From assembly GCF_003324165.1 (NCBI RefSeq), contig NW_025407852.1, positions 27,650-91,649 on the forward strand: a stretch of DNA of 64,000 bases. The letters are read 5' to 3'. The translations under genes were made by a program, and so were the position numbers. Below the pieces are notes generated by a model, which did not search any database, was not told the origin of the DNA, and worked only from the letters and a program-made list of their open reading frames with translations. This DNA is from Naegleria lovaniensis (Eukaryota; Heterolobosea; Eutetramitea; Acrasida; Naegleriidae). The stretch's first letter is position 1, and each line of letters starts with the position of its first letter. Positions 1-64,000 of this stretch are shown piece after piece.

Positions 1-680
1 CAGTCACCAAGGACGAGACAGTCATCATGAACGGAAGTGGTACCAAGGAGGCCATTGCTGAAAGATGTGATGCTATCCGTGAACAATTGCAAAGAGAAGA
101 TGTCTCCACATTTGAAGCTGAAAAGCTCAGAGAACGATTGGGCAAGTTGTCCGGCGGTGTTGCCATTTTGAAGATTGGTGGTTCTTCCGATGTCGAAGTT
201 GGTGAAAAGAAGGATCGTGTGACCGATGCTTTGAACGCCACCAAGGCTGCTGTCGCTGAAGGTATTGTTGCTGGAGGTGGTACTGCTTTGACTTTTGCTT
301 CCAAGACCTTGGATTCATTGATTGCTGAATTGCCAAACGAAGACCAAAAGGTCGGTGTTAAGATTGTTCAAAACGCCATCCGTATGCCACTCAAGATGAT
401 TGCTCAAAATGCTGGTTTGGAGGGAGCTGTCATTTCCGAACACGTCATGAAATTCCAAGATCCAGCTCAAGGTTATGATGCTGCTACTAACAAGTATGTC
501 AACATGTTCGAGTCTGGTATTATTGACCCAACCAAGGTTGTCAAGACTGCATTGGTCGATGCTGCATCTGTTGCCTCATTGATGACCACCACTGAAGCCA
601 TGGTCGTTCTTGCTCCAAAGAAGGAACCTGAAGTTCCAATGGGCGGAATGGGTGGAGGCATGGGTGGAGGTATGTTCTAA
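1..680 (+). CDS. HSP60: Mitochondrial chaperonin HSP60 (GroEL family), 3' end only
   Basis: The gene is cut by the window edge; the reading frame is open from base 3 and ends at TAA 678-680. The visible ~225 residues are the C-terminal third of a group I chaperonin: the end of the apical domain, the second intermediate segment ([12 protein letters not shown], then [26 protein letters not shown]) and the C-terminal equatorial domain with [22 protein letters not shown]. The tail is the Gly-Met rich repeat ([12 protein letters not shown]) typical of GroEL/HSP60. Family knowledge: it folds imported proteins in the mitochondrial matrix with HSP10 in an ATP-driven cycle. Mitochondrial targeting cannot be checked because the N-terminus lies outside the window. 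No frame break is seen. Confidence 0.96.
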
Positions 681-930
681 ATTAATGATTGAGGTAGTCA
701 TCCTCTCTTACGTTTCTATTTCCAAACCTCTCTCCTAATCGATCTATTGACCACACTGTTATAGATTACGACTACTAAACACCATCCCTTAACTCTTTCT
801 CTAAACAATCCACTTGCGAAAATAATAAAATATTTAAAAACAATAACAATTTTGCTTTTACTTAACGAGTTTGTTTTATGAAATTGGAACTTGTTTCCGA
901 GGCTTGTCACAACTCGAGATCATTAAAAAA

Positions 931-2372
931 ATGAGCAAACGCAAAACCAACAGCACCTCACGCACTCCTCTCATTCAAGACACACACGAATTTGAAGACA
1001 TTTTCCAAAACGTGTTTCAATTCATGGAGACTTGTGAAATTTATCCACTCCAACATGTTTCATCCTTCTTTTTTCAAATGATTGAAAAATTAAAACAATT
1101 CTACATACGTCCAGTGTATGAAATTGGCATTGTTTCTCATCACAAAGAACAACTCGAAAGCTTTGTTCGTCAACAACTTGGTTTCTCCCGTGGACTCATT
1201 CCGACTCTCTCTTCGGAAGAAATTGAAAAATTGAGAAAACAAAGAACCAATTCCACCTATTTACAGTATGGCTATTATGGATATCATCCTTCACAGAGTG
1301 ACAATAATCAATTCGATACTTCGGAACTCAATGATGGAGAAGCGTTGAAAAATGTGAATTTTTCATCGAGTCAAATTCATGTCTTTGAGAGAATTGAGAG
1401 ACACATGATTTTTAAACAAGATCGATTTCGAGTTATTTTCTTTCCATTATTGTGTGAAAAAAAGACAAGTGTTGCTGTGGATGATTTTAATCGATTGGAA
1501 GGATTCATCTTTTTAAAACCTGAAAAGTTGGACTCGTTTGAATCCATGCCAGAAGGTGCACAAATTACATGTGTCGTTTTAGATGATCATTTTACATTTG
1601 AAAACAAATATGGAACTTTGACAACTCAACAGCAAAGTACACACCATTGGATCAACCACAGTTGAAAATGCCTGTCAAGAAATATGGCCTTGTGAATATG
1701 CTTAAAAACGGAACACGAGAACAAATCAATAATTCTTTATTGGAATGTCTCATGTATATTATGCAAAATTCGAATCGATGTCTCAAATTGGATCACTCCA
1801 TCAGTACCATGAGAGAAATGGATCCATCCAATAGTGGTAGTAGTAGTAGTAATGGTGGCCATGAACAACAATTCACAAACATCATCTCAAAAACATCAAC
1901 AAATGCCTCTCTCAAATTATTAGATTTAATTCATCATATCATTGTTTGCAAAATGAGTAATGAAGAACTCTCTCAATATTTCACACAATTATTTCAAAAC
2001 AGATATTCTCTGTATCATTTATTAATGACCAAAGACATTCGATACATGACCAAACGATTAAGTTTTTTTAATTTACCATATCCGACACAAGTGAAACTGT
2101 TGAAACGACTCTACAGTGCCTTAATTGCAACAGTAGATTCTTTTTCACACAATGAAGGTGGCTGTGTGAAAATTAAACATTCATCGGATGATCTTGTCGT
2201 GACACTTTTGCAAGATTACTTGTACGAAAAGGATTCGTATGGAGATGAAAAGGAAATGCGTGTTCGAATGGTTCAAATTCATTTTCATTTATTGACCGAA
2301 AAGGTTGATTTTGTGTATGAGGAAAATTATGATGTATCGAAAAATTTACGAAAGAATTGTATTGTGTGTTGA
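931..2372 (+). CDS. Uncharacterised protein ending in a CAAX-like box, broken by a probable 1-nt deletion
   Basis: The ATG at 931 follows a run of A. The first frame stays open to 1665 and a second frame runs from about 1602 to the stop at 2372. The two overlap between 1602 and 1665, and one added base there (for example near 1633-1638) joins them into one protein of about 480 residues. A 62-nt intron 1571-1632 (GTGTCG...CAACAG) would also join them, but its donor is poor and its interior reads like normal coding sequence. The protein is mostly helical and polar with a Ser/Gly-rich insert (about residue 295) and no membrane segment. It ends KNCIVC, which could be a prenylation signal. I do not recognise a domain, although both halves look like one cytosolic protein. 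Confidence 0.6.
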
Positions 2373-2708
2373 GAATTATTATCAACCAACTATTGTTGTA
2401 GCAAGTATTAACATTAGAAAAATGAAGAGAGCACACGTTTTTCAATATGAAAACAAGTTTGGGTTTAAAAAAGAGTTCCAAGTAAGAAGCTTATTAACGT
2501 TGTCAAAGATTTATAACACTTTCGAAATCCCATATCAATGAGGTCCATGATCATGGAATTGATGAGATTTGTGAAAATACGAAAAATTTCTGAACAGTCT
2601 TTTTTCATCAATTTTTGGATTGGTCCGCTCTTTTGAGCCAATCAAAAAGGAGTGAACAATTCCGTTTTCAAGATTTCGTCGAAAGACTCACATCATTTTC
2701 ACAAGTCC
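2373..2708. other. Intergenic, 336 bp
   Basis: This is AT-rich sequence between two same-strand genes. Short open frames here lack an ATG and have no recognisable product. The start of the downstream receptor gene is uncertain: ATG codons at 2709 and 2862 are both in frame, so part of what follows could be 5' UTR. Confidence 0.5.
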
Positions 2709-5700
2709 ATGACATTTCATCATCCATTAATAATGATTACAAACAAGAAAATAGCAAAAAAAAACATTCCGCAAATACCCAACAAATTTACTCATATGGA
2801 CAAGAATTTGAGTCGGTCTGGGTTGAAGACTCCTTCCACTCAACAACAACATGCACACAAGATGCATCTTTTGGCACGTCATCTTTTTCATCATCTTGTT
2901 CTTCATCTTTTTCTTCTCCTTTTGCTTTTAATTTTACTTTTCACACACTTCTCCATATGGAGCAAGATCCATTCATCGCCCCAACATGTTGATTCCTTTC
3001 AACAAGTAGTGCAAGCTTCCAAATTGACTTCATTTCCAAAACCTCTTTATAACATTTCCACTTGGGTTGGTGGTGGCTCCAATTTCAATTTTGCCATCAA
3101 CTCGTATGGAGATTCCACCAATCGAGTCGATGCCATGTATTCCTGTCTTCAATATCCAAAAAGTTTGTCTCTCAATTCCAATCATAGCATCTTGTATGTG
3201 GCTGCAACCTATGACCACATGATTCGAAAAATTTCAAAACATCCTTCCAATCCGAATATGAATTTAATTTCAACAGTGGCTGGCGTGGGAGTGGATGGAT
3301 TTTCGGATGATTCATTTCTGGCGAAGAATGCAAAATTGAGTCGACCCACACATGCCATTGAACATCCAGTGAATTCAGATGTCATCATTTCCGATTCGGG
3401 AAATCATTGTATTCGAAAGTGAGCGCACAGACTGGAATAATTTCAACATTGGCTGGAAATTGTACAGTTTCTGGATATGATGGAGATAGTGGATTGGCTC
3501 TCAATGCCAAGTTCAATAATAGCATGTATTTGGCGATTACTAAAAATGGTAGTTGGTTATACGTTGCAGATACATTCAATGGTCGAGTAAGAAGAGTGAA
3601 TATACCAGAAGGAACCATTGAAACAATTGCTGGAAATCCTACTGGACAAAATGGAGATTGTCCTGTGGCCATCGATTGCCTTTTGGATCAACCACAAGGT
3701 TTAGCACTTTCTCGGATGAAACGCTTCTCTATATTGCAGAAAGTGCTTCGAACAGAATTCGAATTCTTTCATTGACAACGAGTCCCATGTCATTGACATC
3801 ACTCCAACTTGGAGGAGGAGTTTTGAATTTTCCAACTCAAATTGCTCTCCATGAAAATCAACAAGCTCTCTATATTTTGGATCATAATGCGAAACAAGTG
3901 AAAAAGGTGAGTCCTCTTGGTGCAAGTTCAGTGTTGCAGCTAGTTTATGGGAGTGAATATTTTGAACAACCGGGAGGACTGGCTGTGAATTCTGATTTAG
4001 GACATGTCTATGTTTCTGACGTTTCGTCCAATCTTGTGAAATTATTTTCGAACGGTGATCCAAAGATTGTGGCTGGAAAATGTCAACGAACTGAATTCAT
4101 TGGAGATAATGTCAATGGTACAGAAGTAGAATTGGTACGACCTTCTGCTCTTGCATTTGATTCCATTTCTGGAGAATTATATATTGCAGACACTGACAAT
4201 CATGTCATTCGAAAATTACAAAACAATGGAATCATAGTGACACTTGCTGGAAATACCCAACCTGGAAATTTCAATACAACTATGGTTGTCATGGCCAATT
4301 CTACACGTCTTGATGCTGTCGCTTACATGTATCCAAGTGTCGATGTTCAAACAGGAAAAGTCTCGTCATTGTACATGTCTGACAGTGGTCAATCGGTCAT
4401 TATGAAATGGAATTTGATGGATGGAACCATTGTTGGAGTTGCTGGTACGAAACTAATCTCTGCAGATTCTGGAGATGGAGGTTTGGCCATTCATGCCTTG
4501 GTGAGTCCAAAAAGTCTGTTGGTTGTGAATTCGAATTTTTCAACAAATGCTTCAGCACAACAACAAGCAATGAAGAATCAAGTCCGTCATGGAATGATCC
4601 ATACAGAACTCGCTCTCGAAAATACCATTTACAAAAACACCATTGGAGAAGTCTATTTTGTGAATTCCTATTCAAATACCATTCGAAAAATTCTGACCAA
4701 TGGAACCATTGTCCGAGTGGCTGGACTTGCTCAACAAAATGTCATTTTGAATGCTGGAGATGGTGGATTGGCATTGGAGGCGACCATGTCTCCTCAAGCC
4801 ATCACATTTGATTTGGAAGGAAATTTATTGGTTTCAAGTCGAGGAATGATTCGAAAAATTTTCATTCATAACGGAACCATTGTTGGAGTGGCAGGACAAA
4901 ATGGAAATTATGGATTTTCAGGGGATGAAGGATTGGCTCTGAATGCACAATTTTCTTCGAATATCCCTTCACTGTACATGTCACCTCAGGAGATTTATTC
5001 ATTTCAGATTTGGGCAATTATCGAATTCGAAAAATATCTGGAAGAAGTGGAATGGTGACCACTGTGGCAGGAAACGGCTCCTCCAGCTTTTCATCCATTG
5101 GAGAATATGAACCATCGAATGCTTTGACTAGATACGTAGGTCCATTGTCCATCATTGGAGGAGACAATAATTCTCTCTATTTAGTTGAAAATAATGCAAA
5201 ACGAGTTCGAAAATTAATTCAATATTGTCAAGAAGGATGGACAGGAAGTGATTGCTCCATTCTTCAACTGAAAAAGCTAAGGGCCTATTTTGAAACAAGT
5301 ATGGCATTTACTGGCTTGACAATTTCCTTAATGATCAAAATTGAAGATGAAGATTTCAAATATTATGCTCCAGAAACCATTACCTATTCTGTTTCATTAT
5401 TTAAGGAACCAATGATACAAAAGAGTGATCTCGTGGTATCTTCCAATTTCTCGTTGAAAGACTCGTTCCAATATAAATTCGAGTCGAATGGTAATTATTC
5501 TGCAGAAGTGAAAGTCATGTTTGAGAGAAATGTTTTGGGAAGTGTGAAAAGTCTCAACAAATTGCAAGTGGTGAATTATGAAGAGCTCATGTCAGAGAAC
5601 TCGATGAAGGATATTCCCGTGAAAGAAGTGGCTTCTCTTGCCTTAAATCCAGAAATGTATTCGAATGCATCCACAATGGTGAACACCTTGTCAGTTTTGA

Positions 5701-5960
5701 CACGTGTTTTGACAAGTAGCTCAGTAAGAAATTCTTCGGACCTGTCAGAGACTTTGACAGTTGTCAATGCTTTGGGTGCCATTTCATCGAATAGGGAAGA
5801 ATTTTTACCAACGACAGTGATGAGTAGTATTTCATCGTTTTTGAGCAATGTTTCAAGTGAAATTGTGGTCATAAGCCAAGGAATGACAAGTGACAGCTCA
5901 AATGGACAATTATCGACTGTGGAATCTACAGCAAAGAATATTCTCACTGAGGATTTTTAA
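2709..5960 (+). pseudogene. 5' part of an NHL-repeat adhesion-GPCR-like receptor, interrupted by a transposon
   Basis: A hydrophobic segment (LHLFLLLLLLILLF, about residue 65) acts as signal anchor or signal peptide. A long array of NHL-type propeller repeats follows; each shows a xISDSGNHxIRKI-like strand followed by GTIxxVAGN. An EGF-like turn (CQEGWTGSDC, near 5230) and a Ser-rich region follow. The reading frame breaks three times, near 3417, 3711 and 4985; each break is repaired by one added base and the NHL repeat then continues exactly. The frame ends in TAA at 5958-5960, where the Harbinger element begins. The 3' half resumes at 12381 with the GPS, 7TM and RGS domains. Removing the element and one TTAA copy and adding four single bases gives 5637 nt (1878 residues). 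Family knowledge: such receptors sense extracellular ligands and couple to G proteins. Either start at 2709 or 2862 is possible. Confidence 0.8.
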
Positions 5961-6029
5961 TCTCAGACCCACACACCCAGCAAAAATGAACCTGGGATTG
6001 GGTGAGTTGGGTGTGAGGACGGCGTTTAA
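5957..6029. repeat. Harbinger left terminus with TTAA target site copy
   Basis: TTAA 5957-5960 is followed by the terminal inverted repeat from 5961. Further in is GGGTGAGTTG (about 6000-6009), also present in inverted orientation at the right end, and then the module GGTGTGAGGACGGCGTTTAA (6010-6029), which is cut at its 3' end by the nested element. Adding the three bases TCT after the nested element's second AA copy restores the GTTTAATCTCA seen at the right end. Confidence 0.75.
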
Positions 6030-6345
6030 CCTAGGAGCAGAGAATCGCGTCTGTATTTTACATAGTTATCGTCGGTAGTAAATGAAGCTTATTGAATGCA
6101 TATTGTGCATAAGTAGTGTCTCCTTATTGCGGTCTGTTATTTCGAAGGTGATTCAAGCTTGTTTCCGCAGGTACAGCCGACGGTAAAACTCGAGATAAAA
6201 AATACTGTCGGGAGTTACTGATGAAAAGAATCCACCAAGACACAAAATACAGCCGGAAGAAGCATCATGTTAAATATTCTAATAATGGAGGTTTAATGAA
6301 CGAAATAACGACGGAAATACTGTTGAAATAACCTACCACAACACC
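6030..6345. repeat. Left subterminal repeat arm of the nested element
   Basis: Degenerate copies of an AAATACTGTCGG / AATACAGCCGG / GACGGAAATACTG motif occur from about 6050 to 6325, in orientation opposite to the right arm. There is no coding sequence here. 6346-6479 is AT-rich without features. Confidence 0.6.
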
Positions 6346-6479
6346 TGTGGCTGTTACTATCGATGATAATGATGGAAATCTTCTTATTTTATTTTAATTC
6401 AATTTGAAATTTTTTTGGTTCAATATTTGATTTAAAATTGTTATTGCAAATGCATTTTAAATTTTATTGGCATCATAAT

Positions 6480-7182
6480 TTACAACTCAACAACGTTGGC
6501 AGGGTTGACAGGTCTTGAGCGTCTCATTTTCGCTGATGATGATTTACGTAAATGCTCTTGATACAATTTATATTCCTCAGAATTGATGTCATATACATCT
6601 TCGTCGTTTTCAAAGTCAAAAAGGTTGTCTGAATTTTTGCTTTTTGAGACTCCAGATCTTCTACGAAGTTTCGCCTTCTTTTTTGCGTTCACAAATATTT
6701 GACTTATATGTTTCCTGCATATCTTTATCAACTAAAAACGATTGTTGTGAAATTTAGTCAAACAAATAACAAACACAACTTACTATTTCATCTACCTGGG
6801 ATTTATCACAATCTGAAAGAATACTATAGTTTGGAAGACTTGAACAAAATGTTTGAACATAAGTAACCACTGTGTCTGAAAGTTGAAGCTTTTGCTCTTG
6901 TGTTTGGGGATTAGAACAGATCTGAAGAGTTAAAATTTATAGGAACAACATTACAACTTACTTGGGAGAGAAATGAATGAAATTTCAATTTACAACATTG
7001 TTTGATGCTTCATGGAAAGAAATGATTACCAAGAAATATTGACAAGAAACAAACCTTGCGTTGTTCTGAGTTAAGAATTGCTTGCTTTCTTGAAAAAGTG
7101 TTATATTTAATGATGGAGCTATATAAGAAATGTTTTTTCGATTACGTTTCTTCTTGATACCCCTTACAGTGTCAGTTGGCAT
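6480..7182 (-). CDS. Small spliced gene of the nested transposon, four exons, basic protein of 187 aa
   Basis: The ATG is at 7182-7180. Exons are 7182-7055, 7007-6962, 6921-6784 and 6731-6480. Introns are 47, 40 and 52 nt with GTTTGT or GTAAGT donors and AG acceptors. All phases agree and give one frame of 188 codons including the stop. The N-terminus is very basic (IKKKRNRKN). The middle is helical with several Cys (IKQCCKLKF). A second basic stretch (NAKKKAKLRRRSG) is followed by an acidic tail. It shares a 136-bp divergent promoter region (7183-7318) with the Tnp2-like gene, so it is probably an element-encoded accessory DNA-binding protein, comparable in position to TnpA of CACTA elements. 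That role is inference; no known domain was recognised. Confidence 0.65.
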
Positions 7183-7318
7183 TATGATTGGTTTTTTTTT
7201 GTTTTGATTTTTGAAAATATTTAAACGGGTCAACTTTGAAACTATTGGAGAGAAGTTTTTGTAAGCGAGTTCAGATCGAGCGCGCACAGGAAGCGTTTTC
7301 TTTACAAAAAAAAATATC
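7183..7318. promoter_or_regulatory. Divergent promoter region of the nested element
   Basis: These 136 bp separate the start codons of the accessory gene (minus) and the Tnp2-like gene (plus). They hold a run of T/A and an A-tract just before the plus-strand ATG. No specific factor site is recognisable. Confidence 0.45.
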
Positions 7319-9061
7319 ATGCTTCAGAACAAGGCCGAATCCAAATTCTTTGACGTGGTTTCCTTGAGAATGTGCCACAAGTGCAATGTACATGATTTGG
7401 AATTGTATATCCATAATTCGGCAAAGTGTAAAACCTTGAATCCCTCTATCAAATGCACTTGTTTTTCATGCGGCACAACTTACTTCACTTGTCCTTTTTG
7501 CAAAGATTGCTTCTCCGACTCTCATGCATCCAATTTTTTAAAACACATGAAAAGATGTTCAAACAAAGATGAAGCTCAGAACCCCGTTTTCAAGTGTTGT
7601 TCCGAACAAACGACAGAGTTTGATCATTATTATTCTCATATCATCAAAAATCATTGTGGTCATTTGTGTTCGTTTTTAAAAAAACTCAAACATGAGGATA
7701 AAATGGATGACGAAAAAAACAACAAGAAAACGACAGGAGTGGTTGTTATGGAGGAAGGTTGTGATATTGGTGGTTTATTGATGAACTTAGAAGCTCTCAC
7801 TGCTGACGTGCAGAATTTAGTACAAACACCATTTCCAATATTTGAATTTTTTGAGAAACTGAAACAATCTATGCCATATGTATCAAATCACTCGTGCGAG
7901 CATGAACAAGAATTTCACTTCCCTAAAGATCACCCTTTTGAAAGTTTTGAAGAATTATGTTGTTTTATGTTAATCAATCACTTTGGAATTTCTAAACAAG
8001 CATATAATTTCATGATTCAAATGCTGAAATCAACATTTAAAGACCGTCCTGAGTTGATGAAATTATTTGTGAGCTATGATACCTTGAAAGCAAGAGGAAA
8101 TAATTTGAATCCCCAAAAACCCATGCAGTTCAATGATAATTTCATCCTTTACTCTGTACAAGATACTATTCGAAACATGTTAATGGATCCGTATTTGGTC
8201 AACCAATTATGTCTCAACCGAGAAAAGCATCAACAACAGTTTGCAACCAAGCAACCATTTCAATCTAAAATATTCAACAAAATTTTGGAGAAGTGTCAAA
8301 GTGATATATTCCCTCTTGTGATGCTGATATATGTGGACGATTTTGTAAAATTCAGAACAAAGTCAACATCAACATGTGGAGTGTACTCAAGTTTGTTGAA
8401 TTTCAATAGCGACTTCATGAGAAAACTTGAATCTATAAGCTTACTTGGGTTCTCAAAAACTCACTGCGATTTTTGGACAATGACAAGCCATTTGATGAAA
8501 GAAATTAATCACCTTGATGGGGAGATAATTGAAATAGAAGATCCCTCTACAGGTGAGTCTAGAAAATTTCAGATTGTTGTTGCAGGGTTTTTATGGGACA
8601 CAGTCGAGAAGATGTATTCCTTGCAACTCATGAAAGAAGAATGTAGCCGTTGTGAAGGAATTTATGATAATCAACATAAAACACCAGATTGTTTATTTGG
8701 AGCGTCTACGATAGAAGATCCAAAGTATGTCACGCATTTCGAGAAAAGAAATATATTTGAAGCAAACACTGTTATTAATAGCATCGATTTAAGATCAAAT
8801 GACAGAACAAAGGACAAGGGTTTTAAACCCTTAATATGGGAAGAAATGCAATTCAAAGATTTGAAATTATCTAAAGCGAAAATAACGCAAAAATTACGAG
8901 AATTACCTGTTCTGCATATCAAATGCATTCCACAACTAATGCTATCAGCAATAGATATCAGCAAAGTCAAGTCTAAATGTAGCTGTATTTGCTATTCATT
9001 GCCATCTGGGTTAAAGTGGCAATTGAATCAATTTGCATTTTGTTATAATTTTTGTAAATAA
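7319..9061 (+). CDS. Tnp2/CACTA-like transposase-related protein with N-terminal zinc-finger region
   Basis: The ATG at 7319 follows an A-tract; 580 residues. Residues about 18-125 hold many Cys/His pairs (CHKC, CFSC, CPFC, CC..H, HCGHLC), a probable zinc-finger block. The centre (about residues 340-460) reads like the catalytic core of Tnp2-type transposases: LIYVDDF, then GVYSSLLNFNSDFMRKLESI, and a terminal CSRC pair that marks the zinc-binding knuckle in these families. The C-terminus holds further Cys (CSCIC) and looks shorter than in full Tnp2 proteins, so the copy may be truncated or divergent. Role by family: binds the ends and excises the element. The assignment rests on motif pattern only. 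Confidence 0.6.
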   Translation: MLQNKAESKFFDVVSLRMCHKCNVHDLELYIHNSAKCKTLNPSIKCTCFSCGTTYFTCPFCKDCFSDSHASNFLKHMKRCSNKDEAQNPVFKCCSEQTTEFDHYYSHIIKNHCGHLCSFLKKLKHEDKMDDEKNNKKTTGVVVMEEGCDIGGLLMNLEALTADVQNLVQTPFPIFEFFEKLKQSMPYVSNHSCEHEQEFHFPKDHPFESFEELCCFMLINHFGISKQAYNFMIQMLKSTFKDRPELMKLFVSYDTLKARGNNLNPQKPMQFNDNFILYSVQDTIRNMLMDPYLVNQLCLNREKHQQQFATKQPFQSKIFNKILEKCQSDIFPLVMLIYVDDFVKFRTKSTSTCGVYSSLLNFNSDFMRKLESISLLGFSKTHCDFWTMTSHLMKEINHLDGEIIEIEDPSTGESRKFQIVVAGFLWDTVEKMYSLQLMKEECSRCEGIYDNQHKTPDCLFGASTIEDPKYVTHFEKRNIFEANTVINSIDLRSNDRTKDKGFKPLIWEEMQFKDLKLSKAKITQKLRELPVLHIKCIPQLMLSAIDISKVKSKCSCICYSLPSGLKWQLNQFAFCYNFCK

Positions 9062-9116
9062 ATATTAATTTTCTAAATATTTCAAAAATCAACAAGTCTT
9101 ATTCAACAAAGTATCG

Positions 9117-9550
9117 ATGAAAATAATTCGTGGTACTTTCATCCGAACCAATCCGAAGGTATTGTCCGTCGTTGTTATCATAATTAATTTCAATCATTAT
9201 TTTGTCAATATTATTCTCCGTCCATATCTTGCCAGTGGTATTTCATCCGACAGTATTGGTCGAGCAGTAAAATATGTCATATATTCGTCGGTCAGTATTT
9301 TCCTCATTTACTTTTCCGACGGTATTTTGATGACCAGTATTATGCACATGTAATTGCCCTGTTGTATTATGTCGTCCTTGATGCCATGGTTAATATCCAT
9401 CAGTATTTTAACCAGGGATATTCTCCATCCGTATTCGTCCAGCAGTATTTTAATCGAAGGTATTTTTCGATGGTAGATAAACGTCTTATTTTTGACCGCA
9501 CTTATTCTCTGATTACTCATGCGGTATACCTGCTTCCTTCTGCTCCTAGG
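9117..9550. repeat. Right subterminal repeat arm of the nested element
   Basis: At least ten degenerate copies of CCGACAGTATT / CGACGGTATTTT / CAGCAGTATTTT lie between about 9160 and 9535, separated by 20-40 bp. They are the inverted counterpart of the 6050-6325 array. The arm ends with the terminal repeat CTGCTCCTAGG. There is no credible coding sequence in the arm. Confidence 0.65.
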
Positions 9551-9631
9551 AATCTCAAACACAACACAAATCCAAATCAATCTTCAAAAAAAAATATTTC
9601 TGCAACAAATATGATGATCATCAGCGTTTTA

Positions 9632-10888
9632 TTATTGAAATTTGAACAAAGTGTTTGGCATGGTTTTAACCAACGGATTGCTTTTCAAAATAGCGTTCGA
9701 ACATAGAACAGCTACCATTGCAACATATGGAAGCAAAGATTTTCTTTGTCTCCATCTTGTTGCCGTTGCTGATAATCGTTTTACATATCCGAAGGTCATT
9801 TCTACAATCATTCTCTCAGATTTGTGTTGCACAAAGAGATCAGGCTTACTTCTGATGATGGTTGATGTTGGAAGTACCAATTCAACTCCATGTTTGAATG
9901 TTTTTGCTTGATATCCACCATCAGCAAGGACCATCACACCCTGTAAGTATTTTTGGATATTACTGAAGAATAATACATCTTTGTCGTTCTTGCTTCCAGG
10001 AAAACCAACCGTAAAATGTAAAAATCTGCCTTGAAGATCAACTAACGCTTGTCCGATGAAAGAATGGATACATTTGTCACCACGATAATAGATAGCCTGA
10101 TCTACACTTGGCTTGGAGATTCTGAAATGCGTTGCATCAAGCGCGCCTATTACTAGTCTATCAATGTTAGAGCTTCCTTGTAATACAGTCAAATGTCCTG
10201 GCATAACAACCTCGTTCATATAGGCCGATAATAATATGGGAATAATATGTTTGATTTCCATGCAAACATATCCTTTGGAAACTCCAAACATTTCTGACAG
10301 CAGAGCAAATTTGGAATATGATCCCATCCAAACACAGATTAGCAGTAATCTGTTTTTTGGAGTAAGTTTTGAGTATCTGTATTCACGTTTAGTATTGATA
10401 TTTCTTCTCAAGTCATAATATCTTCTTGGCTTTAACAGTTCTAATTTGATCCTAGAATACATTTCTTCAAACTCAGCACGAGTTAAATGAGTGAAATCCA
10501 TCAACTTATCGTCATCCCATTTTCCATAATTGTCAACTCCTTCCACCTTACTTTTTGGTTTTCGGTATTGACTTCGTCCTTGCCCACAAAATGGAGTTTT
10601 AGTTCTAAATTTTTTGGAAGTATAATATGGCTCTTCTGGTGGCAAAGGCATTACTGGAGGGATTAATGAGCAAGCAAGTAATTGAAGTCTTTTCAAATAC
10701 TTTTCATCCCATGAGCATGCTTTATACATCAACAATTCTTGTTGTAGGTTATTTAATTTTGATATGAAACTATTGACATTGATATGACTATTTACACCTG
10801 GGTAATCAATCAACTCAGGATGAGTAATGATGACAGTTGCTGCCATCATTAAATAAGTGATGACGACATGTAATGTATTAGGCAGCAT
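9632..10888 (-). CDS. Harbinger transposase (DDE_Tnp_4 type)
   Basis: The start is ATG 10888-10886; 418 residues, normal for the family. The N-terminal ~120 residues are variable. A helix-turn-helix-like region (LTPKNRLLLICVWMGSYSK...SEMFGVSKGYVCMEI) precedes the nuclease domain, as in other Harbinger transposases. Catalytic residues can be placed: D251 in ALDATHF, D323 in VLADGGYQ and E363 in MIVEMTFGYVKR, with the typical VGFPGSKNDKDV in between. It would cut at the element ends together with the Myb/SANT partner. The frame is intact. It is divergent from the Myb gene across 167 bp. Confidence 0.93.
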   Translation of the reverse strand: MLPNTLHVVITYLMMAATVIITHPELIDYPGVNSHINVNSFISKLNNLQQELLMYKACSWDEKYLKRLQLLACSLIPPVMPLPPEEPYYTSKKFRTKTPFCGQGRSQYRKPKSKVEGVDNYGKWDDDKLMDFTHLTRAEFEEMYSRIKLELLKPRRYYDLRRNINTKREYRYSKLTPKNRLLLICVWMGSYSKFALLSEMFGVSKGYVCMEIKHIIPILLSAYMNEVVMPGHLTVLQGSSNIDRLVIGALDATHFRISKPSVDQAIYYRGDKCIHSFIGQALVDLQGRFLHFTVGFPGSKNDKDVLFFSNIQKYLQGVMVLADGGYQAKTFKHGVELVLPTSTIIRSKPDLFVQHKSERMIVEMTFGYVKRLSATATRWRQRKSLLPYVAMVAVLCSNAILKSNPLVKTMPNTLFKFQ

Positions 10889-11055
10889 TTTTTTTCAGTT
10901 TGCATTGTAATATTACAATATTACATATTTTCTCAAACTATTGTAAATTTACAACAATTAACCGTTACAACCGTTACAACCGTTACATAATTCACCAACC
11001 CTATTTAACGTAGTTGACTAGTATTGTTTTGAAGAATCATCCATTAAAAAAAACA
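10889..11055. promoter_or_regulatory. Divergent promoter region of the Harbinger genes
   Basis: This AT-rich spacer lies between the transposase and Myb/SANT start codons. It contains ATATTAC repeats (about 10907-10926) and a tandem triplet of Myb-like sites described separately. Confidence 0.55.
10960..10986. promoter_or_regulatory. Three tandem AACCGTTAC boxes (candidate Myb sites)
   Basis: The 9-bp unit AACCGTTAC is repeated three times head to tail without gaps. AACCGTTA / AACNG is a classical Myb recognition core, and the neighbouring gene encodes a Myb/SANT-type domain. Autoregulation or transposase recruitment through these boxes is inferred. Confidence 0.55.
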
Positions 11056-12267
11056 ATGGCCAATACTCAACCCAAGAAGAAGCAAAAACCAACCAACACT
11101 CAACCTAACTCAAGTCAAGCATCAAGTAGCAATCAATCACAGGACCAATCCAGCACGGGAAAACGATGGACAGACTCTGAAGTCCTTGCTGCATTACAAC
11201 TTTACAAACAAGACAAGGATTGGGAAAAGGTTGCGAGAAAAATTAAGGAATTATTTGACAACAAAGAATGGAATTGGCATGTGCGTGGTGACAAGAGTTG
11301 TGCTGAAAAGTATCGCAGATTGAAGGAGGAATTGAAAAAGGAAATTATTGAATATAGATCAAAACTCTCAGAGAAATTTAATAATCACACTCTGAAAATT
11401 AATCAAGATGTCGAATTATGTATTGACGAGGTAGTTATTGGTAAAGGTACCATCTTGAGTGCAAATCCATCTAATAACGAAGATTTATTCCATTGCCACG
11501 GTAAAACATATCCATACAACCAATTTGCTAAAATTACAATCAAGTCCCACGATGCAAGTAAGAAAAATTTACTCTTACCATCATCAGTCGTGACATCTGA
11601 ATTTAAGACAGTTGGTGATTTGCAACAAGGTTCCATCATTGCTTTTCCTTTAACAAATTTATTGATTTTGAGAACTTTTGATTTATTTGAACCAAGTAAT
11701 CCCATTTTGAAAGAAGTGTGGGATATTGAACGTGATAATCAACAATTTTTATTGACCACCGGAGAACTTAATTCTAATCCAGAAGACAATGTAATTGATC
11801 TTGTTGAACGTGATATTCAAGACACCGATCGTAGAAGAAATGCTATCCAAGAAAGAACAGATATTCAGCGCATGCATACCATTCAACATATGACATTCTA
11901 TAGAAACAGTGAGAAGTGGGCCGAAGTATTGGATAAATTAACGGAGACATTCGAACTGGCCAACACTCTTATGAAGTCACATCAGGGCAAAGATAAGGTT
12001 GTTGTGTTGTCTTATAATGGAAAAAGAAAGAAGGTAGTTGTTTCTGACATCAAAGTATTGATTTACTTGTCTGGTGATTTTCTTTCATTCCTTCAGGAAA
12101 GAGTAACTTTAGGGGTGTGTACTTTTACTGATTTATTGAACAGAATAGTTCTTACAACCTCCGAAGGATTTATTGTCAATGACACGTATTCATTTGAAGC
12201 TCTTTCTTCAACAGAAACCACTGAACTCTCCATCAGTGTCATTGATAGAATGCACGATGATGAATAA
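11056..12267 (+). CDS. Myb/SANT-like DNA-binding protein of the Harbinger element
   Basis: The ATG at 11056 sits in an A-rich context; 403 residues. After a Gln/Ser/Asn-rich leader, residues about 36-100 form a Myb/SANT-like trihelix domain (KRWTDSEVLAALQLYKQ...WEKVARKI...GDKSCAEKYRRLKEEL), with Trp residues at helix positions. The remaining ~300 residues are mixed alpha/beta without a recognised domain. In Harbinger systems the second protein binds subterminal DNA and carries the transposase to the nucleus and to the ends; this gene is the natural candidate. The frame is intact. Confidence 0.82.
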   Translation: MANTQPKKKQKPTNTQPNSSQASSSNQSQDQSSTGKRWTDSEVLAALQLYKQDKDWEKVARKIKELFDNKEWNWHVRGDKSCAEKYRRLKEELKKEIIEYRSKLSEKFNNHTLKINQDVELCIDEVVIGKGTILSANPSNNEDLFHCHGKTYPYNQFAKITIKSHDASKKNLLLPSSVVTSEFKTVGDLQQGSIIAFPLTNLLILRTFDLFEPSNPILKEVWDIERDNQQFLLTTGELNSNPEDNVIDLVERDIQDTDRRRNAIQERTDIQRMHTIQHMTFYRNSEKWAEVLDKLTETFELANTLMKSHQGKDKVVVLSYNGKRKKVVVSDIKVLIYLSGDFLSFLQERVTLGVCTFTDLLNRIVLTTSEGFIVNDTYSFEALSSTETTELSISVIDRMHDDE

Positions 12268-12380
12268 TAAATTTATTGATATTTCTTTATTCAAAAATTT
12301 TTTGAGTGTGAAATGGGTGGGTGGGTGTGAGGTACGGCGTTTAATCTCAACTCACCCAACCTGTGTGGGTGTGAGATTAA
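12268..12380. repeat. Harbinger right terminus with TTAA target site copy
   Basis: The Myb gene stops at 12267. The remaining terminus contains GGGTGGGTGGGTGTGAGG, then TACGGCGTTTAATCTCAACT, the inner CTCACCCAACC and the terminal repeat GTGTGGGTGTGAGA ending at 12376, followed by TTAA 12377-12380. The GTGTGAGG(T)ACGGCGTTTAA module is a direct repeat of the one at the left end, although the outer termini are inverted. Confidence 0.75.
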
Positions 12381-14761
12381 AAATCCCCACTGCATTCTCC
12401 AATTGCTTTTCATTTCAAAATTTCACACCCTCGCCATTGGAAACCAATTCTGTTTTAGAAAATCTCATGATTGTTGGCTCCACCACATCGACACGTTTTG
12501 AACATTTATTACAATTGACAAGCACTGCTTTCCAAATACATGTGAAACGAAACTTATTGAACGATCCATCTCAAAACCATGAAACATCTTCAGAACCATT
12601 ACAAATTCCAAATCAAGGTGGACGTATTTCAACTCCTTTCGAATTAAGAAATTTGAATTCGAATAACGTTTCCGCAGCGGTTATGAGTTTTGGAAATTTG
12701 GAAAAGGTGAAAAATTTATATTCTTGGAATCGAGATGTAACGACACAATTGATCAATTCCACTCAATTCGAGAATTTGCAACAAGTTGTGGATGCGCTCT
12801 CTAATTCAAGTACCGTTCAACGTGTGAATTTGGTGATACCTTTCGAACTTAAATATTTGCAAAATAGGGCCATTCTTCCGGTTCGTGAATTGACAAATCC
12901 TGTAACCATGGAAATTAGAATTCCAAAACAAGCTCATGAGTTAATGACCCAAATTATAGAGTCTTCTTCAAATTATAGAATAGTCTGCATGTATTGGAAT
13001 GAAACCAAGTTGAGTTGGGAAAGTAATGGCTGTTTGACTGAATTGCTCAACACCAGTACTGTCACATGTCAATGCAATCACACCACCACTTTTACAGCCT
13101 TCGTTGAGGTTAACAATCTTCTCAATCAAGTCGACCTAGCCATCACTATTGCCCAAATCATTGTATCTTCTCTATTAATTATCGTAATTTCAGCATTCCT
13201 CCTCCTTTTCATCCTGACAAGTCAAAAGAATCCAATGAAAAGCCGATGGATTCTTCCATTCTTTGCATTGGCTTCTCTGATTGTAGAATTGATATTTTCC
13301 TTTATTGTACCTAATGCTATTTCTCTATCAGGATCAGATCGATCTGTCCTTTCCGCTGGTAACATTGTCAAGCAAGTATCTGCCATGATTTCCGTTACCT
13401 TTTTTGCTCTCGCTTTACTCAATTACGTTGTCTTGGTTGTTAGATATTTACTTTTCAGATACATGTATGAAATTATGGAACTATTTGCAAAACTTGTCCA
13501 TGACAAGGAGGTCATTATGAATCGAAATGTATCGTCATCGAACATGAATTTTGATCCATCTCAAGATTTTGAAAATAATCAACCAAAATGGTTTTGGCTG
13601 TTGAAACGAATGGCCAGTAAGGGAGTTCAAATTATGGTGAATATTGTCTTGGCCATTATAATTATTGGATACTTTGTAATTTTCATTAGTTTGGTTGGAA
13701 CGAGCTCGATTGCAAGTACGAGCTATACAAAAGTTATGGCCGGATCTCTGTTGGGATATGTCCTTGTCATTTCATTGATTGTGATCATAGTGTTTGTTTT
13801 GGACGCTGTTTTTGAAAGTCGTTTCACACAAATGACAGATGAAACCAAACTCACTCTTTCAAAGAAGAATTCTGAGATGGATTTTAAAACACAAGAATCA
13901 CAGAAGCAACTCATTGAGTCCTTCCTCAATGGAATTAAGAATTATTTTACAACAAATGACGCATTATCGTTTCGAGCGGAATTTATTTACTACATGACAG
14001 GAGTTGCTTGTTTTGTTATTTCTTATTCATTGGGTTTATGGTTTATTGATCAACCTACGAGAAATGGTCGAGCGGAGCAGGGAGTGCAGTTGGCATTCGA
14101 CGTCTTGTCAGTATTATTTTTCATTGCTGCCTTTGGAGGACACGTGTCGATAGTGACCGCTGTCAATTATATGAAATCCAAGAGAATGAAAGGTTATAGA
14201 AACGTTGAAACGAGTGTTGATTCAGAAGACGACATGAGTGAAGAATTGAGAGAAATATTAACACAACCCTCTCTGTGCAAAATTTTCGAACAGTATGCAA
14301 AATTGGAATTCTCATTAGAAAATATTATTTTCTGGAAGAAACTGGATCGAATGAAACAGTTGCTGAATCAAAGCATTAACAACCAACATGATTCTACAAA
14401 TTCGAAAACAATTTCATCATGGGAATTACTCGAAAAGGAATTTTCACAATGGAAAGTCGATCACATGGATGCCAACGCTTCAATGGAAATTAACTTTCCT
14501 TCCCATATCAAACACAAATTTAATGCCATCCATACTCAATTACAAAAACAAGAACCCTCCGCTCTTCCCTCACAACAACTCATTCAAGAATTATTCCAAG
14601 ACATGCATTCCGATCTCATCTTGAATTTGAGTGATACCTTTTCAAGATTCATGTTCACTGAGAGTTATGAGAAAATAATGACCTTTATGCAACTCAAGAA
14701 GGAAATGAATGCATCTTTTGATGACACACAACAAAACAACAGCAGCAAGAGCATTTTGTAA
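12381..14761 (+). pseudogene. 3' part of the NHL receptor: GAIN/GPS, seven-helix and RGS domains
   Basis: This continues the gene broken at 5960. It begins LKIPTAFSN, which joins TEDF of the left half if one T is added. The frame is unbroken. A GAIN-like region ends in a GPS motif near 12985-13095 (CMYWNETKLSWESNGC, then CQCNHTTTFTAF), the site where adhesion GPCRs self-cleave. Seven hydrophobic helices follow between about 13125 and 14180. The tail contains an RGS domain (ILTQPSLCKIFEQYAKLEFS...NIIFWKKLDRM). The combination of GPCR and RGS on one chain is known from plants and protists. The frame is also open leftward into the transposon, to ATG 12257/12260, so an N-terminally truncated receptor could still be made. 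Classed as a pseudogene because of the insertion. Confidence 0.8.
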
Positions 14762-15151
14762 ATCATGATGGGTTGTTGAAACAAGTAAATATGTGCTATT
14801 CTTGATATTACAAAGAATGCGAGTTAGTTTTGATTTAGTTTGAAATTCCAAAAGGCTTGCACTACGTTGTTGAACAAGTAAAGCCTTGATAGGTTTGATG
14901 TTCCACAAGGCTCGCACTTTTGTGTTTTGTTAAACAAAAAAAACGCAAGATAGCCATCACCCAGAAATTAATAGTTGTACATCGGCACTTCATCAAATCA
15001 TTGAGTTTTTAATGGATGATTCCCTATATTCCCTCATCATCAAATACATATTGAGTTTAAATCAATTCTACAACACAATTTTTGTTCCGATATTCTTCAA
15101 ATTTGGAAATTACTGGCTTTGTAGTACCATACTTCAGTATCATATCATCCG
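14762..15151. other. Intergenic, 390 bp, with an imperfect tandem repeat
   Basis: Two imperfect copies of a ~55-bp unit (TTCCAAAAGGCTTGCACT at about 14846 and TTCCACAAGGCTCGCACT at about 14901) lie downstream of the receptor stop. The second half is the presumptive promoter of the PIWI gene. No gene is seen. Confidence 0.5.
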
Positions 15152-17762
15152 ATGAGCAAGAGATATTACCAAAGTAGTGGCAGTAGTGGTCATGGAAGGG
15201 GAGGATACTCTCAAGATCATCATCATCACTACAGACGAGAAGAAGGCTCTTATGGCAGCGAGCGATTTGGTTCGGGAACTGAAAGCCTTCAAATTAAACG
15301 GTACAAGGACACTCATCGTCCGCAAGCAAGTTCTTCATCAGGCTCCGTATTGAGAACCAACTTTTATCCCATCAGAATGCTACCCAATCGTCAATTTTAC
15401 ATTTACAGTGTTTCCATTGCAATTCAAGCAACCAGAGACTCGTTACCTTCAGACATCTATAGTTGGGCAGATTCCATGTTGAAAAACGTGTATTTTAAGA
15501 ACAAGCTGTTTTACATCTTGAGACGACAAGGCTTACTGAATTTGGACAGTCCAAGTCAACAAGAAAACATTAAGGGTTTACCATTCTTTGATGGATCCAT
15601 TTTGGTGTCAATCTTTGAGTTGGAACAATTTAAAGAAGTGCAAATACCTGGAAGCTTGACACCTCGTTCGCAGCAGCCAACACCTGTTAAGGTATTTGAC
15701 ATTACGTACAGGAGAATGGAGCATATTATTCCGTTTCGAATTACGATCACCAAACTCACGAGCGTTGGACTTAATCAAAAGATTCAAGACGTTAAATTAG
15801 ATCAAGCCGTTTCATTTTGTTTAGAAACTCTGTTCGTCAATCACTTGGACATGGTCTTGTTAGGAAAGGGTAAGTTTTTACGATGGGTATTAGATACATC
15901 TCTTTACTGACGTGCCAATCCACCATCACCATCTGAATGTGTCTTGTGTTCGTTTTGAACTCTTTATAATCTCAGCCATGTGTGAAAAGACAGGTAGAAT
16001 TGAAAACAATTTCAACATTAGGAAAGGAGTTATCCCATCACTCATATTTATCACCTCTGGCCTTCATTTAAACTTAACATTCAAACAAAAGATTACAGCA
16101 TCCTCACCCATTATCCACAACATTGAACATTATGAAAATACTGGAACATCAAAGGAAAGAATCAGTAACACGTTCCGTGGCTGCAGTGTGGTGTACAATA
16201 ACAAATCTTATGTTATTAAGGAGATTGATTTTTCACAAAATCCATTGAGTACCTTTAAAAAGGATGGACACGATATCACATTCAGAGATTACTATAAGGA
16301 CAGATATGGTGTCGAGATTAAAAACTTGAAGCAACCGCTCATTTCGACCACTATCAAGATGAGAAACCAAAAAAAGCAAAAGATTTATCTAATTCCAGAG
16401 TTATGTTATCTCTCTGGAGTGACCAAGCAAGAATTGAGAAAAATACCAAAAGTAACTGTGCAACAAAAAGAAATATTTGTAAGGGACATTGTTCAGAAAG
16501 CCAACTCAAACAAAGCTAAAGAATATTGTGACTCTGTTGGACTGGCCATTGATCAAAATCCAATTCAATTGAATTTAGAGACGTTGAACGAATGTAGAAT
16601 TGTCTCCCCCGAAGTTGTACAAAAAAGAGACAAATGGACCATCTCCACCAAGAATTTGAACGACTATTTTTATCAAATGCATGACACTTGGCTCGTTATA
16701 GGCGAGTCTCGAGATGTTGACGAATTACTTCGTGTCAGCGAAAGGCATCAATTACCTAGGCCAATTGAAATATTAATTCGGTCAAGCTCTGGTCACAAAG
16801 ACGAATACATGAACGAGTTGGAAAAAATTGCAGACTGGACGAGAATCAAATTCGTTTTTGTTTTGTTAAAGGATCCAAACAAAATTCGCTATGCAAATAT
16901 CAAAAGATATTTAAGCACAGAAATAGGAGTTCCTTCGCAGTGCATTGTTTGCAATTCGCACGATTGGACCAAACGATTACCAAATAGCTTATTTCAGATT
17001 GCTGCAAAGGCTGGATGTATCATCTGGACAGTGGAGAAGAACGAGGACGAAGTATTCCTATCTATTTGCGGTGTTGAACTCCAACGACGAGGAAGGATGG
17101 CTAAAGGAGCAATAACAATAAGTCTCAATTCCACATATACTCTCTATCATACAGTTACGTTCAAAAATGTTGACATTGATGTTGCCAAGCTCGAAATCAT
17201 CAAAGGCATCGAGGAAGGTCTGGAACGTTTCATAGCAAGAAATCTAGACCTTCCTCCGGCCCTGATTATTTATTATTCAGGACAAGACTTTTTAGACATT
17301 TCAGAATCCATTAATGATTTAGCAGAACGTTTGCAATCCAAACAGCGTGAACAGTATCAGACCGACCAGTTTGAAAACATGTTTAGTGTGTGCCTTATTA
17401 GCGTCAATAAGGACACTAACGCAAGATTTAACACTGGTAACTATGACAATACACCAGTGGGTACATGCGTCAAGACACTCTCCAGAATGTTCACACAAGA
17501 GTTTTATTTGACCTCTTGTTTTATTTCCAGCAATATTGGATATAGCAGACCCGTACGATATCAAATTTTGAGCAACACTACAAAATTTGACGTGGATCAA
17601 TTGACAAATATCACGTTCAAGCAAACACATCTTTATTTCAATTGGAATGGAACAGTTCGATTACCTGCGGCTTGTCTTTATGCAAAGAAGGCCACAGAGG
17701 CAGTGGACACAACCAACGAGAAAGCACATCCTAACCTACAAAACTCACTTCACTTTCTATAA
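15152..17762 (+). CDS. PIWI-clade Argonaute, slicer residues degenerate
   Basis: Exons are 15152-15869 and 15976-17762; the 106-nt intron has GTAAGT and TCTCAG and the phases match. 834 residues. The N-terminus has an RG-rich stretch (GHGRGGYSQ). The PAZ domain (about 290-400) carries the PIWI-type signature SQNPLSTFKK then NLKQPLI, followed by YLIPELCYLSGV. The MID domain keeps the guide-5'-phosphate pocket features (IRYANIKRYL, PSQCIV, AAKAG). In the PIWI domain the first Asp is replaced by Cys604 (LSICGVE), the second by Ser674 (IIYYSGQ) and the catalytic His by Lys810 (YAKKA); only Glu646 remains. It should bind small RNA but not cut. The ZNFX1-type helicase gene follows 187 bp downstream on the same strand. 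Confidence 0.92.
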
Positions 17763-17949
17763 TGTGTTGGCCAATGAGTTATTCCAGTTCATTTACACTC
17801 TTGTCTCACATAAGCTTGTAAAGGGCAAACTCCATTCTTGTGCGATTTTGCTCATATAACTGCGCCGGTCAGACTTGAGAATTCCCAACCTGTAAGAGGT
17901 TGCACCAGCCATCGGCAAGATGCAAAGATGAAAAGCAGAGACACAAAAA

Positions 17950-20900
17950 ATGTTAAATCAGTCGTCTCACAGCACGCAACAAGCGAGCAGCTCCTCTGCA
18001 AACCAACCAAGCAGACCCAGAGTCTACGCTGCAACATCAACAGCACAGGAAAATGCACCAACAAGACAAAATCGTGCACCAGCACTACTTGCTTCATCTA
18101 GTACTTCATCACAAGCTGACGCATTATTGATAACAGGAAAATCTGCTTCAGTCTCAGAGCATGAGAATAAGAGATTTTCACAAGTAATTTTGATGTGCAG
18201 CAAATGTCGCTCAAATTTGGCTGTAAATTCAACTCAACGTGGCATGTTCAAGGTATTCAAAGAAGGTCAAAGTAAACATCTTGTTCTCTTTGATCAAAGT
18301 GTTATCGGAAAGACAATCATTGAGAAGGAAATGACCAATAGCCAACAGAAAGACAAAACATTCGAAAAGACACATTTATTGTTTTGTAGTTCTTGTCAAG
18401 AAAAGATTGGATGTAGACTGTCAGGATGTTTTCCGAATACCGATCTTCCAAAAAGAATGTTTGATGGAGAAAGCTGTCAAGTAACATGTACAGAGAAGGA
18501 TACCCAAGAGCAAGTTGTAATGAATGTGAAAGAGTGGCGAAAATTGAGATATTCATTGAAAGATTTTAGTTTGTATCCTCCACCACAAGCCAATTTTTCT
18601 TCAACAAGATATGATCCAACTAAAGCTGTAAAGGAATCGACAAGTGGAAGGAAAGCAGATGAAAGGGGAATGAATGAAAGTTACCAATTTGTAAGAATGA
18701 ATGACAACAACGTTCAACAATCAAAAAGCTTCCAACCATCACAGAATACTCGAACAAGAGCCCAACATCTTCAACCAAAAGAAGTTAATAGAACAAATCC
18801 AATGAAAAGCTATGACGTTGTTGATATTTTTGACGAACCTGCAGGTAGAAGTGATCCATCAACATTATCTAGCTCAAGCTTTACTCGCAAATCATTTCAA
18901 GTACAGTATCCAACACCTCAAATAGAAAAACTACCTACAAAGGAAAAAAAGGTTTACACTATCCAAACGGTTAGAGACCTGCATCGGTATATTGATTGTT
19001 CTCTCTTAAAAGAAGGAAACGAACAGTATTTCATCAAGAACCTCTTTCAAGACCTGTTCAAATCCATTTTTGGTACAGAGGGAGTATTACAACAATATTC
19101 TATCGACTTTAAGCTCATTGAAAAACTTCTCATGGTATTTTCACACAGAGAAATTGAAGTAACAACAAACAAGACCCAAGTTACTACCATGTTCTCACTC
19201 CTCATGAACTCCTCTTTCTGGAGAAGAGATGTTAAAAAGTACATTATGAACGATGTTGTTGATGATGAGCAAATAGAAACAATAATTACAATATTTCAGA
19301 GATGTTTGGATTTTTGCCCATTGGAAGCCGAGAGGGTTTACATTGAAGAATTGGAAAAGATTTATATTGAAAAGTTTTTAAGTCAAACTTTTAAGGAATC
19401 TATTGAGAATTTAAAGTCAAAGAAGAAACACGTTTTGAAATCCAATAATTCCATCGCGGATGAACCCGAAGAAGATGATCTAGAAGGAATAGACATCGAT
19501 ATTGGTATTTTCCCAACTTGGAATGAATTGACATCGAACAACAAATTTACAATCAAGAACATTGTTGATAGAAGTTATCCTTCGCTGAAGCACTATCTTT
19601 ATACTCAAATCATGTTATTGAGAGAAGATTTTATACATCCTCTTAAAGAAGGCATTAGATCCTTCCTTTCTAACGAGCTCAATCATAGAATAATCTCGGT
19701 GTTCACAGATGTACAATTTCGGTCAGTTATTTCCTTAGACAATGAACGTGAATTGGTGCACTCTCTTTCTTTCAATTATCCATGGAAGAAAGTAAATTGG
19801 GAATGTAGCAAAAAACTTGCCTTTGGTTCTCTGCTTTGCTTATTCCCTCAAGAAGGTTTCGGTAAGAACGCAACACTTGTGAAGAGCGAACCAATTTTCG
19901 TCACTGTTGTTGGAAGACAACATTTGCGAACTGGACAGATTTATGTTACTGTATGCAGAGAGGAAGACTATGCGAGGCTTTCTTTTACAGGAATGTATAT
20001 CATGTTCGAATCTCCTGTATACTTTGCAAGTGTTAGACCTGTCATTGATGCTTTAAAGATGATTCGCTCAGAAAACTTGTTAAGTCACTCAAAGTTTTCC
20101 TTCTACGACGAATTTATCAAAGTGAAAACTCAAAAACCTCCACAATATGTGGAAAAAGTCAGTGTTATGAGCTTGGATGTCATTTCAGGAAAATCAAGAA
20201 AAAGTGTCCAAAGTAACGTATCGGTTGGTCAAAATATTGATATCATGAGTGACTGGATTGATGACAATGACACCTTCCTTGATTCAAGTCAAAATAGTGC
20301 AATTAAGCATGTCATGAGAAATAGAGTTGCCATTGTAATTGGTCCACCGGGTACAGGAAAGACATTTACAGGTATAGAGGTTGCAAAGTTGATGAAAAGT
20401 CATCCATATATGAAAGAGAGACAATTGGTTTGTATTACCTACACAAATCATGCGTTGGATCAGTTTTTGGAAGGTCTCCTTGATTATTTCCCGGATTTAG
20501 TTCGTGTTGGCTCGAGAAGTAAAAGTCAAAATGAGAAATTATTGGCTAGAAATATTTCCAACTTGAGATATTTGCCGAAATACTTATTGTTACAAAAGAA
20601 GCACTGTGAGGCTGAACTGAATATATTAACAAAAGAAATAGGTTCGATCGAACAATCAATTAAGAATCCAGATGAAAGTCTTTACCATATCATTTGCAAA
20701 TCAATGGTTTTTAAGAAGGCACTTATAAAGTTTCCAACCCACCTGTATACTAAACGTAACCCAGCACCACACAGTTTTCTGGACATGTTTAATTGTTGGT
20801 TGAATGGAGATGATTTGAGAAGAATGGAATATCTCAGAAGGAACAACTTTATTAATCATCTTGGGAACTCATTTAGTGCCCTAAGAGATCAGAACAATGA

Positions 20901-23721
20901 AGTCGAGTTAGAGATTTTTGAAGAAGTCAAACTTGAGGAAACTAAAGCTGTTGAATTTATAGAAGAAATTGAAATACCTGAAGAGAGAATTGAACAAGAA
21001 ATAGAAGTGGAATTGATTGAAGAAGAAATGAACAATAGATTTGGTTATGACGAAGCCGATTTCACCAATGCAACATCAATATTTAACTATTATTGGGAGT
21101 TTGGCTATGATACTACTTTGGATCCAGAAATTGCAAGGATTGAAGATGAAGTCAAACAATTTGGTGATATTTACCGAATTCCTCTTGAAAAACGCAAATC
21201 TATGATGAAGCGATTGACAAGCCTTAATGAAGAAGTACTCAGGAAGAGGCTTGTCGATTTTATTAAGAAAAGGAGTTATTGGGAGGCGAGAAAGAGAGAA
21301 ATACTGATAGAAAGGGATTATTTAGTTTTGAGTGATGCTTCGATTATTGGATTAACTTCAACAGCAGCCTCAATGAACAGAAATTTACTGAATCGGTTAA
21401 GAGCACCAATTTACCTTATTGAAGAAGCAGCCGAATTGTTGGAATGTCAAATAACTTCAGTATTACATCCTAATGTTCAGCATTTAGTAATGATTGGTGA
21501 CGAGAAACAACTTCAACCGAAAGTCAACTCTTACTATTTGGAAAAGAATTGTGATTTCACTGTGAGCTTATTCGAAAGATTAATTAGAAATGGGCTGAAA
21601 TATGTTTCTCTCAATATTCAACAAAGAATGAGACCTGAAATTAGAGGACTCATAGATATGTTCTATGAAAAACTCACAGACCATGAGTGTGTCACCAAAT
21701 TCGAACATGTGACAGGTGTGAGCACAAATATTTGTTTCATTGAACACAAGAAACCAGAAAAGACCTCCGAAGATATTCAATCCTTGACAAATCCACATGA
21801 AGCTGAGTTTTTAAGCAAGTTTTGTAAATATTTGCTCAATGTCAGACAATACAAGGCAAATAACATTACAATATTGACACCGTATAGAGGGCAAGTGATC
21901 CTTATAAAGAAAACTCTTAAGGAATTGATAGATCAACAACAATACAACAATATTAGAGTTTCAACAGTGGATGATTATCAAGGAGAGGAAAATGAGATTA
22001 TTTTGCTTTCGCTTGTGAGATCTAATAACTATGACAATCTTGGCTTTGTTAAAATTACAAACAGAATAATTGTCTCGTTGAGTAGAGCAAGAAAGGGTCT
22101 TTACATTATTGGAAATTATGATTTATTGAGAAATAATGAGGATTGGAGAAAGATCTTTTCAAGACTAAAGCTTTCAAATAGAATTTTGGATCATTTACCT
22201 CTGTCCTGTCCTAAACACACAGAAGAGAAAGAATGTATCAGGGAGCCTCATGATTTCGATCAAGTTATTTGGGGAGGTTGTAAGAAACCATGCACCTATC
22301 GATATGACTGTGGTCACATCTGTTCACTACCATGTCATCATGATTCGTTACATCAGGAAAGAAAATGTGAGAAAATTTGTGATGAAAAACATGCAGAATG
22401 TGGACACAGATGTAAGGCCATGTGCCACTCTGGAAAATCTTGTCCCAAATGTACAACTCTAGTTAATTACAAGTTTGTAGATTGTGGTCATACTACCCAA
22501 ATTAAGTGCTACTTGAAAGATACAGCTCAACTGTGCAAGGAAAGGTGTCAAAAGCCTCTTAAATGTGGACACATCTGTAACGGAGAATGTGGTTCATGTA
22601 AATTGACTGGTTGTGGTCCATGTCAGACAACGATCAAAGATACTTGTGAAACATGTAAGAGATCCTATTCTAGAAAATGTTCAGATCCTAGAATATGTAC
22701 CAATCCGTGCACATTCAAACTTACTTGTGGACATAATTGTTCTGGAAAGTGTGGTGATTGTACTGTTTCAAGTCCATGTACTCACAAAACATGTGGATTT
22801 AATTGTGAAAGAACACTCATCTGTGGTCACATTTGTAAGGTTAAACATACTTGCAGTACACCATGTTCAAAATGTGAAGAAACGTAAGTATTCGAACTGT
22901 GTTGTTGGGAATTATGTCATTCACCTTCCAATAGTTGTGTTTTCAAATGTTTTCACAAGGTGAAGTGTGAATTATCTTGTCATGAAATGTGTTATCCATG
23001 TAAAGAAGCATGCCCTATTCGATGCTCTCACAGACAATGCTCCAATTTGTGTTCTGAACCATGCGATATTGAACCTTGTAATGAAAGATGTCCAAATAAG
23101 TGTTTACAATGCGGCACTCCGTGTATGGGTTTGTGTGGTGAGCCATGTCCACCGTGCATGCATTGTGCTGCTTTGAACGGAGAAGTATGGCAATGTCCAA
23201 TCTCATTCATGAATTTTGAAGATTTAACCACAGATGAAAGAGTTTACTACTTGCCTGAGTGTGGACATATTTTTGAATTAGAGTCAATGGACAACTGTGT
23301 GAGAACGTTCTTTGAAACAGAACAGGGTATCTCCATCAAGTATTTGAGCTGTCCATGCTGCAGAACTCCAATTTTCACAGCTCCAAGATATCAAAAATCC
23401 ATTAAGGAATGTGTGAAAAGAATGGAACATTTAAAATATATCATTTACAAGAAGGAGGAGGAGGAAAAACAAGCAAGAAAAGATGCTATTAGAATTGTAT
23501 CTGCTGAGGCTGGATATGCATCTGGACATTGGTTTTGTTGTGAGAATGGACATCCTTATTTTATTGGGGAATGTGGTGGAGCCATGCAACAGAGTGTTTG
23601 TGTGGATTGTGGAGCACCGGTTGGAGGTTCTAGTCATCGCTTATTAAGCTCCAATCGTTTGGCCACAGACATTGATGGAGCCACTGCTCCTGCATGGCCT
23701 ACAGCTCTCAATCAAGATTAA
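17950..23721 (+). CDS. ZNFX1: ZNFX1-type SF1 RNA helicase with NFX1 fingers and RZ finger
   Basis: Exons are 17950-22883 and 22935-23721; the 51-nt intron (GTAAGT...CCAATAG) contains an in-frame TAA and splits an NFX1 finger. 1906 residues, close to animal ZNFX1. A low-complexity leader and a helical Armadillo-like region (about 340-640) precede an SF1/UPF1-like helicase: Walker A GPPGTGKT (798), YTNHALDQF, motif II IEEAAE (about 1158), IGDEKQLQP, QQRMRPEI, VDDYQGEENEI and SLSRARKGLY. Then come Cys/His-rich NFX1-type fingers (about 1430-1740), a RING-like CPCC region and a C-terminal RZ-type finger (GHWFCCENGH, GECGGAMQ, CVDCG), the hallmark shared by ZNFX1 and RNF213. Family knowledge: ZNFX1 works with Argonautes in small-RNA inheritance in nematodes and in RNA sensing in mammals. 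Confidence 0.93.
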
Positions 23722-23901
23722 TCTTTATGAGGCATTCGTGAAATAAACGAAGATATATCAAATCCGACGAACTTTCGCCTTTTATTGAACAGCAGGAGAA
23801 GGTGAAGTAATTAAGTGACTGCAGGGTCGCTTGTGGACGTCGCCTTTTTTTGGTTCATCGATACAGTTTGTGTGACGCTTCCTTAGTCAATAATTTAATA
23901 A

Positions 23902-26900
23902 CTAAATGAAAGTGGAAAAGTTTGAATAGGCCTTTCTCACTGCCAATTGTTGTTCTTTCAAATTTTGAACAAATTGTTGGAATAGCTCAGGTGTAAGACT
24001 ATCCACTTCACCAGAGGCCAATTCTTCTGCTGTGGCTCGCAAGGACTCATAAACATCTCGTTGTGCGTCATTGATTTGATCGTACGACATTGGTTTGTTG
24101 GCTCTCATTCCCTGCTCGAAATCTTCAGCAACAATGGAAGCTCTGTCAATAATATCCATTGGAACACCAGCTTTTTTCGCCACTTGAATTCCATAACTCT
24201 TCTCACAAACTCCTTTTTTGAATTGGTATGTGAAAATGACATCTAAAATTTTACCATTTTCATCTTTTTGGACTTCACAGGTCATTTTGTAGAAATCAAT
24301 ATTTGGGTGATATCTCATTTCCTCTGTTAACTCAAAATAGTGAGTACTAAACAAACACAAACAACCAACAACGTCAGCCACATATTCAAGAATGGAACGA
24401 GCAAGTGCATAGCCATCGTGTGTAGAGGTACCTCGTCCAAGTTCGTCCAAAATCACCAATGAGCTCGGAGTGGCATGACGAATAATGTTGGATGTTTCAT
24501 TAAGCTCAACCATAAAAGTCGATTCTCCTGCCATAATTCTATCGTTGGCACCAATTCTTGTAAAGATTCGATCAACAAGAGTAAATTCACAACTCTCGGC
24601 AGGAACAAAACATCCAAGTTGTGCCATAATCACAGCAACACATGCAGATCGAAGTATCGTTGATTTTCCTCCCATGTTAGGACCTGTAAGGGTGACAATA
24701 CATTAAAAGTTGTTATGGATCAGGATGATAAAATGTGAATACCTATTTCACAAAGTAAGGCATTGAAAATTTGACATACCTGTGACAACTATGGAACAAG
24801 CTTCATCTCCTCCCATAATGATATCATTGGGAATAAAGTCTGTATCAGCAGCCGTTTTGACTGTTGGATGTTTCATTTGTATGACTTTCAGTACGGGCTT
24901 TTCAGACTGCAGAATCACAGGTCTACAAAATCCGCCGCCAATACTGACTGAGTGAAGAGACATGATACAATCAATTCGGCTAAGCATTGGATTAGTTTCT
25001 TCCAATACTCGTCAAATTCTGAAAACCGTCCAAGAATCGTTCTGAAAATATTTCTTTGAATGTCACCCATTTTCTCCTCCAAGACTTTCATTCGCTCGAG
25101 GCTAGAGGTTAATAATGGATGTTTGTAATTGACAAAATTTTTGAGCTGCTTGGTTTGTCTCACAAACTCATCAGGAAGATCAGTGACTGATGGTGGAATT
25201 TGTATGAGCCATTCTCTACTTGTTGTTTTAAGAGAGGATAATTTGGACTTGGAATCATATTTCTTTTTAACTTCTGCAAGGAATGCATCCACCTTCGTAT
25301 TGATGTTTTGTATTTCAGCTTCCATTTCATCATAATCTTTTCCAAAACCTTGTGAAGTGTTGCGTAAGTGAAAAATCCATGTTGGTCATTGGATTGTTTG
25401 GCAAGTAACAATATTGCGCTAAATAGTCGTGTGAAAAACACAACACTTACCAGCATTAGGCTTAATTTCACCCTCAGGGCCATTTCTCGATCAAATTCAT
25501 TCTCAAATTCTGCCAATGCAGCATCAATTTCATCGACCGCTTCCAAATTCAGAGAGTGTCGTAAAATATTTGATTTAAAGTTGCCAATAGAATCTTGTAA
25601 TGATCGAATAATTTCCAGACCTTTTCGTAAATTGTCTAGCGTGTCAAGATAAGTTTTGATCTTTCTCTTGGAGGCTCTGTTATCAAAGAATACTTCCTTC
25701 TTCACTTTACGAGATTCTCTGTATAGGAATGAGCACATTCGTTCCAAGTCTTTAATGGCACCCAGTTTTTCACGAACACCATCAGGATCAGGGAAGCCGT
25801 CTCCCTGTACGTCCTCTATGGCATCATATCTATCATTGATGACAGCCGCATTTCTGGAAGGCCTTGTAAGCCAATTTTCTAACAATCTCTTTCCCATAGC
25901 TGTCTTGGTGTGATCAAGGAAGCTCAATAAACTGCCTTCTCGGGTGCCTTTTGTTGAACTAATCTTGATATCAAGGTTCAGGAGTGTTTGACCATCCAAA
26001 ATGAGATGGTCTTTGTCAACTTTTCCATCATAACTGAAGAATTTGGCCGTATTCGAAAAGAGAACGTCATCTTTGTGAAGCTGTCAAATAGTTAACGATA
26101 ACGTAATGTTTGATGATTGTACGTTCATTGATTGTGCAATTCAAACAAATGATCGAAGATTGATAATTCAATATATTACCTCACGTTGAAAAATTCAAAA
26201 ACTTACATATTTCAGGTAATAAATACAAGCACCAAAACTAGCAATCACCAAATCATTATCCCAGAATTTCTCAATAATTGGATCCTTGCAGAGAGACTCC
26301 ACATTTTGTTCCACAAAATATCTAGTAGCTTCAGCGGTAGGATACAAATTATACTCTTTGGGCATGATATCTGTTGATACTCGTTTCTCAGTGACAACAG
26401 TTTTCTGGTTGGAAATAATTTTTTTTGTTGATGGTGAATATTGTTGTCTCTCTACGATAACTTCGGCTGGATTGATGGAATAGATAAGAGTACTGAATTG
26501 TGTTCTGTGATTATCGTCCTCTAAGTATCCCAAGTAAAAGGTGTCCATAGAAAGGTCCATAAATGTGACACCATATCTGTGATGCATCACGTCTTCCTTA
26601 ATGCACAATAAATATTTCGAAGTGCAGTCAGGAAAATAGTCCAGATCTGTAATGGTGGAGAGTGTTGTAATTTCACAAATTTCTCTTTGCATACATTCTT
26701 TTGATGTTCCTTTTTCTTTCTTTCTTGCTTTCATTTCATTGGCGGTTTCTCTGTTGTTAAAAGAAATTGAAAATTTTAAACAATAAACGCCGCGTGTCAA
26801 AATATGTCACATTGAGCTTCACTTACACTTGTTCGACTCGCACGATCGTATATCCCAAGTTAATGAGCTTGGCTGCATACGTTTTGAAAGATTGTTCTGG

Positions 26901-27726
26901 TATACCGACCATTCTCATGTTCACACGTTCAGTCATTTTCCAATCGAATTCTTTTTTACCAATATCGGCATCTATTCGAAAAATTCGTTTTTGTTTAGAA
27001 ATTGTTGCCATGTTCAATCCAGCAATAATTAGAATTAACAAACAATAGGTGCCACTAACCTTCTTCATACAGTTCATAAAACTTTCCCTTCTTAAACAAC
27101 ACAACCTTATCCATATGATTCTTTTTGATTTCCCAATATTGTTTTTCAAAACCAGTCAACTTGGAAAAATCTGTGGATGAAATAAATAATGTGGATTTAT
27201 CAAAATCTGGGTCTGATGGCAATCTCTTTTGAGCATCCATTCGATTCGTGAGGAAGGTAAATCTCTCATCGTTCTTATCCTTGGACTTTTTATCAACACC
27301 CGAATATTTGGAAGTAATGACACCTCCGTTCGTTTCATATTCACCATCATCTTCGTCATCGGAATCGTTGGCTTTTGATTTTTTACTTTTTTTCTTGCCC
27401 GATGATGATGATTTCTTGGTTTTCTTCTTTGGACGATCTTCATCGTCTTCATCATCATCATACATTCCGTGATGGTCCTCCTCTTCATTTTCCTCCTCCT
27501 CATCTCTATATTCAAAATCTTCGTCATTCTCATCATCACTAGTATCCTTTTTCTTTCGTTTTGGAGCAGCAGCCTTCTTTCGTGATGATGAAGCGCTTCC
27601 GACAGCCGATGGTAATGAAGTATTGTTATTACTACTACTTGAAGAGCTTCTTCTTGTTGTTCCGTTCGATGAAGAAGTTGAAGACGTTTTCTTGTTTGCG
27701 TAATCGTACAATGATGTCTGCACCAT
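23902..27726 (-). CDS. MSH6: DNA mismatch repair ATPase MSH6
   Basis: Exons (minus): 27726-27060, 26971-26827, 26750-26207, 26080-25451, 25348-24780 and 24683-23902. Introns are 76-126 nt with GTAAGT, GTATGT or GTTAGT donors. With two single-base repairs all phases close at 1113 codons. Order: degenerate PIP box (QTSLYDY) at the N-terminus; long acidic/basic low-complexity tail; mismatch-binding domain with GKFYELYEED (the Phe-x-Glu reader); connector and lever; ATPase with TGPNMGGKST, STFMVE, DELGRGTSTHDG and STHYFEL. It recognises base mismatches as a heterodimer with MSH2. Breaks: one base is missing near 25470-25478 (REGEIKPNAG otherwise lost) and one near 25005 (LAELDCIMSL). Both repairs restore family-conserved sequence, so assembly error is likelier than loss of the gene. 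Confidence 0.95.
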
Positions 27727-28538
27727 GATGATGAATTTTTTTTGTTTTCTTCCTCAAACAACAGGAACATTGAATTTGTGTGTAAATCGGCCAAGGCGTC
27801 CCGCGCGAACACTTCTAACAGCAAACATGGTGACGATCAATTACAACTTGCTGTTTAATGGGATTCTACTAATGTTTGTTAATGGTTCATCACTACTACC
27901 ATGTCATCACTACTAGGGTTCAGAATAATTCCATATCCACTACTCCATTCATCTAGAAATTGACTTGTCGAATCTCAACTTTTTCTACGAAGATCAAAGA
28001 TAAAATGCACAGTTATTTTTCATGTTTTTGTTCATTCTGACGGTTGAATTTGAATACAAGTTGGCGCAGCGAACACGTTGATTTAACAATGCGAACGGAA
28101 GTTGCTGGTATTCACGCATTAATTACTATTCACATCGTCCAACTCTCGTTGCTGTTCTGAATGGTAAGACATTCTCTCAACAGTCGAAACTGCTTTGCTA
28201 ATCGAATGTCTATTCTTTATCGTGAACTTTCAGAAATATACTAGTTTCATGATTCACTTACGATGCTTGATATTATAATGCATTCTTTCTGAAGAATAGA
28301 ATGTCTGTTGATGAACCATCACGTTCTGCGTGTTTTTATTTTTCTTTCAAGGACTGTTCGAGAGATCATTAAAGAGATGTAGAGGTTGAGAAAGTTAGCT
28401 GTTGAACTGTGAGAAGAGTGGAAGTGGAACTGATTCGGTCACTGTAAATTCACTTCTCACAATTTTTGAACGAAAACTGTGTCTTTGCAAGTTGAGAAGT
28501 TCGACAGTCATAAGTCATCTTGATAATTGAAGCAAAAA
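27727..28538. other. Intergenic, 812 bp, divergent promoter region
   Basis: This is the longest gene-free stretch outside the transposons. It lies between the divergent MSH6 and DUF4116 genes. It contains a repeated GAATGTCT (about 28204 and 28304) and short complementary CTATTCTT / AAGAATAG tracts, too weak to call a structure. No tRNA, small RNA or extra gene is recognised. Confidence 0.45.
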
Positions 28539-30206
28539 ATGACTTCACCTTGTGCTGTGGCACTGTTGTTGATTGATTTTGGTTCCCATTCTGCAAATTC
28601 CAATAACAATCAAATATTTCATTCTGAAATTAGGGACAAGGAATTGTTATTAAACCAAAAATTTACTCTTCAACAATTAGGCAAGAAGAAATGGTTGAAC
28701 AATCGAGATTTAGAATATACCAAATTCTTCCCAATTGAATTTATGAATGACAAATCCTTTGTATTGAATCATCTCGTAAAATATGGAAAAGGACTGCAAT
28801 GGGCGTCCAATGCACTCCGAAGTGATCGGAATTTTGTATTGCAAGTGGTGCAACAACAAGGCTTAGAGATTCAGTTTGCTTCCAAAGAATTGCACAACGA
28901 CCAGGAAATAGCCTTAGCTGCCATCAAGCAAAACCATCGTGCCATGAAATATGTTTCATCTTCATTGGCCAACGATAAGGAGTTTGTTTTGAAAGCAGTA
29001 CAACTGAATGGAAAAGCTGTTCAGAAAACTCCTCTCCGAGAAGATAGAGAAATTGTATTAGCTGCAGTCCAGCAAGATGGTGAGGTGATGAGGGATATAG
29101 GTGATGACTTGGCGAGCGATTTAGAAATTGTTCTTGCAGCCGTCAAACAAAACAAAAAAGCATTACGTTATGCACATAACATGCTTTTTGAAGATCCAGA
29201 AAGTGCATTGACCATCCTCCGAGTCGTGTTTCCAGACCTAGACTCGGTGGATTATTCGAACAAAACAATCATGCTTCCACTTGTGAAAGAATTTGGCTTT
29301 ATATTGCAATTCGTATCTGATGAACTAAAGAACGATAGAGAGCTAGTGCTGAATGCTGTCACAAGTGATGGTTTGTCCATTGAGTGTGCATCTGATGCTT
29401 TGCAGAACGACAGGGATATTGCACTGGCTGCGTTTCGACAAGATGCCTCTGTATTTCAAATTCTGTCAGAAGAATTGATAAATGACAAAGAGATCGCTTT
29501 ACATGCAGTTAAGGAGAGTGGAAGTTTGTTACCATACGCCTCAGTCACATTACAGGGAGACAAAGAAGTTGTGCTAGCTGCTGTCAGTCAATATGGTTTT
29601 GCTCTTGAATTTGCATCGACTGAAATGAAGAATGACAAAGAAGTAGTATTGGCAGCTATACGAGAACAGGGCTATGCTCTTAACTATGCATCAGATGAAT
29701 TAAAGAATGATAAAGAAGTAGTATTAAATGCAATACGACAAAGAGGAGATGCTCTCGCAATGGCATCCAATGAAATGGAAAGAGATTTGAAAACTGCGTT
29801 GGAATCTATCATATTCGATTCTCAAACTCTGTTTGCTGCAACCGAGTTGTTGCAAAAAGACTTCTTGTTGCAAGCTGCCAAACATGGATGTGAAGCAGTA
29901 TTAAGTTGCGCAACAAAAGAATTGGCAAGGGACAAAGAGTTCGTGTTGGAAGTGGTCAAACACAACGGACTTGCAATTGCACATGCAGACAAAGAATTTC
30001 AACGAGACAACGAAATCATTTTGCAAGCCGTGAGAAACAATGGATATGCATTGAAACTTGTAAGCAAGGGATCGAATACTTATGCAGACCTTTGGATGGA
30101 AGCAGTGAAATGTAATGGATTTGCTTTCGATTATAGTAATGAGTTGTTTCAAGTACGAATGGAACACTGTTATTTTGGTGCGTATTTGGGAGGATCCTCT
30201 TCATGA
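28539..30206 (+). CDS. DUF4116 repeat protein
   Basis: The ATG at 28539 is preceded by AAGCAAAAA. 555 residues, mostly tandem ~33-50-residue units of the form NDREIVLAAVKQNGxALxYAS, repeated at least nine times (for example ELKNDRELVLNAVTSDGLSI and ELKNDKEVVLNAIRQRGDAL). This is the DUF4116 repeat, greatly expanded in Naegleria and some other protists and giant-virus-related genomes. The repeats form an alpha-helical solenoid and no catalytic residues are visible. The function is unknown; protein binding is the usual guess for such scaffolds. There is no signal peptide, although residues 3-13 are hydrophobic (PCAVALLLIDF). Confidence 0.85.
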   Translation: MTSPCAVALLLIDFGSHSANSNNNQIFHSEIRDKELLLNQKFTLQQLGKKKWLNNRDLEYTKFFPIEFMNDKSFVLNHLVKYGKGLQWASNALRSDRNFVLQVVQQQGLEIQFASKELHNDQEIALAAIKQNHRAMKYVSSSLANDKEFVLKAVQLNGKAVQKTPLREDREIVLAAVQQDGEVMRDIGDDLASDLEIVLAAVKQNKKALRYAHNMLFEDPESALTILRVVFPDLDSVDYSNKTIMLPLVKEFGFILQFVSDELKNDRELVLNAVTSDGLSIECASDALQNDRDIALAAFRQDASVFQILSEELINDKEIALHAVKESGSLLPYASVTLQGDKEVVLAAVSQYGFALEFASTEMKNDKEVVLAAIREQGYALNYASDELKNDKEVVLNAIRQRGDALAMASNEMERDLKTALESIIFDSQTLFAATELLQKDFLLQAAKHGCEAVLSCATKELARDKEFVLEVVKHNGLAIAHADKEFQRDNEIILQAVRNNGYALKLVSKGSNTYADLWMEAVKCNGFAFDYSNELFQVRMEHCYFGAYLGGSSS

Positions 30207-30424
30207 TGATGTTTCATGTAAACTCTGCAATGTTAAATGTCACTTGTAACATGTATTCAAAGAAGCATTTAATTCATGAAAACATTAGGATGAACTGACT
30301 CTTCGATCCTTTGGACGTTTTCTGTCGTTATCCCATGACCTCATAATTAGAACTCAATTTCACACCTTCCAATTACACAACATGACATGTCACTCATCAT
30401 CAACCGTTTTTTAAAAAGAAAAAA

Positions 30425-31672
30425 ATGTCTTCACAACATCCAACCTTTCATAAAATTCAATTCGTTCCTGCTGCAACTGCTTCGAAACATCTCAAACAAC
30501 TCTCCTCTCTTCAACAACAGAGTTCAAACTCCAACTCCCGACCACAACATTCGAATTTTGAATGTGGTCGATTTTTACCTTCTCGTTTTCAATCACAATT
30601 TATACAATTTCAATTGACCGAACACGAATTTACACAATGTATCGTAAGAGCCAACCGAATTGTTCATGAATTTCAACACATGATGAATCGTTTGGATGAA
30701 ACCAATTCTTCCGAAGGCAACTCCCAAAATGGAAAGTTGTTCAAAATTCTTGCATGGTTGTCGAGTCTTCCTTCATGTGGACTCTCTCTCCTCATTCTAT
30801 ATCATTTATGGCCCAAATTGAAAAAAAGAAAACGTTTAGAAAAGATCCAACAACTCCGTGTGCTCTGTAAACAAAAACTCGAACAATTCATTGAAGAAGA
30901 AAATGAAACTTTTTCAGAAAAGGAAATTCGTTTGGAATTGGTCTTTGGACCTGTTCAGTATCCCATTCTGAATGAAGACGACAATGAACTGATGGAACCT
31001 CATACAACCTTGTCACAACGTTCTCATTCTATGGATGGAATGACTGAAATGGTTGAAACCATGAGTAACGATGGAGATGCAGCAGATTCCAATTCGTATG
31101 AAGATCCTTTCACAACTGTCAATGAAAAGCGTATGGATCATAGTTTAGAAGATCATGATGAGAAATTTTCCATCAAGAATCAACAACATGATGATTACAA
31201 TGATGGAAGTTATATTTTGAAGAGAAATGCAAAAAGTGAATTAACCAAAAGTCAATTATTGAAAGGATTGATCAAGTCACCTCGTCGACATTATCATTTA
31301 TCGTCACAAGACACCAAATCGAGTGGTACCACTTCAACAGCACCTGAAAATAGTTCTTCTTGTCTATCCACAGCTCATTCACACATCACAAAACTTCCAA
31401 CTATTGAAATATTTGAAGAAAATCAAGTGCCACACATTCGATTTATTTCAAACAATCGAAAAAGTGTGTATTTAATGGATTATTATCGAACGGCTCAACG
31501 AGATTCTTCAAATTTGAATTCTCCAGCCTTGTTGTTTAAGAGAAACTTTTCCGATGTGGAAGAAATGTCAGGTAGTTTGAATGAGGAGAATAATTTATTT
31601 CCATCGGAATTGAAGGGAGTGCAATTTGATTATACGAATTTCCATCCATTGAATCCTTATCGAAAAATTTAA
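30425..31672 (+). CDS. Uncharacterised protein with one membrane segment
   Basis: The ATG at 30425 is in a strong A-rich context; 415 residues. The N-terminal ~110 residues are Gln/Ser/Asn-rich. A single hydrophobic segment at about 117-137 (ILAWLSSLPSCGLSLLILYHLW) is followed at once by a basic cluster (KLKKRKRLEKIQQL), which would place the long C-terminus in the cytosol. The C-terminal half is Ser/Glu/Asp-rich, probably disordered, with one conserved-looking segment (VPHIRFISNNRKSVYLMDYYR). No known domain was recognised. It stands between two same-strand genes. Confidence 0.7.
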   Translation: MSSQHPTFHKIQFVPAATASKHLKQLSSLQQQSSNSNSRPQHSNFECGRFLPSRFQSQFIQFQLTEHEFTQCIVRANRIVHEFQHMMNRLDETNSSEGNSQNGKLFKILAWLSSLPSCGLSLLILYHLWPKLKKRKRLEKIQQLRVLCKQKLEQFIEEENETFSEKEIRLELVFGPVQYPILNEDDNELMEPHTTLSQRSHSMDGMTEMVETMSNDGDAADSNSYEDPFTTVNEKRMDHSLEDHDEKFSIKNQQHDDYNDGSYILKRNAKSELTKSQLLKGLIKSPRRHYHLSSQDTKSSGTTSTAPENSSSCLSTAHSHITKLPTIEIFEENQVPHIRFISNNRKSVYLMDYYRTAQRDSSNLNSPALLFKRNFSDVEEMSGSLNEENNLFPSELKGVQFDYTNFHPLNPYRKI

Positions 31673-31947
31673 ATGGACTTTTTCAATTTTGTCATTCAAA
31701 ATTAACAAATATTTAACTAAGTGAGACTTTCGAAAATGGTTTAAAACTCCCTAAATTTTGTGATCTAATATTCCACTAATTGATACATGAGAAATTGTAC
31801 ATTGAAAGAGTAAATTACATAGTTCATTGTTTACATTCATTGGAATTTTCCTTGAAATTGCAAAACGTTTGGTTGACCAGGAAAATTTATCCATTTTCAG
31901 ACAAAAATTGTAATCATCATTCCAACCAACGAAATGATTCCAAAAAA

Positions 31948-34008
31948 ATGTCTCAAGAGAGTTTTCAACAACAACAACAGCAACTTTCTCAACCGAGTGA
32001 TGATCAAAGAAGGCTTGCTCAACTCATTTCCCATCTTTTTCCATCAAACGCCACTTGTCATTCCGATCCCAACAACTCCCTCTCTCTTCATTCCTGTTCA
32101 GGCTCCTCCAATCCATATCCCTATGGATCCATACAACCCTCCACCAATGATCCAAAGAATTGTCTTTCATGTTACGCCATTTCTTCCAATCAAATGATTC
32201 AACACACTCTCGAAAGATACGAATCCGAAACACATCGCAACATTCGAAACAGAATTTACGAGTTGGTTCGGAAAAATCCAAAATTATTTGAGAGAAGATT
32301 TGGATTGACTAAGGACGAAGAGCGATACTTGTCACACGATCGTTTGGAATTTATCATTCAACAATTGAAACCATTTGAAATGGAACATTTTAAAACAGAT
32401 CCGAAAAGAATTTTCACAGTTTTGGAGACTTTGAGTATGATTGATTTTGGAAGTTGTGGACGGTGTATGATTCATTTTGGATTATTTGGAGCTTCGATCT
32501 TGTTTTTTGGAACTGAAAAGCATCAACCATTCTTGCAAAGAATTGTGAAAGATTTGAGTCGAGATTTCTTTGGAATGTTTTGTATGAGCGAATTGAATCA
32601 TGCTTCGAACGTTCAAGCCATTGAAACTCGTGCCATTTACGATCATTCGACGAAAACTTTTCAAATTGTGACACCTAGTGATTCTGCCGTCAAAGTTTGG
32701 TCGGGAGGTGCTGCCTTATTGGCCACATGGGCCATTGTTTTTGCACAACTCATTGTCAATAATGAAAATAAGGGTGTTCATACCTTCTTGGTTCCCATTC
32801 GTTCTGAAAAAGATCATTCTGTTTTACCTGGTATTCGAATTCGAGATTTGGGATCTAAAATTGGACTCAATTCATTGGATAACGGAAGAGTTTGGTTCGA
32901 TCATGTCACTATCCCTAAAGATTACTTGTTGGATCGTTTTGGAACCATCACCGATGAAGGAACTTACAAAACGTCCATTCCTGACGCTGGATTGAGATTC
33001 TTGAGTCATGTTTCGGCATTGTTGATTGGAAGAATCATGACAGCAAGTTCGAGTATTTTAGCTTTGAAATTGGCTTTAGAAATTACTTTGAAACATGCCA
33101 TTCATCGAAAGCAATTCGGCCCAACACTCGATAAGGAAGTTCCCATTCTATCGTATCTGAGTTATCAACGAAGATTTTATCCATATTTGGCATTTACATA
33201 TGTCATGCAATTTGCTGTCGAGGATTTGAAAATGAGATATGAAAAACCTTCTAAAGGTGCTGAAAATAAGATGATGCACACTTTGGCAGATTGTTTGAAA
33301 GCTAAATGTAGTGAAACAGCATTCAATGGATGTCAGGAATGTCGAAAAGGAGCAGGTGCTCAAGGTTTTTTATCTGTGAACAGAATTGGAGAAATGAGAA
33401 CCATTGCAGATGCATCCTTGACTTATGAAGGTGATAACACCATTCTCTATCAAACTGCTGCTAGAAATTTAATGAAGAGAGGATCCACAATTCCCAAATT
33501 GAAGAAATTAACCAACTTGTGGGACTTGCAACAATTACAGCAAATCTTTGAATTCAGAGATGCAACCATCGAACAGGCATATGTGAAAAAAACGGCACTA
33601 CTTGCCAAAAAAACAAACAATGCCTTCGAGGCCAGTGTTCGTACTCAGGATCTCGCTCTCAAACTTTGCAATTCCTATGTGGAAAATCATGCCATCAAAG
33701 TGTTCATGAAAGAAGCATTGGAATCTCTTTCACAAGAAAACAAGAATCTTGGACAAGTTTTAGAAAGACTGGCACTTTTGCTTGTCTTTACTTGGATTCA
33801 ACAAGATGGATTCTTCTTGCAGCATGGATTAATTTCTAGTGAGCAGTATGGACAATTGGATGACATGATTAATTCTATTTGTGAAGAGTTGACACCACTC
33901 GTGCCAATGTTGATCAAGAGCTTTAACTTCCCAGAGGATATTGTCACCAATGTGCCCATGGGTCCAAAACTTGTGGAAATGATGGCCTATGATAAGATCT
34001 ATGATTAA
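31948..34008 (+). CDS. Acyl-CoA oxidase (peroxisomal beta-oxidation)
   Basis: The ATG at 31948 follows CCAAAAAA; 686 residues, normal for the family. After a Gln/Ser-rich leader, the N-terminal helical domain leads into the FAD-binding core: FGMFCMSELNHASNVQ, FQIVTPSDSAVKVWSGGAA, then GVHTFLVPIR and IGLNSLDNGRVWFDHVTIPK. The second helical domain shows RKQFGP and the catalytic Glu in LTYEGDNTILYQTAARNLM. Reaction: acyl-CoA + O2 gives trans-2-enoyl-CoA + H2O2. The usual CREACGGHGY stretch is altered to CRKGAGAQGF. The protein ends KIYD rather than SKL, so import by PTS1 is not evident; a PTS2 or piggyback route is possible. Confidence 0.93.
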   Translation: MSQESFQQQQQQLSQPSDDQRRLAQLISHLFPSNATCHSDPNNSLSLHSCSGSSNPYPYGSIQPSTNDPKNCLSCYAISSNQMIQHTLERYESETHRNIRNRIYELVRKNPKLFERRFGLTKDEERYLSHDRLEFIIQQLKPFEMEHFKTDPKRIFTVLETLSMIDFGSCGRCMIHFGLFGASILFFGTEKHQPFLQRIVKDLSRDFFGMFCMSELNHASNVQAIETRAIYDHSTKTFQIVTPSDSAVKVWSGGAALLATWAIVFAQLIVNNENKGVHTFLVPIRSEKDHSVLPGIRIRDLGSKIGLNSLDNGRVWFDHVTIPKDYLLDRFGTITDEGTYKTSIPDAGLRFLSHVSALLIGRIMTASSSILALKLALEITLKHAIHRKQFGPTLDKEVPILSYLSYQRRFYPYLAFTYVMQFAVEDLKMRYEKPSKGAENKMMHTLADCLKAKCSETAFNGCQECRKGAGAQGFLSVNRIGEMRTIADASLTYEGDNTILYQTAARNLMKRGSTIPKLKKLTNLWDLQQLQQIFEFRDATIEQAYVKKTALLAKKTNNAFEASVRTQDLALKLCNSYVENHAIKVFMKEALESLSQENKNLGQVLERLALLLVFTWIQQDGFFLQHGLISSEQYGQLDDMINSICEELTPLVPMLIKSFNFPEDIVTNVPMGPKLVEMMAYDKIYD

Positions 34009-34114
34009 ATAATTCAGAAAATCCAAGTGACGAATTCGAATTATTTTGAATTAGATATTACGAATTATTTTCGTCATTGATGTATTATTAATAATTATTA
34101 TTTTCTGTCTGTTC

Positions 34115-35929
34115 CTACATGACCACACAGCTCTTTTTCTTTTTTGTTCGATTCTCCAAAAATTGTGTAAATCCATCATTGATCACTGCTTTAAAATCTA
34201 GAGTAATTTTAGCACTACACTCAATATATCCACATGCTTGAACTTTTGTTGCAAATTTTCTTGCTTCTATATATGAAACAGATTCACCATTATTTGGCAA
34301 GGCAATCGAATCACGAGGAGACATTGTGTCACAATCTTCTTCCATAAAAAGCTCTCGTGGAGTTTTTGGCAGAAATTCAGCTTCAAATTTTTCTGCTGAC
34401 ACTGAATGTCTAAAATAATTGGTCCAAGAGTCTTTGGTTGGCATGGAACGAGATCGATTGGTTGAATAACCTCGAGATCGATTGGGTGACGTGTTTGTTG
34501 GCTGATCTTGCTGTTTTTCTTTAGATGGTGAAAAATCAATTTCAATCTCATTGGAATCAATTACAATATCGACCGTACTACCATTCGATCCATCCGTTGT
34601 TGTTGAATTTAGAGCTAGTGGAGAATTTCGATTATTTACAGGAGAAGGAGGTGAATTGGTGGCCCCTACAATTCCATCTTTGGACTTTCCCAATGCATTC
34701 AAAATACTGAGCCCAATATTTCTCTTTTTCACAAATGAGGATGGACTTGATGACGAACCTGTTGGTGATAAATTTCCTCGACTTTCATTCATCATGGAAC
34801 TCCTCGAGTTTGAAAAGCTACCACCACCACCACCGCTACTGGTGATATCCAATCGGCGAGTGTGTGGTCGTGCGGTCATGGGTCGATCATAATTCGACGA
34901 GGAGAAGGAATAATCAGAACCCATACTTCCACTCAATTCATCCAATTCTCTCATTGATAAATTCGAGTCACTCTTAGCTGTCTTAGGAGGTGTCGACGAT
35001 GCAGATGCCGACACTGGAGAAGAATTTAGTGAAGTTCGATGAATAATTGATTTCCGATTGCCACTAGTACTTTTTTGCTGTGATGGAAAAATTCGTCTCA
35101 AATCCGTCTTACATCCCACAACGAGATATGAAACTTCAGGACAATATTTAGTAATCTCAGGAATCCATTTCTTTTTGATACTTCTTAATGTCTCGGGTCG
35201 TGACACGTCAAAACACAAGAAAAATAAATCGACATTACTATACGATAACGGTCTCATCTCTGCATAACTATCTAAACTACTCAATTCCCACAAAACTAAA
35301 TGGAAATCTGTTTGATTACTATTAATACTAGTTGAAAACGATTCAATGATGGTTGGTGTATAGGTTCGTTCAAATGCATTGGAAATGTATCGATTGATTA
35401 GTGACGTTTTTCCAGATTGTTCATCTCCTAGTACCACAATTTTATAATGAATCTTGTCAGCTCCAGAGATCGATAATGATTGTGCCGAATTATTCTCCAA
35501 TATTTGTTGTGCTTCTAAATGAGCTTCCAAATACAAATTGGACAAAGACTCGGTTCGGGTGTGATGATGATGCGTTCTGACTTTTGATGACCCAGTCGAT
35601 GAAGAGGAAATATTTCTCGAATGTTGATAATGTTGTTGTTGTTGTTGCTGAGAAGATGACTCTAAATTTGATGATGATGACGATGATGGTATGGAATTGA
35701 CATCTGAAGTGAGAGAAATGACGGATGGGGATTTTCTTCCGATCGTTGTTGTGCCGTGAGGATTGGAATGATGAAAATGATGGGAGGATGTAATGGTTGT
35801 TGTTGTGGTTGAGAGGGAATTAGAGGAGGAAGAAGAGAGAGGACTAGTTATGGTTGGAATGGGAGGAGAGGAAGAGGTGGTCGTTGAAGTAGACGGAGGT
35901 AATTGCCCGGAGGCAGTAGTGGAAGACAT
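34115..35929 (-). CDS. Atypical Ras/Rho-like small GTPase with long leader and large insert, prenylated
   Basis: The start is ATG 35929-35927; 604 residues. A Ser/Thr-rich disordered leader of ~160 residues precedes the G domain: P-loop GDEQSGKTS, effector-region YTPTIIESF, then LVLWELSSLDSYAEMRPLSY where DxxGQ is expected, and CKTDLRR as the base-recognition box. A Ser-rich insert of about 260 residues separates this from the last box ECSAK. The C-terminus is KKKKSCVVM, a polybasic region plus CAAX box, so membrane anchoring by a prenyl group is expected. The switch II catalytic Gln is absent, which suggests slow or no intrinsic GTP hydrolysis. It is closest to Rho/Ras-like GTPases by the CKTDLR box; the subfamily is unclear. 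Confidence 0.88.
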   Translation of the reverse strand: MSSTTASGQLPPSTSTTTSSSPPIPTITSPLSSSSSNSLSTTTTTITSSHHFHHSNPHGTTTIGRKSPSVISLTSDVNSIPSSSSSSNLESSSQQQQQQHYQHSRNISSSSTGSSKVRTHHHHTRTESLSNLYLEAHLEAQQILENNSAQSLSISGADKIHYKIVVLGDEQSGKTSLINRYISNAFERTYTPTIIESFSTSINSNQTDFHLVLWELSSLDSYAEMRPLSYSNVDLFFLCFDVSRPETLRSIKKKWIPEITKYCPEVSYLVVGCKTDLRRIFPSQQKSTSGNRKSIIHRTSLNSSPVSASASSTPPKTAKSDSNLSMRELDELSGSMGSDYSFSSSNYDRPMTARPHTRRLDITSSGGGGGSFSNSRSSMMNESRGNLSPTGSSSSPSSFVKKRNIGLSILNALGKSKDGIVGATNSPPSPVNNRNSPLALNSTTTDGSNGSTVDIVIDSNEIEIDFSPSKEKQQDQPTNTSPNRSRGYSTNRSRSMPTKDSWTNYFRHSVSAEKFEAEFLPKTPRELFMEEDCDTMSPRDSIALPNNGESVSYIEARKFATKVQACGYIECSAKITLDFKAVINDGFTQFLENRTKKKKSCVVM

Positions 35930-36059
35930 TTTTTTCAGCTAACTGTCATCTGTCGCATAGATCCGTTTTAGTTATTCCATCAATTTTCTAAATCCAAATA
36001 TTTGGTACAGGAGAGACAACACCTCTTTTGTCTTTTACCAAGTTTTTTGTACACACACA

Positions 36060-38234
36060 TTACACTACTTGAGAAAACAACTTGTGAATACTCTTATCAG
36101 GTTTCAACAATGTGGAATAACCTTTCGAATAGGAAGAGGAGGAAGTATTTGACAACACACTGCTTTCGTTTGTGTTGTTGAGGCTTTTTCGAAGAGATGA
36201 ATTATCATCGTTTTTTGGTTGTGGAGTTTTCATGTAATCTCTTCTCATGACGTTTCTCTTTTCAAATCGTTCTGCCTGTCGTTGCAGAGAATTTGTTTCT
36301 CTCAATAACGAAACGTATTGCGAAACCAGAGGACTTGATTTCTTGCTATGAGAATATGCTTTAAACACGCCCAAATGTTTACATTCTTTTCGTGTGGTGG
36401 ATTTGAGTGTGACATTGTCGCCTTCTCCAATTTCATACCATGCTTTTTTTCGAACTGTTGCCACGTCCTTAATATCGTATGATTTAGGTGAATGATTCTT
36501 TTCATGTTTCTGTTTAGCTTCTCGCAACACTTTCAATTCAAAATGTAATTCTTCATCGCGTTCATCATACTCAATGATTTGTGCCAATTCTTCGGTTGTG
36601 AGATTCGCTCCTTGTGCGAACGCTTCAACAATTTGTGCTTTCCTATTTGCCTTGACAAGCTCAATGAAATTCATTTCCTCTTCGTGAAACATTTCAAAAA
36701 GATTGTAACGCGGTGAATATGTATTCTCTTCAATTTTTGCAAGTACATGATTCAATTCGTCTTGTTGTTTCTTGACAGTTGTTCTCTCCTTAACACCAGA
36801 GCACACTGTTAGAACTGCTTTTTGGAATTTTTGTTTGACTGTCAACTTGCAGTTGTCAGAAGAAGTGGTCGGTAGTTTTAGCTCAACTTTGTATTTCCAA
36901 ACATTGTCCAAACAAGGTTGTCGAATCGAGTCCAAGCCCAAACTCCAAATCTGAAATTGTGTCACGATGGTTCGTTGGAATTCAGCAGTTTCAAATTGCT
37001 CAGAGCTATCAGGAAAGTTATAGCCAAAGCTCATAAATACAGATTTAGCCATCACCTCAATATACATTTCATCAAAACCGTAGGAAATATTATGTTTGGA
37101 TTCAAATTGGCGTGCTGCAATAAATTTTACGACCATTTCTGCATAGTTGTTGGCAATTCTATTTTCGACTTGAATAAATTCTTGTGCCAAGGCTTCAAAT
37201 CTTCGTTGTGACCATTCTTGCGCCTTCTCTTGATAGTATTTCGATTTCTGAAGGCGAAGAAAAAAGTCGTTGCTATGATGTATCTTTTCCAAACACATGT
37301 CCAAATTGGTCATGTAGTATTCAGTACTCTTTGACACCAGGTATTGATGCCCAAATAATTTTACATAAAACCACCAAAATGCATCCAATAGAATATTTTG
37401 GTTTTGTTCTGAAAGCAATACTTGATTCACATGAATTTTTGATTGTGACGGTGCATGATCTGACAAGAATGAGGGAAAATAAATATTCAACACTTGCTTG
37501 ATCACGAATGAAGGATGGAGTGGTTTTTTTCGAGGAAATTTACAAGTGGTTGCAAAGTCTTTTGGAAATTTACATTGCTCAATGGACTGTTGGGATGAAT
37601 CGAATAACCAGTGAGGTAATAAATCAAGTCTAAAATCGATATCTTCAATTTCAATTTGAATTTCTTTCTTGTCGTCCACTTCTGTCAGAAAGGTATTGGG
37701 AGGTTTTTGTGTTTTCGGAATTAAGGTACTTGGCACCGAATTCGATAATGATAAATTAGTACTTGATGAGGATGTTCTAGTAAAGGCTGGACGAGTAATC
37801 GGAGAAGGTAGTAATGTATTTCCAGAAGGAATTGGAGACGAAGCATAGGAGCGAGGTGGTGATATGGGAGATACAGGAGATACAGGTGTTGGAGATCGGG
37901 AAGAAACCTCTATAATTTTCGGCAACAGATCGGTCGGCACTTCTTTCAAATCTTTAAACGACCGATTCGTAAAGGAGGAAACTCGAGTGAGAGAGTATCG
38001 TGATGGAATGGCTGGTTTTTCGGCATTCTTGGAATGACCATTTGTCGATGAAGTATTAGTGGATTCATCGGAATGAGGAACTACAATTTGCAAAATGGGA
38101 ATCAAACTATCGGAAACTCGTTCATCTTCAAAGAGTCTGGAGTTAATGATGGGTGTAGATCGAGTCGTTTCTAGTTGATGATTTTGATTCGGGCTGTTTG
38201 AGCGAGCTACTTGCAGTGATGGCTGTAGATGCAT
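36060..38234 (-). CDS. FAM227-like protein (FWWF motif)
   Basis: The ATG at 38234-38232 is in A-rich context; 724 residues. The N-terminal ~200 residues are Ser/Pro-rich and disordered. A conserved middle (about 210-430) contains LLDAFWWFYVKLFG, the FWWF motif that defines the FAM227 family, plus helical segments such as FEALAQEFIQVENRIANNYAEMVVKF. The C-terminal half is a long basic/acidic coiled coil. FAM227 proteins are found in ciliated eukaryotes and are associated with sperm and cilia; a flagellar role here is inferred. It lies tail-to-head 41 bp from the NHL protein gene on the same strand. Confidence 0.75.
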   Translation of the reverse strand: MHLQPSLQVARSNSPNQNHQLETTRSTPIINSRLFEDERVSDSLIPILQIVVPHSDESTNTSSTNGHSKNAEKPAIPSRYSLTRVSSFTNRSFKDLKEVPTDLLPKIIEVSSRSPTPVSPVSPISPPRSYASSPIPSGNTLLPSPITRPAFTRTSSSSTNLSLSNSVPSTLIPKTQKPPNTFLTEVDDKKEIQIEIEDIDFRLDLLPHWLFDSSQQSIEQCKFPKDFATTCKFPRKKPLHPSFVIKQVLNIYFPSFLSDHAPSQSKIHVNQVLLSEQNQNILLDAFWWFYVKLFGHQYLVSKSTEYYMTNLDMCLEKIHHSNDFFLRLQKSKYYQEKAQEWSQRRFEALAQEFIQVENRIANNYAEMVVKFIAARQFESKHNISYGFDEMYIEVMAKSVFMSFGYNFPDSSEQFETAEFQRTIVTQFQIWSLGLDSIRQPCLDNVWKYKVELKLPTTSSDNCKLTVKQKFQKAVLTVCSGVKERTTVKKQQDELNHVLAKIEENTYSPRYNLFEMFHEEEMNFIELVKANRKAQIVEAFAQGANLTTEELAQIIEYDERDEELHFELKVLREAKQKHEKNHSPKSYDIKDVATVRKKAWYEIGEGDNVTLKSTTRKECKHLGVFKAYSHSKKSSPLVSQYVSLLRETNSLQRQAERFEKRNVMRRDYMKTPQPKNDDNSSLRKSLNNTNESSVLSNTSSSSYSKGYSTLLKPDKSIHKLFSQVV

Positions 38235-38283
38235 TTTTTTCAACCTAAAAACTTCTTTCCACGCCTTCTTTGCGATTGCTTGA

Positions 38284-39264
38284 TCATTTGAACAATTGAA
38301 CTCCTTCTAACGACCAATTCGAAATGAAAAGTTCTCCATTCAGTGAGTTTACGCAAACTCCATAAGGATAGCTCAATATCTTACGATCTTCAAAGGATTT
38401 CAAGATATTTCCTTCCAAGTCCATTACTACCATTACATAATGCATGGTATCACATATAATAATAGTCTTTGCCACGGGATCATAACAAATTCCTCTTGGA
38501 GAGTCAAAAACGCCTTTGGAAAGGACGACTTTCGACTCAAAAGTATGTAATGCCCGCTGAGTAAATAACTGAACTAGGCCATTCAATGTAGAAACAATTA
38601 ACTCTCCCTTCTCTGTTATGTCAATACCACAAGGTGATGAAATTTTGGAAATTTTTCCAACTTGTTGACCATTGCTTGCTTTCAAAATGATCACACTATC
38701 ACTTCCGCAACTAGCTACGTAAATGAATTTCTCCGAAAATGATTCAGTGTTTCTGCTAATTGTAATTCCAGAAAGTATGTGACCACCTTGGACGTTTTGA
38801 ATCCAGATGGGACTACAGTTATTTCCGTTTTGAATCAAGGCTTTCACATCATATTTGTATAAATTACCATCACAATCACAATCAAATATTAAAGCATCAT
38901 TCTGTTGTCCATCATAATTCTCCTCGACGCATAAACATCGTGGTGGATTGACTGTTCTAAAAGCCGATAATTTTTGTTTTGAGTACAACTCATAAAATTG
39001 AATACACTGATCATAATATTCTACAATAATGATACAATTCAAATGGTAGGAAATTTTCACGTCGGGACAACCTGGACGTTCCTTGTTTGCTGATGGAATT
39101 TGTCCACAATGTATGAACCGATTTGAAAATCCAACCCGAAGAGGCGCTCTTAATTTATTTACAAGCAACAAGAGCGTGAAACGCGTGTCGGAATAGAGTG
39201 TATCAAGATTTGGAATTATAAAATCAACAAGATGAATGGTTACCAGCGACTCGTGTTGAGACAT
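38284..39264 (-). CDS. NHL-type beta-propeller protein
   Basis: The start is ATG 39264-39262; 326 residues. The C-terminal two thirds are propeller blades: GHILSGITISRN...KFIYVASCGSDSVIILKASNGQQVGKI, SSPCGIDITEKGELIVSTLNGLVQLF, SPRGICYDPVAKTIIICDT and SYPYGVCVNSLNGELFISNW, each of the form xPxGIxxxxxGxxxVxDxxxxxI. No RING, B-box or membrane segment is seen, so it is a stand-alone propeller likely to bind protein or RNA. It is transcribed divergently from the Sel1 gene; only 92 bp separate the start codons. Confidence 0.75.
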   Translation of the reverse strand: MSQHESLVTIHLVDFIIPNLDTLYSDTRFTLLLLVNKLRAPLRVGFSNRFIHCGQIPSANKERPGCPDVKISYHLNCIIIVEYYDQCIQFYELYSKQKLSAFRTVNPPRCLCVEENYDGQQNDALIFDCDCDGNLYKYDVKALIQNGNNCSPIWIQNVQGGHILSGITISRNTESFSEKFIYVASCGSDSVIILKASNGQQVGKISKISSPCGIDITEKGELIVSTLNGLVQLFTQRALHTFESKVVLSKGVFDSPRGICYDPVAKTIIICDTMHYVMVVMDLEGNILKSFEDRKILSYPYGVCVNSLNGELFISNWSLEGVQLFK

Positions 39265-39356
39265 TTTTGGCTGCTACCCTTCCGAGTTCAACCCAACAAA
39301 ATTTTCGCGAGTGTTGTCGTTTACTGCTGGTTTTTCCTGATAACTTTGGAAAAAAA
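39265..39356. promoter_or_regulatory. Compact divergent promoter (92 bp)
   Basis: The start codons of the NHL protein (minus) and the Sel1 protein (plus) are 92 bp apart, so both promoters and 5' UTRs must overlap in this segment. No motif stands out. Confidence 0.5.
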
Positions 39357-40427
39357 ATGGCAACGAGACTCTCCACCACACCACAACAACCATCACTTCT
39401 GGAAGCCTTTCTGTTCATGAATCAGGATGACCCAGCAGCTTCAAACACAAGTGGAGATTTTGGTAATGAATTTGTCATTCATGAAAATAGTTGGCTTATT
39501 CCAAAATATTATCATGAAATGTTCAGTGAGAGTTCCGACAGCTCAACCACCTTGAATGAATTATCCAAATGGATCAATTCTAACAATCTTTCAGATGTTC
39601 TCATCAAAAATAGAGCCAGTTATTTGATGGCAACTCATTTTCTTGTTACGAAACAAATTTCACAATTTCAACAAGCTTTTACCCTTCTGTACCGATCTGC
39701 CGACGTCTATGCTCCCTCCCAGTACAATGTTGCTCAATTTTTCGATGTTGGTATTGGAATGCCTCAAAGTTTAGAAACTGCTTTTGAATGGTATCATTTG
39801 GCGGCTCAGCAAGGGCTAGTTTATGCAGAATTTATGTGTGCTCAAATGTATGAATTTGGAGAAGGTGTAGATGACATTGATTACGTACAGGCCTTTGAAT
39901 GGTATTTGAAAGCTGCAGCGAAAGGACACCCAACCGCGTATCATAATGTGGCCTCCTTTTATTATTACGGAAAAGGGAATGCAGTGCAAGTTAATCATGC
40001 ATTGGCATTTGAATATTACAAAAAAGCAGCAAAGTCTGGCATTGCTCACTCTCAATCTCAATTGGGATACATGCACTTGAAAGGAGAAGGAACTAGCAAG
40101 AGTTCACAAAAAGCATTTAAATGGTATTCAAGAGCAGCAGATCAAAATTTTGCACGCGCTCAGTTGAACCTAGGAAAGATGTATGAATTTGGAGAAGAAC
40201 AAGTGACACCACAAAATGATGCTATGGCATTGGCATGGTACATGAAAGCTGCAATTCAAGACAATGCAGATGCACAATATGCAGTTGGAAGATTTATGTA
40301 CGAAGGTAAAGGACTTGTTGAACCGAATTTGAATTTGGCTTTGGAATGGTTTGAAAAAGCTGCAAATCAAGGTCATGAAGAAGCTCAATTGGTACTCATG
40401 AGAGCATTGCGAGAGGATGGAAATTAG
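39357..40427 (+). CDS. Sel1-like repeat protein
   Basis: The ATG at 39357 follows seven A; 356 residues. From about residue 105 to the end there are seven Sel1-like (TPR-related) repeats of 36-38 residues: AQFFDVGIGMPQSLETAFEWYHLAAQQG, CAQMYEFGEGVDDIDYVQAFEWYLKAAAKG, and so on to ALEWFEKAANQGHEEAQLVL. Such solenoids act as adaptors in the ER or cytosol. No signal peptide is seen, so a cytosolic adaptor is most likely. Confidence 0.88.
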   Translation: MATRLSTTPQQPSLLEAFLFMNQDDPAASNTSGDFGNEFVIHENSWLIPKYYHEMFSESSDSSTTLNELSKWINSNNLSDVLIKNRASYLMATHFLVTKQISQFQQAFTLLYRSADVYAPSQYNVAQFFDVGIGMPQSLETAFEWYHLAAQQGLVYAEFMCAQMYEFGEGVDDIDYVQAFEWYLKAAAKGHPTAYHNVASFYYYGKGNAVQVNHALAFEYYKKAAKSGIAHSQSQLGYMHLKGEGTSKSSQKAFKWYSRAADQNFARAQLNLGKMYEFGEEQVTPQNDAMALAWYMKAAIQDNADAQYAVGRFMYEGKGLVEPNLNLALEWFEKAANQGHEEAQLVLMRALREDGN

Positions 40428-40617
40428 GAAATTCAAATCATGCGCTTGATTACCATTCGATTACAAACTCAATAGCTAAATGTATGTTATTTATTGTTGA
40501 TCATCACCTCAAGGAAAGTTCATTTCGGCCAAAATTGGAAATCGGCACAGATCAATGAAACACTCGTTCAATCCATCAGTCACGCAAGACTCAATATGAT
40601 TATCTTTTCAAAAAAAC

Positions 40618-43600
40618 ATGCACAAACTCTCTCTGCTCCTCGTACTGAGCTGGCTATTTCTCTTCCAATTACTGTTGCATGTGAACGTGGTGGCAGCAAC
40701 AACGTTTTACATGTCTCCAAATGGACGTGACAGAAACAATGGCCTCTCAACCACAAGACCATTCCAATCATTCTCGAAGGCATTTTCTACAATGTCCAGA
40801 GGTGATTCATTGATCTTGCTCGATGGTGTTTATTCTGAAAATGCTGGAACTGGTGTCATTGTTAATCCACTCAACGGAGGTTCAAGCTTGTCAGCACAGC
40901 CACTGTCAGGTGTCAATCTCACCATACCAACCATGATTCGAGCTCTCAATCCAGGACAAGTTCGAATCCAAGGTGGTTTACAAATTGGTACCTCCACACG
41001 AAAAGATACTTTTATTACAATTCAGGGAATCACCTTTGAAGGCGACTCGGTGATTGAAAATTGTGATTTTTGCACCGTTCAACAATGTGGATTTTACGGA
41101 TCGTTGTGGATTGGAACCAATAATCACCAAATGGACAATCAGTACAATCTCATTGAAGATTGTTGGGTATGGGGTTCTCAACGACGAATTTTTGCAGGAC
41201 TATTCCAATCGAATTACAATGTCTGGAGACGAGTTGTGATTCGAGGAGATGGTTGTGGAGTTCCTGCATGTGCGACCGCTCCCAATGTTGGATTCGCTGT
41301 TTATCAAGCTCATGACAATATCATTGAGAATGTTCTTGTGATGGATCGAATTTTGGCTCCAACAGATTCTTCATTTGCCGATTTTGCTGCGGCTTCTCAA
41401 TCTCAAGATTCGAATTTTTTCAGTGGACGAAACAAATGGTTGGGCTGTATGTCCATTCATTCCCCTGATAGTGGATTTTATTTTGAACCAGATAGAACTC
41501 TCGATCCAACCTTTGTATTGCGTCATTGTGTGTCTGTGAATTCGAATGGAACTGGTTTTAACATGGCACGAAATGGTTCCAATCTTGTTTTGGAGAATTT
41601 AATGGCCATTCGCTCACAATGGGACGGAGTGAGAGTTGGACCTGAAGACGCTCTCTTGAGTGGTACCGTGCGAAATATTGTTTCATTTCAATCAGGACGT
41701 TATGGATTCAATTCAAAATTTGAGCCTTCCTATGTGAATGTGTTTGGTTCTGGTATTTCGAATTTTCAACAAACCAGTGGAACTCTTGGAGTTTCGACCA
41801 CAGATCCAACTGCAGCAGGAGCTTTAAAGTATCCAGTTCGTATCGAAACAAATTCATTCCTTGATGGAGCTGGTTTCTCTGGTGAGAATATTGGAGCAGA
41901 TATTTTACAAAAGTATGGGGATGACGGTTCTCGATTTGGAGATCTTTTTGTTGAACGACAAACAGTGTCCTTGTGGCCATGGCCATATGAAGATCGAATC
42001 AAAAAGGAAATGTGTAGTAATGGAACAACACGAGGTTTTTGTTCATTGGGAAGGCAATTGGATGGTGTCAGCTCTGTCACTTTGACTTCCTATATTTGGG
42101 AATTATTGGGAAATGCCATTCCTAATACCATATATCCATCATGCTTTGGTTTGACAGCTCCAAATCCAGGTGTGTGTTCGTCTCACGGCTTATGTGTGGC
42201 TCAGGACAATTGTGTTTGCAATACGTATTACTATGGACCACAATGTCAGTTTTCAAATTGTGCCAATCATGGAAACTTTTCTAACGTGACCATGACCTGC
42301 AATTGTTTTAGTGGATACACTGGCATGAATTGTGAAATTCCAATTTGTAACAACATTCCAGCCAATGACACTTCCAATGTTTGTTCTCGACATGGAACCT
42401 GTGTGGACATGAATGCTTGTATGTGCGAATCGGGTTACCAAGGTTCTGATTGTCAAATTCCATTGTGTTACGATATTTTGGCCTCCAATCCAACCGTATG
42501 TTCTGGACATGGAGCATGTATTGATTACAACCAATGTGTATGTGTCATGCCACCAAATGCCTACACGGGAGTTGAATGTGAAATTCCCATTTGTTACAAT
42601 ATATCTGCTACAGATCCAAGAGTTTGTTCTTCCCATGGAGCGTGTATTACTCCCGATCAATGCAGTTGTGCATCGCAATTTTTTGGATCTCAATGTGAAC
42701 AAACCATGTGTTACGGAGTTTCATCTACGAATACCACCAAAGCATGTTCTGGAAATGGACAATGTGTCTCATTCAACAATTGTCAATGTCGAGAGGGGTT
42801 TACTGGCTTGCAATGCGAAACTCAAACTTGTTTCTCAAAGGCAGCGAATGATAGTTCAGTATGTCATTCACACGGTCGATGCGTTGGTCCCGATCAATGT
42901 CAATGTGATATCAATTGGATTGGATTTGATTGTTCTGTTTTTGCATGCATTCCAGTCATAGATGGTACGACTTTGAATCAAACGTTGCAATGTAAGAATG
43001 AAAATGATACAGGAAATATTAAGCAAGAGCTACAAGTACAAACACTCTCAAATATTACTCAATTAGATTCAAAGAATGTCACATTTTCAACGTTTCAAAA
43101 CATTCTCGTTTCATTTCCTTCGAATATTTCCTCTCAAATTGGAAACAACCAAGTAACAACCATTTCTTAATAATTGCCATTTCACAAAACATTTCTCAAC
43201 CTATGCATTCTGAAGTGATATCTCCAATTGTGCAGATTGTACTTTCGAAAGGAAATGGTACGTCACTGAGAGTTCATGATCTGACAAACTACATTGAAAT
43301 TTCTTTTTCGAACATTACGATCAAAGACGACACTGTGGATTATGAATGTGTGTACTTTGATGAAATTTCACACGACTGGAGCTCGGATGGGATGTCATCC
43401 CAATACGATTCGAGAACATTGACCATGAAATGTCTCACATCTCACTTGACATCTTTTGCAGTTATTGATTTGAATTTCAAAAAAGCTGTCAATAATCAAC
43501 CAAAACCCAACACACCACCTTCATTCTCAATCAAGAAAGATGCAAATGGTAATGTGGATGCCACTGCTGCCATTGCTGCAACAGTCTCTATTTTGGGTTC

Positions 43601-43682
43601 AGTACTTGTGTGTGGAATCATCATTTCAATTTCAATTGCCATTGTTGCTGTAGCCATGCGATCACGAAAGAGCCATGTTTGA
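40618..43682 (+). CDS. Secreted beta-helix / EGF-repeat membrane protein with GPS-like motif (one frame break)
   Basis: ATG 40618 starts a clear signal peptide (LSLLLVLSWLFLFQLLLHVNVVAA). Residues about 28-470 form a right-handed beta-helix (FYMSPNGRDRNNGLSTTRPFQSFSKAF at the start, typical of DUF1565/pectate-lyase-like folds). About eight EGF-like repeats of the form CSxHGxCVxxxxCxCxxGYxGxxC follow (510-780), then a GAIN-like stretch with a GPS-like end (MKCLTSHLTSFAV), one membrane helix (AATVSILGSVLVCGIIISISIAIVAV) and a short basic tail. The frame breaks near 43165: ACC ATT TCT TAA; adding one T gives TTISLIIAISQNISQP and joins the second frame to the stop at 43682 (1021 residues). It is probably a cell-surface adhesion or recognition protein; unlike adhesion GPCRs it has a single membrane pass. 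Confidence 0.82.
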
Positions 43683-43714
43683 CCATGAATAAATTGAATG
43701 ATTTGTATTAAAAT

Positions 43715-45314
43715 TCATTCTTGAACCATTGTTGCCGTCTCTTCGTTAAGATTTTCTAAAACATTGTTCTCTGCTGGGGCAGAGGTTATTTCGACATTTT
43801 CATGAAAGACGCCGACAATGGTTTCTCCATGCTTCATGGTAATGAAATAATCACTGGGGAGTTTTCTCTCGATCAATCCCTTTTCCAATAATTGTTTGGG
43901 CTCCATGACTGGCTCAAGTGTTAATATAAAAGTTCCCCAGTGCATTCCTATTTTCAAGGTGAATTTTGTGACAATAGAGATCAATAGAATGTTATGCATG
44001 GAACTGTGGAAAACCATCCTAAAACTTACCAATGCTTTTCTTTGCACCAACTTCTTGAGCAATGGTTATCGCTTCTTCAGGATCCACATGTTGGTCCTTC
44101 AAAAACTGCCTTGGATGATATGCTCCGATTGGAATAAACGCTAAATCAATGGGTCCAAAGCGTTTTCCAATTTCTGTAAATGTCTGTGAATTGTAACCCG
44201 TGTCACCAGCATGCCAAAATTTCACACTTTTACCACTGTCAATCGTCTGTTCATCTCTGTGTATCACAGATTTAAATTCAATTCCCCACGAGCCCCATAG
44301 AGCCTCGTTTCGATCTGCAAAACTTCTAGATCCCCAATGTTGAGCTGGTAAAAATTCAAATCGAATTTCACTTTCAACACTTATCAAAGAGTTATTTGCA
44401 TGTTTTGCAGAAACCTTAAAAGTCACATCTTTCCACCAATCCAATTCATATAATTTTGAATTCATCTTTTCTTGATTCAAATACCCACTTTGCATCCATT
44501 TATATTTACACTTGTAAGGCAACAAAATGATTGGATCATGATACTTTTGAAGGTCACGTATGGATGCTTCACATAAATGATCGTAATGATTATGTGACAC
44601 ACAAACGAAATGAATTGGAGGTAACTTGGCAATATCATCGACTGGAATTTTCTTAATTCTTTTAGGTCCAAAAAACGAAACGGGACTACATCTCTCAGCA
44701 AATACTGGATCTGTCAAGATGTTAATCCCACGGTATTGGATTAAAAATGTGGAATGACCAATCCATGTCACTTGATAAGTTGTTGAGCTCTTGTCAAACT
44801 CATGTTGAGTACTGATCGGTTGAGTGTCAGCATTCACGACTGTATGGAATGGATGAGGTTGAAATAATAAATCCCATTGAGGTTGTAACTGAGGTAATTC
44901 TTCATCTGAAGGAACACTAGGTCGATTTGGTAATTGTTTCAATATCGAGAAATAATCGCTCATGGATTTTTCGTGTGTGATGCCAATCCATGGATCGAAA
45001 AACTTTTCGGGTTCAATTTTATATTCTACATGAGAGGATGGTTCTGTCGTGTCATGATTATTGTTGTTGTCAGAATGATTGAGTTTTTGAATAAATTCTG
45101 AAAGTGATTTCTTCTTACGATCGGAAACGACCCAATGAGAAGGAATCAATGAATTCACAAGAGTAGTAGTACCACTACTATTGGAAGAAGCGCTCGTTGA
45201 AGCCGAGGATGGTATTAGGAGAAGATCATTGGTAGAACCTCCACGGACATGTTCAATAGTGACCTCGGAAAAGAGGTATTGTGACTTGTTTGTGGATGCT
45301 ACTCTGTCTGACAT
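43715..45314 (-). CDS. NAPE-PLD-like metallo-beta-lactamase-fold hydrolase
   Basis: Exons (minus): 45314-44030 and 43947-43715; the 82-nt intron has GTAAGT and AATAG; 505 residues. The signature of N-acyl-phosphatidylethanolamine phospholipase D is clear: WIGHSTFLIQYRGINILTDPVF, FGPKRIKKIPV, the zinc-binding VSHNHYDHL, then FLPAQHWGSRSF, FWHAGDTGYN and PIGAYHPR, and MHWGTF after the intron. All metal ligands (HxHxDH, later His and Asp) are present. Family reaction: releases N-acylethanolamine and phosphatidic acid from membrane NAPE; bacterial and protist relatives may use other substrates. The N-terminal ~90 residues are low-complexity. Confidence 0.92.
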
Positions 45315-45598
45315 TTTGGTGATAATTGATTGTTTTTTTGTTGTCGTGTTGCTGGAATCGAACAGTTTTCAAATGCGCTGTAAATTGTGCGCTCGCATTT
45401 CAGGACAGCGAGGAGTGTTTTTAAATGCACGTTCTGAAAGTTCTGAAGTTTGTTTGAAACGTGTTGGAAGGAGGAAATGGATGATTCACATGATTGCACA
45501 TTCATATATATCAAATTTGTTAGTCATGCATATATTGGAGTGCTTTACAACATTTGTTTTTTACAACATTCTTAATCCACATAGTAAGCATGATGTAT

Positions 45599-46279
45599 TT
45601 AGAGCAATTCATTCACTTTCTGAATGAAAAGAGTGCCTCGTTCTTCAGTGTATGCTTCCTCTCTGGTCTTGTACAATAAGGTTCCATCTTTGGCAAACAC
45701 ACAAATACAAATCTTGTCATCACTCTCAATGCCGAGAGCTTGTCTGAATTTCACCTGATCCGTATGAATCAAATAGGTACGTTGTCGAATGAGATCATCT
45801 ACAGTTCCGTAACGAACAGCCTCAAATATTCCTCTACCAATTTATTCATTCCAAAAGAATATATTTGTAAAAAGCATCCATCATTCATGAATATTGAAAT
45901 TCAAATAGGTTCAGTTGGGAACGTTAACACATTGAGATGATAAGCCTACCTTGCCAAGAGCCAATACATTTCCGGCTTTTCATCATCATGAATAATTTTG
46001 ATCCCGATGATGATGAACAAGATGAATGAACAAACAACAACAACAACCTACCAGCAATGGAAATACATTAAAATCCACATCCTTCTCCTTCCATTCTCCT
46101 CCTTCTCGTTTCATATCTGCAAAAACAGCTTGCCAAGTCTTGGTATGTTCCTTTTGCTCTTTTGAAAATCCAAACACTGCAATATTAATCTTCTTGGAAA
46201 AGCTCGATGGGAATGAATGTTCTTCTCTCGATTCAATTTGCATACCCGAGATGGTAGGAAGTGTGGGTTGTTGGGACAT
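45599..46279 (-). CDS. Small protein of 162 aa, three exons including a 26-nt microexon
   Basis: Exons (minus): 46279-46052, 45975-45950 and 45833-45599; introns 76 and 116 nt, donors GTAGGT and GTAGGC. Phases close exactly (489 nt). The sequence contains KINIAVFGFSKEQKEHTKTWQAVFADM, then after the microexon (PEMYWLLAR) GIFEAVRYGTVDDLIRQRTYLIHTD and DDKICICVFAKDGTLLYKTREEAYTEERGTLFIQKVNELL. The alternating strand-helix pattern with a late FAKDGTLLY strand pair resembles a thioredoxin-like or Atp10-like fold without the CxxC motif. That is only a resemblance; no family was recognised with certainty. Confidence 0.6.
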
Positions 46280-46577
46280 TTTTTATTGTTGTTACTCGAG
46301 GCTTTTTGCCGAATGCAATCGTGGAATTTCCATAAATGAACAATTAAGAATATTTGAGAAGTAACGGGAGTTTCTTGAATGTATAGAAGATACATCTCTT
46401 GATACAGGTACTGAAGAAGAAGAGGAAAGTAGTATTCACTAGATTCTTAACATTGTCACATTTTTGAATCTTACGGAATCACACAAGTGACAAATGGCAT
46501 GTGTTTAAAAAATTCCTTTTTTGTTATCAAGGACAAGTCTTGTTTTGGATAAACAATCAAAACCAATGGGCCTTGGC
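46280..46577. other. Intergenic between the small spliced gene and a transposon
   Basis: AT-rich sequence of about 300 bp with no gene seen. It includes the promoter of the minus-strand gene at 46279 and runs to the AGAGA target copy of the 46583-51491 element. Confidence 0.4.
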
Positions 46578-46640
46578 AGAGACACCACAAACTACGCCTG
46601 AGCGTAAAGTGCAAAAACTGACGAAGAAAAAATTCGGCTC
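46578..46640. repeat. Left target duplication and inverted terminal repeat of the RAG1/Transib-like element
   Basis: AGAGA (46578-46582), then the 16-bp perfect block CACCACAAACTACGCC, a 15-bp non-matching spacer and a second conserved block ending ATTCGGCTC at 46640. The two-block layout with a spacer recalls heptamer-spacer-nonamer signals only loosely; the spacer lengths differ between the ends (15 bp here, 5 bp on the right). Confidence 0.8.
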
Positions 46641-46739
46641 GTTTTAGTAAGTCCCGGAGTCAAAAAAAATGGAGTGATTGGTCTGTGGTGTTGTTTTCTG
46701 CTTCTCACACAAAAAAACACACCAACAACACACAACAAC

Positions 46740-47903
46740 ATGGAAGCTGAATTAGTGGTCATTGAAGAGGGTACTGTGCCTCTATACTGTGTAAGTAATT
46801 GATTATCCATATTACCACAACAACAACAACATCAAACAACAATTTCAACACCGACACTAATCTTTACCTCAGCTTGGTGTTTCTGATTGTGATTCGAGTT
46901 GCGAAACAAATAGTAATCACGTAAGTACTAGTGAATATCGTTCACCTTGTATTGATCTCAATTATATCAAGGCCTATGAATCACCAGCATTGGATAGCCA
47001 ATCCACAACGAACCAGAGTACGAACAATGTAAGTATTATGTTTGTCCATTATTCAGTAGTAACACATTTCAAGATTCCTTCATCATCAAGCATCGAGATG
47101 AACACTTCTCAGCCATCATCACCAGTAATAACTACTACCTCTACAGTATGTTTCAAATTTGTTGCAATGTGTTTGCTTAACTTGTTCAGGAATGGATCTT
47201 CACAGACGAAACTATGTCATTTCCACCTTGCTGTCTATTGCCTAGCACAAGCAGCTTCTCTGGTATTGTTGATGAGACACAATGTACGATAACACCAAAC
47301 AACAAATGTGATGATGACAATATTTCCCAACAGAGCAAAAAACGAAAATCAAGAACCACAGATGAAGCTGCTGAAGACACTCACAAGGAATATCAATTCA
47401 CTTTAGAGAAAGGACTGTTTGAATTTGTACCAAAATATAATTCCTTTAAAGAAGTACCAGATGAGAAGAAACAAATTTATGGAATTATATGGGAACAGTT
47501 CGCCAAATGTGCAAGAAATATTATTTATCAACATCTACAGATGAGATGTTCAAACTCCATCAGCCATGAAACGGTTGGATGTTGCAACCCAAACGTGTTT
47601 TATCTTGCTCTGAGGGGAACAAAGGCTAAATATTACCAATGGTATCAAGACATTTTGTGGAATGGCCTAAAGAAGAGACAGAAGTGCATTCAATTCAGAT
47701 TTACTGACAGTGTTCCTCCTTTAGACAAATGCAAGCATTGGTCTGAGTTGGAAATTACTCACTCACGTCTTACACGTAAATTCGGAAAGAAGATTACGAA
47801 ACACAAGATGAAAATTGTATACATTTCTCTCACATGTAATGTGGAAACTAATCAAGTGTGGACATCGTTCAAGTTTGACAAAGAATTCGAGTTTGTACAA
47901 TAA
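46740..47903 (+). CDS. Element-encoded accessory protein, four exons, unknown function
   Basis: The ATG at 46740 is in ACAACAACATGG context. Exons: 46740-46790, 46873-47028, 47074-47145 and 47190-47903; introns 82, 45 and 44 nt, all phase 0 with GTAAGT or GTATGT donors. Within exon 2, 46921-46971 (GTAAGTA...ATCAAG, 51 nt) could be an optional in-frame intron. About 330 residues: an acidic, Ser/Thr-rich leader, a basic KKRKSRT stretch and a conserved-looking C-terminal domain rich in Trp, Cys and basic residues (YYQWYQDILWNGLKKRQKC...HWSELEITHSRLTRKFGKKITKHKM). It does not resemble RAG2 (no kelch repeats). Its place inside the element, upstream of the DDE gene, suggests a transposition or DNA-binding role. 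Confidence 0.6.
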
Positions 47904-47943
47904 AACAATTGAATTCAATCCTCAATACTCTAAATCACAAAAA

Positions 47944-50900
47944 ATGTCATCAAATTGGAACTTTTCATCACCATCCACAAACCAAACCACATCTAACAAC
48001 AACTTTTTTGAAGGTCAATCATATGGACTTTCAAATCAAAATCACCACATATGGTGTTCCTCTCCATTATCTTCTTTCAATGTGCAATCATCGTCATCTA
48101 CTGGTTTCAGTAGCATTAATCCGGGATCTTTTCAATTTGATTCACCAAGAACATCCACACTATCTTTCGAAAGAATTTATGAAGATCTAATACAACCAAA
48201 CCAATCCAATTCAATGAGCTATCAGAATATCCCTATTCAATATGGAGGATGTGAACATTTATTTCAAAATCATCAATCCTATTATCCACAATTCAATCAG
48301 CAATACATCACACAATCTTCTCATAATTTCTCCACAACCCAACATAACCTTGACAATCCGAACACATTATCATCTCAACCTTCACAACATGAAACCAATC
48401 AATCAAACCAACATTCAAACACACAACAAAATACAACAATTACTTTTGTCGATGGCTTCACTCGCATAAAACAAAAGCGAGGAAGACCACCGAGCACAGA
48501 AAACAAATTGAAAAATATTATTGATAATGCTGATCTCAATTTCTCTCAGTATAAGCTCCAAGGAGATGCTGTTATTAAATTAAAGAACAAGAGTTTTGCG
48601 ATATGTAACTCATTACATTTTAATATTGCAAATCCATCTATTGACAAGATGCAGAAAGAATTTCATCAATTCGAAAAAGAGACGAAATCTAATGGGAAGT
48701 TGTTGTTGACATGTAAAAAAGGCAGTGAAAAAACAACCAAAAGTATGATTGAACAAGACAAATCTCAATATACAAAAAGCAAGCTCGGATCATTACTTTG
48801 CGGAATCGAACTTTTGCTGTATAATAATGGAATTTCAAATTTCTCTGAATTTTTCGATCTATTGATTGACATGTTTCCCGATATTGTTTATCGAACATTA
48901 AGCAAACGAAAGGATTATGATGACATTGACACGAAAGTTCGAAAATTAGTCACAAACAAAAAAATACCAGAATATGACTCATATATCGAAATGTATCTAA
49001 ACAAACAAGAAAAAACAAACCCTATTGCCATTAATGATTACCCAAATGATCTCGATGATCCTGTTTCATCTGAAATTAGTTCTGAAATCGATGAAAATTT
49101 TGATGAATATGAAGAACATCAATCAAGTGAAGCAATTAATGAAACAACATCAACAATCTCACAAGAAGAACCTGTAAGCAGTAGTGTAGCTCTACAAACA
49201 AGCTCAAATGACGATGATGAAATGGATTGGGAGGACGATGATTATTCGCAAAGTGATGCTTCTTCATCGAGTGAAGAGACAAATCAAAGAAAAAAAGTGA
49301 CAAAACGAAAGTTGCGAGTAGTACGGAAAAAGTTACTTGATATCCAAGCGAAAGACAAAGCCAAAATCAGTAACACTCAATATAAGGAACTGGTGTCATC
49401 TTCAAGCTCCAAAACCACTCCTCTCTCAAGTATGTCATCAGTTCAATCTGTAGTTAGTATTAAGGCCTTAATTGAATTTAAAGGGACACATGAGAAGAAT
49501 GAAAATATTTTTTTCATCAGCCTTTATTCTTTAGTTAAATATATGATTGAATTATATGTACAATGGGTAAAACAAATATCAACAGACAAGGAATTAGCTG
49601 CTCATCTCAACGAAGAGGATAAAAATTGGAAAACAAAAATTAAGTGGTTCAAACTCAATCTCGATGGATCTAAAGGCCGTGTTACATTCGCATGCGCTCC
49701 ATTAAATATGAAAAATTTTGGGAGTCCTCAATCAAGAGAAGCAGTCCATCCTGTGGCTGTTTGGAAGGGAAAAGAAAATCAACTTCGAGCAATAACTGGA
49801 ATTATTCGAGTAATGATTGAATCGATGACATGTCATGGGGTGGATGTTGATGGAGTAAATCACAAGGTGGATTTTTGTGTCACAACAGATCTTCTTTCGT
49901 TAAAGCGTATCTCTAATCTTAAATTTTCACAAATGTGTCCATATTGCAATACATTGAATACTTTTTGTGACCATTTTCACCTCGCTAGAAGCAAAGAACA
50001 GTTGGGTTGTCTGCTCGGAGTTAGTCCATTCAAAATTGTCATCTGTTTGCTCCATATGAAAGAACGAATAATGGAAAGAATATTAATTGATGCAATAATG
50101 ACGAGCAACAAACGAGAAACTATTGTCAGGATCATTCGCAAGATTCCAAATCTCAATAATTTCAAAATAACTGAGAAAGGACAAAAGTTGAAGTGTTACT
50201 TAACCGGAAAACAAGTTAATTCCATTTTAAGCAATTTGAGAAGATTACGTAAGGTAATCGTTCCTCAATATATCACATTAATGAGCAAATTTAGAAATGT
50301 GTTGAAATTACTTCAAAATGAATCCTTTTCTGAATCCGAACTTAATAACCTTCAACTCAAGCTAAATGAGATGGAAGAAGTGGTTCAATCTCTTTATACT
50401 GATAGTGGTTCTCAAAGTTGGTATATGCATATTCTATTCCATCATGTAATTCCTTTAATCAAAGTATACGGAAATTTGGTTCACTTTGAAACACAGGGAT
50501 TCGAAGGAGCACACATTGATGATGAAAGGCGTATGAAAAACACATCCAACAATGGAGGAAAGTATAATTATTTGGACAGAATGTTTCCGACATGTAAAGA
50601 TCAAAGTTTGATCCAGTTCATGCTTCCGAAAATTAGGAGACTCATGGTATGTAGAGATTTGAAAATTCCCTTTCAAAACAGGCAACGAAACAATGAGAAG
50701 TACAAGCAATTTCTTGCAATACCCTACCCGATCTTCTCATTCCAAGAGGAAAATGTTGCCTTGTTGTCTTTTGTACCAGGGAAATCTCTCTCCGAAGTGT
50801 GTACCCGATGCGAAGATCACGAAGAACATGAAATAACCTCCAAATATGATCCAATTTCAAACGTTCAATATGGCAAGGACAATGCAAATGACAACGACGA

Positions 50901-50946
50901 TGAAAGCGATGCCATGAACATGTTTTCCCAAAGTTGTGATGTGTAA
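47944..50946 (+). CDS. Putative RAG1/Transib-type DDE transposase
   Basis: The ATG at 47944 follows CACAAAAA; 1000 residues. The first ~170 residues are Gln/Ser/Asn-rich, followed by an AT-hook-like KQKRGRPPS (about 180) and an acidic region (380-450). The core shows D574 (LNLDGSKGR), D649 (CVTTDLLS), a C665-x2-C668 pair 16 residues later (MCPYC), H829-x4-H834 (MHILFHHVIPL) and E854 (ETQGFEGAH) 20 residues after the last His. RAG1 has Asp708, CxxC at 727/730, HxxxxH at 937/942 and Glu962 exactly 20 residues after His942, with Gly in the same position between them. It would cut and join the element ends. The position of D574 as first Asp is less certain. Confidence 0.72.
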   Translation: MSSNWNFSSPSTNQTTSNNNFFEGQSYGLSNQNHHIWCSSPLSSFNVQSSSSTGFSSINPGSFQFDSPRTSTLSFERIYEDLIQPNQSNSMSYQNIPIQYGGCEHLFQNHQSYYPQFNQQYITQSSHNFSTTQHNLDNPNTLSSQPSQHETNQSNQHSNTQQNTTITFVDGFTRIKQKRGRPPSTENKLKNIIDNADLNFSQYKLQGDAVIKLKNKSFAICNSLHFNIANPSIDKMQKEFHQFEKETKSNGKLLLTCKKGSEKTTKSMIEQDKSQYTKSKLGSLLCGIELLLYNNGISNFSEFFDLLIDMFPDIVYRTLSKRKDYDDIDTKVRKLVTNKKIPEYDSYIEMYLNKQEKTNPIAINDYPNDLDDPVSSEISSEIDENFDEYEEHQSSEAINETTSTISQEEPVSSSVALQTSSNDDDEMDWEDDDYSQSDASSSSEETNQRKKVTKRKLRVVRKKLLDIQAKDKAKISNTQYKELVSSSSSKTTPLSSMSSVQSVVSIKALIEFKGTHEKNENIFFISLYSLVKYMIELYVQWVKQISTDKELAAHLNEEDKNWKTKIKWFKLNLDGSKGRVTFACAPLNMKNFGSPQSREAVHPVAVWKGKENQLRAITGIIRVMIESMTCHGVDVDGVNHKVDFCVTTDLLSLKRISNLKFSQMCPYCNTLNTFCDHFHLARSKEQLGCLLGVSPFKIVICLLHMKERIMERILIDAIMTSNKRETIVRIIRKIPNLNNFKITEKGQKLKCYLTGKQVNSILSNLRRLRKVIVPQYITLMSKFRNVLKLLQNESFSESELNNLQLKLNEMEEVVQSLYTDSGSQSWYMHILFHHVIPLIKVYGNLVHFETQGFEGAHIDDERRMKNTSNNGGKYNYLDRMFPTCKDQSLIQFMLPKIRRLMVCRDLKIPFQNRQRNNEKYKQFLAIPYPIFSFQEENVALLSFVPGKSLSEVCTRCEDHEEHEITSKYDPISNVQYGKDNANDNDDESDAMNMFSQSCDV

Positions 50947-51443
50947 TAAATTTTTTGTTAAAAATTAAATTAAATTTTTTACTTTTTGTTGTAATTTAAT
51001 TTTTCAAGTTGACATCGATTTTCACTCGAAAAAAAATGCCTTCACCTAAAGATGAGGTCGAGTATTTTAAATCACACACCTAAACTAAGATGACACAGCA
51101 ACTTTGATGTAACTTAGACACCAAGTGATCAGTACAACAAAAGATGGATTTTTATCGTGTAACGAGAAACTTGTTGAACGGAGTAATTACTGTGAATGTG
51201 AGTATTATCACCAACAATCAACTAATCCTTGTATAGGACAGTTCTTCTGTGGGAAGAGAACGAGAGATGAGCGCTGAAGAGAATTGCTTTCGAAACTTTA
51301 GTAACTGGCTTTGTACAATAGGTGTGGTCTTAATCAGGAGGACACTTTTAATGAACGAACGTCAGCACTGAATAAAACTTTACAAGATTCTGAACCAATC
51401 CCGGAGTTTCTGCATTTCGTTGTCAAAAAATTTTTGCCTTTTT
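50947..51443. other. Right non-coding arm of the RAG1/Transib-like element
   Basis: About 500 bp of AT-rich sequence after the transposase stop, with no credible coding frame. It begins with a T/A-rich stretch that probably contains the polyadenylation region and contains CCCGGAGT (near 51405), also present in direct orientation inside the left end (near 46653). Confidence 0.5.
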
Positions 51444-51496
51444 GAGTCGAATTTTTTCGCTGGCAGTTTTCTTATGGCGTAGTTTGTGGTGAGAGA
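51444..51496. repeat. Right inverted terminal repeat and target duplication of the RAG1/Transib-like element
   Basis: GAGTCGAATTTTTTCGCTGG and CAGTTTT (51444-51470), a 5-bp spacer, then GGCGTAGTTTGTGGTG (51476-51491) and AGAGA (51492-51496). Confidence 0.8.
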
Positions 51497-51582
51497 ACAC
51501 CTTCAAACACCTTCTTTGCATCTAAAAAAACAACTCAAATACGCGTGCAATAGATTTTCTCTCATAACTGTCAAACTTCACA

Positions 51583-54305
51583 ATGTCCACCACTTCCTCT
51601 CAACCTCCATCCGCTTCATCCCCCATTTCTCTCGAAAGACGTCAAGTTCTTCATAAACTCCTCAAAGACCAACACTTGGAAACTCTGAGCGAAGAAATAC
51701 AACGAGATAAAAATTCAAACACTTCCAACATTCCCTTCAACGTCGATTCGTGGTATGCGCTGGACAATGAAAATGGTAAAACCTTGTTGATGACCGCTGT
51801 TCAAGAAGGAAATATTCAAATGATTCGAATGTTGCATAAACAATTTGGTGCGGATTTGAATTATGTGGACAAGTGTCAACAATCGAGTGTGTTTTATTGT
51901 GTCGAGTTGAAACATTATCATAAATCCGAGACGGTAAGTGTAATGACAAGATGACAATATTAATATGCAATGTTATTTCAATGATGAATATTTGAATGAA
52001 TAATAATATTGGTGAATGATTAATGCCCTTGCTGACATTTCATGATGTCATTTTGACTTGCTCATAAAATACCAAATTTGGCCAACAACAGATTTTGGAA
52101 TATTTAATTGCCAACCAAGCAAAATGCAACGTACTCAACCATGAAGGATACTCACCATTCTATGTAGCTCTCCGAAACAACAACCTTCCTGCTGCTAATT
52201 TACTTTACACAGAAGCAAATGCCAATGTCAATGAAGCCATCGATCAAGAAGGTAACACAGCACTTCACGAAGCTGTCAAGAGTGGAAATATTGCCACTGT
52301 GAACTTTTTAGTGACACAATGCGGAGCTGATTTAATCAAACCAAATCACAAGGGAGAAGTTCCATTCTTTATTGCCTTACAATTTCCAAGAATGATTAAT
52401 CAAATCTTAAAATCCATGAATGGATTGAACACTAAGGATCCTAAAAAGATGGTCCTCGTTGGAACGAGTGGAATCAATCGAAGGGCTAGTTTTGATGTTG
52501 TGGAATACATGAATCATGTAGTAAGATATTGCAATGAGGTCAAACAAAATGCTCTTCACAAATGTGCTTCATTGGGATATATTCATTCATTGGGTGAATT
52601 GTTGACACATTTATCAGAACAAAGTGTGAGTGAAATGAGCTCTGAACAAGATGTGAATGGTAATACTCCATTGCACTTGAGTGTGATCAATAACCATCCT
52701 GAAATATGCTTCTCACTCAATCAGTTAAAACCAACAGATGCCATCATTCAGAACAATGATGGTGACACTCCCATGCATATTGCTTTAAAGAGCTCTGCCT
52801 ACAAGTGTGCTCGTGTCTTGTACAACAACTCGAAAACATTCTTGAAGGAAAACAATGCTGGAGAGACGATTCAGCTTTTATTGCAACAATTTAAACATGA
52901 ACTGAAACAAGAAGATGACATTTCCAAGATGTTGCTTCAAATCGATTTGACACAACCACAAAATTACAGATTTCACAAATTGATTACAGATCATACCTTC
53001 CTCTCAAAGATGAAAGATTATCTCAGTGTCAATAGCAATCAAGACATGATTATATTTTACGAGACTGTTCAAGAATTCAAAATGATCAATTCCAATTCCG
53101 AACGTTTTCAAATGGCTGAACAAATTGTGGATCACTTTCTCAATGACGACTCGGCACATAAATTGAAATTTGGAAAATTAGCATTTGGACCTTTCCGTGT
53201 GAAATTCAAGGAATGCTCTGCCGAACACTGCCCTAAAGATATTTTCCTTAATTTGGAGACTTTGGCATTGACCAATTTAAAAACAGAGGTCTTTCCAAAA
53301 TTTATTCATTCCAAACTCTTTATCAAGTATATTGAGAGAAAGAAGCAAACGGATCCAACTTTTTTAGTTCGTTTTGTTCAATCAGAGTTAACAAGTGACA
53401 AGTCGAGTGATGACATTGCTTCGCAAGACCAAGTTTCCAACTCGAGACCACATGCCCTCTCTAATAACAATACTGGTTCCTCTTCCAATGATCACAACAC
53501 TCAAGACAGTGATGAAGTGATCGACGCTGAAGATTACGACGTTAAGGAAAATATCAGATTTTGTCCTAAATGTGGAACTGAATTACTTGATCTCGACAAT
53601 TATGTGTTCACAGATAAGGAATTCCAAAAAGCCATTGAAAATTTGCAAGATATGAATCAATGGAGATTATTACATGAAGCTGGATCTGGAAGAACGTATG
53701 CAAGCCCAGAACTTGTTCACAACCATTTAAGTAATACGCGTCGTCACACTCAAGTGAAATATGTTGGAGAAATGGATTGTAGTAGTCATTCCATGTTTAA
53801 CATGTGGGTCGATCCAGATTACATTCAAAGCAGAGAAGTTCACTTGGATTCGTGTAAACAGTTGGATTTTATTCGAAATGGAAAATACGCAGCCGTCATT
53901 CAATTAGAACTTCTCAAAATGAAATTTCCACATCAAAACAGAGAATTCATTCATGCCTTTTGTTGTCGATTTGATGACGACGAACAGAGATATATGTGTA
54001 TCAGTCGATCGGTGAATCATCCAAAAGCTCCCATGACGAACAAGTACGTTCGAGGTGAAGTGAAAACTGCATTTTTGGTTGAGAGAATTTCCGATGTGAA
54101 ATGTCGATATTATTATGCTGTGACTGCAGATTTTGGAGGATGGTTGGCTGCAGATTATTATTACAAGATGGTTCGAAAAGATACTCAATATGTTCATCAG
54201 AATTTGGAAAAGTTAGTGAAACAGAGAGAACAATTGGGAAAGAAGAGACCTGAGAAGGGAGGATTGATACAATCTCTTGATTATTACTTGTCCAAGAAGG
54301 ATTAA
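51583..54305 (+). CDS. Ankyrin - RGS - zinc ribbon - START-like signalling protein
   Basis: Exons 51583-51933 and 52092-54305; the 158-nt intron has GTAAGT and CAACAG; 854 residues. Ankyrin repeats cover about 55-350 (GKTLLMTAVQEGNIQMIRML, GNTALHEAVKSGNIATVNFL, GNTPLHLSVINNHPEICFSL). An RGS-type helical domain follows (about 370-500: YLSVNSNQDMIIFYETVQEF ... KTEVFPKFIHSKLFIKYIERK). Next are a disordered Ser/Asn linker, a zinc ribbon half (FCPKCGTELLD) and a C-terminal START-like lipid-binding domain (YVGEMDCSSHSMFNMW, PHQNREFIHAFCCRF, ISRSVNHP, YVRGEVKTAFLVERI, TADFGGWLAADYYYKM). It is likely a cytosolic G-protein regulator that may also bind lipid. The final domain assignment is by pattern. 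Confidence 0.8.
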
Positions 54306-54526
54306 TTGAGACTAAACCATAAAATTCAAGATTATGTTCCATTGTCTCTGTCAATAAATATTTTTGCAGGGAATCAAATTTTTCCCGCCAACTCTAAATA
54401 CCGTTTACGAACATCAAACTTTAAAAAAAATATACGATTGATTGAACATTAGTAGGGAACGTTGATCATCCACCATCATTAACATCGGAACATCAAACAA
54501 TTTAAAAAATCATCGGAGTGGAACAA

Positions 54527-54894
54527 ATGTCTGGAAAGAAAGATCTACAATCGGAATTATCACCTAATGATTATAAAGTGTTTCAAGGTCTCCAAAAAAA
54601 GTGGCGATGTAAATTATGTGAGCAAGAATTTTACGTGGAATCGTTACCCGGAGCTATATCATATAATTCTGTATTGAAATTACGACAAAGGTAAGTCCGT
54701 AAAGGTTACTTCTAAAAGGCAACTGATTGCATGGGCACAGCTGGGGAATGAAAAGCAAACCTGTTTCTCCTGCATTGTTGTATCAAAAAGTGCATGTTTG
54801 CGTGTTTTGTTTACAATTCTTTGAATATCAATTAGAGAAGGAAGAGAAAACGCTAAAGAAAGCTCCAAAACAAGCGAGCAGCACAAAAAAATAG
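54527..54894 (+). CDS. Small two-exon protein with paired CxxC motifs
   Basis: Exons 54527-54690 and 54741-54894; the 50-nt intron has GTAAGT and GCACAG; 105 residues. CKLC (about 28-31) and CVFC (about 74-77) are two CxxC pairs that could bind one zinc ion. The linker LPGAISYNSVLKLRQSWG looks conserved and structured, and a basic Lys-rich tail ends at TAG. No named family was recognised. Confidence 0.6.
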
Positions 54895-54937
54895 AACTAT
54901 TTCATGTAAATACTCCATCAAATTAAACTAAGACATT

Positions 54938-55138
54938 CAGAAACCTACTTATCTATTGATACAAATTGTTGTTTATTCAGAACAACCTGAATTCGAAAAA
55001 GAGGTACAAGATTCTCTTTCACAATTTGCATCTAAAACTTCTTCCTTTGATTATCCAACCAAACACTCCATTGGGATGGCAGTGAGGAGTATGGGCTTAC
55101 TCTATGACATTGTTACTGTTTTTCATAAGATCGCATGA
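54938..55138 (+). other. Orphan open segment, possible extra 3' exon
   Basis: After an acceptor-like TTTATTCAG (about 54980), the frame reads EQPEFEKEVQDSLSQFASKT...HSIGMAVRSMGLLYDIVTVF and stops at 55138. It looks coding but has no ATG in a fitting place and does not join the upstream two-exon gene in phase. It could be an alternative last exon reached after a one- or two-base error in the A-tract at 54885-54891, or chance. Confidence 0.3.
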
Positions 55139-55153
55139 GTGAACTGACAGGTG

Positions 55154-57087
55154 TCAAATTGTTGGAGACTCTGTTAATAATTGTTTCTGATCATTGTTGG
55201 TCTCGTCATTGTGATTAATCTCTGACACAGGAGCATATGATGATCCTTTCTTTCTGCATTTTCCAAAACAAGCATACACTTCAAAGAATTCACTCTTTTC
55301 AAATTCCATGTATGAAATGCCAACCATCAAAACGATAAGTAAGGCGTGAACTACCAAATATAAAGCTCCAGTGACTGGATCTTGAGAGGCAAAATCAAAT
55401 AAAATCATACAAATGTGAATACATCCCATGATGGTAATGATGGCAGATGAGAAGAAGACAAATCGAAGAAACTGTTCATTAAGTATTAATTAATAATGAA
55501 AAATTACAAGAAGTTATAACATTGAGTTCAAGGATTCAATGACGTACCCATGTTTGAAATAGATCAATATCGGAAACTTTTCTCATAACAAAATAAATAT
55601 AACAAGAGAGTCCAATATATGCTATAGAGTGAAATTTGCCACAAGAGTAATTGTTGAAACATACAATTAAAAATGTAAATTATTAAAACAATAATATTTT
55701 GTAATAACTTACTGAGAATGGCCACTACAATGGAGAGCAAGAGTACAAAATTCATGGCGACTACAAATTCGGTTGGAATTTGCATTTTGATGAGAATTGA
55801 GAGAATGGGTAGTGCTAAAACTAACATCAATAATACCAGAAAAACAATCGCCAAGCAAATTCCACTGCACCAAGTACTCTTATACTTTTTAGATTTTGCA
55901 AATCTCACCAAATGAAACCAAAACTTGATCCATGTAATTAAACTAAAATATCCAATATATAGAGAGGAATATTCCAACGCAATAAACAAGTTTGAATCTC
56001 CAATAATTAAGGTTATATAGGAAGCAATCGATGATGCTTCACACAAGACCACCAATGCCATGGTTGCCATATTTCTCCATTTTCTCAGTCGAAAAGAATA
56101 AATAAATTTTGGAATAAATGAAATGAAAAAAATGGCACAAAAGGTAATTCCATGAAGACAGAGTCCTAAATAACTCAAAAAATCATAAAAATCTTTTCGT
56201 TTTGCAGTATACCAACAAGAGTGTCCAAAAAAGTCACTTTCTGTGCAATAACAAGTAATGTAAAAAACTGGGCTATAAATGTCATGAGAAGTGTTTGCGT
56301 TGACAAGAACAGGAATTCCAAGTTCTTCTGCTCCACAGGTCAACAGCGAAGTTGGAAAAAGTTTTGGCAAGCTATAAAATCGTGTATCATTGAATTTACA
56401 TGTTTTCAAATCGAATATGTAATCTTTCGAGCAATATTGACAATAATTAAACCAATCGAAAATTGTGGTCTCTCCATTCGAAATTTGTAACGCTAGTTCA
56501 ACAATATTATCAGAACGGCACAACAAGTCATAGCATCTCAACCTCGAAAGCTTTTCCCATTCGCTTACTTTCGCGCAAACATCTCGATTTTTACCACTTG
56601 TCAAATATCTCTTATAGAAAAAGTCACTTCGGGAATTCCAACTCCATTCGTTAGACCTTTCTATTTTTTCTGGCATTATCAATTCACGGCATGCAAAATT
56701 GTTGGGAATGGAAGTGTCACAATTTAAGCAAGGAAAAAAGCTAGTCATGACAGAATAATTGGCACACTTGTGAAATCTTCCAAAATCTAGTAAAATCACA
56801 TCAGTGTTTGAACTATTGTTATTGTCTTGTTGAGCTGAAAAAGGTGTGTATCCAACATTAGTTGTGGCATCCTGATGATTGTGTATTTGTTGATGATCAA
56901 CATTTTTGGGAAGGAAAAGTATTGAATTTTTCTGATGATGAATCAGAGAGGAATAAATAAAATTTGGAAATACTACTATTGCAAAGAGGAAGAATAATAT
57001 CAATACGTTGAAAAGCATCCACTGTAGAAAATGATCATCCCGATGGCATAATCTGAACGTAGGAAGAAAAAATCTCGTTTGCTTCAT
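55154..57087 (-). CDS. Seven-helix receptor-like membrane protein with Cys-rich ectodomain
   Basis: Exons (minus): 57087-55713, 55621-55548 and 55471-55154; introns 91 and 76 nt, phases 1 and 0; 588 residues. A hydrophobic segment (MLFNVLILFFLFAIVVFPNFIY) serves as signal anchor or uncleaved signal. An ectodomain of ~240 residues with many Cys follows (FFPCLNCDTS, CYDLLCRSD, YCQYCSKDY, CYCTESDFFGHSCW). Seven hydrophobic helices then run from LGLCLHGITFCAIFFISFIPK to ALYLVVHALLIVLMVGISY, followed by a cytosolic tail (KCRKKGSSY...). The layout matches a heptahelical receptor of the kind expanded in amoebae; ligand and family are unknown. Confidence 0.72.
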
Positions 57088-57366
57088 TGATTTTTTTTCA
57101 AACTGAATCCAGAACTAGAACGCAACCCAAAGATCGAATTCAAATTGAAAGGAATTTCAAAGAACCAACCAGTAACCCTCGTTCTTAAAAAGAGAGCATT
57201 GAGGCGCCCAATGATCACATTTTTTACGGTATGTATTTATTCATGTAAGACAATGTTAACGCCACTATTCATGAACCAGGTGTTTGTATGATTTTGCAAT
57301 TAAGAAACAGAACAACCGAGAGCAATGCTACCATTCAATTTTCATTGACGAGTTTTTGATGAAAAA

Positions 57367-58068
57367 ATGTCAAATCAAGGAACAGTGAGTAAATCACTCT
57401 CGGAAGCAGAAGAAGAGTTATTTGCGGAATGGGCTGAAGAAGAAGAACGTTTAAAAACAACAACACCACCGCCTGAAAAAGCCTCCTCTGCACAACTAGC
57501 TTCGGATAAGCTGGACCAAGAAGAGAAGGAACGAAAGGTTGATGATGATGAAGAAGGCTCATCCTCCTCATCATCGGATCTTGAATCAAAAACAACAAAT
57601 CATTCAAAAAATCATGCGAGATCAAAGAAGAAACGAAAAGTGGAGCATCTAAATGTTGATACAGCAACAGCGATGGACACTTCATCTGCTGATGCTCAGG
57701 CTTCTCTTGATTTGCCAATCACTCCGACCTATCCAGGAGTAAATTTACCCTCTGTGGAGCCAGAAATCAAGGAAGAATATGTGAAGAAGGATGAATATGA
57801 TAAATTAATCAATTCACATACGGAAACAATTAAAAAATTGAAGAATGATTATAAATTAATGGCTGACAGATATAAGAAGGAAATGTAAGTGGTAAAATTT
57901 TGTGAAGGAATTATTGTTGGAAGCCTGGCGTAAAATTTTAACTGAATTGAAATGTGTCGTGATGGAAATTTGAATTAACACGAATGTGTGACATGATACA
58001 TTGTTGTGACAACATAAAGTGAGCGTTTAAAGAGTGAATTAACCACCCTAAAGCAGAAAAAGCCTTAA
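57367..58068 (+). CDS. Acidic nuclear-type coiled-coil protein, two exons
   Basis: Exons 57367-57884 and 58020-58068; the 135-nt intron has GTAAGT and ATAAAG; 188 residues. The second exon adds IERLKSELTTLKQKKP, which continues the heptad pattern of TIKKLKNDYKLMADRYKKE and supports the splice. An acidic N-terminus (EAEEELFAEWAEEEERL), a Ser/Asp tract and a nuclear-localisation-like SKKKRKVE precede the coiled coil. No family was recognised. The 279 bp upstream (57088-57366) are shared with the divergent receptor-like gene. Confidence 0.65.
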
Positions 58069-58145
58069 ATTAGAAGCAAGACTCATTACATGTGCTTCTT
58101 ATAGAACAGTGACACTTTGTTTCATGGTTTTCACAACCATCTAGT

Positions 58146-60566
58146 TTATTCCTTTGATTTTAACAAGTCTTGCTCTTCCTCTGCTTGTTCATTGGAGGCA
58201 AGGAAATTACACAGCAACTCTTCTCCTATAGGTTGATCTTCTGACCATAATAAACTCTCCTCTTCCAATTCAGTATCAATCACTTCATCTGATTCTACAT
58301 CTTGGAGTAGTAATGAATTGAGATCTTCCTCCTCTTCATCGTCAAGGTTCTCATCTTCTGTCTCTCCCTCCACTGTTTCTCGCTCTAAAACTTGCTGAAT
58401 GAATGTAATTTGTTTTGCGAGTTCATCCTCTGATTGTTGTTTAATAATCCTGAGACGATCCTCAATACCGCACGAGATTGCCTTTTCTTTCAGTACAGCA
58501 CTAGAATTCAGTAGACTATACAAAGTGCCATTGACATAAGTTCTTACTTGAGGACTTTCATGTTGTGCCAAATCCATCAACACATCAATGATAGAGTCTG
58601 TTTTTTCGCAACGTACGATGGCTCCCTTCCCCAAACATAAATTCATCAGTAAGGCCACTCCATACTCTGTTGAATACTCACTGCACATTTGAGCACCGTC
58701 ACTAAGAATTCTGCATAATGTTTCAATGACGTCGCTTTCAATCATTTGACTGAGGTGATGCATGCCATACATACGAACAAGGTCATGGAAAAATTGTTCA
58801 AAAATACATTGTTCACACCAAATGATTGGCTCAATTGTTTAGCACATATTGTCATGACAAAAATTCACTTACAGCTGAGGTCGAGATTTTACGCTAACTT
58901 TTTGTAGGATTGCAATGACGTTTTGTCGAATAATGGTATCTGACTGTTCCACTTCAAGTATTTGAATTAGGTCGCTTACCAATGAGTTTCTGGGAAAATC
59001 TTTGGTAAGATATACAAGTCCAATATTTTCCGAAGCAATAATGTTGATCAATCTTAATGCATATTCCACACCATGTCATCTTTGGAAAATAATAGAGCTG
59101 CAAGAATTTTCTACAAACATCAAAAAATGATAAAAAAGATTATCATACATTAAAAGATAAAATATAAAGTTCAATATTAGCCCTACCTTGTCATTATTTA
59201 CAATTCCAAAAATGTCATAATAGATCATTGTTTTCATATTATTAATTTTCATTCGTAAACTCGAGGATTTGGACAATCTCCAACGAAGAGCTTGCAGCAC
59301 GTATGGTATCACTGCAGAGTTGCTCTCTTTTAGGAAAAAGTGTTTCAACTTGGCATAGTCGAGAGAAACAAATGGTATTGCATTGTCATTGCTATTTTCT
59401 TCGTTCCTTGGCTTGGTAACTTGTTGTAGTTATTCATCAGATAAGCCAAAAATACTTACAATCATAGAGGGTAGAATTGACTCCAATTGTAAAGATCCTA
59501 ACGAGTCCTCAATCACATTTAAAAATTGCTTGTTCAACTTCTTTCCGGACATGACTCCTTCCAATGCCCGAATTAAATCGGTGCTCAATCCAAAAAGTTC
59601 TCTATACTTGGTTTGTATAAAGTCCATATGGGCAGTAAACTCTTTTTTCTGTTGCTCGACAACTTGTTTGTATCCTGAGCCATTATTTAAATTCATGGAA
59701 GAGAGTAAATTATTGGAACTGGAGGTAACACTAGGTTGCGACTGTGAAGAAGCTAACGAATGAAGATATGGCTGCTCAATATTTCTTGAAAATGTGCTCT
59801 CTAAATACGTCTTGATTCTGTCGAATAAATCATTTTTCCATTTGCTCTGTGTTTTTAACAAAATATATTGGTTGGATAGAGGAGAACAGTAAAAAACCTA
59901 CCTGGAACATGTTGACAAACGAGGGATGTGTGGAGGGTCAGGAATATACGGAAATGCATAATACGGAAGCAGCTCAGAAAAGGTCGACAAAATTGCTGCC
60001 TTCATATCAAGGTATTGCTTAAAATCTTGAATGTATTTTCGATGCTCTTGCTTGTCTTTTTTCTCTCTCATTGGAATTGTGGCACAATACAATCGAGTGA
60101 AAAATTCAAGTTTGAGCGTCTCTGGATCACTAGATCTCAGCATTGGAGACACATGCTTTTCCCACAAATAAAAATAATTCTTGTAATCACCAGCTTCCAA
60201 TGAGGACATCATTTCATCTTTGATTTGAGTTCGTTGGGACTCGGGCATTACTTTTGAACGATTATCGATTCTTGCTGATGTTGGCCTTTCATTGAGTAAT
60301 CTATTGTTAATCTCTTGCTCAAATGTGGCTGATGTTTCAAAAAACCCATGAAAGGTCAAATATCTAGTGTTTTGCAATGAAGAATTATGAAAAGGATATT
60401 GACATGATAAATGATTGCATCAAGAGGAATCATTGGTGGGTTTGTTGAAAACAAATAACGATTCGGAAACATACTCTAATATCCATCTATTGAGCTGATG
60501 AAGTGATGTCTCACTCGTTTGATCCCTTTTAAAACTCGATGAAAGTGTAAAACTTCTCCGTAGCAT
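58146..60566 (-). CDS. ARMC9: ARMC9 (LisH and armadillo ciliary protein), six exons
   Basis: Exons (minus): 60566-60475, 60363-59902, 59846-59460, 59411-59187, 59110-58873 and 58749-58146; introns 48-123 nt. Phases close at 670 codons once two missing bases are added: near 59930 (PDPPTHPSFVNMFQ) and near 59075 (DDMVWEYALRL). Order: N-terminal LisH (LNRWILEYLTFHGFFETSATFE), YIPDPPTHPSF, coiled region, LDYAKLKHFF...LQALRWRL, and armadillo repeats (SEYSTEYGVALLMNL, QVRTYVNGTLYSLL), with an acidic tail. Family knowledge: ARMC9 works at the ciliary basal body and is mutated in human Joubert syndrome. Presence here fits an organism that builds flagella. The family match is strong across all six exons. 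Confidence 0.88.
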
Positions 60567-61043
60567 TTTCTATTCGGTACGTTGTCAACAGATTCATGAA
60601 ACAACATGTGGTTCCGATACAACACAACAGTTACAAGCATCAACCAACCTTTCAACGTTCGAAGCAAAACAGAATAATTTTTTGTAGTTGAATTTTGTAA
60701 ATTGGCGCGAAGTACGACAAAATTCTGGTGGCCAATGAACATTGATGATACTGCGTTGATGCTGTTGGTAAAGCCTGAATGAATGAAATTTCTTCGTGAT
60801 GATTGTGTGATGGAAGAAAATCGATGAAAACCAGAAGTACAACAACAAATCTGAGATGCGCCTCCCGAAATAAAATTACGGAGTATAACAACACTTCAAC
60901 CCTGTTGTAACCACAAGAAACGTTGTTGAATGCTTCGGGTTGATGAAAAAGCTCAATGTGGTTGAAGGCCGCTTCAAACATTCACATTTTGTAAAAATTT
61001 TTTTTGAAATTTGTTTTTAAAAAATAACACCAACAACATCATC
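60567..61043. promoter_or_regulatory. Divergent promoter region of ARMC9 and eIF3c
   Basis: 477 bp between the two start codons. The eIF3c-proximal part ends in T- and A-tracts and CACCAACAACATCATC before the ATG. No extra gene is seen. Confidence 0.4.
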
Positions 61044-63845
61044 ATGAGCTCATTTTTCAAAGCTGCAAATTTCGTCGATAGTGATGAAGAAGAGGAACGT
61101 TCTGAAGAGGAAGTCTCTGAAGAAGAGGAAGAACATTCTGAAGATGACCAACAAACAAAGAAAAAAGGTGGATTCTTTGGTAAATCAAAATTGGTAGAGT
61201 CATCCGAAGAAGAAGACGAGGAGGAAGAAGAGGAAGAAGAAGCCGAACAAAAAGAAAAGGAAGATGAAACAAAAACTGCGCAAGCAGAACAAGAGGATAA
61301 GAGGAAAAAGTGGTTTTTAGATGGCTCGGATGAAGAAGAAGAAAGTGATTATTCTGATGATGAATGGCTGTCATCAGACGAAGGAAGCGTTGCCTCGTCA
61401 GTAAGAGCAGAAGTCAAATCACACAGACTGAAATATTTGGACGAATTGCGTGAAGTTACCGAAAAGATTCAAGATTGTATAATGGACAACAACTGGAAAG
61501 CAGTCTCCGACGATTTTTCAGAAGTCGGTAAGGTGATTGAAAAGTTGCAAAAACTCGATGAATACAAGGGAAAGAAGAAGGTTCCAAATCTTTATATTCG
61601 TTTCTTGGTGTATTTGGACGACAAGTTGGAAGAGGCAAAATCCAAGAAAGATGATGTCAAAACAGCCGATTCAAAACTCATCACAACATTCCACAGAGAA
61701 CTCAAAAAGACCATCAAGAATTATGAAGATTTGATGGCTGCTTGCAAAACAGAACCTGAAGCTTTCCAAGATACCGAGGATGAAGCTGAGGAAGCACCAG
61801 TTGACAACAAGCCACAGAAAAAACCTACAGTCCCTCTCACAGACATCCAAAAGTTGATGGCCGATTTGACATCGGGAACAATCGAAGAAAAGATTGCAGA
61901 AATCGGACGAGGAAAGGGATACAAGGGAACCAATGTCAAGGAGTCCCTTCTTCAATTGAAGATTTTGTTGGCTCACACTCCTGAAGCCAAGACTCGAATT
62001 CAATTGCTGCTTTTAATTGTTTTAACCCATTTTGATTTGCCAAAAGTCAACAGCAATTATCTTTCATTTGATGCTTGGAAGAATGCTTGTCTTGGATTGA
62101 TCCGATTGGTTAAGCTTATCGAGGATCATCCAGAGTTGCAAGTTGTTGAGTCCATTGATACCTTGTTGGGAGAATCAGCACCTTCTAATAATGGTGCCAC
62201 CTCTGAAGCCAATCAAGTGCACATCAAGGGTAATATTGCATCAATTTTGGAAAGATTGTACGATGAATTTATTACTAGCTTACAATACACTGATCCACAT
62301 ACACAAGATTATGTCAAACGATTGAGAGATGAATATCTTCTTATTGAAGCTGGAGAAAGAGTGTATTCCTTCTATTTGAAGAGAAACAACAAGAGAAATC
62401 TAGCTCGTGCTGCATTTAAATTATTCGAGCACTTATATTATAGAAAGCAGGATGACCATGAGAAGCTTCTCGCTGCTCAGAGAACAAATGCTTTGAAGGC
62501 TCTAGAGGAAGCTCATGCTAACTGGGTCGAAGAGGAGAAACAAATGTTGTCCGAGTCGGTCACAGCAACTGTTGATCCATTCAAGGTTGACTCGCCGGAT
62601 GTTATTGAACCAAATCTTCCAAAAGTACTCTCTAATTTGGCAACTATAATTTACGAGCAAGGAACTGATCATGCCAAGATACGCACCCTTTTGATGCAAA
62701 TTTATCACAGAGCTGTCTATGGTAAATTCTTTGAAGCTAGAAATCTTCTCGTCACTAGCAAGCTTCAAGATAATATTCACCACTATGAAATTCCTATTCA
62801 AATACTTTTCAACAGAGCCATCGCTCAAATCGGTATTTGTGCTTTCAAGAACGGTTTGATTCAAGAATCCCATGCTGCGTTACTTGAACTCTATGGTTCA
62901 CAGAAACAAAAAGAGTTACTCGCACAAGGTTTGACAAGCAGCAGATATCAACAAGCTGGATCAACACTTCAAAAGAAGGAGCAACTTGAAAAGATTGAAA
63001 GAAGTCGATTAATTCCTTACCATCAACATATTAGTATTGATTTGATTGAAGGTGTCCATTTGATGTGCGCTTTACTTTTGGAAGTTCCAAACATGGCCAT
63101 GCAATCCTTCTCCAATGTTAAACCAAAAGTGATCAATAAGGCATTCAGACGAGTATTAGAAACTTTCAGTCGTCAACACTATGTTGGCCCTCCAGAAAAT
63201 ACCAAGGAGCACATTTATGCTGCCTACAATGCTCTTTCTGCAGGAGAATGGGAAGAGGCTTACAATATTTTGCTCGGTCTCCAAGATATTTGGAGCATGA
63301 TTCCTGACAATGAATCTGTCAAGGAAATGTTGAAGAAGAAGGTGAAGGTTGCTGCATTGAAGGCCTACATTTTCAAGTATAGCAGACATTACGAAACCAT
63401 TTCTGTACAATCCTTGGCAACAATGTTCGATCTTCCAAAGCCCACTGTTTACTCGATTGTGAACAAGATGATTATTGCTGAAGAGTTTTATGCTGCTCTA
63501 GACCAAACAAATGATACCATTGTTATTTATCACTCTGAACCTACTCCACTCCAATATCTTGCCCTCCAATTAACAGACAAAATTTCCGCCCTTGTTGAAT
63601 ATAACGATAAGCTTTATGATGCCAAACAAAGTAACACGGCCTATGTCGTCATGACTGACCATAAGCAACAAAAGAGATCCAAGCAAAAGACCACCAACAA
63701 GCAAGGTCAAGGCAATCAGAAAGGACCTAGAAACACCAGCGGTGGCAACAAGGGTCCAAACCAAAAGCGAGAAAAGAATACGAAACATCACAATAAGGAA
63801 AAGCATCAACAACAAGCCACTCCAGCAACTACGACTGTTCAATAA
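61044..63845 (+). CDS. EIF3C: Translation initiation factor eIF3 subunit C
   Basis: The ATG at 61044 is chosen because MSSFFKAANFVDSDEE is the conserved eIF3c start. 933 residues, no intron. The N-terminus is highly acidic with repeated SEEE blocks (binding site for eIF1/eIF5 in the family). The N-terminal eIF3c domain runs from about 130 (LKYLDELREVTEKIQDCIMDNNW) to 640, and the C-terminal PCI domain (about 640-860) includes FSRQHYVGPPENTKEHIYAAYNAL, LGLQDIW and ISVQSLATMFDLPKPTVYSIVNKMI. The tail is a basic RG/K-rich, Gln-rich extension (QKRSKQKTTNKQGQ). It is a core scaffold subunit of the 43S initiation complex. Confidence 0.96.
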   Translation: MSSFFKAANFVDSDEEEERSEEEVSEEEEEHSEDDQQTKKKGGFFGKSKLVESSEEEDEEEEEEEEAEQKEKEDETKTAQAEQEDKRKKWFLDGSDEEEESDYSDDEWLSSDEGSVASSVRAEVKSHRLKYLDELREVTEKIQDCIMDNNWKAVSDDFSEVGKVIEKLQKLDEYKGKKKVPNLYIRFLVYLDDKLEEAKSKKDDVKTADSKLITTFHRELKKTIKNYEDLMAACKTEPEAFQDTEDEAEEAPVDNKPQKKPTVPLTDIQKLMADLTSGTIEEKIAEIGRGKGYKGTNVKESLLQLKILLAHTPEAKTRIQLLLLIVLTHFDLPKVNSNYLSFDAWKNACLGLIRLVKLIEDHPELQVVESIDTLLGESAPSNNGATSEANQVHIKGNIASILERLYDEFITSLQYTDPHTQDYVKRLRDEYLLIEAGERVYSFYLKRNNKRNLARAAFKLFEHLYYRKQDDHEKLLAAQRTNALKALEEAHANWVEEEKQMLSESVTATVDPFKVDSPDVIEPNLPKVLSNLATIIYEQGTDHAKIRTLLMQIYHRAVYGKFFEARNLLVTSKLQDNIHHYEIPIQILFNRAIAQIGICAFKNGLIQESHAALLELYGSQKQKELLAQGLTSSRYQQAGSTLQKKEQLEKIERSRLIPYHQHISIDLIEGVHLMCALLLEVPNMAMQSFSNVKPKVINKAFRRVLETFSRQHYVGPPENTKEHIYAAYNALSAGEWEEAYNILLGLQDIWSMIPDNESVKEMLKKKVKVAALKAYIFKYSRHYETISVQSLATMFDLPKPTVYSIVNKMIIAEEFYAALDQTNDTIVIYHSEPTPLQYLALQLTDKISALVEYNDKLYDAKQSNTAYVVMTDHKQQKRSKQKTTNKQGQGNQKGPRNTSGGNKGPNQKREKNTKHHNKEKHQQQATPATTTVQ

Positions 63846-64000
63846 GACTTCAATTAAATTTAACTTAATCTTATGTCAACCATTGGCTACGTGGAAAAAA
63901 ACCTTGTAGACGACCGAACAATTTAAGAAGATTAAAATCACTTCATCGAAAACTGTACAAACTTTGTCGTGGCTGTTGGGATTTCACTTATTGATTAGGT
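63846..64000. other. 3' flank of eIF3c, no gene seen
   Basis: AT-rich 155 bp after the eIF3c stop, reaching the window end. It includes the presumptive 3' UTR. No start of a further gene can be supported. Confidence 0.4.

Follow-up and report, generated by a model that had tools for sequence, protein, structure and literature searches.

Both non-slicing PIWI proteins and the link between Argonautes and ZNFX1 have so far been worked out in animals. Drosophila melanogaster Piwi, whose catalytic tetrad reads DVDK, was found experimentally not to slice (PMC7015924, in the portion of its text available). In nematodes, ZNFX-1 associates with WAGO-1, WAGO-4, EGO-1 and the PIWI protein PRG-1, and in C. 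elegans WAGO-4 or WAGO-1 and ZNFX-1 belong to one silencing pathway (PMC9276528 and PMC9200344, in their available parts). Schizosaccharomyces pombe Hrr1 is described as the ZNFX-1 orthologue and works with an RNA-directed RNA polymerase (RdRP; PMC9276528, same part). Both of these relationships had been stated correctly in the original prediction for the locus studied here. In mammals, ZNFX1 is described as acting in interferon signalling as an RNA-activated E3 ligase, a role that does not rest on Argonautes (PMC13270118, available part). In bacteria, pPIWI-RE, with active and inactive PIWI versions, is kept in an operon with the DinG helicase (PMC3702460).

The locus that we compared with these systems lies in Naegleria lovaniensis, within a stretch of 64,000 nucleotides that was analysed as a whole (the window). 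Two genes had been predicted there, head-to-tail and 187 bp apart, and we confirmed both genes, their coordinates, order and spacing. Each is intact with one small predicted intron, the first encoding a PIWI protein of 834 aa and the second a ZNFX1-type protein of 1906 aa. The features are as follows:

5950..12387, no strand assigned: DNA transposon, 6.4 kb, with 25-bp terminal inverted repeats and CACTG on both sides; context, outside the pair
15152..15869, plus strand: PIWI exon 1, N-terminal Gly/Ser/His-rich tail and N domain (open reading frame, splice donor GTAAGT)
15870..15975, plus strand: PIWI intron, predicted, 106 bp, GTAAGT...CAG; links two open reading frames in frame
15976..17762, plus strand: PIWI exon 2, PAZ (aa 302-391), MID, PIWI (aa 533-818) and C-terminal Leu834 (Pfam, PIWI chain alignments, residue maps)
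17763..17949, no strand assigned: intergenic spacer, 187 bp, between the head-to-tail PIWI and ZNFX1-type genes
17950..22883, plus strand: ZNFX1-type exon 1, ZNFX1 domain (aa 582-688), SF1 helicase (aa 777-1390) and NFX1-type zinc fingers (Pfam, 9q9z, motifs)
22884..22934, plus strand: ZNFX1-type intron, predicted, 51 bp, GTAAGT...TAG
22935..23721, plus strand: ZNFX1-type exon 2, last Cys-rich repeats, RING-like stretch (aa 1732-1790) and RZ finger (aa 1840-1886)

First, the PIWI protein appears to be a PIWI-clade Argonaute, nearer to PIWIs than to AGOs by alignment score and not by tree. It scored 102.7-130.5 bits against full-length PIWI chains, as compared with 26.8-31.9 bits against AGO chains, and reached 44.2-67.7 bits with PAZ-only PIWI chains and 71.3 bits with Asgard HrAgo1. 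Pfam recovered the Piwi domain (E=6.6e-31, 108.1 bits, cut-off 28.9) and PAZ (E=2.7e-20, 73 bits, cut-off 28.8); ArgoN in exon 1 remained under its cut-off of 30.9 (E=0.001, 19.9 bits), and no Pfam MID model scored. A single-sequence AlphaFold2 prediction of exon 2 alone was uninformative (mean pLDDT 34.2) and was left out of the evidence. A single fused PIWI-ZNFX gene was ruled out, as the PIWI frame closes with the metal-pocket leucine and is followed by a stop and the 187-bp spacer.

The residues that grip guide RNA at both ends seem to be kept in this protein. All nine guide contacts tested, namely the Drosophila Piwi side chains named in the available portion of PMC7015924, are identical here (Y545, K549, Q561, Q580, K584, Y793 and N795, with the PAZ pair Y345 and Y346), and together with the Pfam PAZ match they bear out the claim that PAZ and the guide pocket were retained. 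Gln580 lies at Drosophila Piwi position 589, a residue that marks the metal-type 5'-phosphate pocket, and the last residue is Leu834; in Drosophila Piwi, the carboxylate of the final Leu843 helps to hold the metal (both from the same portion of PMC7015924). As a background, 40 of the 102 columns identical across three animal PIWIs were kept and 62 were changed or gapped, at least two of the latter (580 and 584) being MAFFT misplacements. Thus, the guide contacts, which were chosen as functional sites and not at random, were kept above average. The first-guide-base loop (Drosophila Piwi 544-547) is identical at one of its four positions, and the guides may therefore be unlike piRNAs. We infer that the window PIWI would load guide RNA.

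Second, all four catalytic residues of DEDH were replaced, the best alignment giving Glu607, Val642, Ser674 and Lys810, and the DEDH/DEDD tetrad of slicing Argonautes is absent. Glu607 occupies the first Asp position in HMMER alignments with PIWIL1 and Ephydatia Piwi and in MAFFT with all three animal sequences used, SICGVEL of the window protein being aligned with MIVGIDC of PIWIL1; HMMER against Drosophila Piwi placed Gly605 there, so the assignment of Glu607 is not certain. At the Glu finger position, MAFFT gives Val642, as does HMMER with Drosophila and Ephydatia Piwi; with PIWIL1, HMMER gives Asp641. Ser674 and Lys810 correspond to the second Asp and the His, respectively. This map draws on three of the four HMMER alignments, the fourth (7yfq) being a near-identical copy of Ephydatia Piwi. 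Accordingly, of the three substitutions first proposed for Asp, Asp and His, Ser674 and Lys810 stand, whereas Cys604 was ruled out, because no mapped alignment puts it at the first catalytic position; none gives an Asp there either. The realignment to other PIWIs that had been suggested as a check thus shifted the positions in part and brought no intact DEDH tetrad to light.

Drosophila Piwi resembles the window protein in its clade, in the nine guide contacts, in the Val at the Glu finger and in the Lys at the His position, so that Val642 and Lys810 match the V and K of DVDK. It differs in keeping both aspartates, which are gone here (Glu607 or Gly605 for the first, Ser674 for the second), and in three positions of the first-base loop. 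With nine of nine guide contacts and none of four catalytic residues, the proposed description of a guide-binding, non-cutting PIWI held at the level of sequence, and the protein probably does not cut in vivo. Two other explanations bear on this point. Slicing through an unusual active site, formed by Glu607 and other carboxylates, is extremely unlikely: Glu607 could in principle bind metal and Asp641 adjoins the Glu finger position, but Ser674 stands where the second metal-binding Asp is gone, Lys810 replaces the His, and H874K alone leaves Siwi almost without slicing (PMC7015924, available portion). It is also very unlikely that the gene is a duplicate in decay, deprived of its catalytic site and turning into a pseudogene. 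The loss of all four catalytic residues and the changed or gapped columns (misplacements included) would agree with decay; however, the 834-codon frame is intact over two exons, and one would hardly expect the nine tested guide contacts and the terminal leucine to survive decay. The favored reading is that of an RNA-guided binding platform, which most likely would find complementary transcripts, stay bound and leave silencing to partners.

Third, the second gene is predicted to encode a ZNFX1 orthologue with putative helicase and E3 ligase activity. Its intron takes out an in-frame stop at 22885-22887, and the complete ZNFX1 layout expected for it was recovered, with SF1 motifs, ZNFX1 domain, zinc fingers, RING-like stretch and RZ finger all present. 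Pfam matched AAA_12 (9.6e-41), AAA_11 (5.8e-21), RZ (8.2e-21, 73.8 bits) and the ZNFX1 domain (7e-11, 42.5 bits, cut-off 27). The chain 9q9z, which we take to be human ZNFX1, aligned with 460.9 bits over aa 458-1520, and the next best, Aquarius, reached 130.8 bits. The SF1 stretches GPPGTGKT (798), EEAA (1158), GDEKQLQP (1183), QQRMRP (1224), VDDYQGEE (1340) and VSLSRA (1375) are intact and presumably represent Walker A, the DExx-type motif II and motifs III-VI. Five CGHxC repeats start at 1454, 1484, 1539, 1593 and 1625; a fuller NFX1-like pattern fitted one of the five, and no Pfam NFX1-type finger model scored on this protein. The RING-like region was recognized by eye (CPIS...CGH...CPCC) and gave no Pfam RING match. 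The RNF213 RZ finger scored 47 bits, with Cys1847, His1851, Cys1858, Cys1867 and Cys1870 aligned to its Cys/His residues.

Human ZNFX1 shares with the window protein the ZNFX1 domain, the SF1 helicase, the NFX1-type fingers and also the RZ finger, whereas aa 1-457 of the window protein fall outside the alignment and the interferon context of the human protein is absent. Hrr1 is not known to have the zinc-finger and RZ tail, and its partner is an AGO-clade Argonaute. WAGOs, which are not known to carry the catalytic residues, form a nematode-specific Argonaute clade separate from PIWI, whereas the window protein falls in the PIWI clade. The C. elegans and window systems are alike in combining an Argonaute with a ZNFX1-family helicase; protein association was shown in C. 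elegans, whereas the window pair is known from genes alone, and the available parts of PMC9276528 and PMC9200344 describe no linkage of the WAGO and ZNFX-1 genes.

Finally, we analyzed the neighborhood of the pair. In this gene-dense window, a gap of 187 bp is unremarkable. Eleven open reading frames between 12149 and 43170, picked from the 28 of at least 250 aa in the window, gave ten gaps including this one, and six of the other nine measured 106-180 bp, their bounds being stop-to-stop frames except at the PIWI and ZNFX1-type genes, so that true gaps are slightly longer; the three above 187 bp were 3824 bp (holding exons of a MutS-type gene), 915 bp (holding another open reading frame) and 390 bp. 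Closeness was therefore rejected as evidence of linkage, and the head-to-tail order leaves no divergent promoter common to both genes, which are most likely transcribed separately. The other neighbors are unrelated, with a MutS-type gene 180 bp downstream and a receptor-like gene upstream. No RdRP was found among all 28 open reading frames of at least 250 aa and 20 of the 58 of 100-249 aa, and no Dicer or chromatin gene among the window frames scanned, which covered part of the short ones; searches of the window for tRNAs and Rfam families found nothing. Given the spacing, orientation and gene content, the claim that linkage itself indicates a two-component module was not upheld. The 'transposon-rich locus directly upstream' also proved overstated: a single element, with its transposase on the minus strand (9632-10894, DDE_Tnp_4 1.4e-12), sits inside the next gene upstream and ends 2.8 kb before the PIWI start, and as one element within another gene it was rejected as evidence for a module.

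There is about an even chance that the adjacency is coincidental, with two genes of a compact genome serving separate processes and ZNFX1 perhaps acting as an Argonaute-independent RNA-sensing ubiquitin ligase. The ordinary gap and unrelated neighbors agree with this, as do the RZ finger, in light of the mammalian E3 ligase (PMC13270118, available part), and the occurrence of only one GW/WG pair in the ZNFX1-type protein, which therefore has no Argonaute-hook-like repeat. However, a chance meeting of two small-RNA-silencing families is not likely a priori, with odds that depend on copy numbers, and several Argonautes associate with nematode ZNFX-1 (PMC9276528, PMC9200344, in part).

A dedicated PIWI-ZNFX1 module preserved by selection, along the lines of the original prediction, appears rather unlikely; in it, the dead PIWI would recruit ZNFX1 and ZNFX1 an RdRP. 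The domain content of both proteins, the nematode associations, the work of Hrr1 with RdRP (PMC9276528, in part) and the bacterial operon (PMC3702460) speak for it. In the latter, as in the window, a PIWI-superfamily gene adjoins a helicase gene, whereas the helicase is SF2, the system is bacterial and the genes are likely polycistronic with a nuclease gene. Against it stand the head-to-tail order and the scanned frames, among which neither RdRP nor Dicer occurs. Furthermore, searches of virus and prokaryote collections (viral_contigs and genome_contigs), whose silence is uninformative on heteroloboseans, yielded no relative in which conservation could be tested: none of the 6 and 32 pattern matches of the PIWI protein, respectively, none of the 44 and 23 matches of the PIWI-domain alignment, and none of the 3 matches of the ZNFX1 helicase and finger part, searched in viral_contigs only, was confirmed. 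The gene pair was undescribed in openly licensed literature, as far as the titles and abstract beginnings among the matches listed extend. The coincidence and dedicated-module explanations concern the pairing only, and both fit the biochemical reading of PIWI and ZNFX1.

Taken together, the locus probably comprises two neighboring genes, for a guide-binding, non-cutting PIWI platform and a ZNFX1 orthologue, in a gene-dense protist genome. It is possible, at somewhat less than even chance, that the two proteins share a pathway; the nematode associations of ZNFX-1 with WAGOs and PRG-1 make a shared silencing pathway plausible, adjacency is weak evidence and alone does not show a pathway. Following a scheme proposed for ZNFX-1 and Argonautes in nematodes, PIWI might then pass its bound transcripts on to the ZNFX1 protein, to be retained or amplified. 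The orthologue could hold, cluster or mark RNA, and its RZ-type finger belongs to a type that ubiquitin ligases use. More doubtful is an early-branching-eukaryote silencing module in which a slicing-free PIWI is coupled genetically and physically to ZNFX1, with guided binding and retention, amplification or ubiquitin marking replacing cutting; if true, the Argonaute-ZNFX1 partnership would be ancient and not a nematode invention. A protist PIWI with four catalytic positions replaced and guide contacts kept would show that a pure guided-binding PIWI arose outside animals too. If the pair is conserved, it would suggest that the work of ZNFX1 with Argonautes reaches far back in eukaryote history, and a free-living amoeba kept in the laboratory would offer a simple system for testing it.

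The PIWI gene, which encodes a PIWI-clade Argonaute, and the ZNFX1-type gene were confirmed to lie head to tail as originally predicted, with 187 bp from the stop of the former to the start of the latter. Their predicted structures are as follows:

15152-15869 and 15976-17762, plus strand: two exons of the PIWI gene (834 aa), separated by a predicted intron of 106 bp
17950-22883 and 22935-23721, plus strand: two exons of the ZNFX1-type gene (1906 aa), separated by a predicted intron of 51 bp

Both predicted introns start with GTAAGT at the 5' end and the frame is kept over both junctions; the 51-bp intron removes an in-frame stop from the ZNFX1-type gene. Introns bordered by GT-AG, together with MutS-type, eIF3c, Ras-type and acyl-CoA oxidase genes, give the window a eukaryotic character.

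The PAZ and Piwi domains of the PIWI protein scored far over the Pfam cut-off, and its best structure matches were PIWI-clade proteins (PIWIL1, 130.5 bits; Drosophila Piwi, 123.9 bits), with lower scores for the Asgard HrAgo1 (71.3 bits) and for AGO-clade chains (26.8-31.9 bits). When guide-contacting residues named in the structural study of Drosophila Piwi (PMC7015924) were transferred by HMMER alignment, all nine side chains tested were identical: Tyr551, Lys555, Gln567, Gln589, Lys593, Tyr801 and Asn803 correspond to Tyr545, Lys549, Gln561, Gln580, Lys584, Tyr793 and Asn795, and the PAZ residues Tyr327 and Tyr328 to Tyr345 and Tyr346. Val568, a main-chain guide contact in Drosophila Piwi, is Cys562 here, and one of the four positions of the first-guide-base loop (Drosophila Piwi 544-547) is identical. 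The C-terminal residue is Leu, like that of Drosophila Piwi, whose terminal carboxylate is described as helping to hold the metal (PMC7015924). As background conservation, 40 of the 102 columns invariant in three animal PIWIs were kept, a slightly low count in that a gap makes MAFFT misplace Gln580 and Lys584. By eye, the N-terminal tail (15152-15360) is rich in Gly, Ser and His and contains one GRGG motif, at which methylated arginine might be recognized by Tudor-type readers.

The DEDH tetrad of slicing Argonautes is replaced at all four positions. The first Asp sits in a G-[IF]-D motif in the three aligned animal PIWIs, which reads GVE in the window, and its position is occupied by Glu607 (MAFFT with all three animal PIWIs; HMMER against PIWIL1 and Ephydatia Piwi) or by Gly605 (ungapped HMMER against Drosophila Piwi); Cys604, originally proposed for this position, was found there in none of the alignments. 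The Glu-finger position is Val642 by MAFFT and by HMMER against Drosophila and Ephydatia Piwi, matching Val653 of Drosophila Piwi, and Asp641 by HMMER against PIWIL1. Ser674 at the second Asp and Lys810 at the His, both predicted before, were borne out in the alignments checked. Two of the replacements coincide with the DVDK of Drosophila Piwi, which is reported as non-slicing, and H874K Siwi is described as piRNA-loaded yet almost without slicer activity (PMC7015924). Judged from sequence, the catalytic site is thoroughly lost, and the protein has therefore very likely lost RNA cutting. As 62 of the 102 invariant animal-PIWI columns were changed or gapped, loss of both aspartates is statistically unremarkable, and the weight of the active-site loss rests on chemistry, not on statistics.

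Over aa 458-1520 the second protein matched the solved ZNFX1 chain 9q9z at 460.9 bits; the next protein, Aquarius, scored far lower (130.8 bits). In Pfam, scores above the cut-offs were obtained for the ZNFX1 domain, for the two lobes of the helicase and for the RZ finger, and no model for an NFX1-type finger scored. Intact helicase motifs are followed by five CGHxC repeats, a RING-like stretch (by eye) and the RZ finger, in which Cys1847, His1851, Cys1858, Cys1867 and Cys1870 aligned to Cys/His residues of RNF213. The complete ZNFX1 layout claimed earlier was thus recovered, and by this layout the protein is an ordinary, complete ZNFX1 orthologue.

The 'transposon-rich locus' originally placed directly upstream was an overstatement, as we found one element, which on its right stops 2.8 kb short of the PIWI gene:

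5950-12387, transposase on the minus strand (DDE_Tnp_4, 1.4e-12): DNA transposon of 6.4 kb with 25-bp inverted ends

The inverted ends occur nowhere else in the window (chance expectation 0.00), and CACTG borders the element on each side. The element is flanked by NHL repeats on one side (left) and, on the other, by a GPS motif with hydrophobic stretches after it, and the flanking reading frames are in the same phase (by eye); it probably lies inside one receptor-like gene, and we see no reason to connect it with the pair. Its ORFs at 11014-12267 and 7265-9061 had no significant Pfam match. The former has a Myb/SANT-like look by eye, a trait of PIF/Harbinger elements, for which a five-base target duplication is unusual. 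Apart from this overstatement and the misplaced residue, the original prediction was mostly right.

Several other genes were observed in the window. A second adhesion-receptor-like gene may be present at 40600-43682, where Teneurin-type EGF repeats precede an ORF with a GPS motif. One ORF at 28527-30206 contains eleven DUF4116 repeats (E=1.2e-151), and some of its 75-bp units are still similar at the DNA level, which suggests a recent expansion. These repeats hint at an origin of the window in Naegleria or a relative. ORFs on the minus strand at 58146-60419 match ARMC9 (ARM repeats, 6.2e-36; CTLH, 1.2e-28), a ciliary/basal-body protein.

The adjacency of the PIWI and ZNFX1 genes is intriguing, and a functional link between them is unproven. 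That the two proteins act in one pathway is conceivable, at somewhat less than an even chance, and the dedicated two-component module originally proposed appears unlikely. The precedent of C. elegans ZNFX-1, which associates with WAGOs, EGO-1 and the PIWI protein PRG-1, was counted in favor of a link, and Hrr1, given as the fission yeast orthologue of ZNFX-1, works with an RdRP. However, the short gap is ordinary, since six of nine other gaps measured between long ORFs (12149-43170) were 106-180 bp, including 180 bp from the ZNFX1-type gene to the downstream MutS-type gene, and the head-to-tail order leaves no divergent promoter common to both genes. Further silencing genes were also absent among the ORFs scanned: no Pfam match to an RdRP, Dicer or chromatin modifier was obtained in all 28 ORFs of at least 250 aa and 20 of the 58 ORFs of 100-249 aa. 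No relatives were returned from the virus and prokaryote collections searched, outside which heteroloboseans fall. Within the genus, a passage search of the main text of an N. fowleri genome paper (PMC8296547) gave no mention of Argonaute or RNAi. Dicer-like genes, DCR3 being named, are reported for Naegleria gruberi in PMC4791657, and this species is included in a Dicer figure of PMC10328071, which indicates that small-RNA machinery is present in Naegleria.

In the mechanism that we favor, the PIWI protein, presumably loaded with small RNA, would bind complementary transcripts and, because it is unable to cut, would stay on them, with silencing carried out by its partners. The ZNFX1 protein would then hold or travel along the PIWI-bound transcripts. 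It might cluster and ubiquitin-mark RNA, as described for mammalian ZNFX1 in PMC13270118, where two cited groups are at odds over whether RNA itself becomes modified; or, as in nematodes, it might favor the synthesis of new small RNAs.
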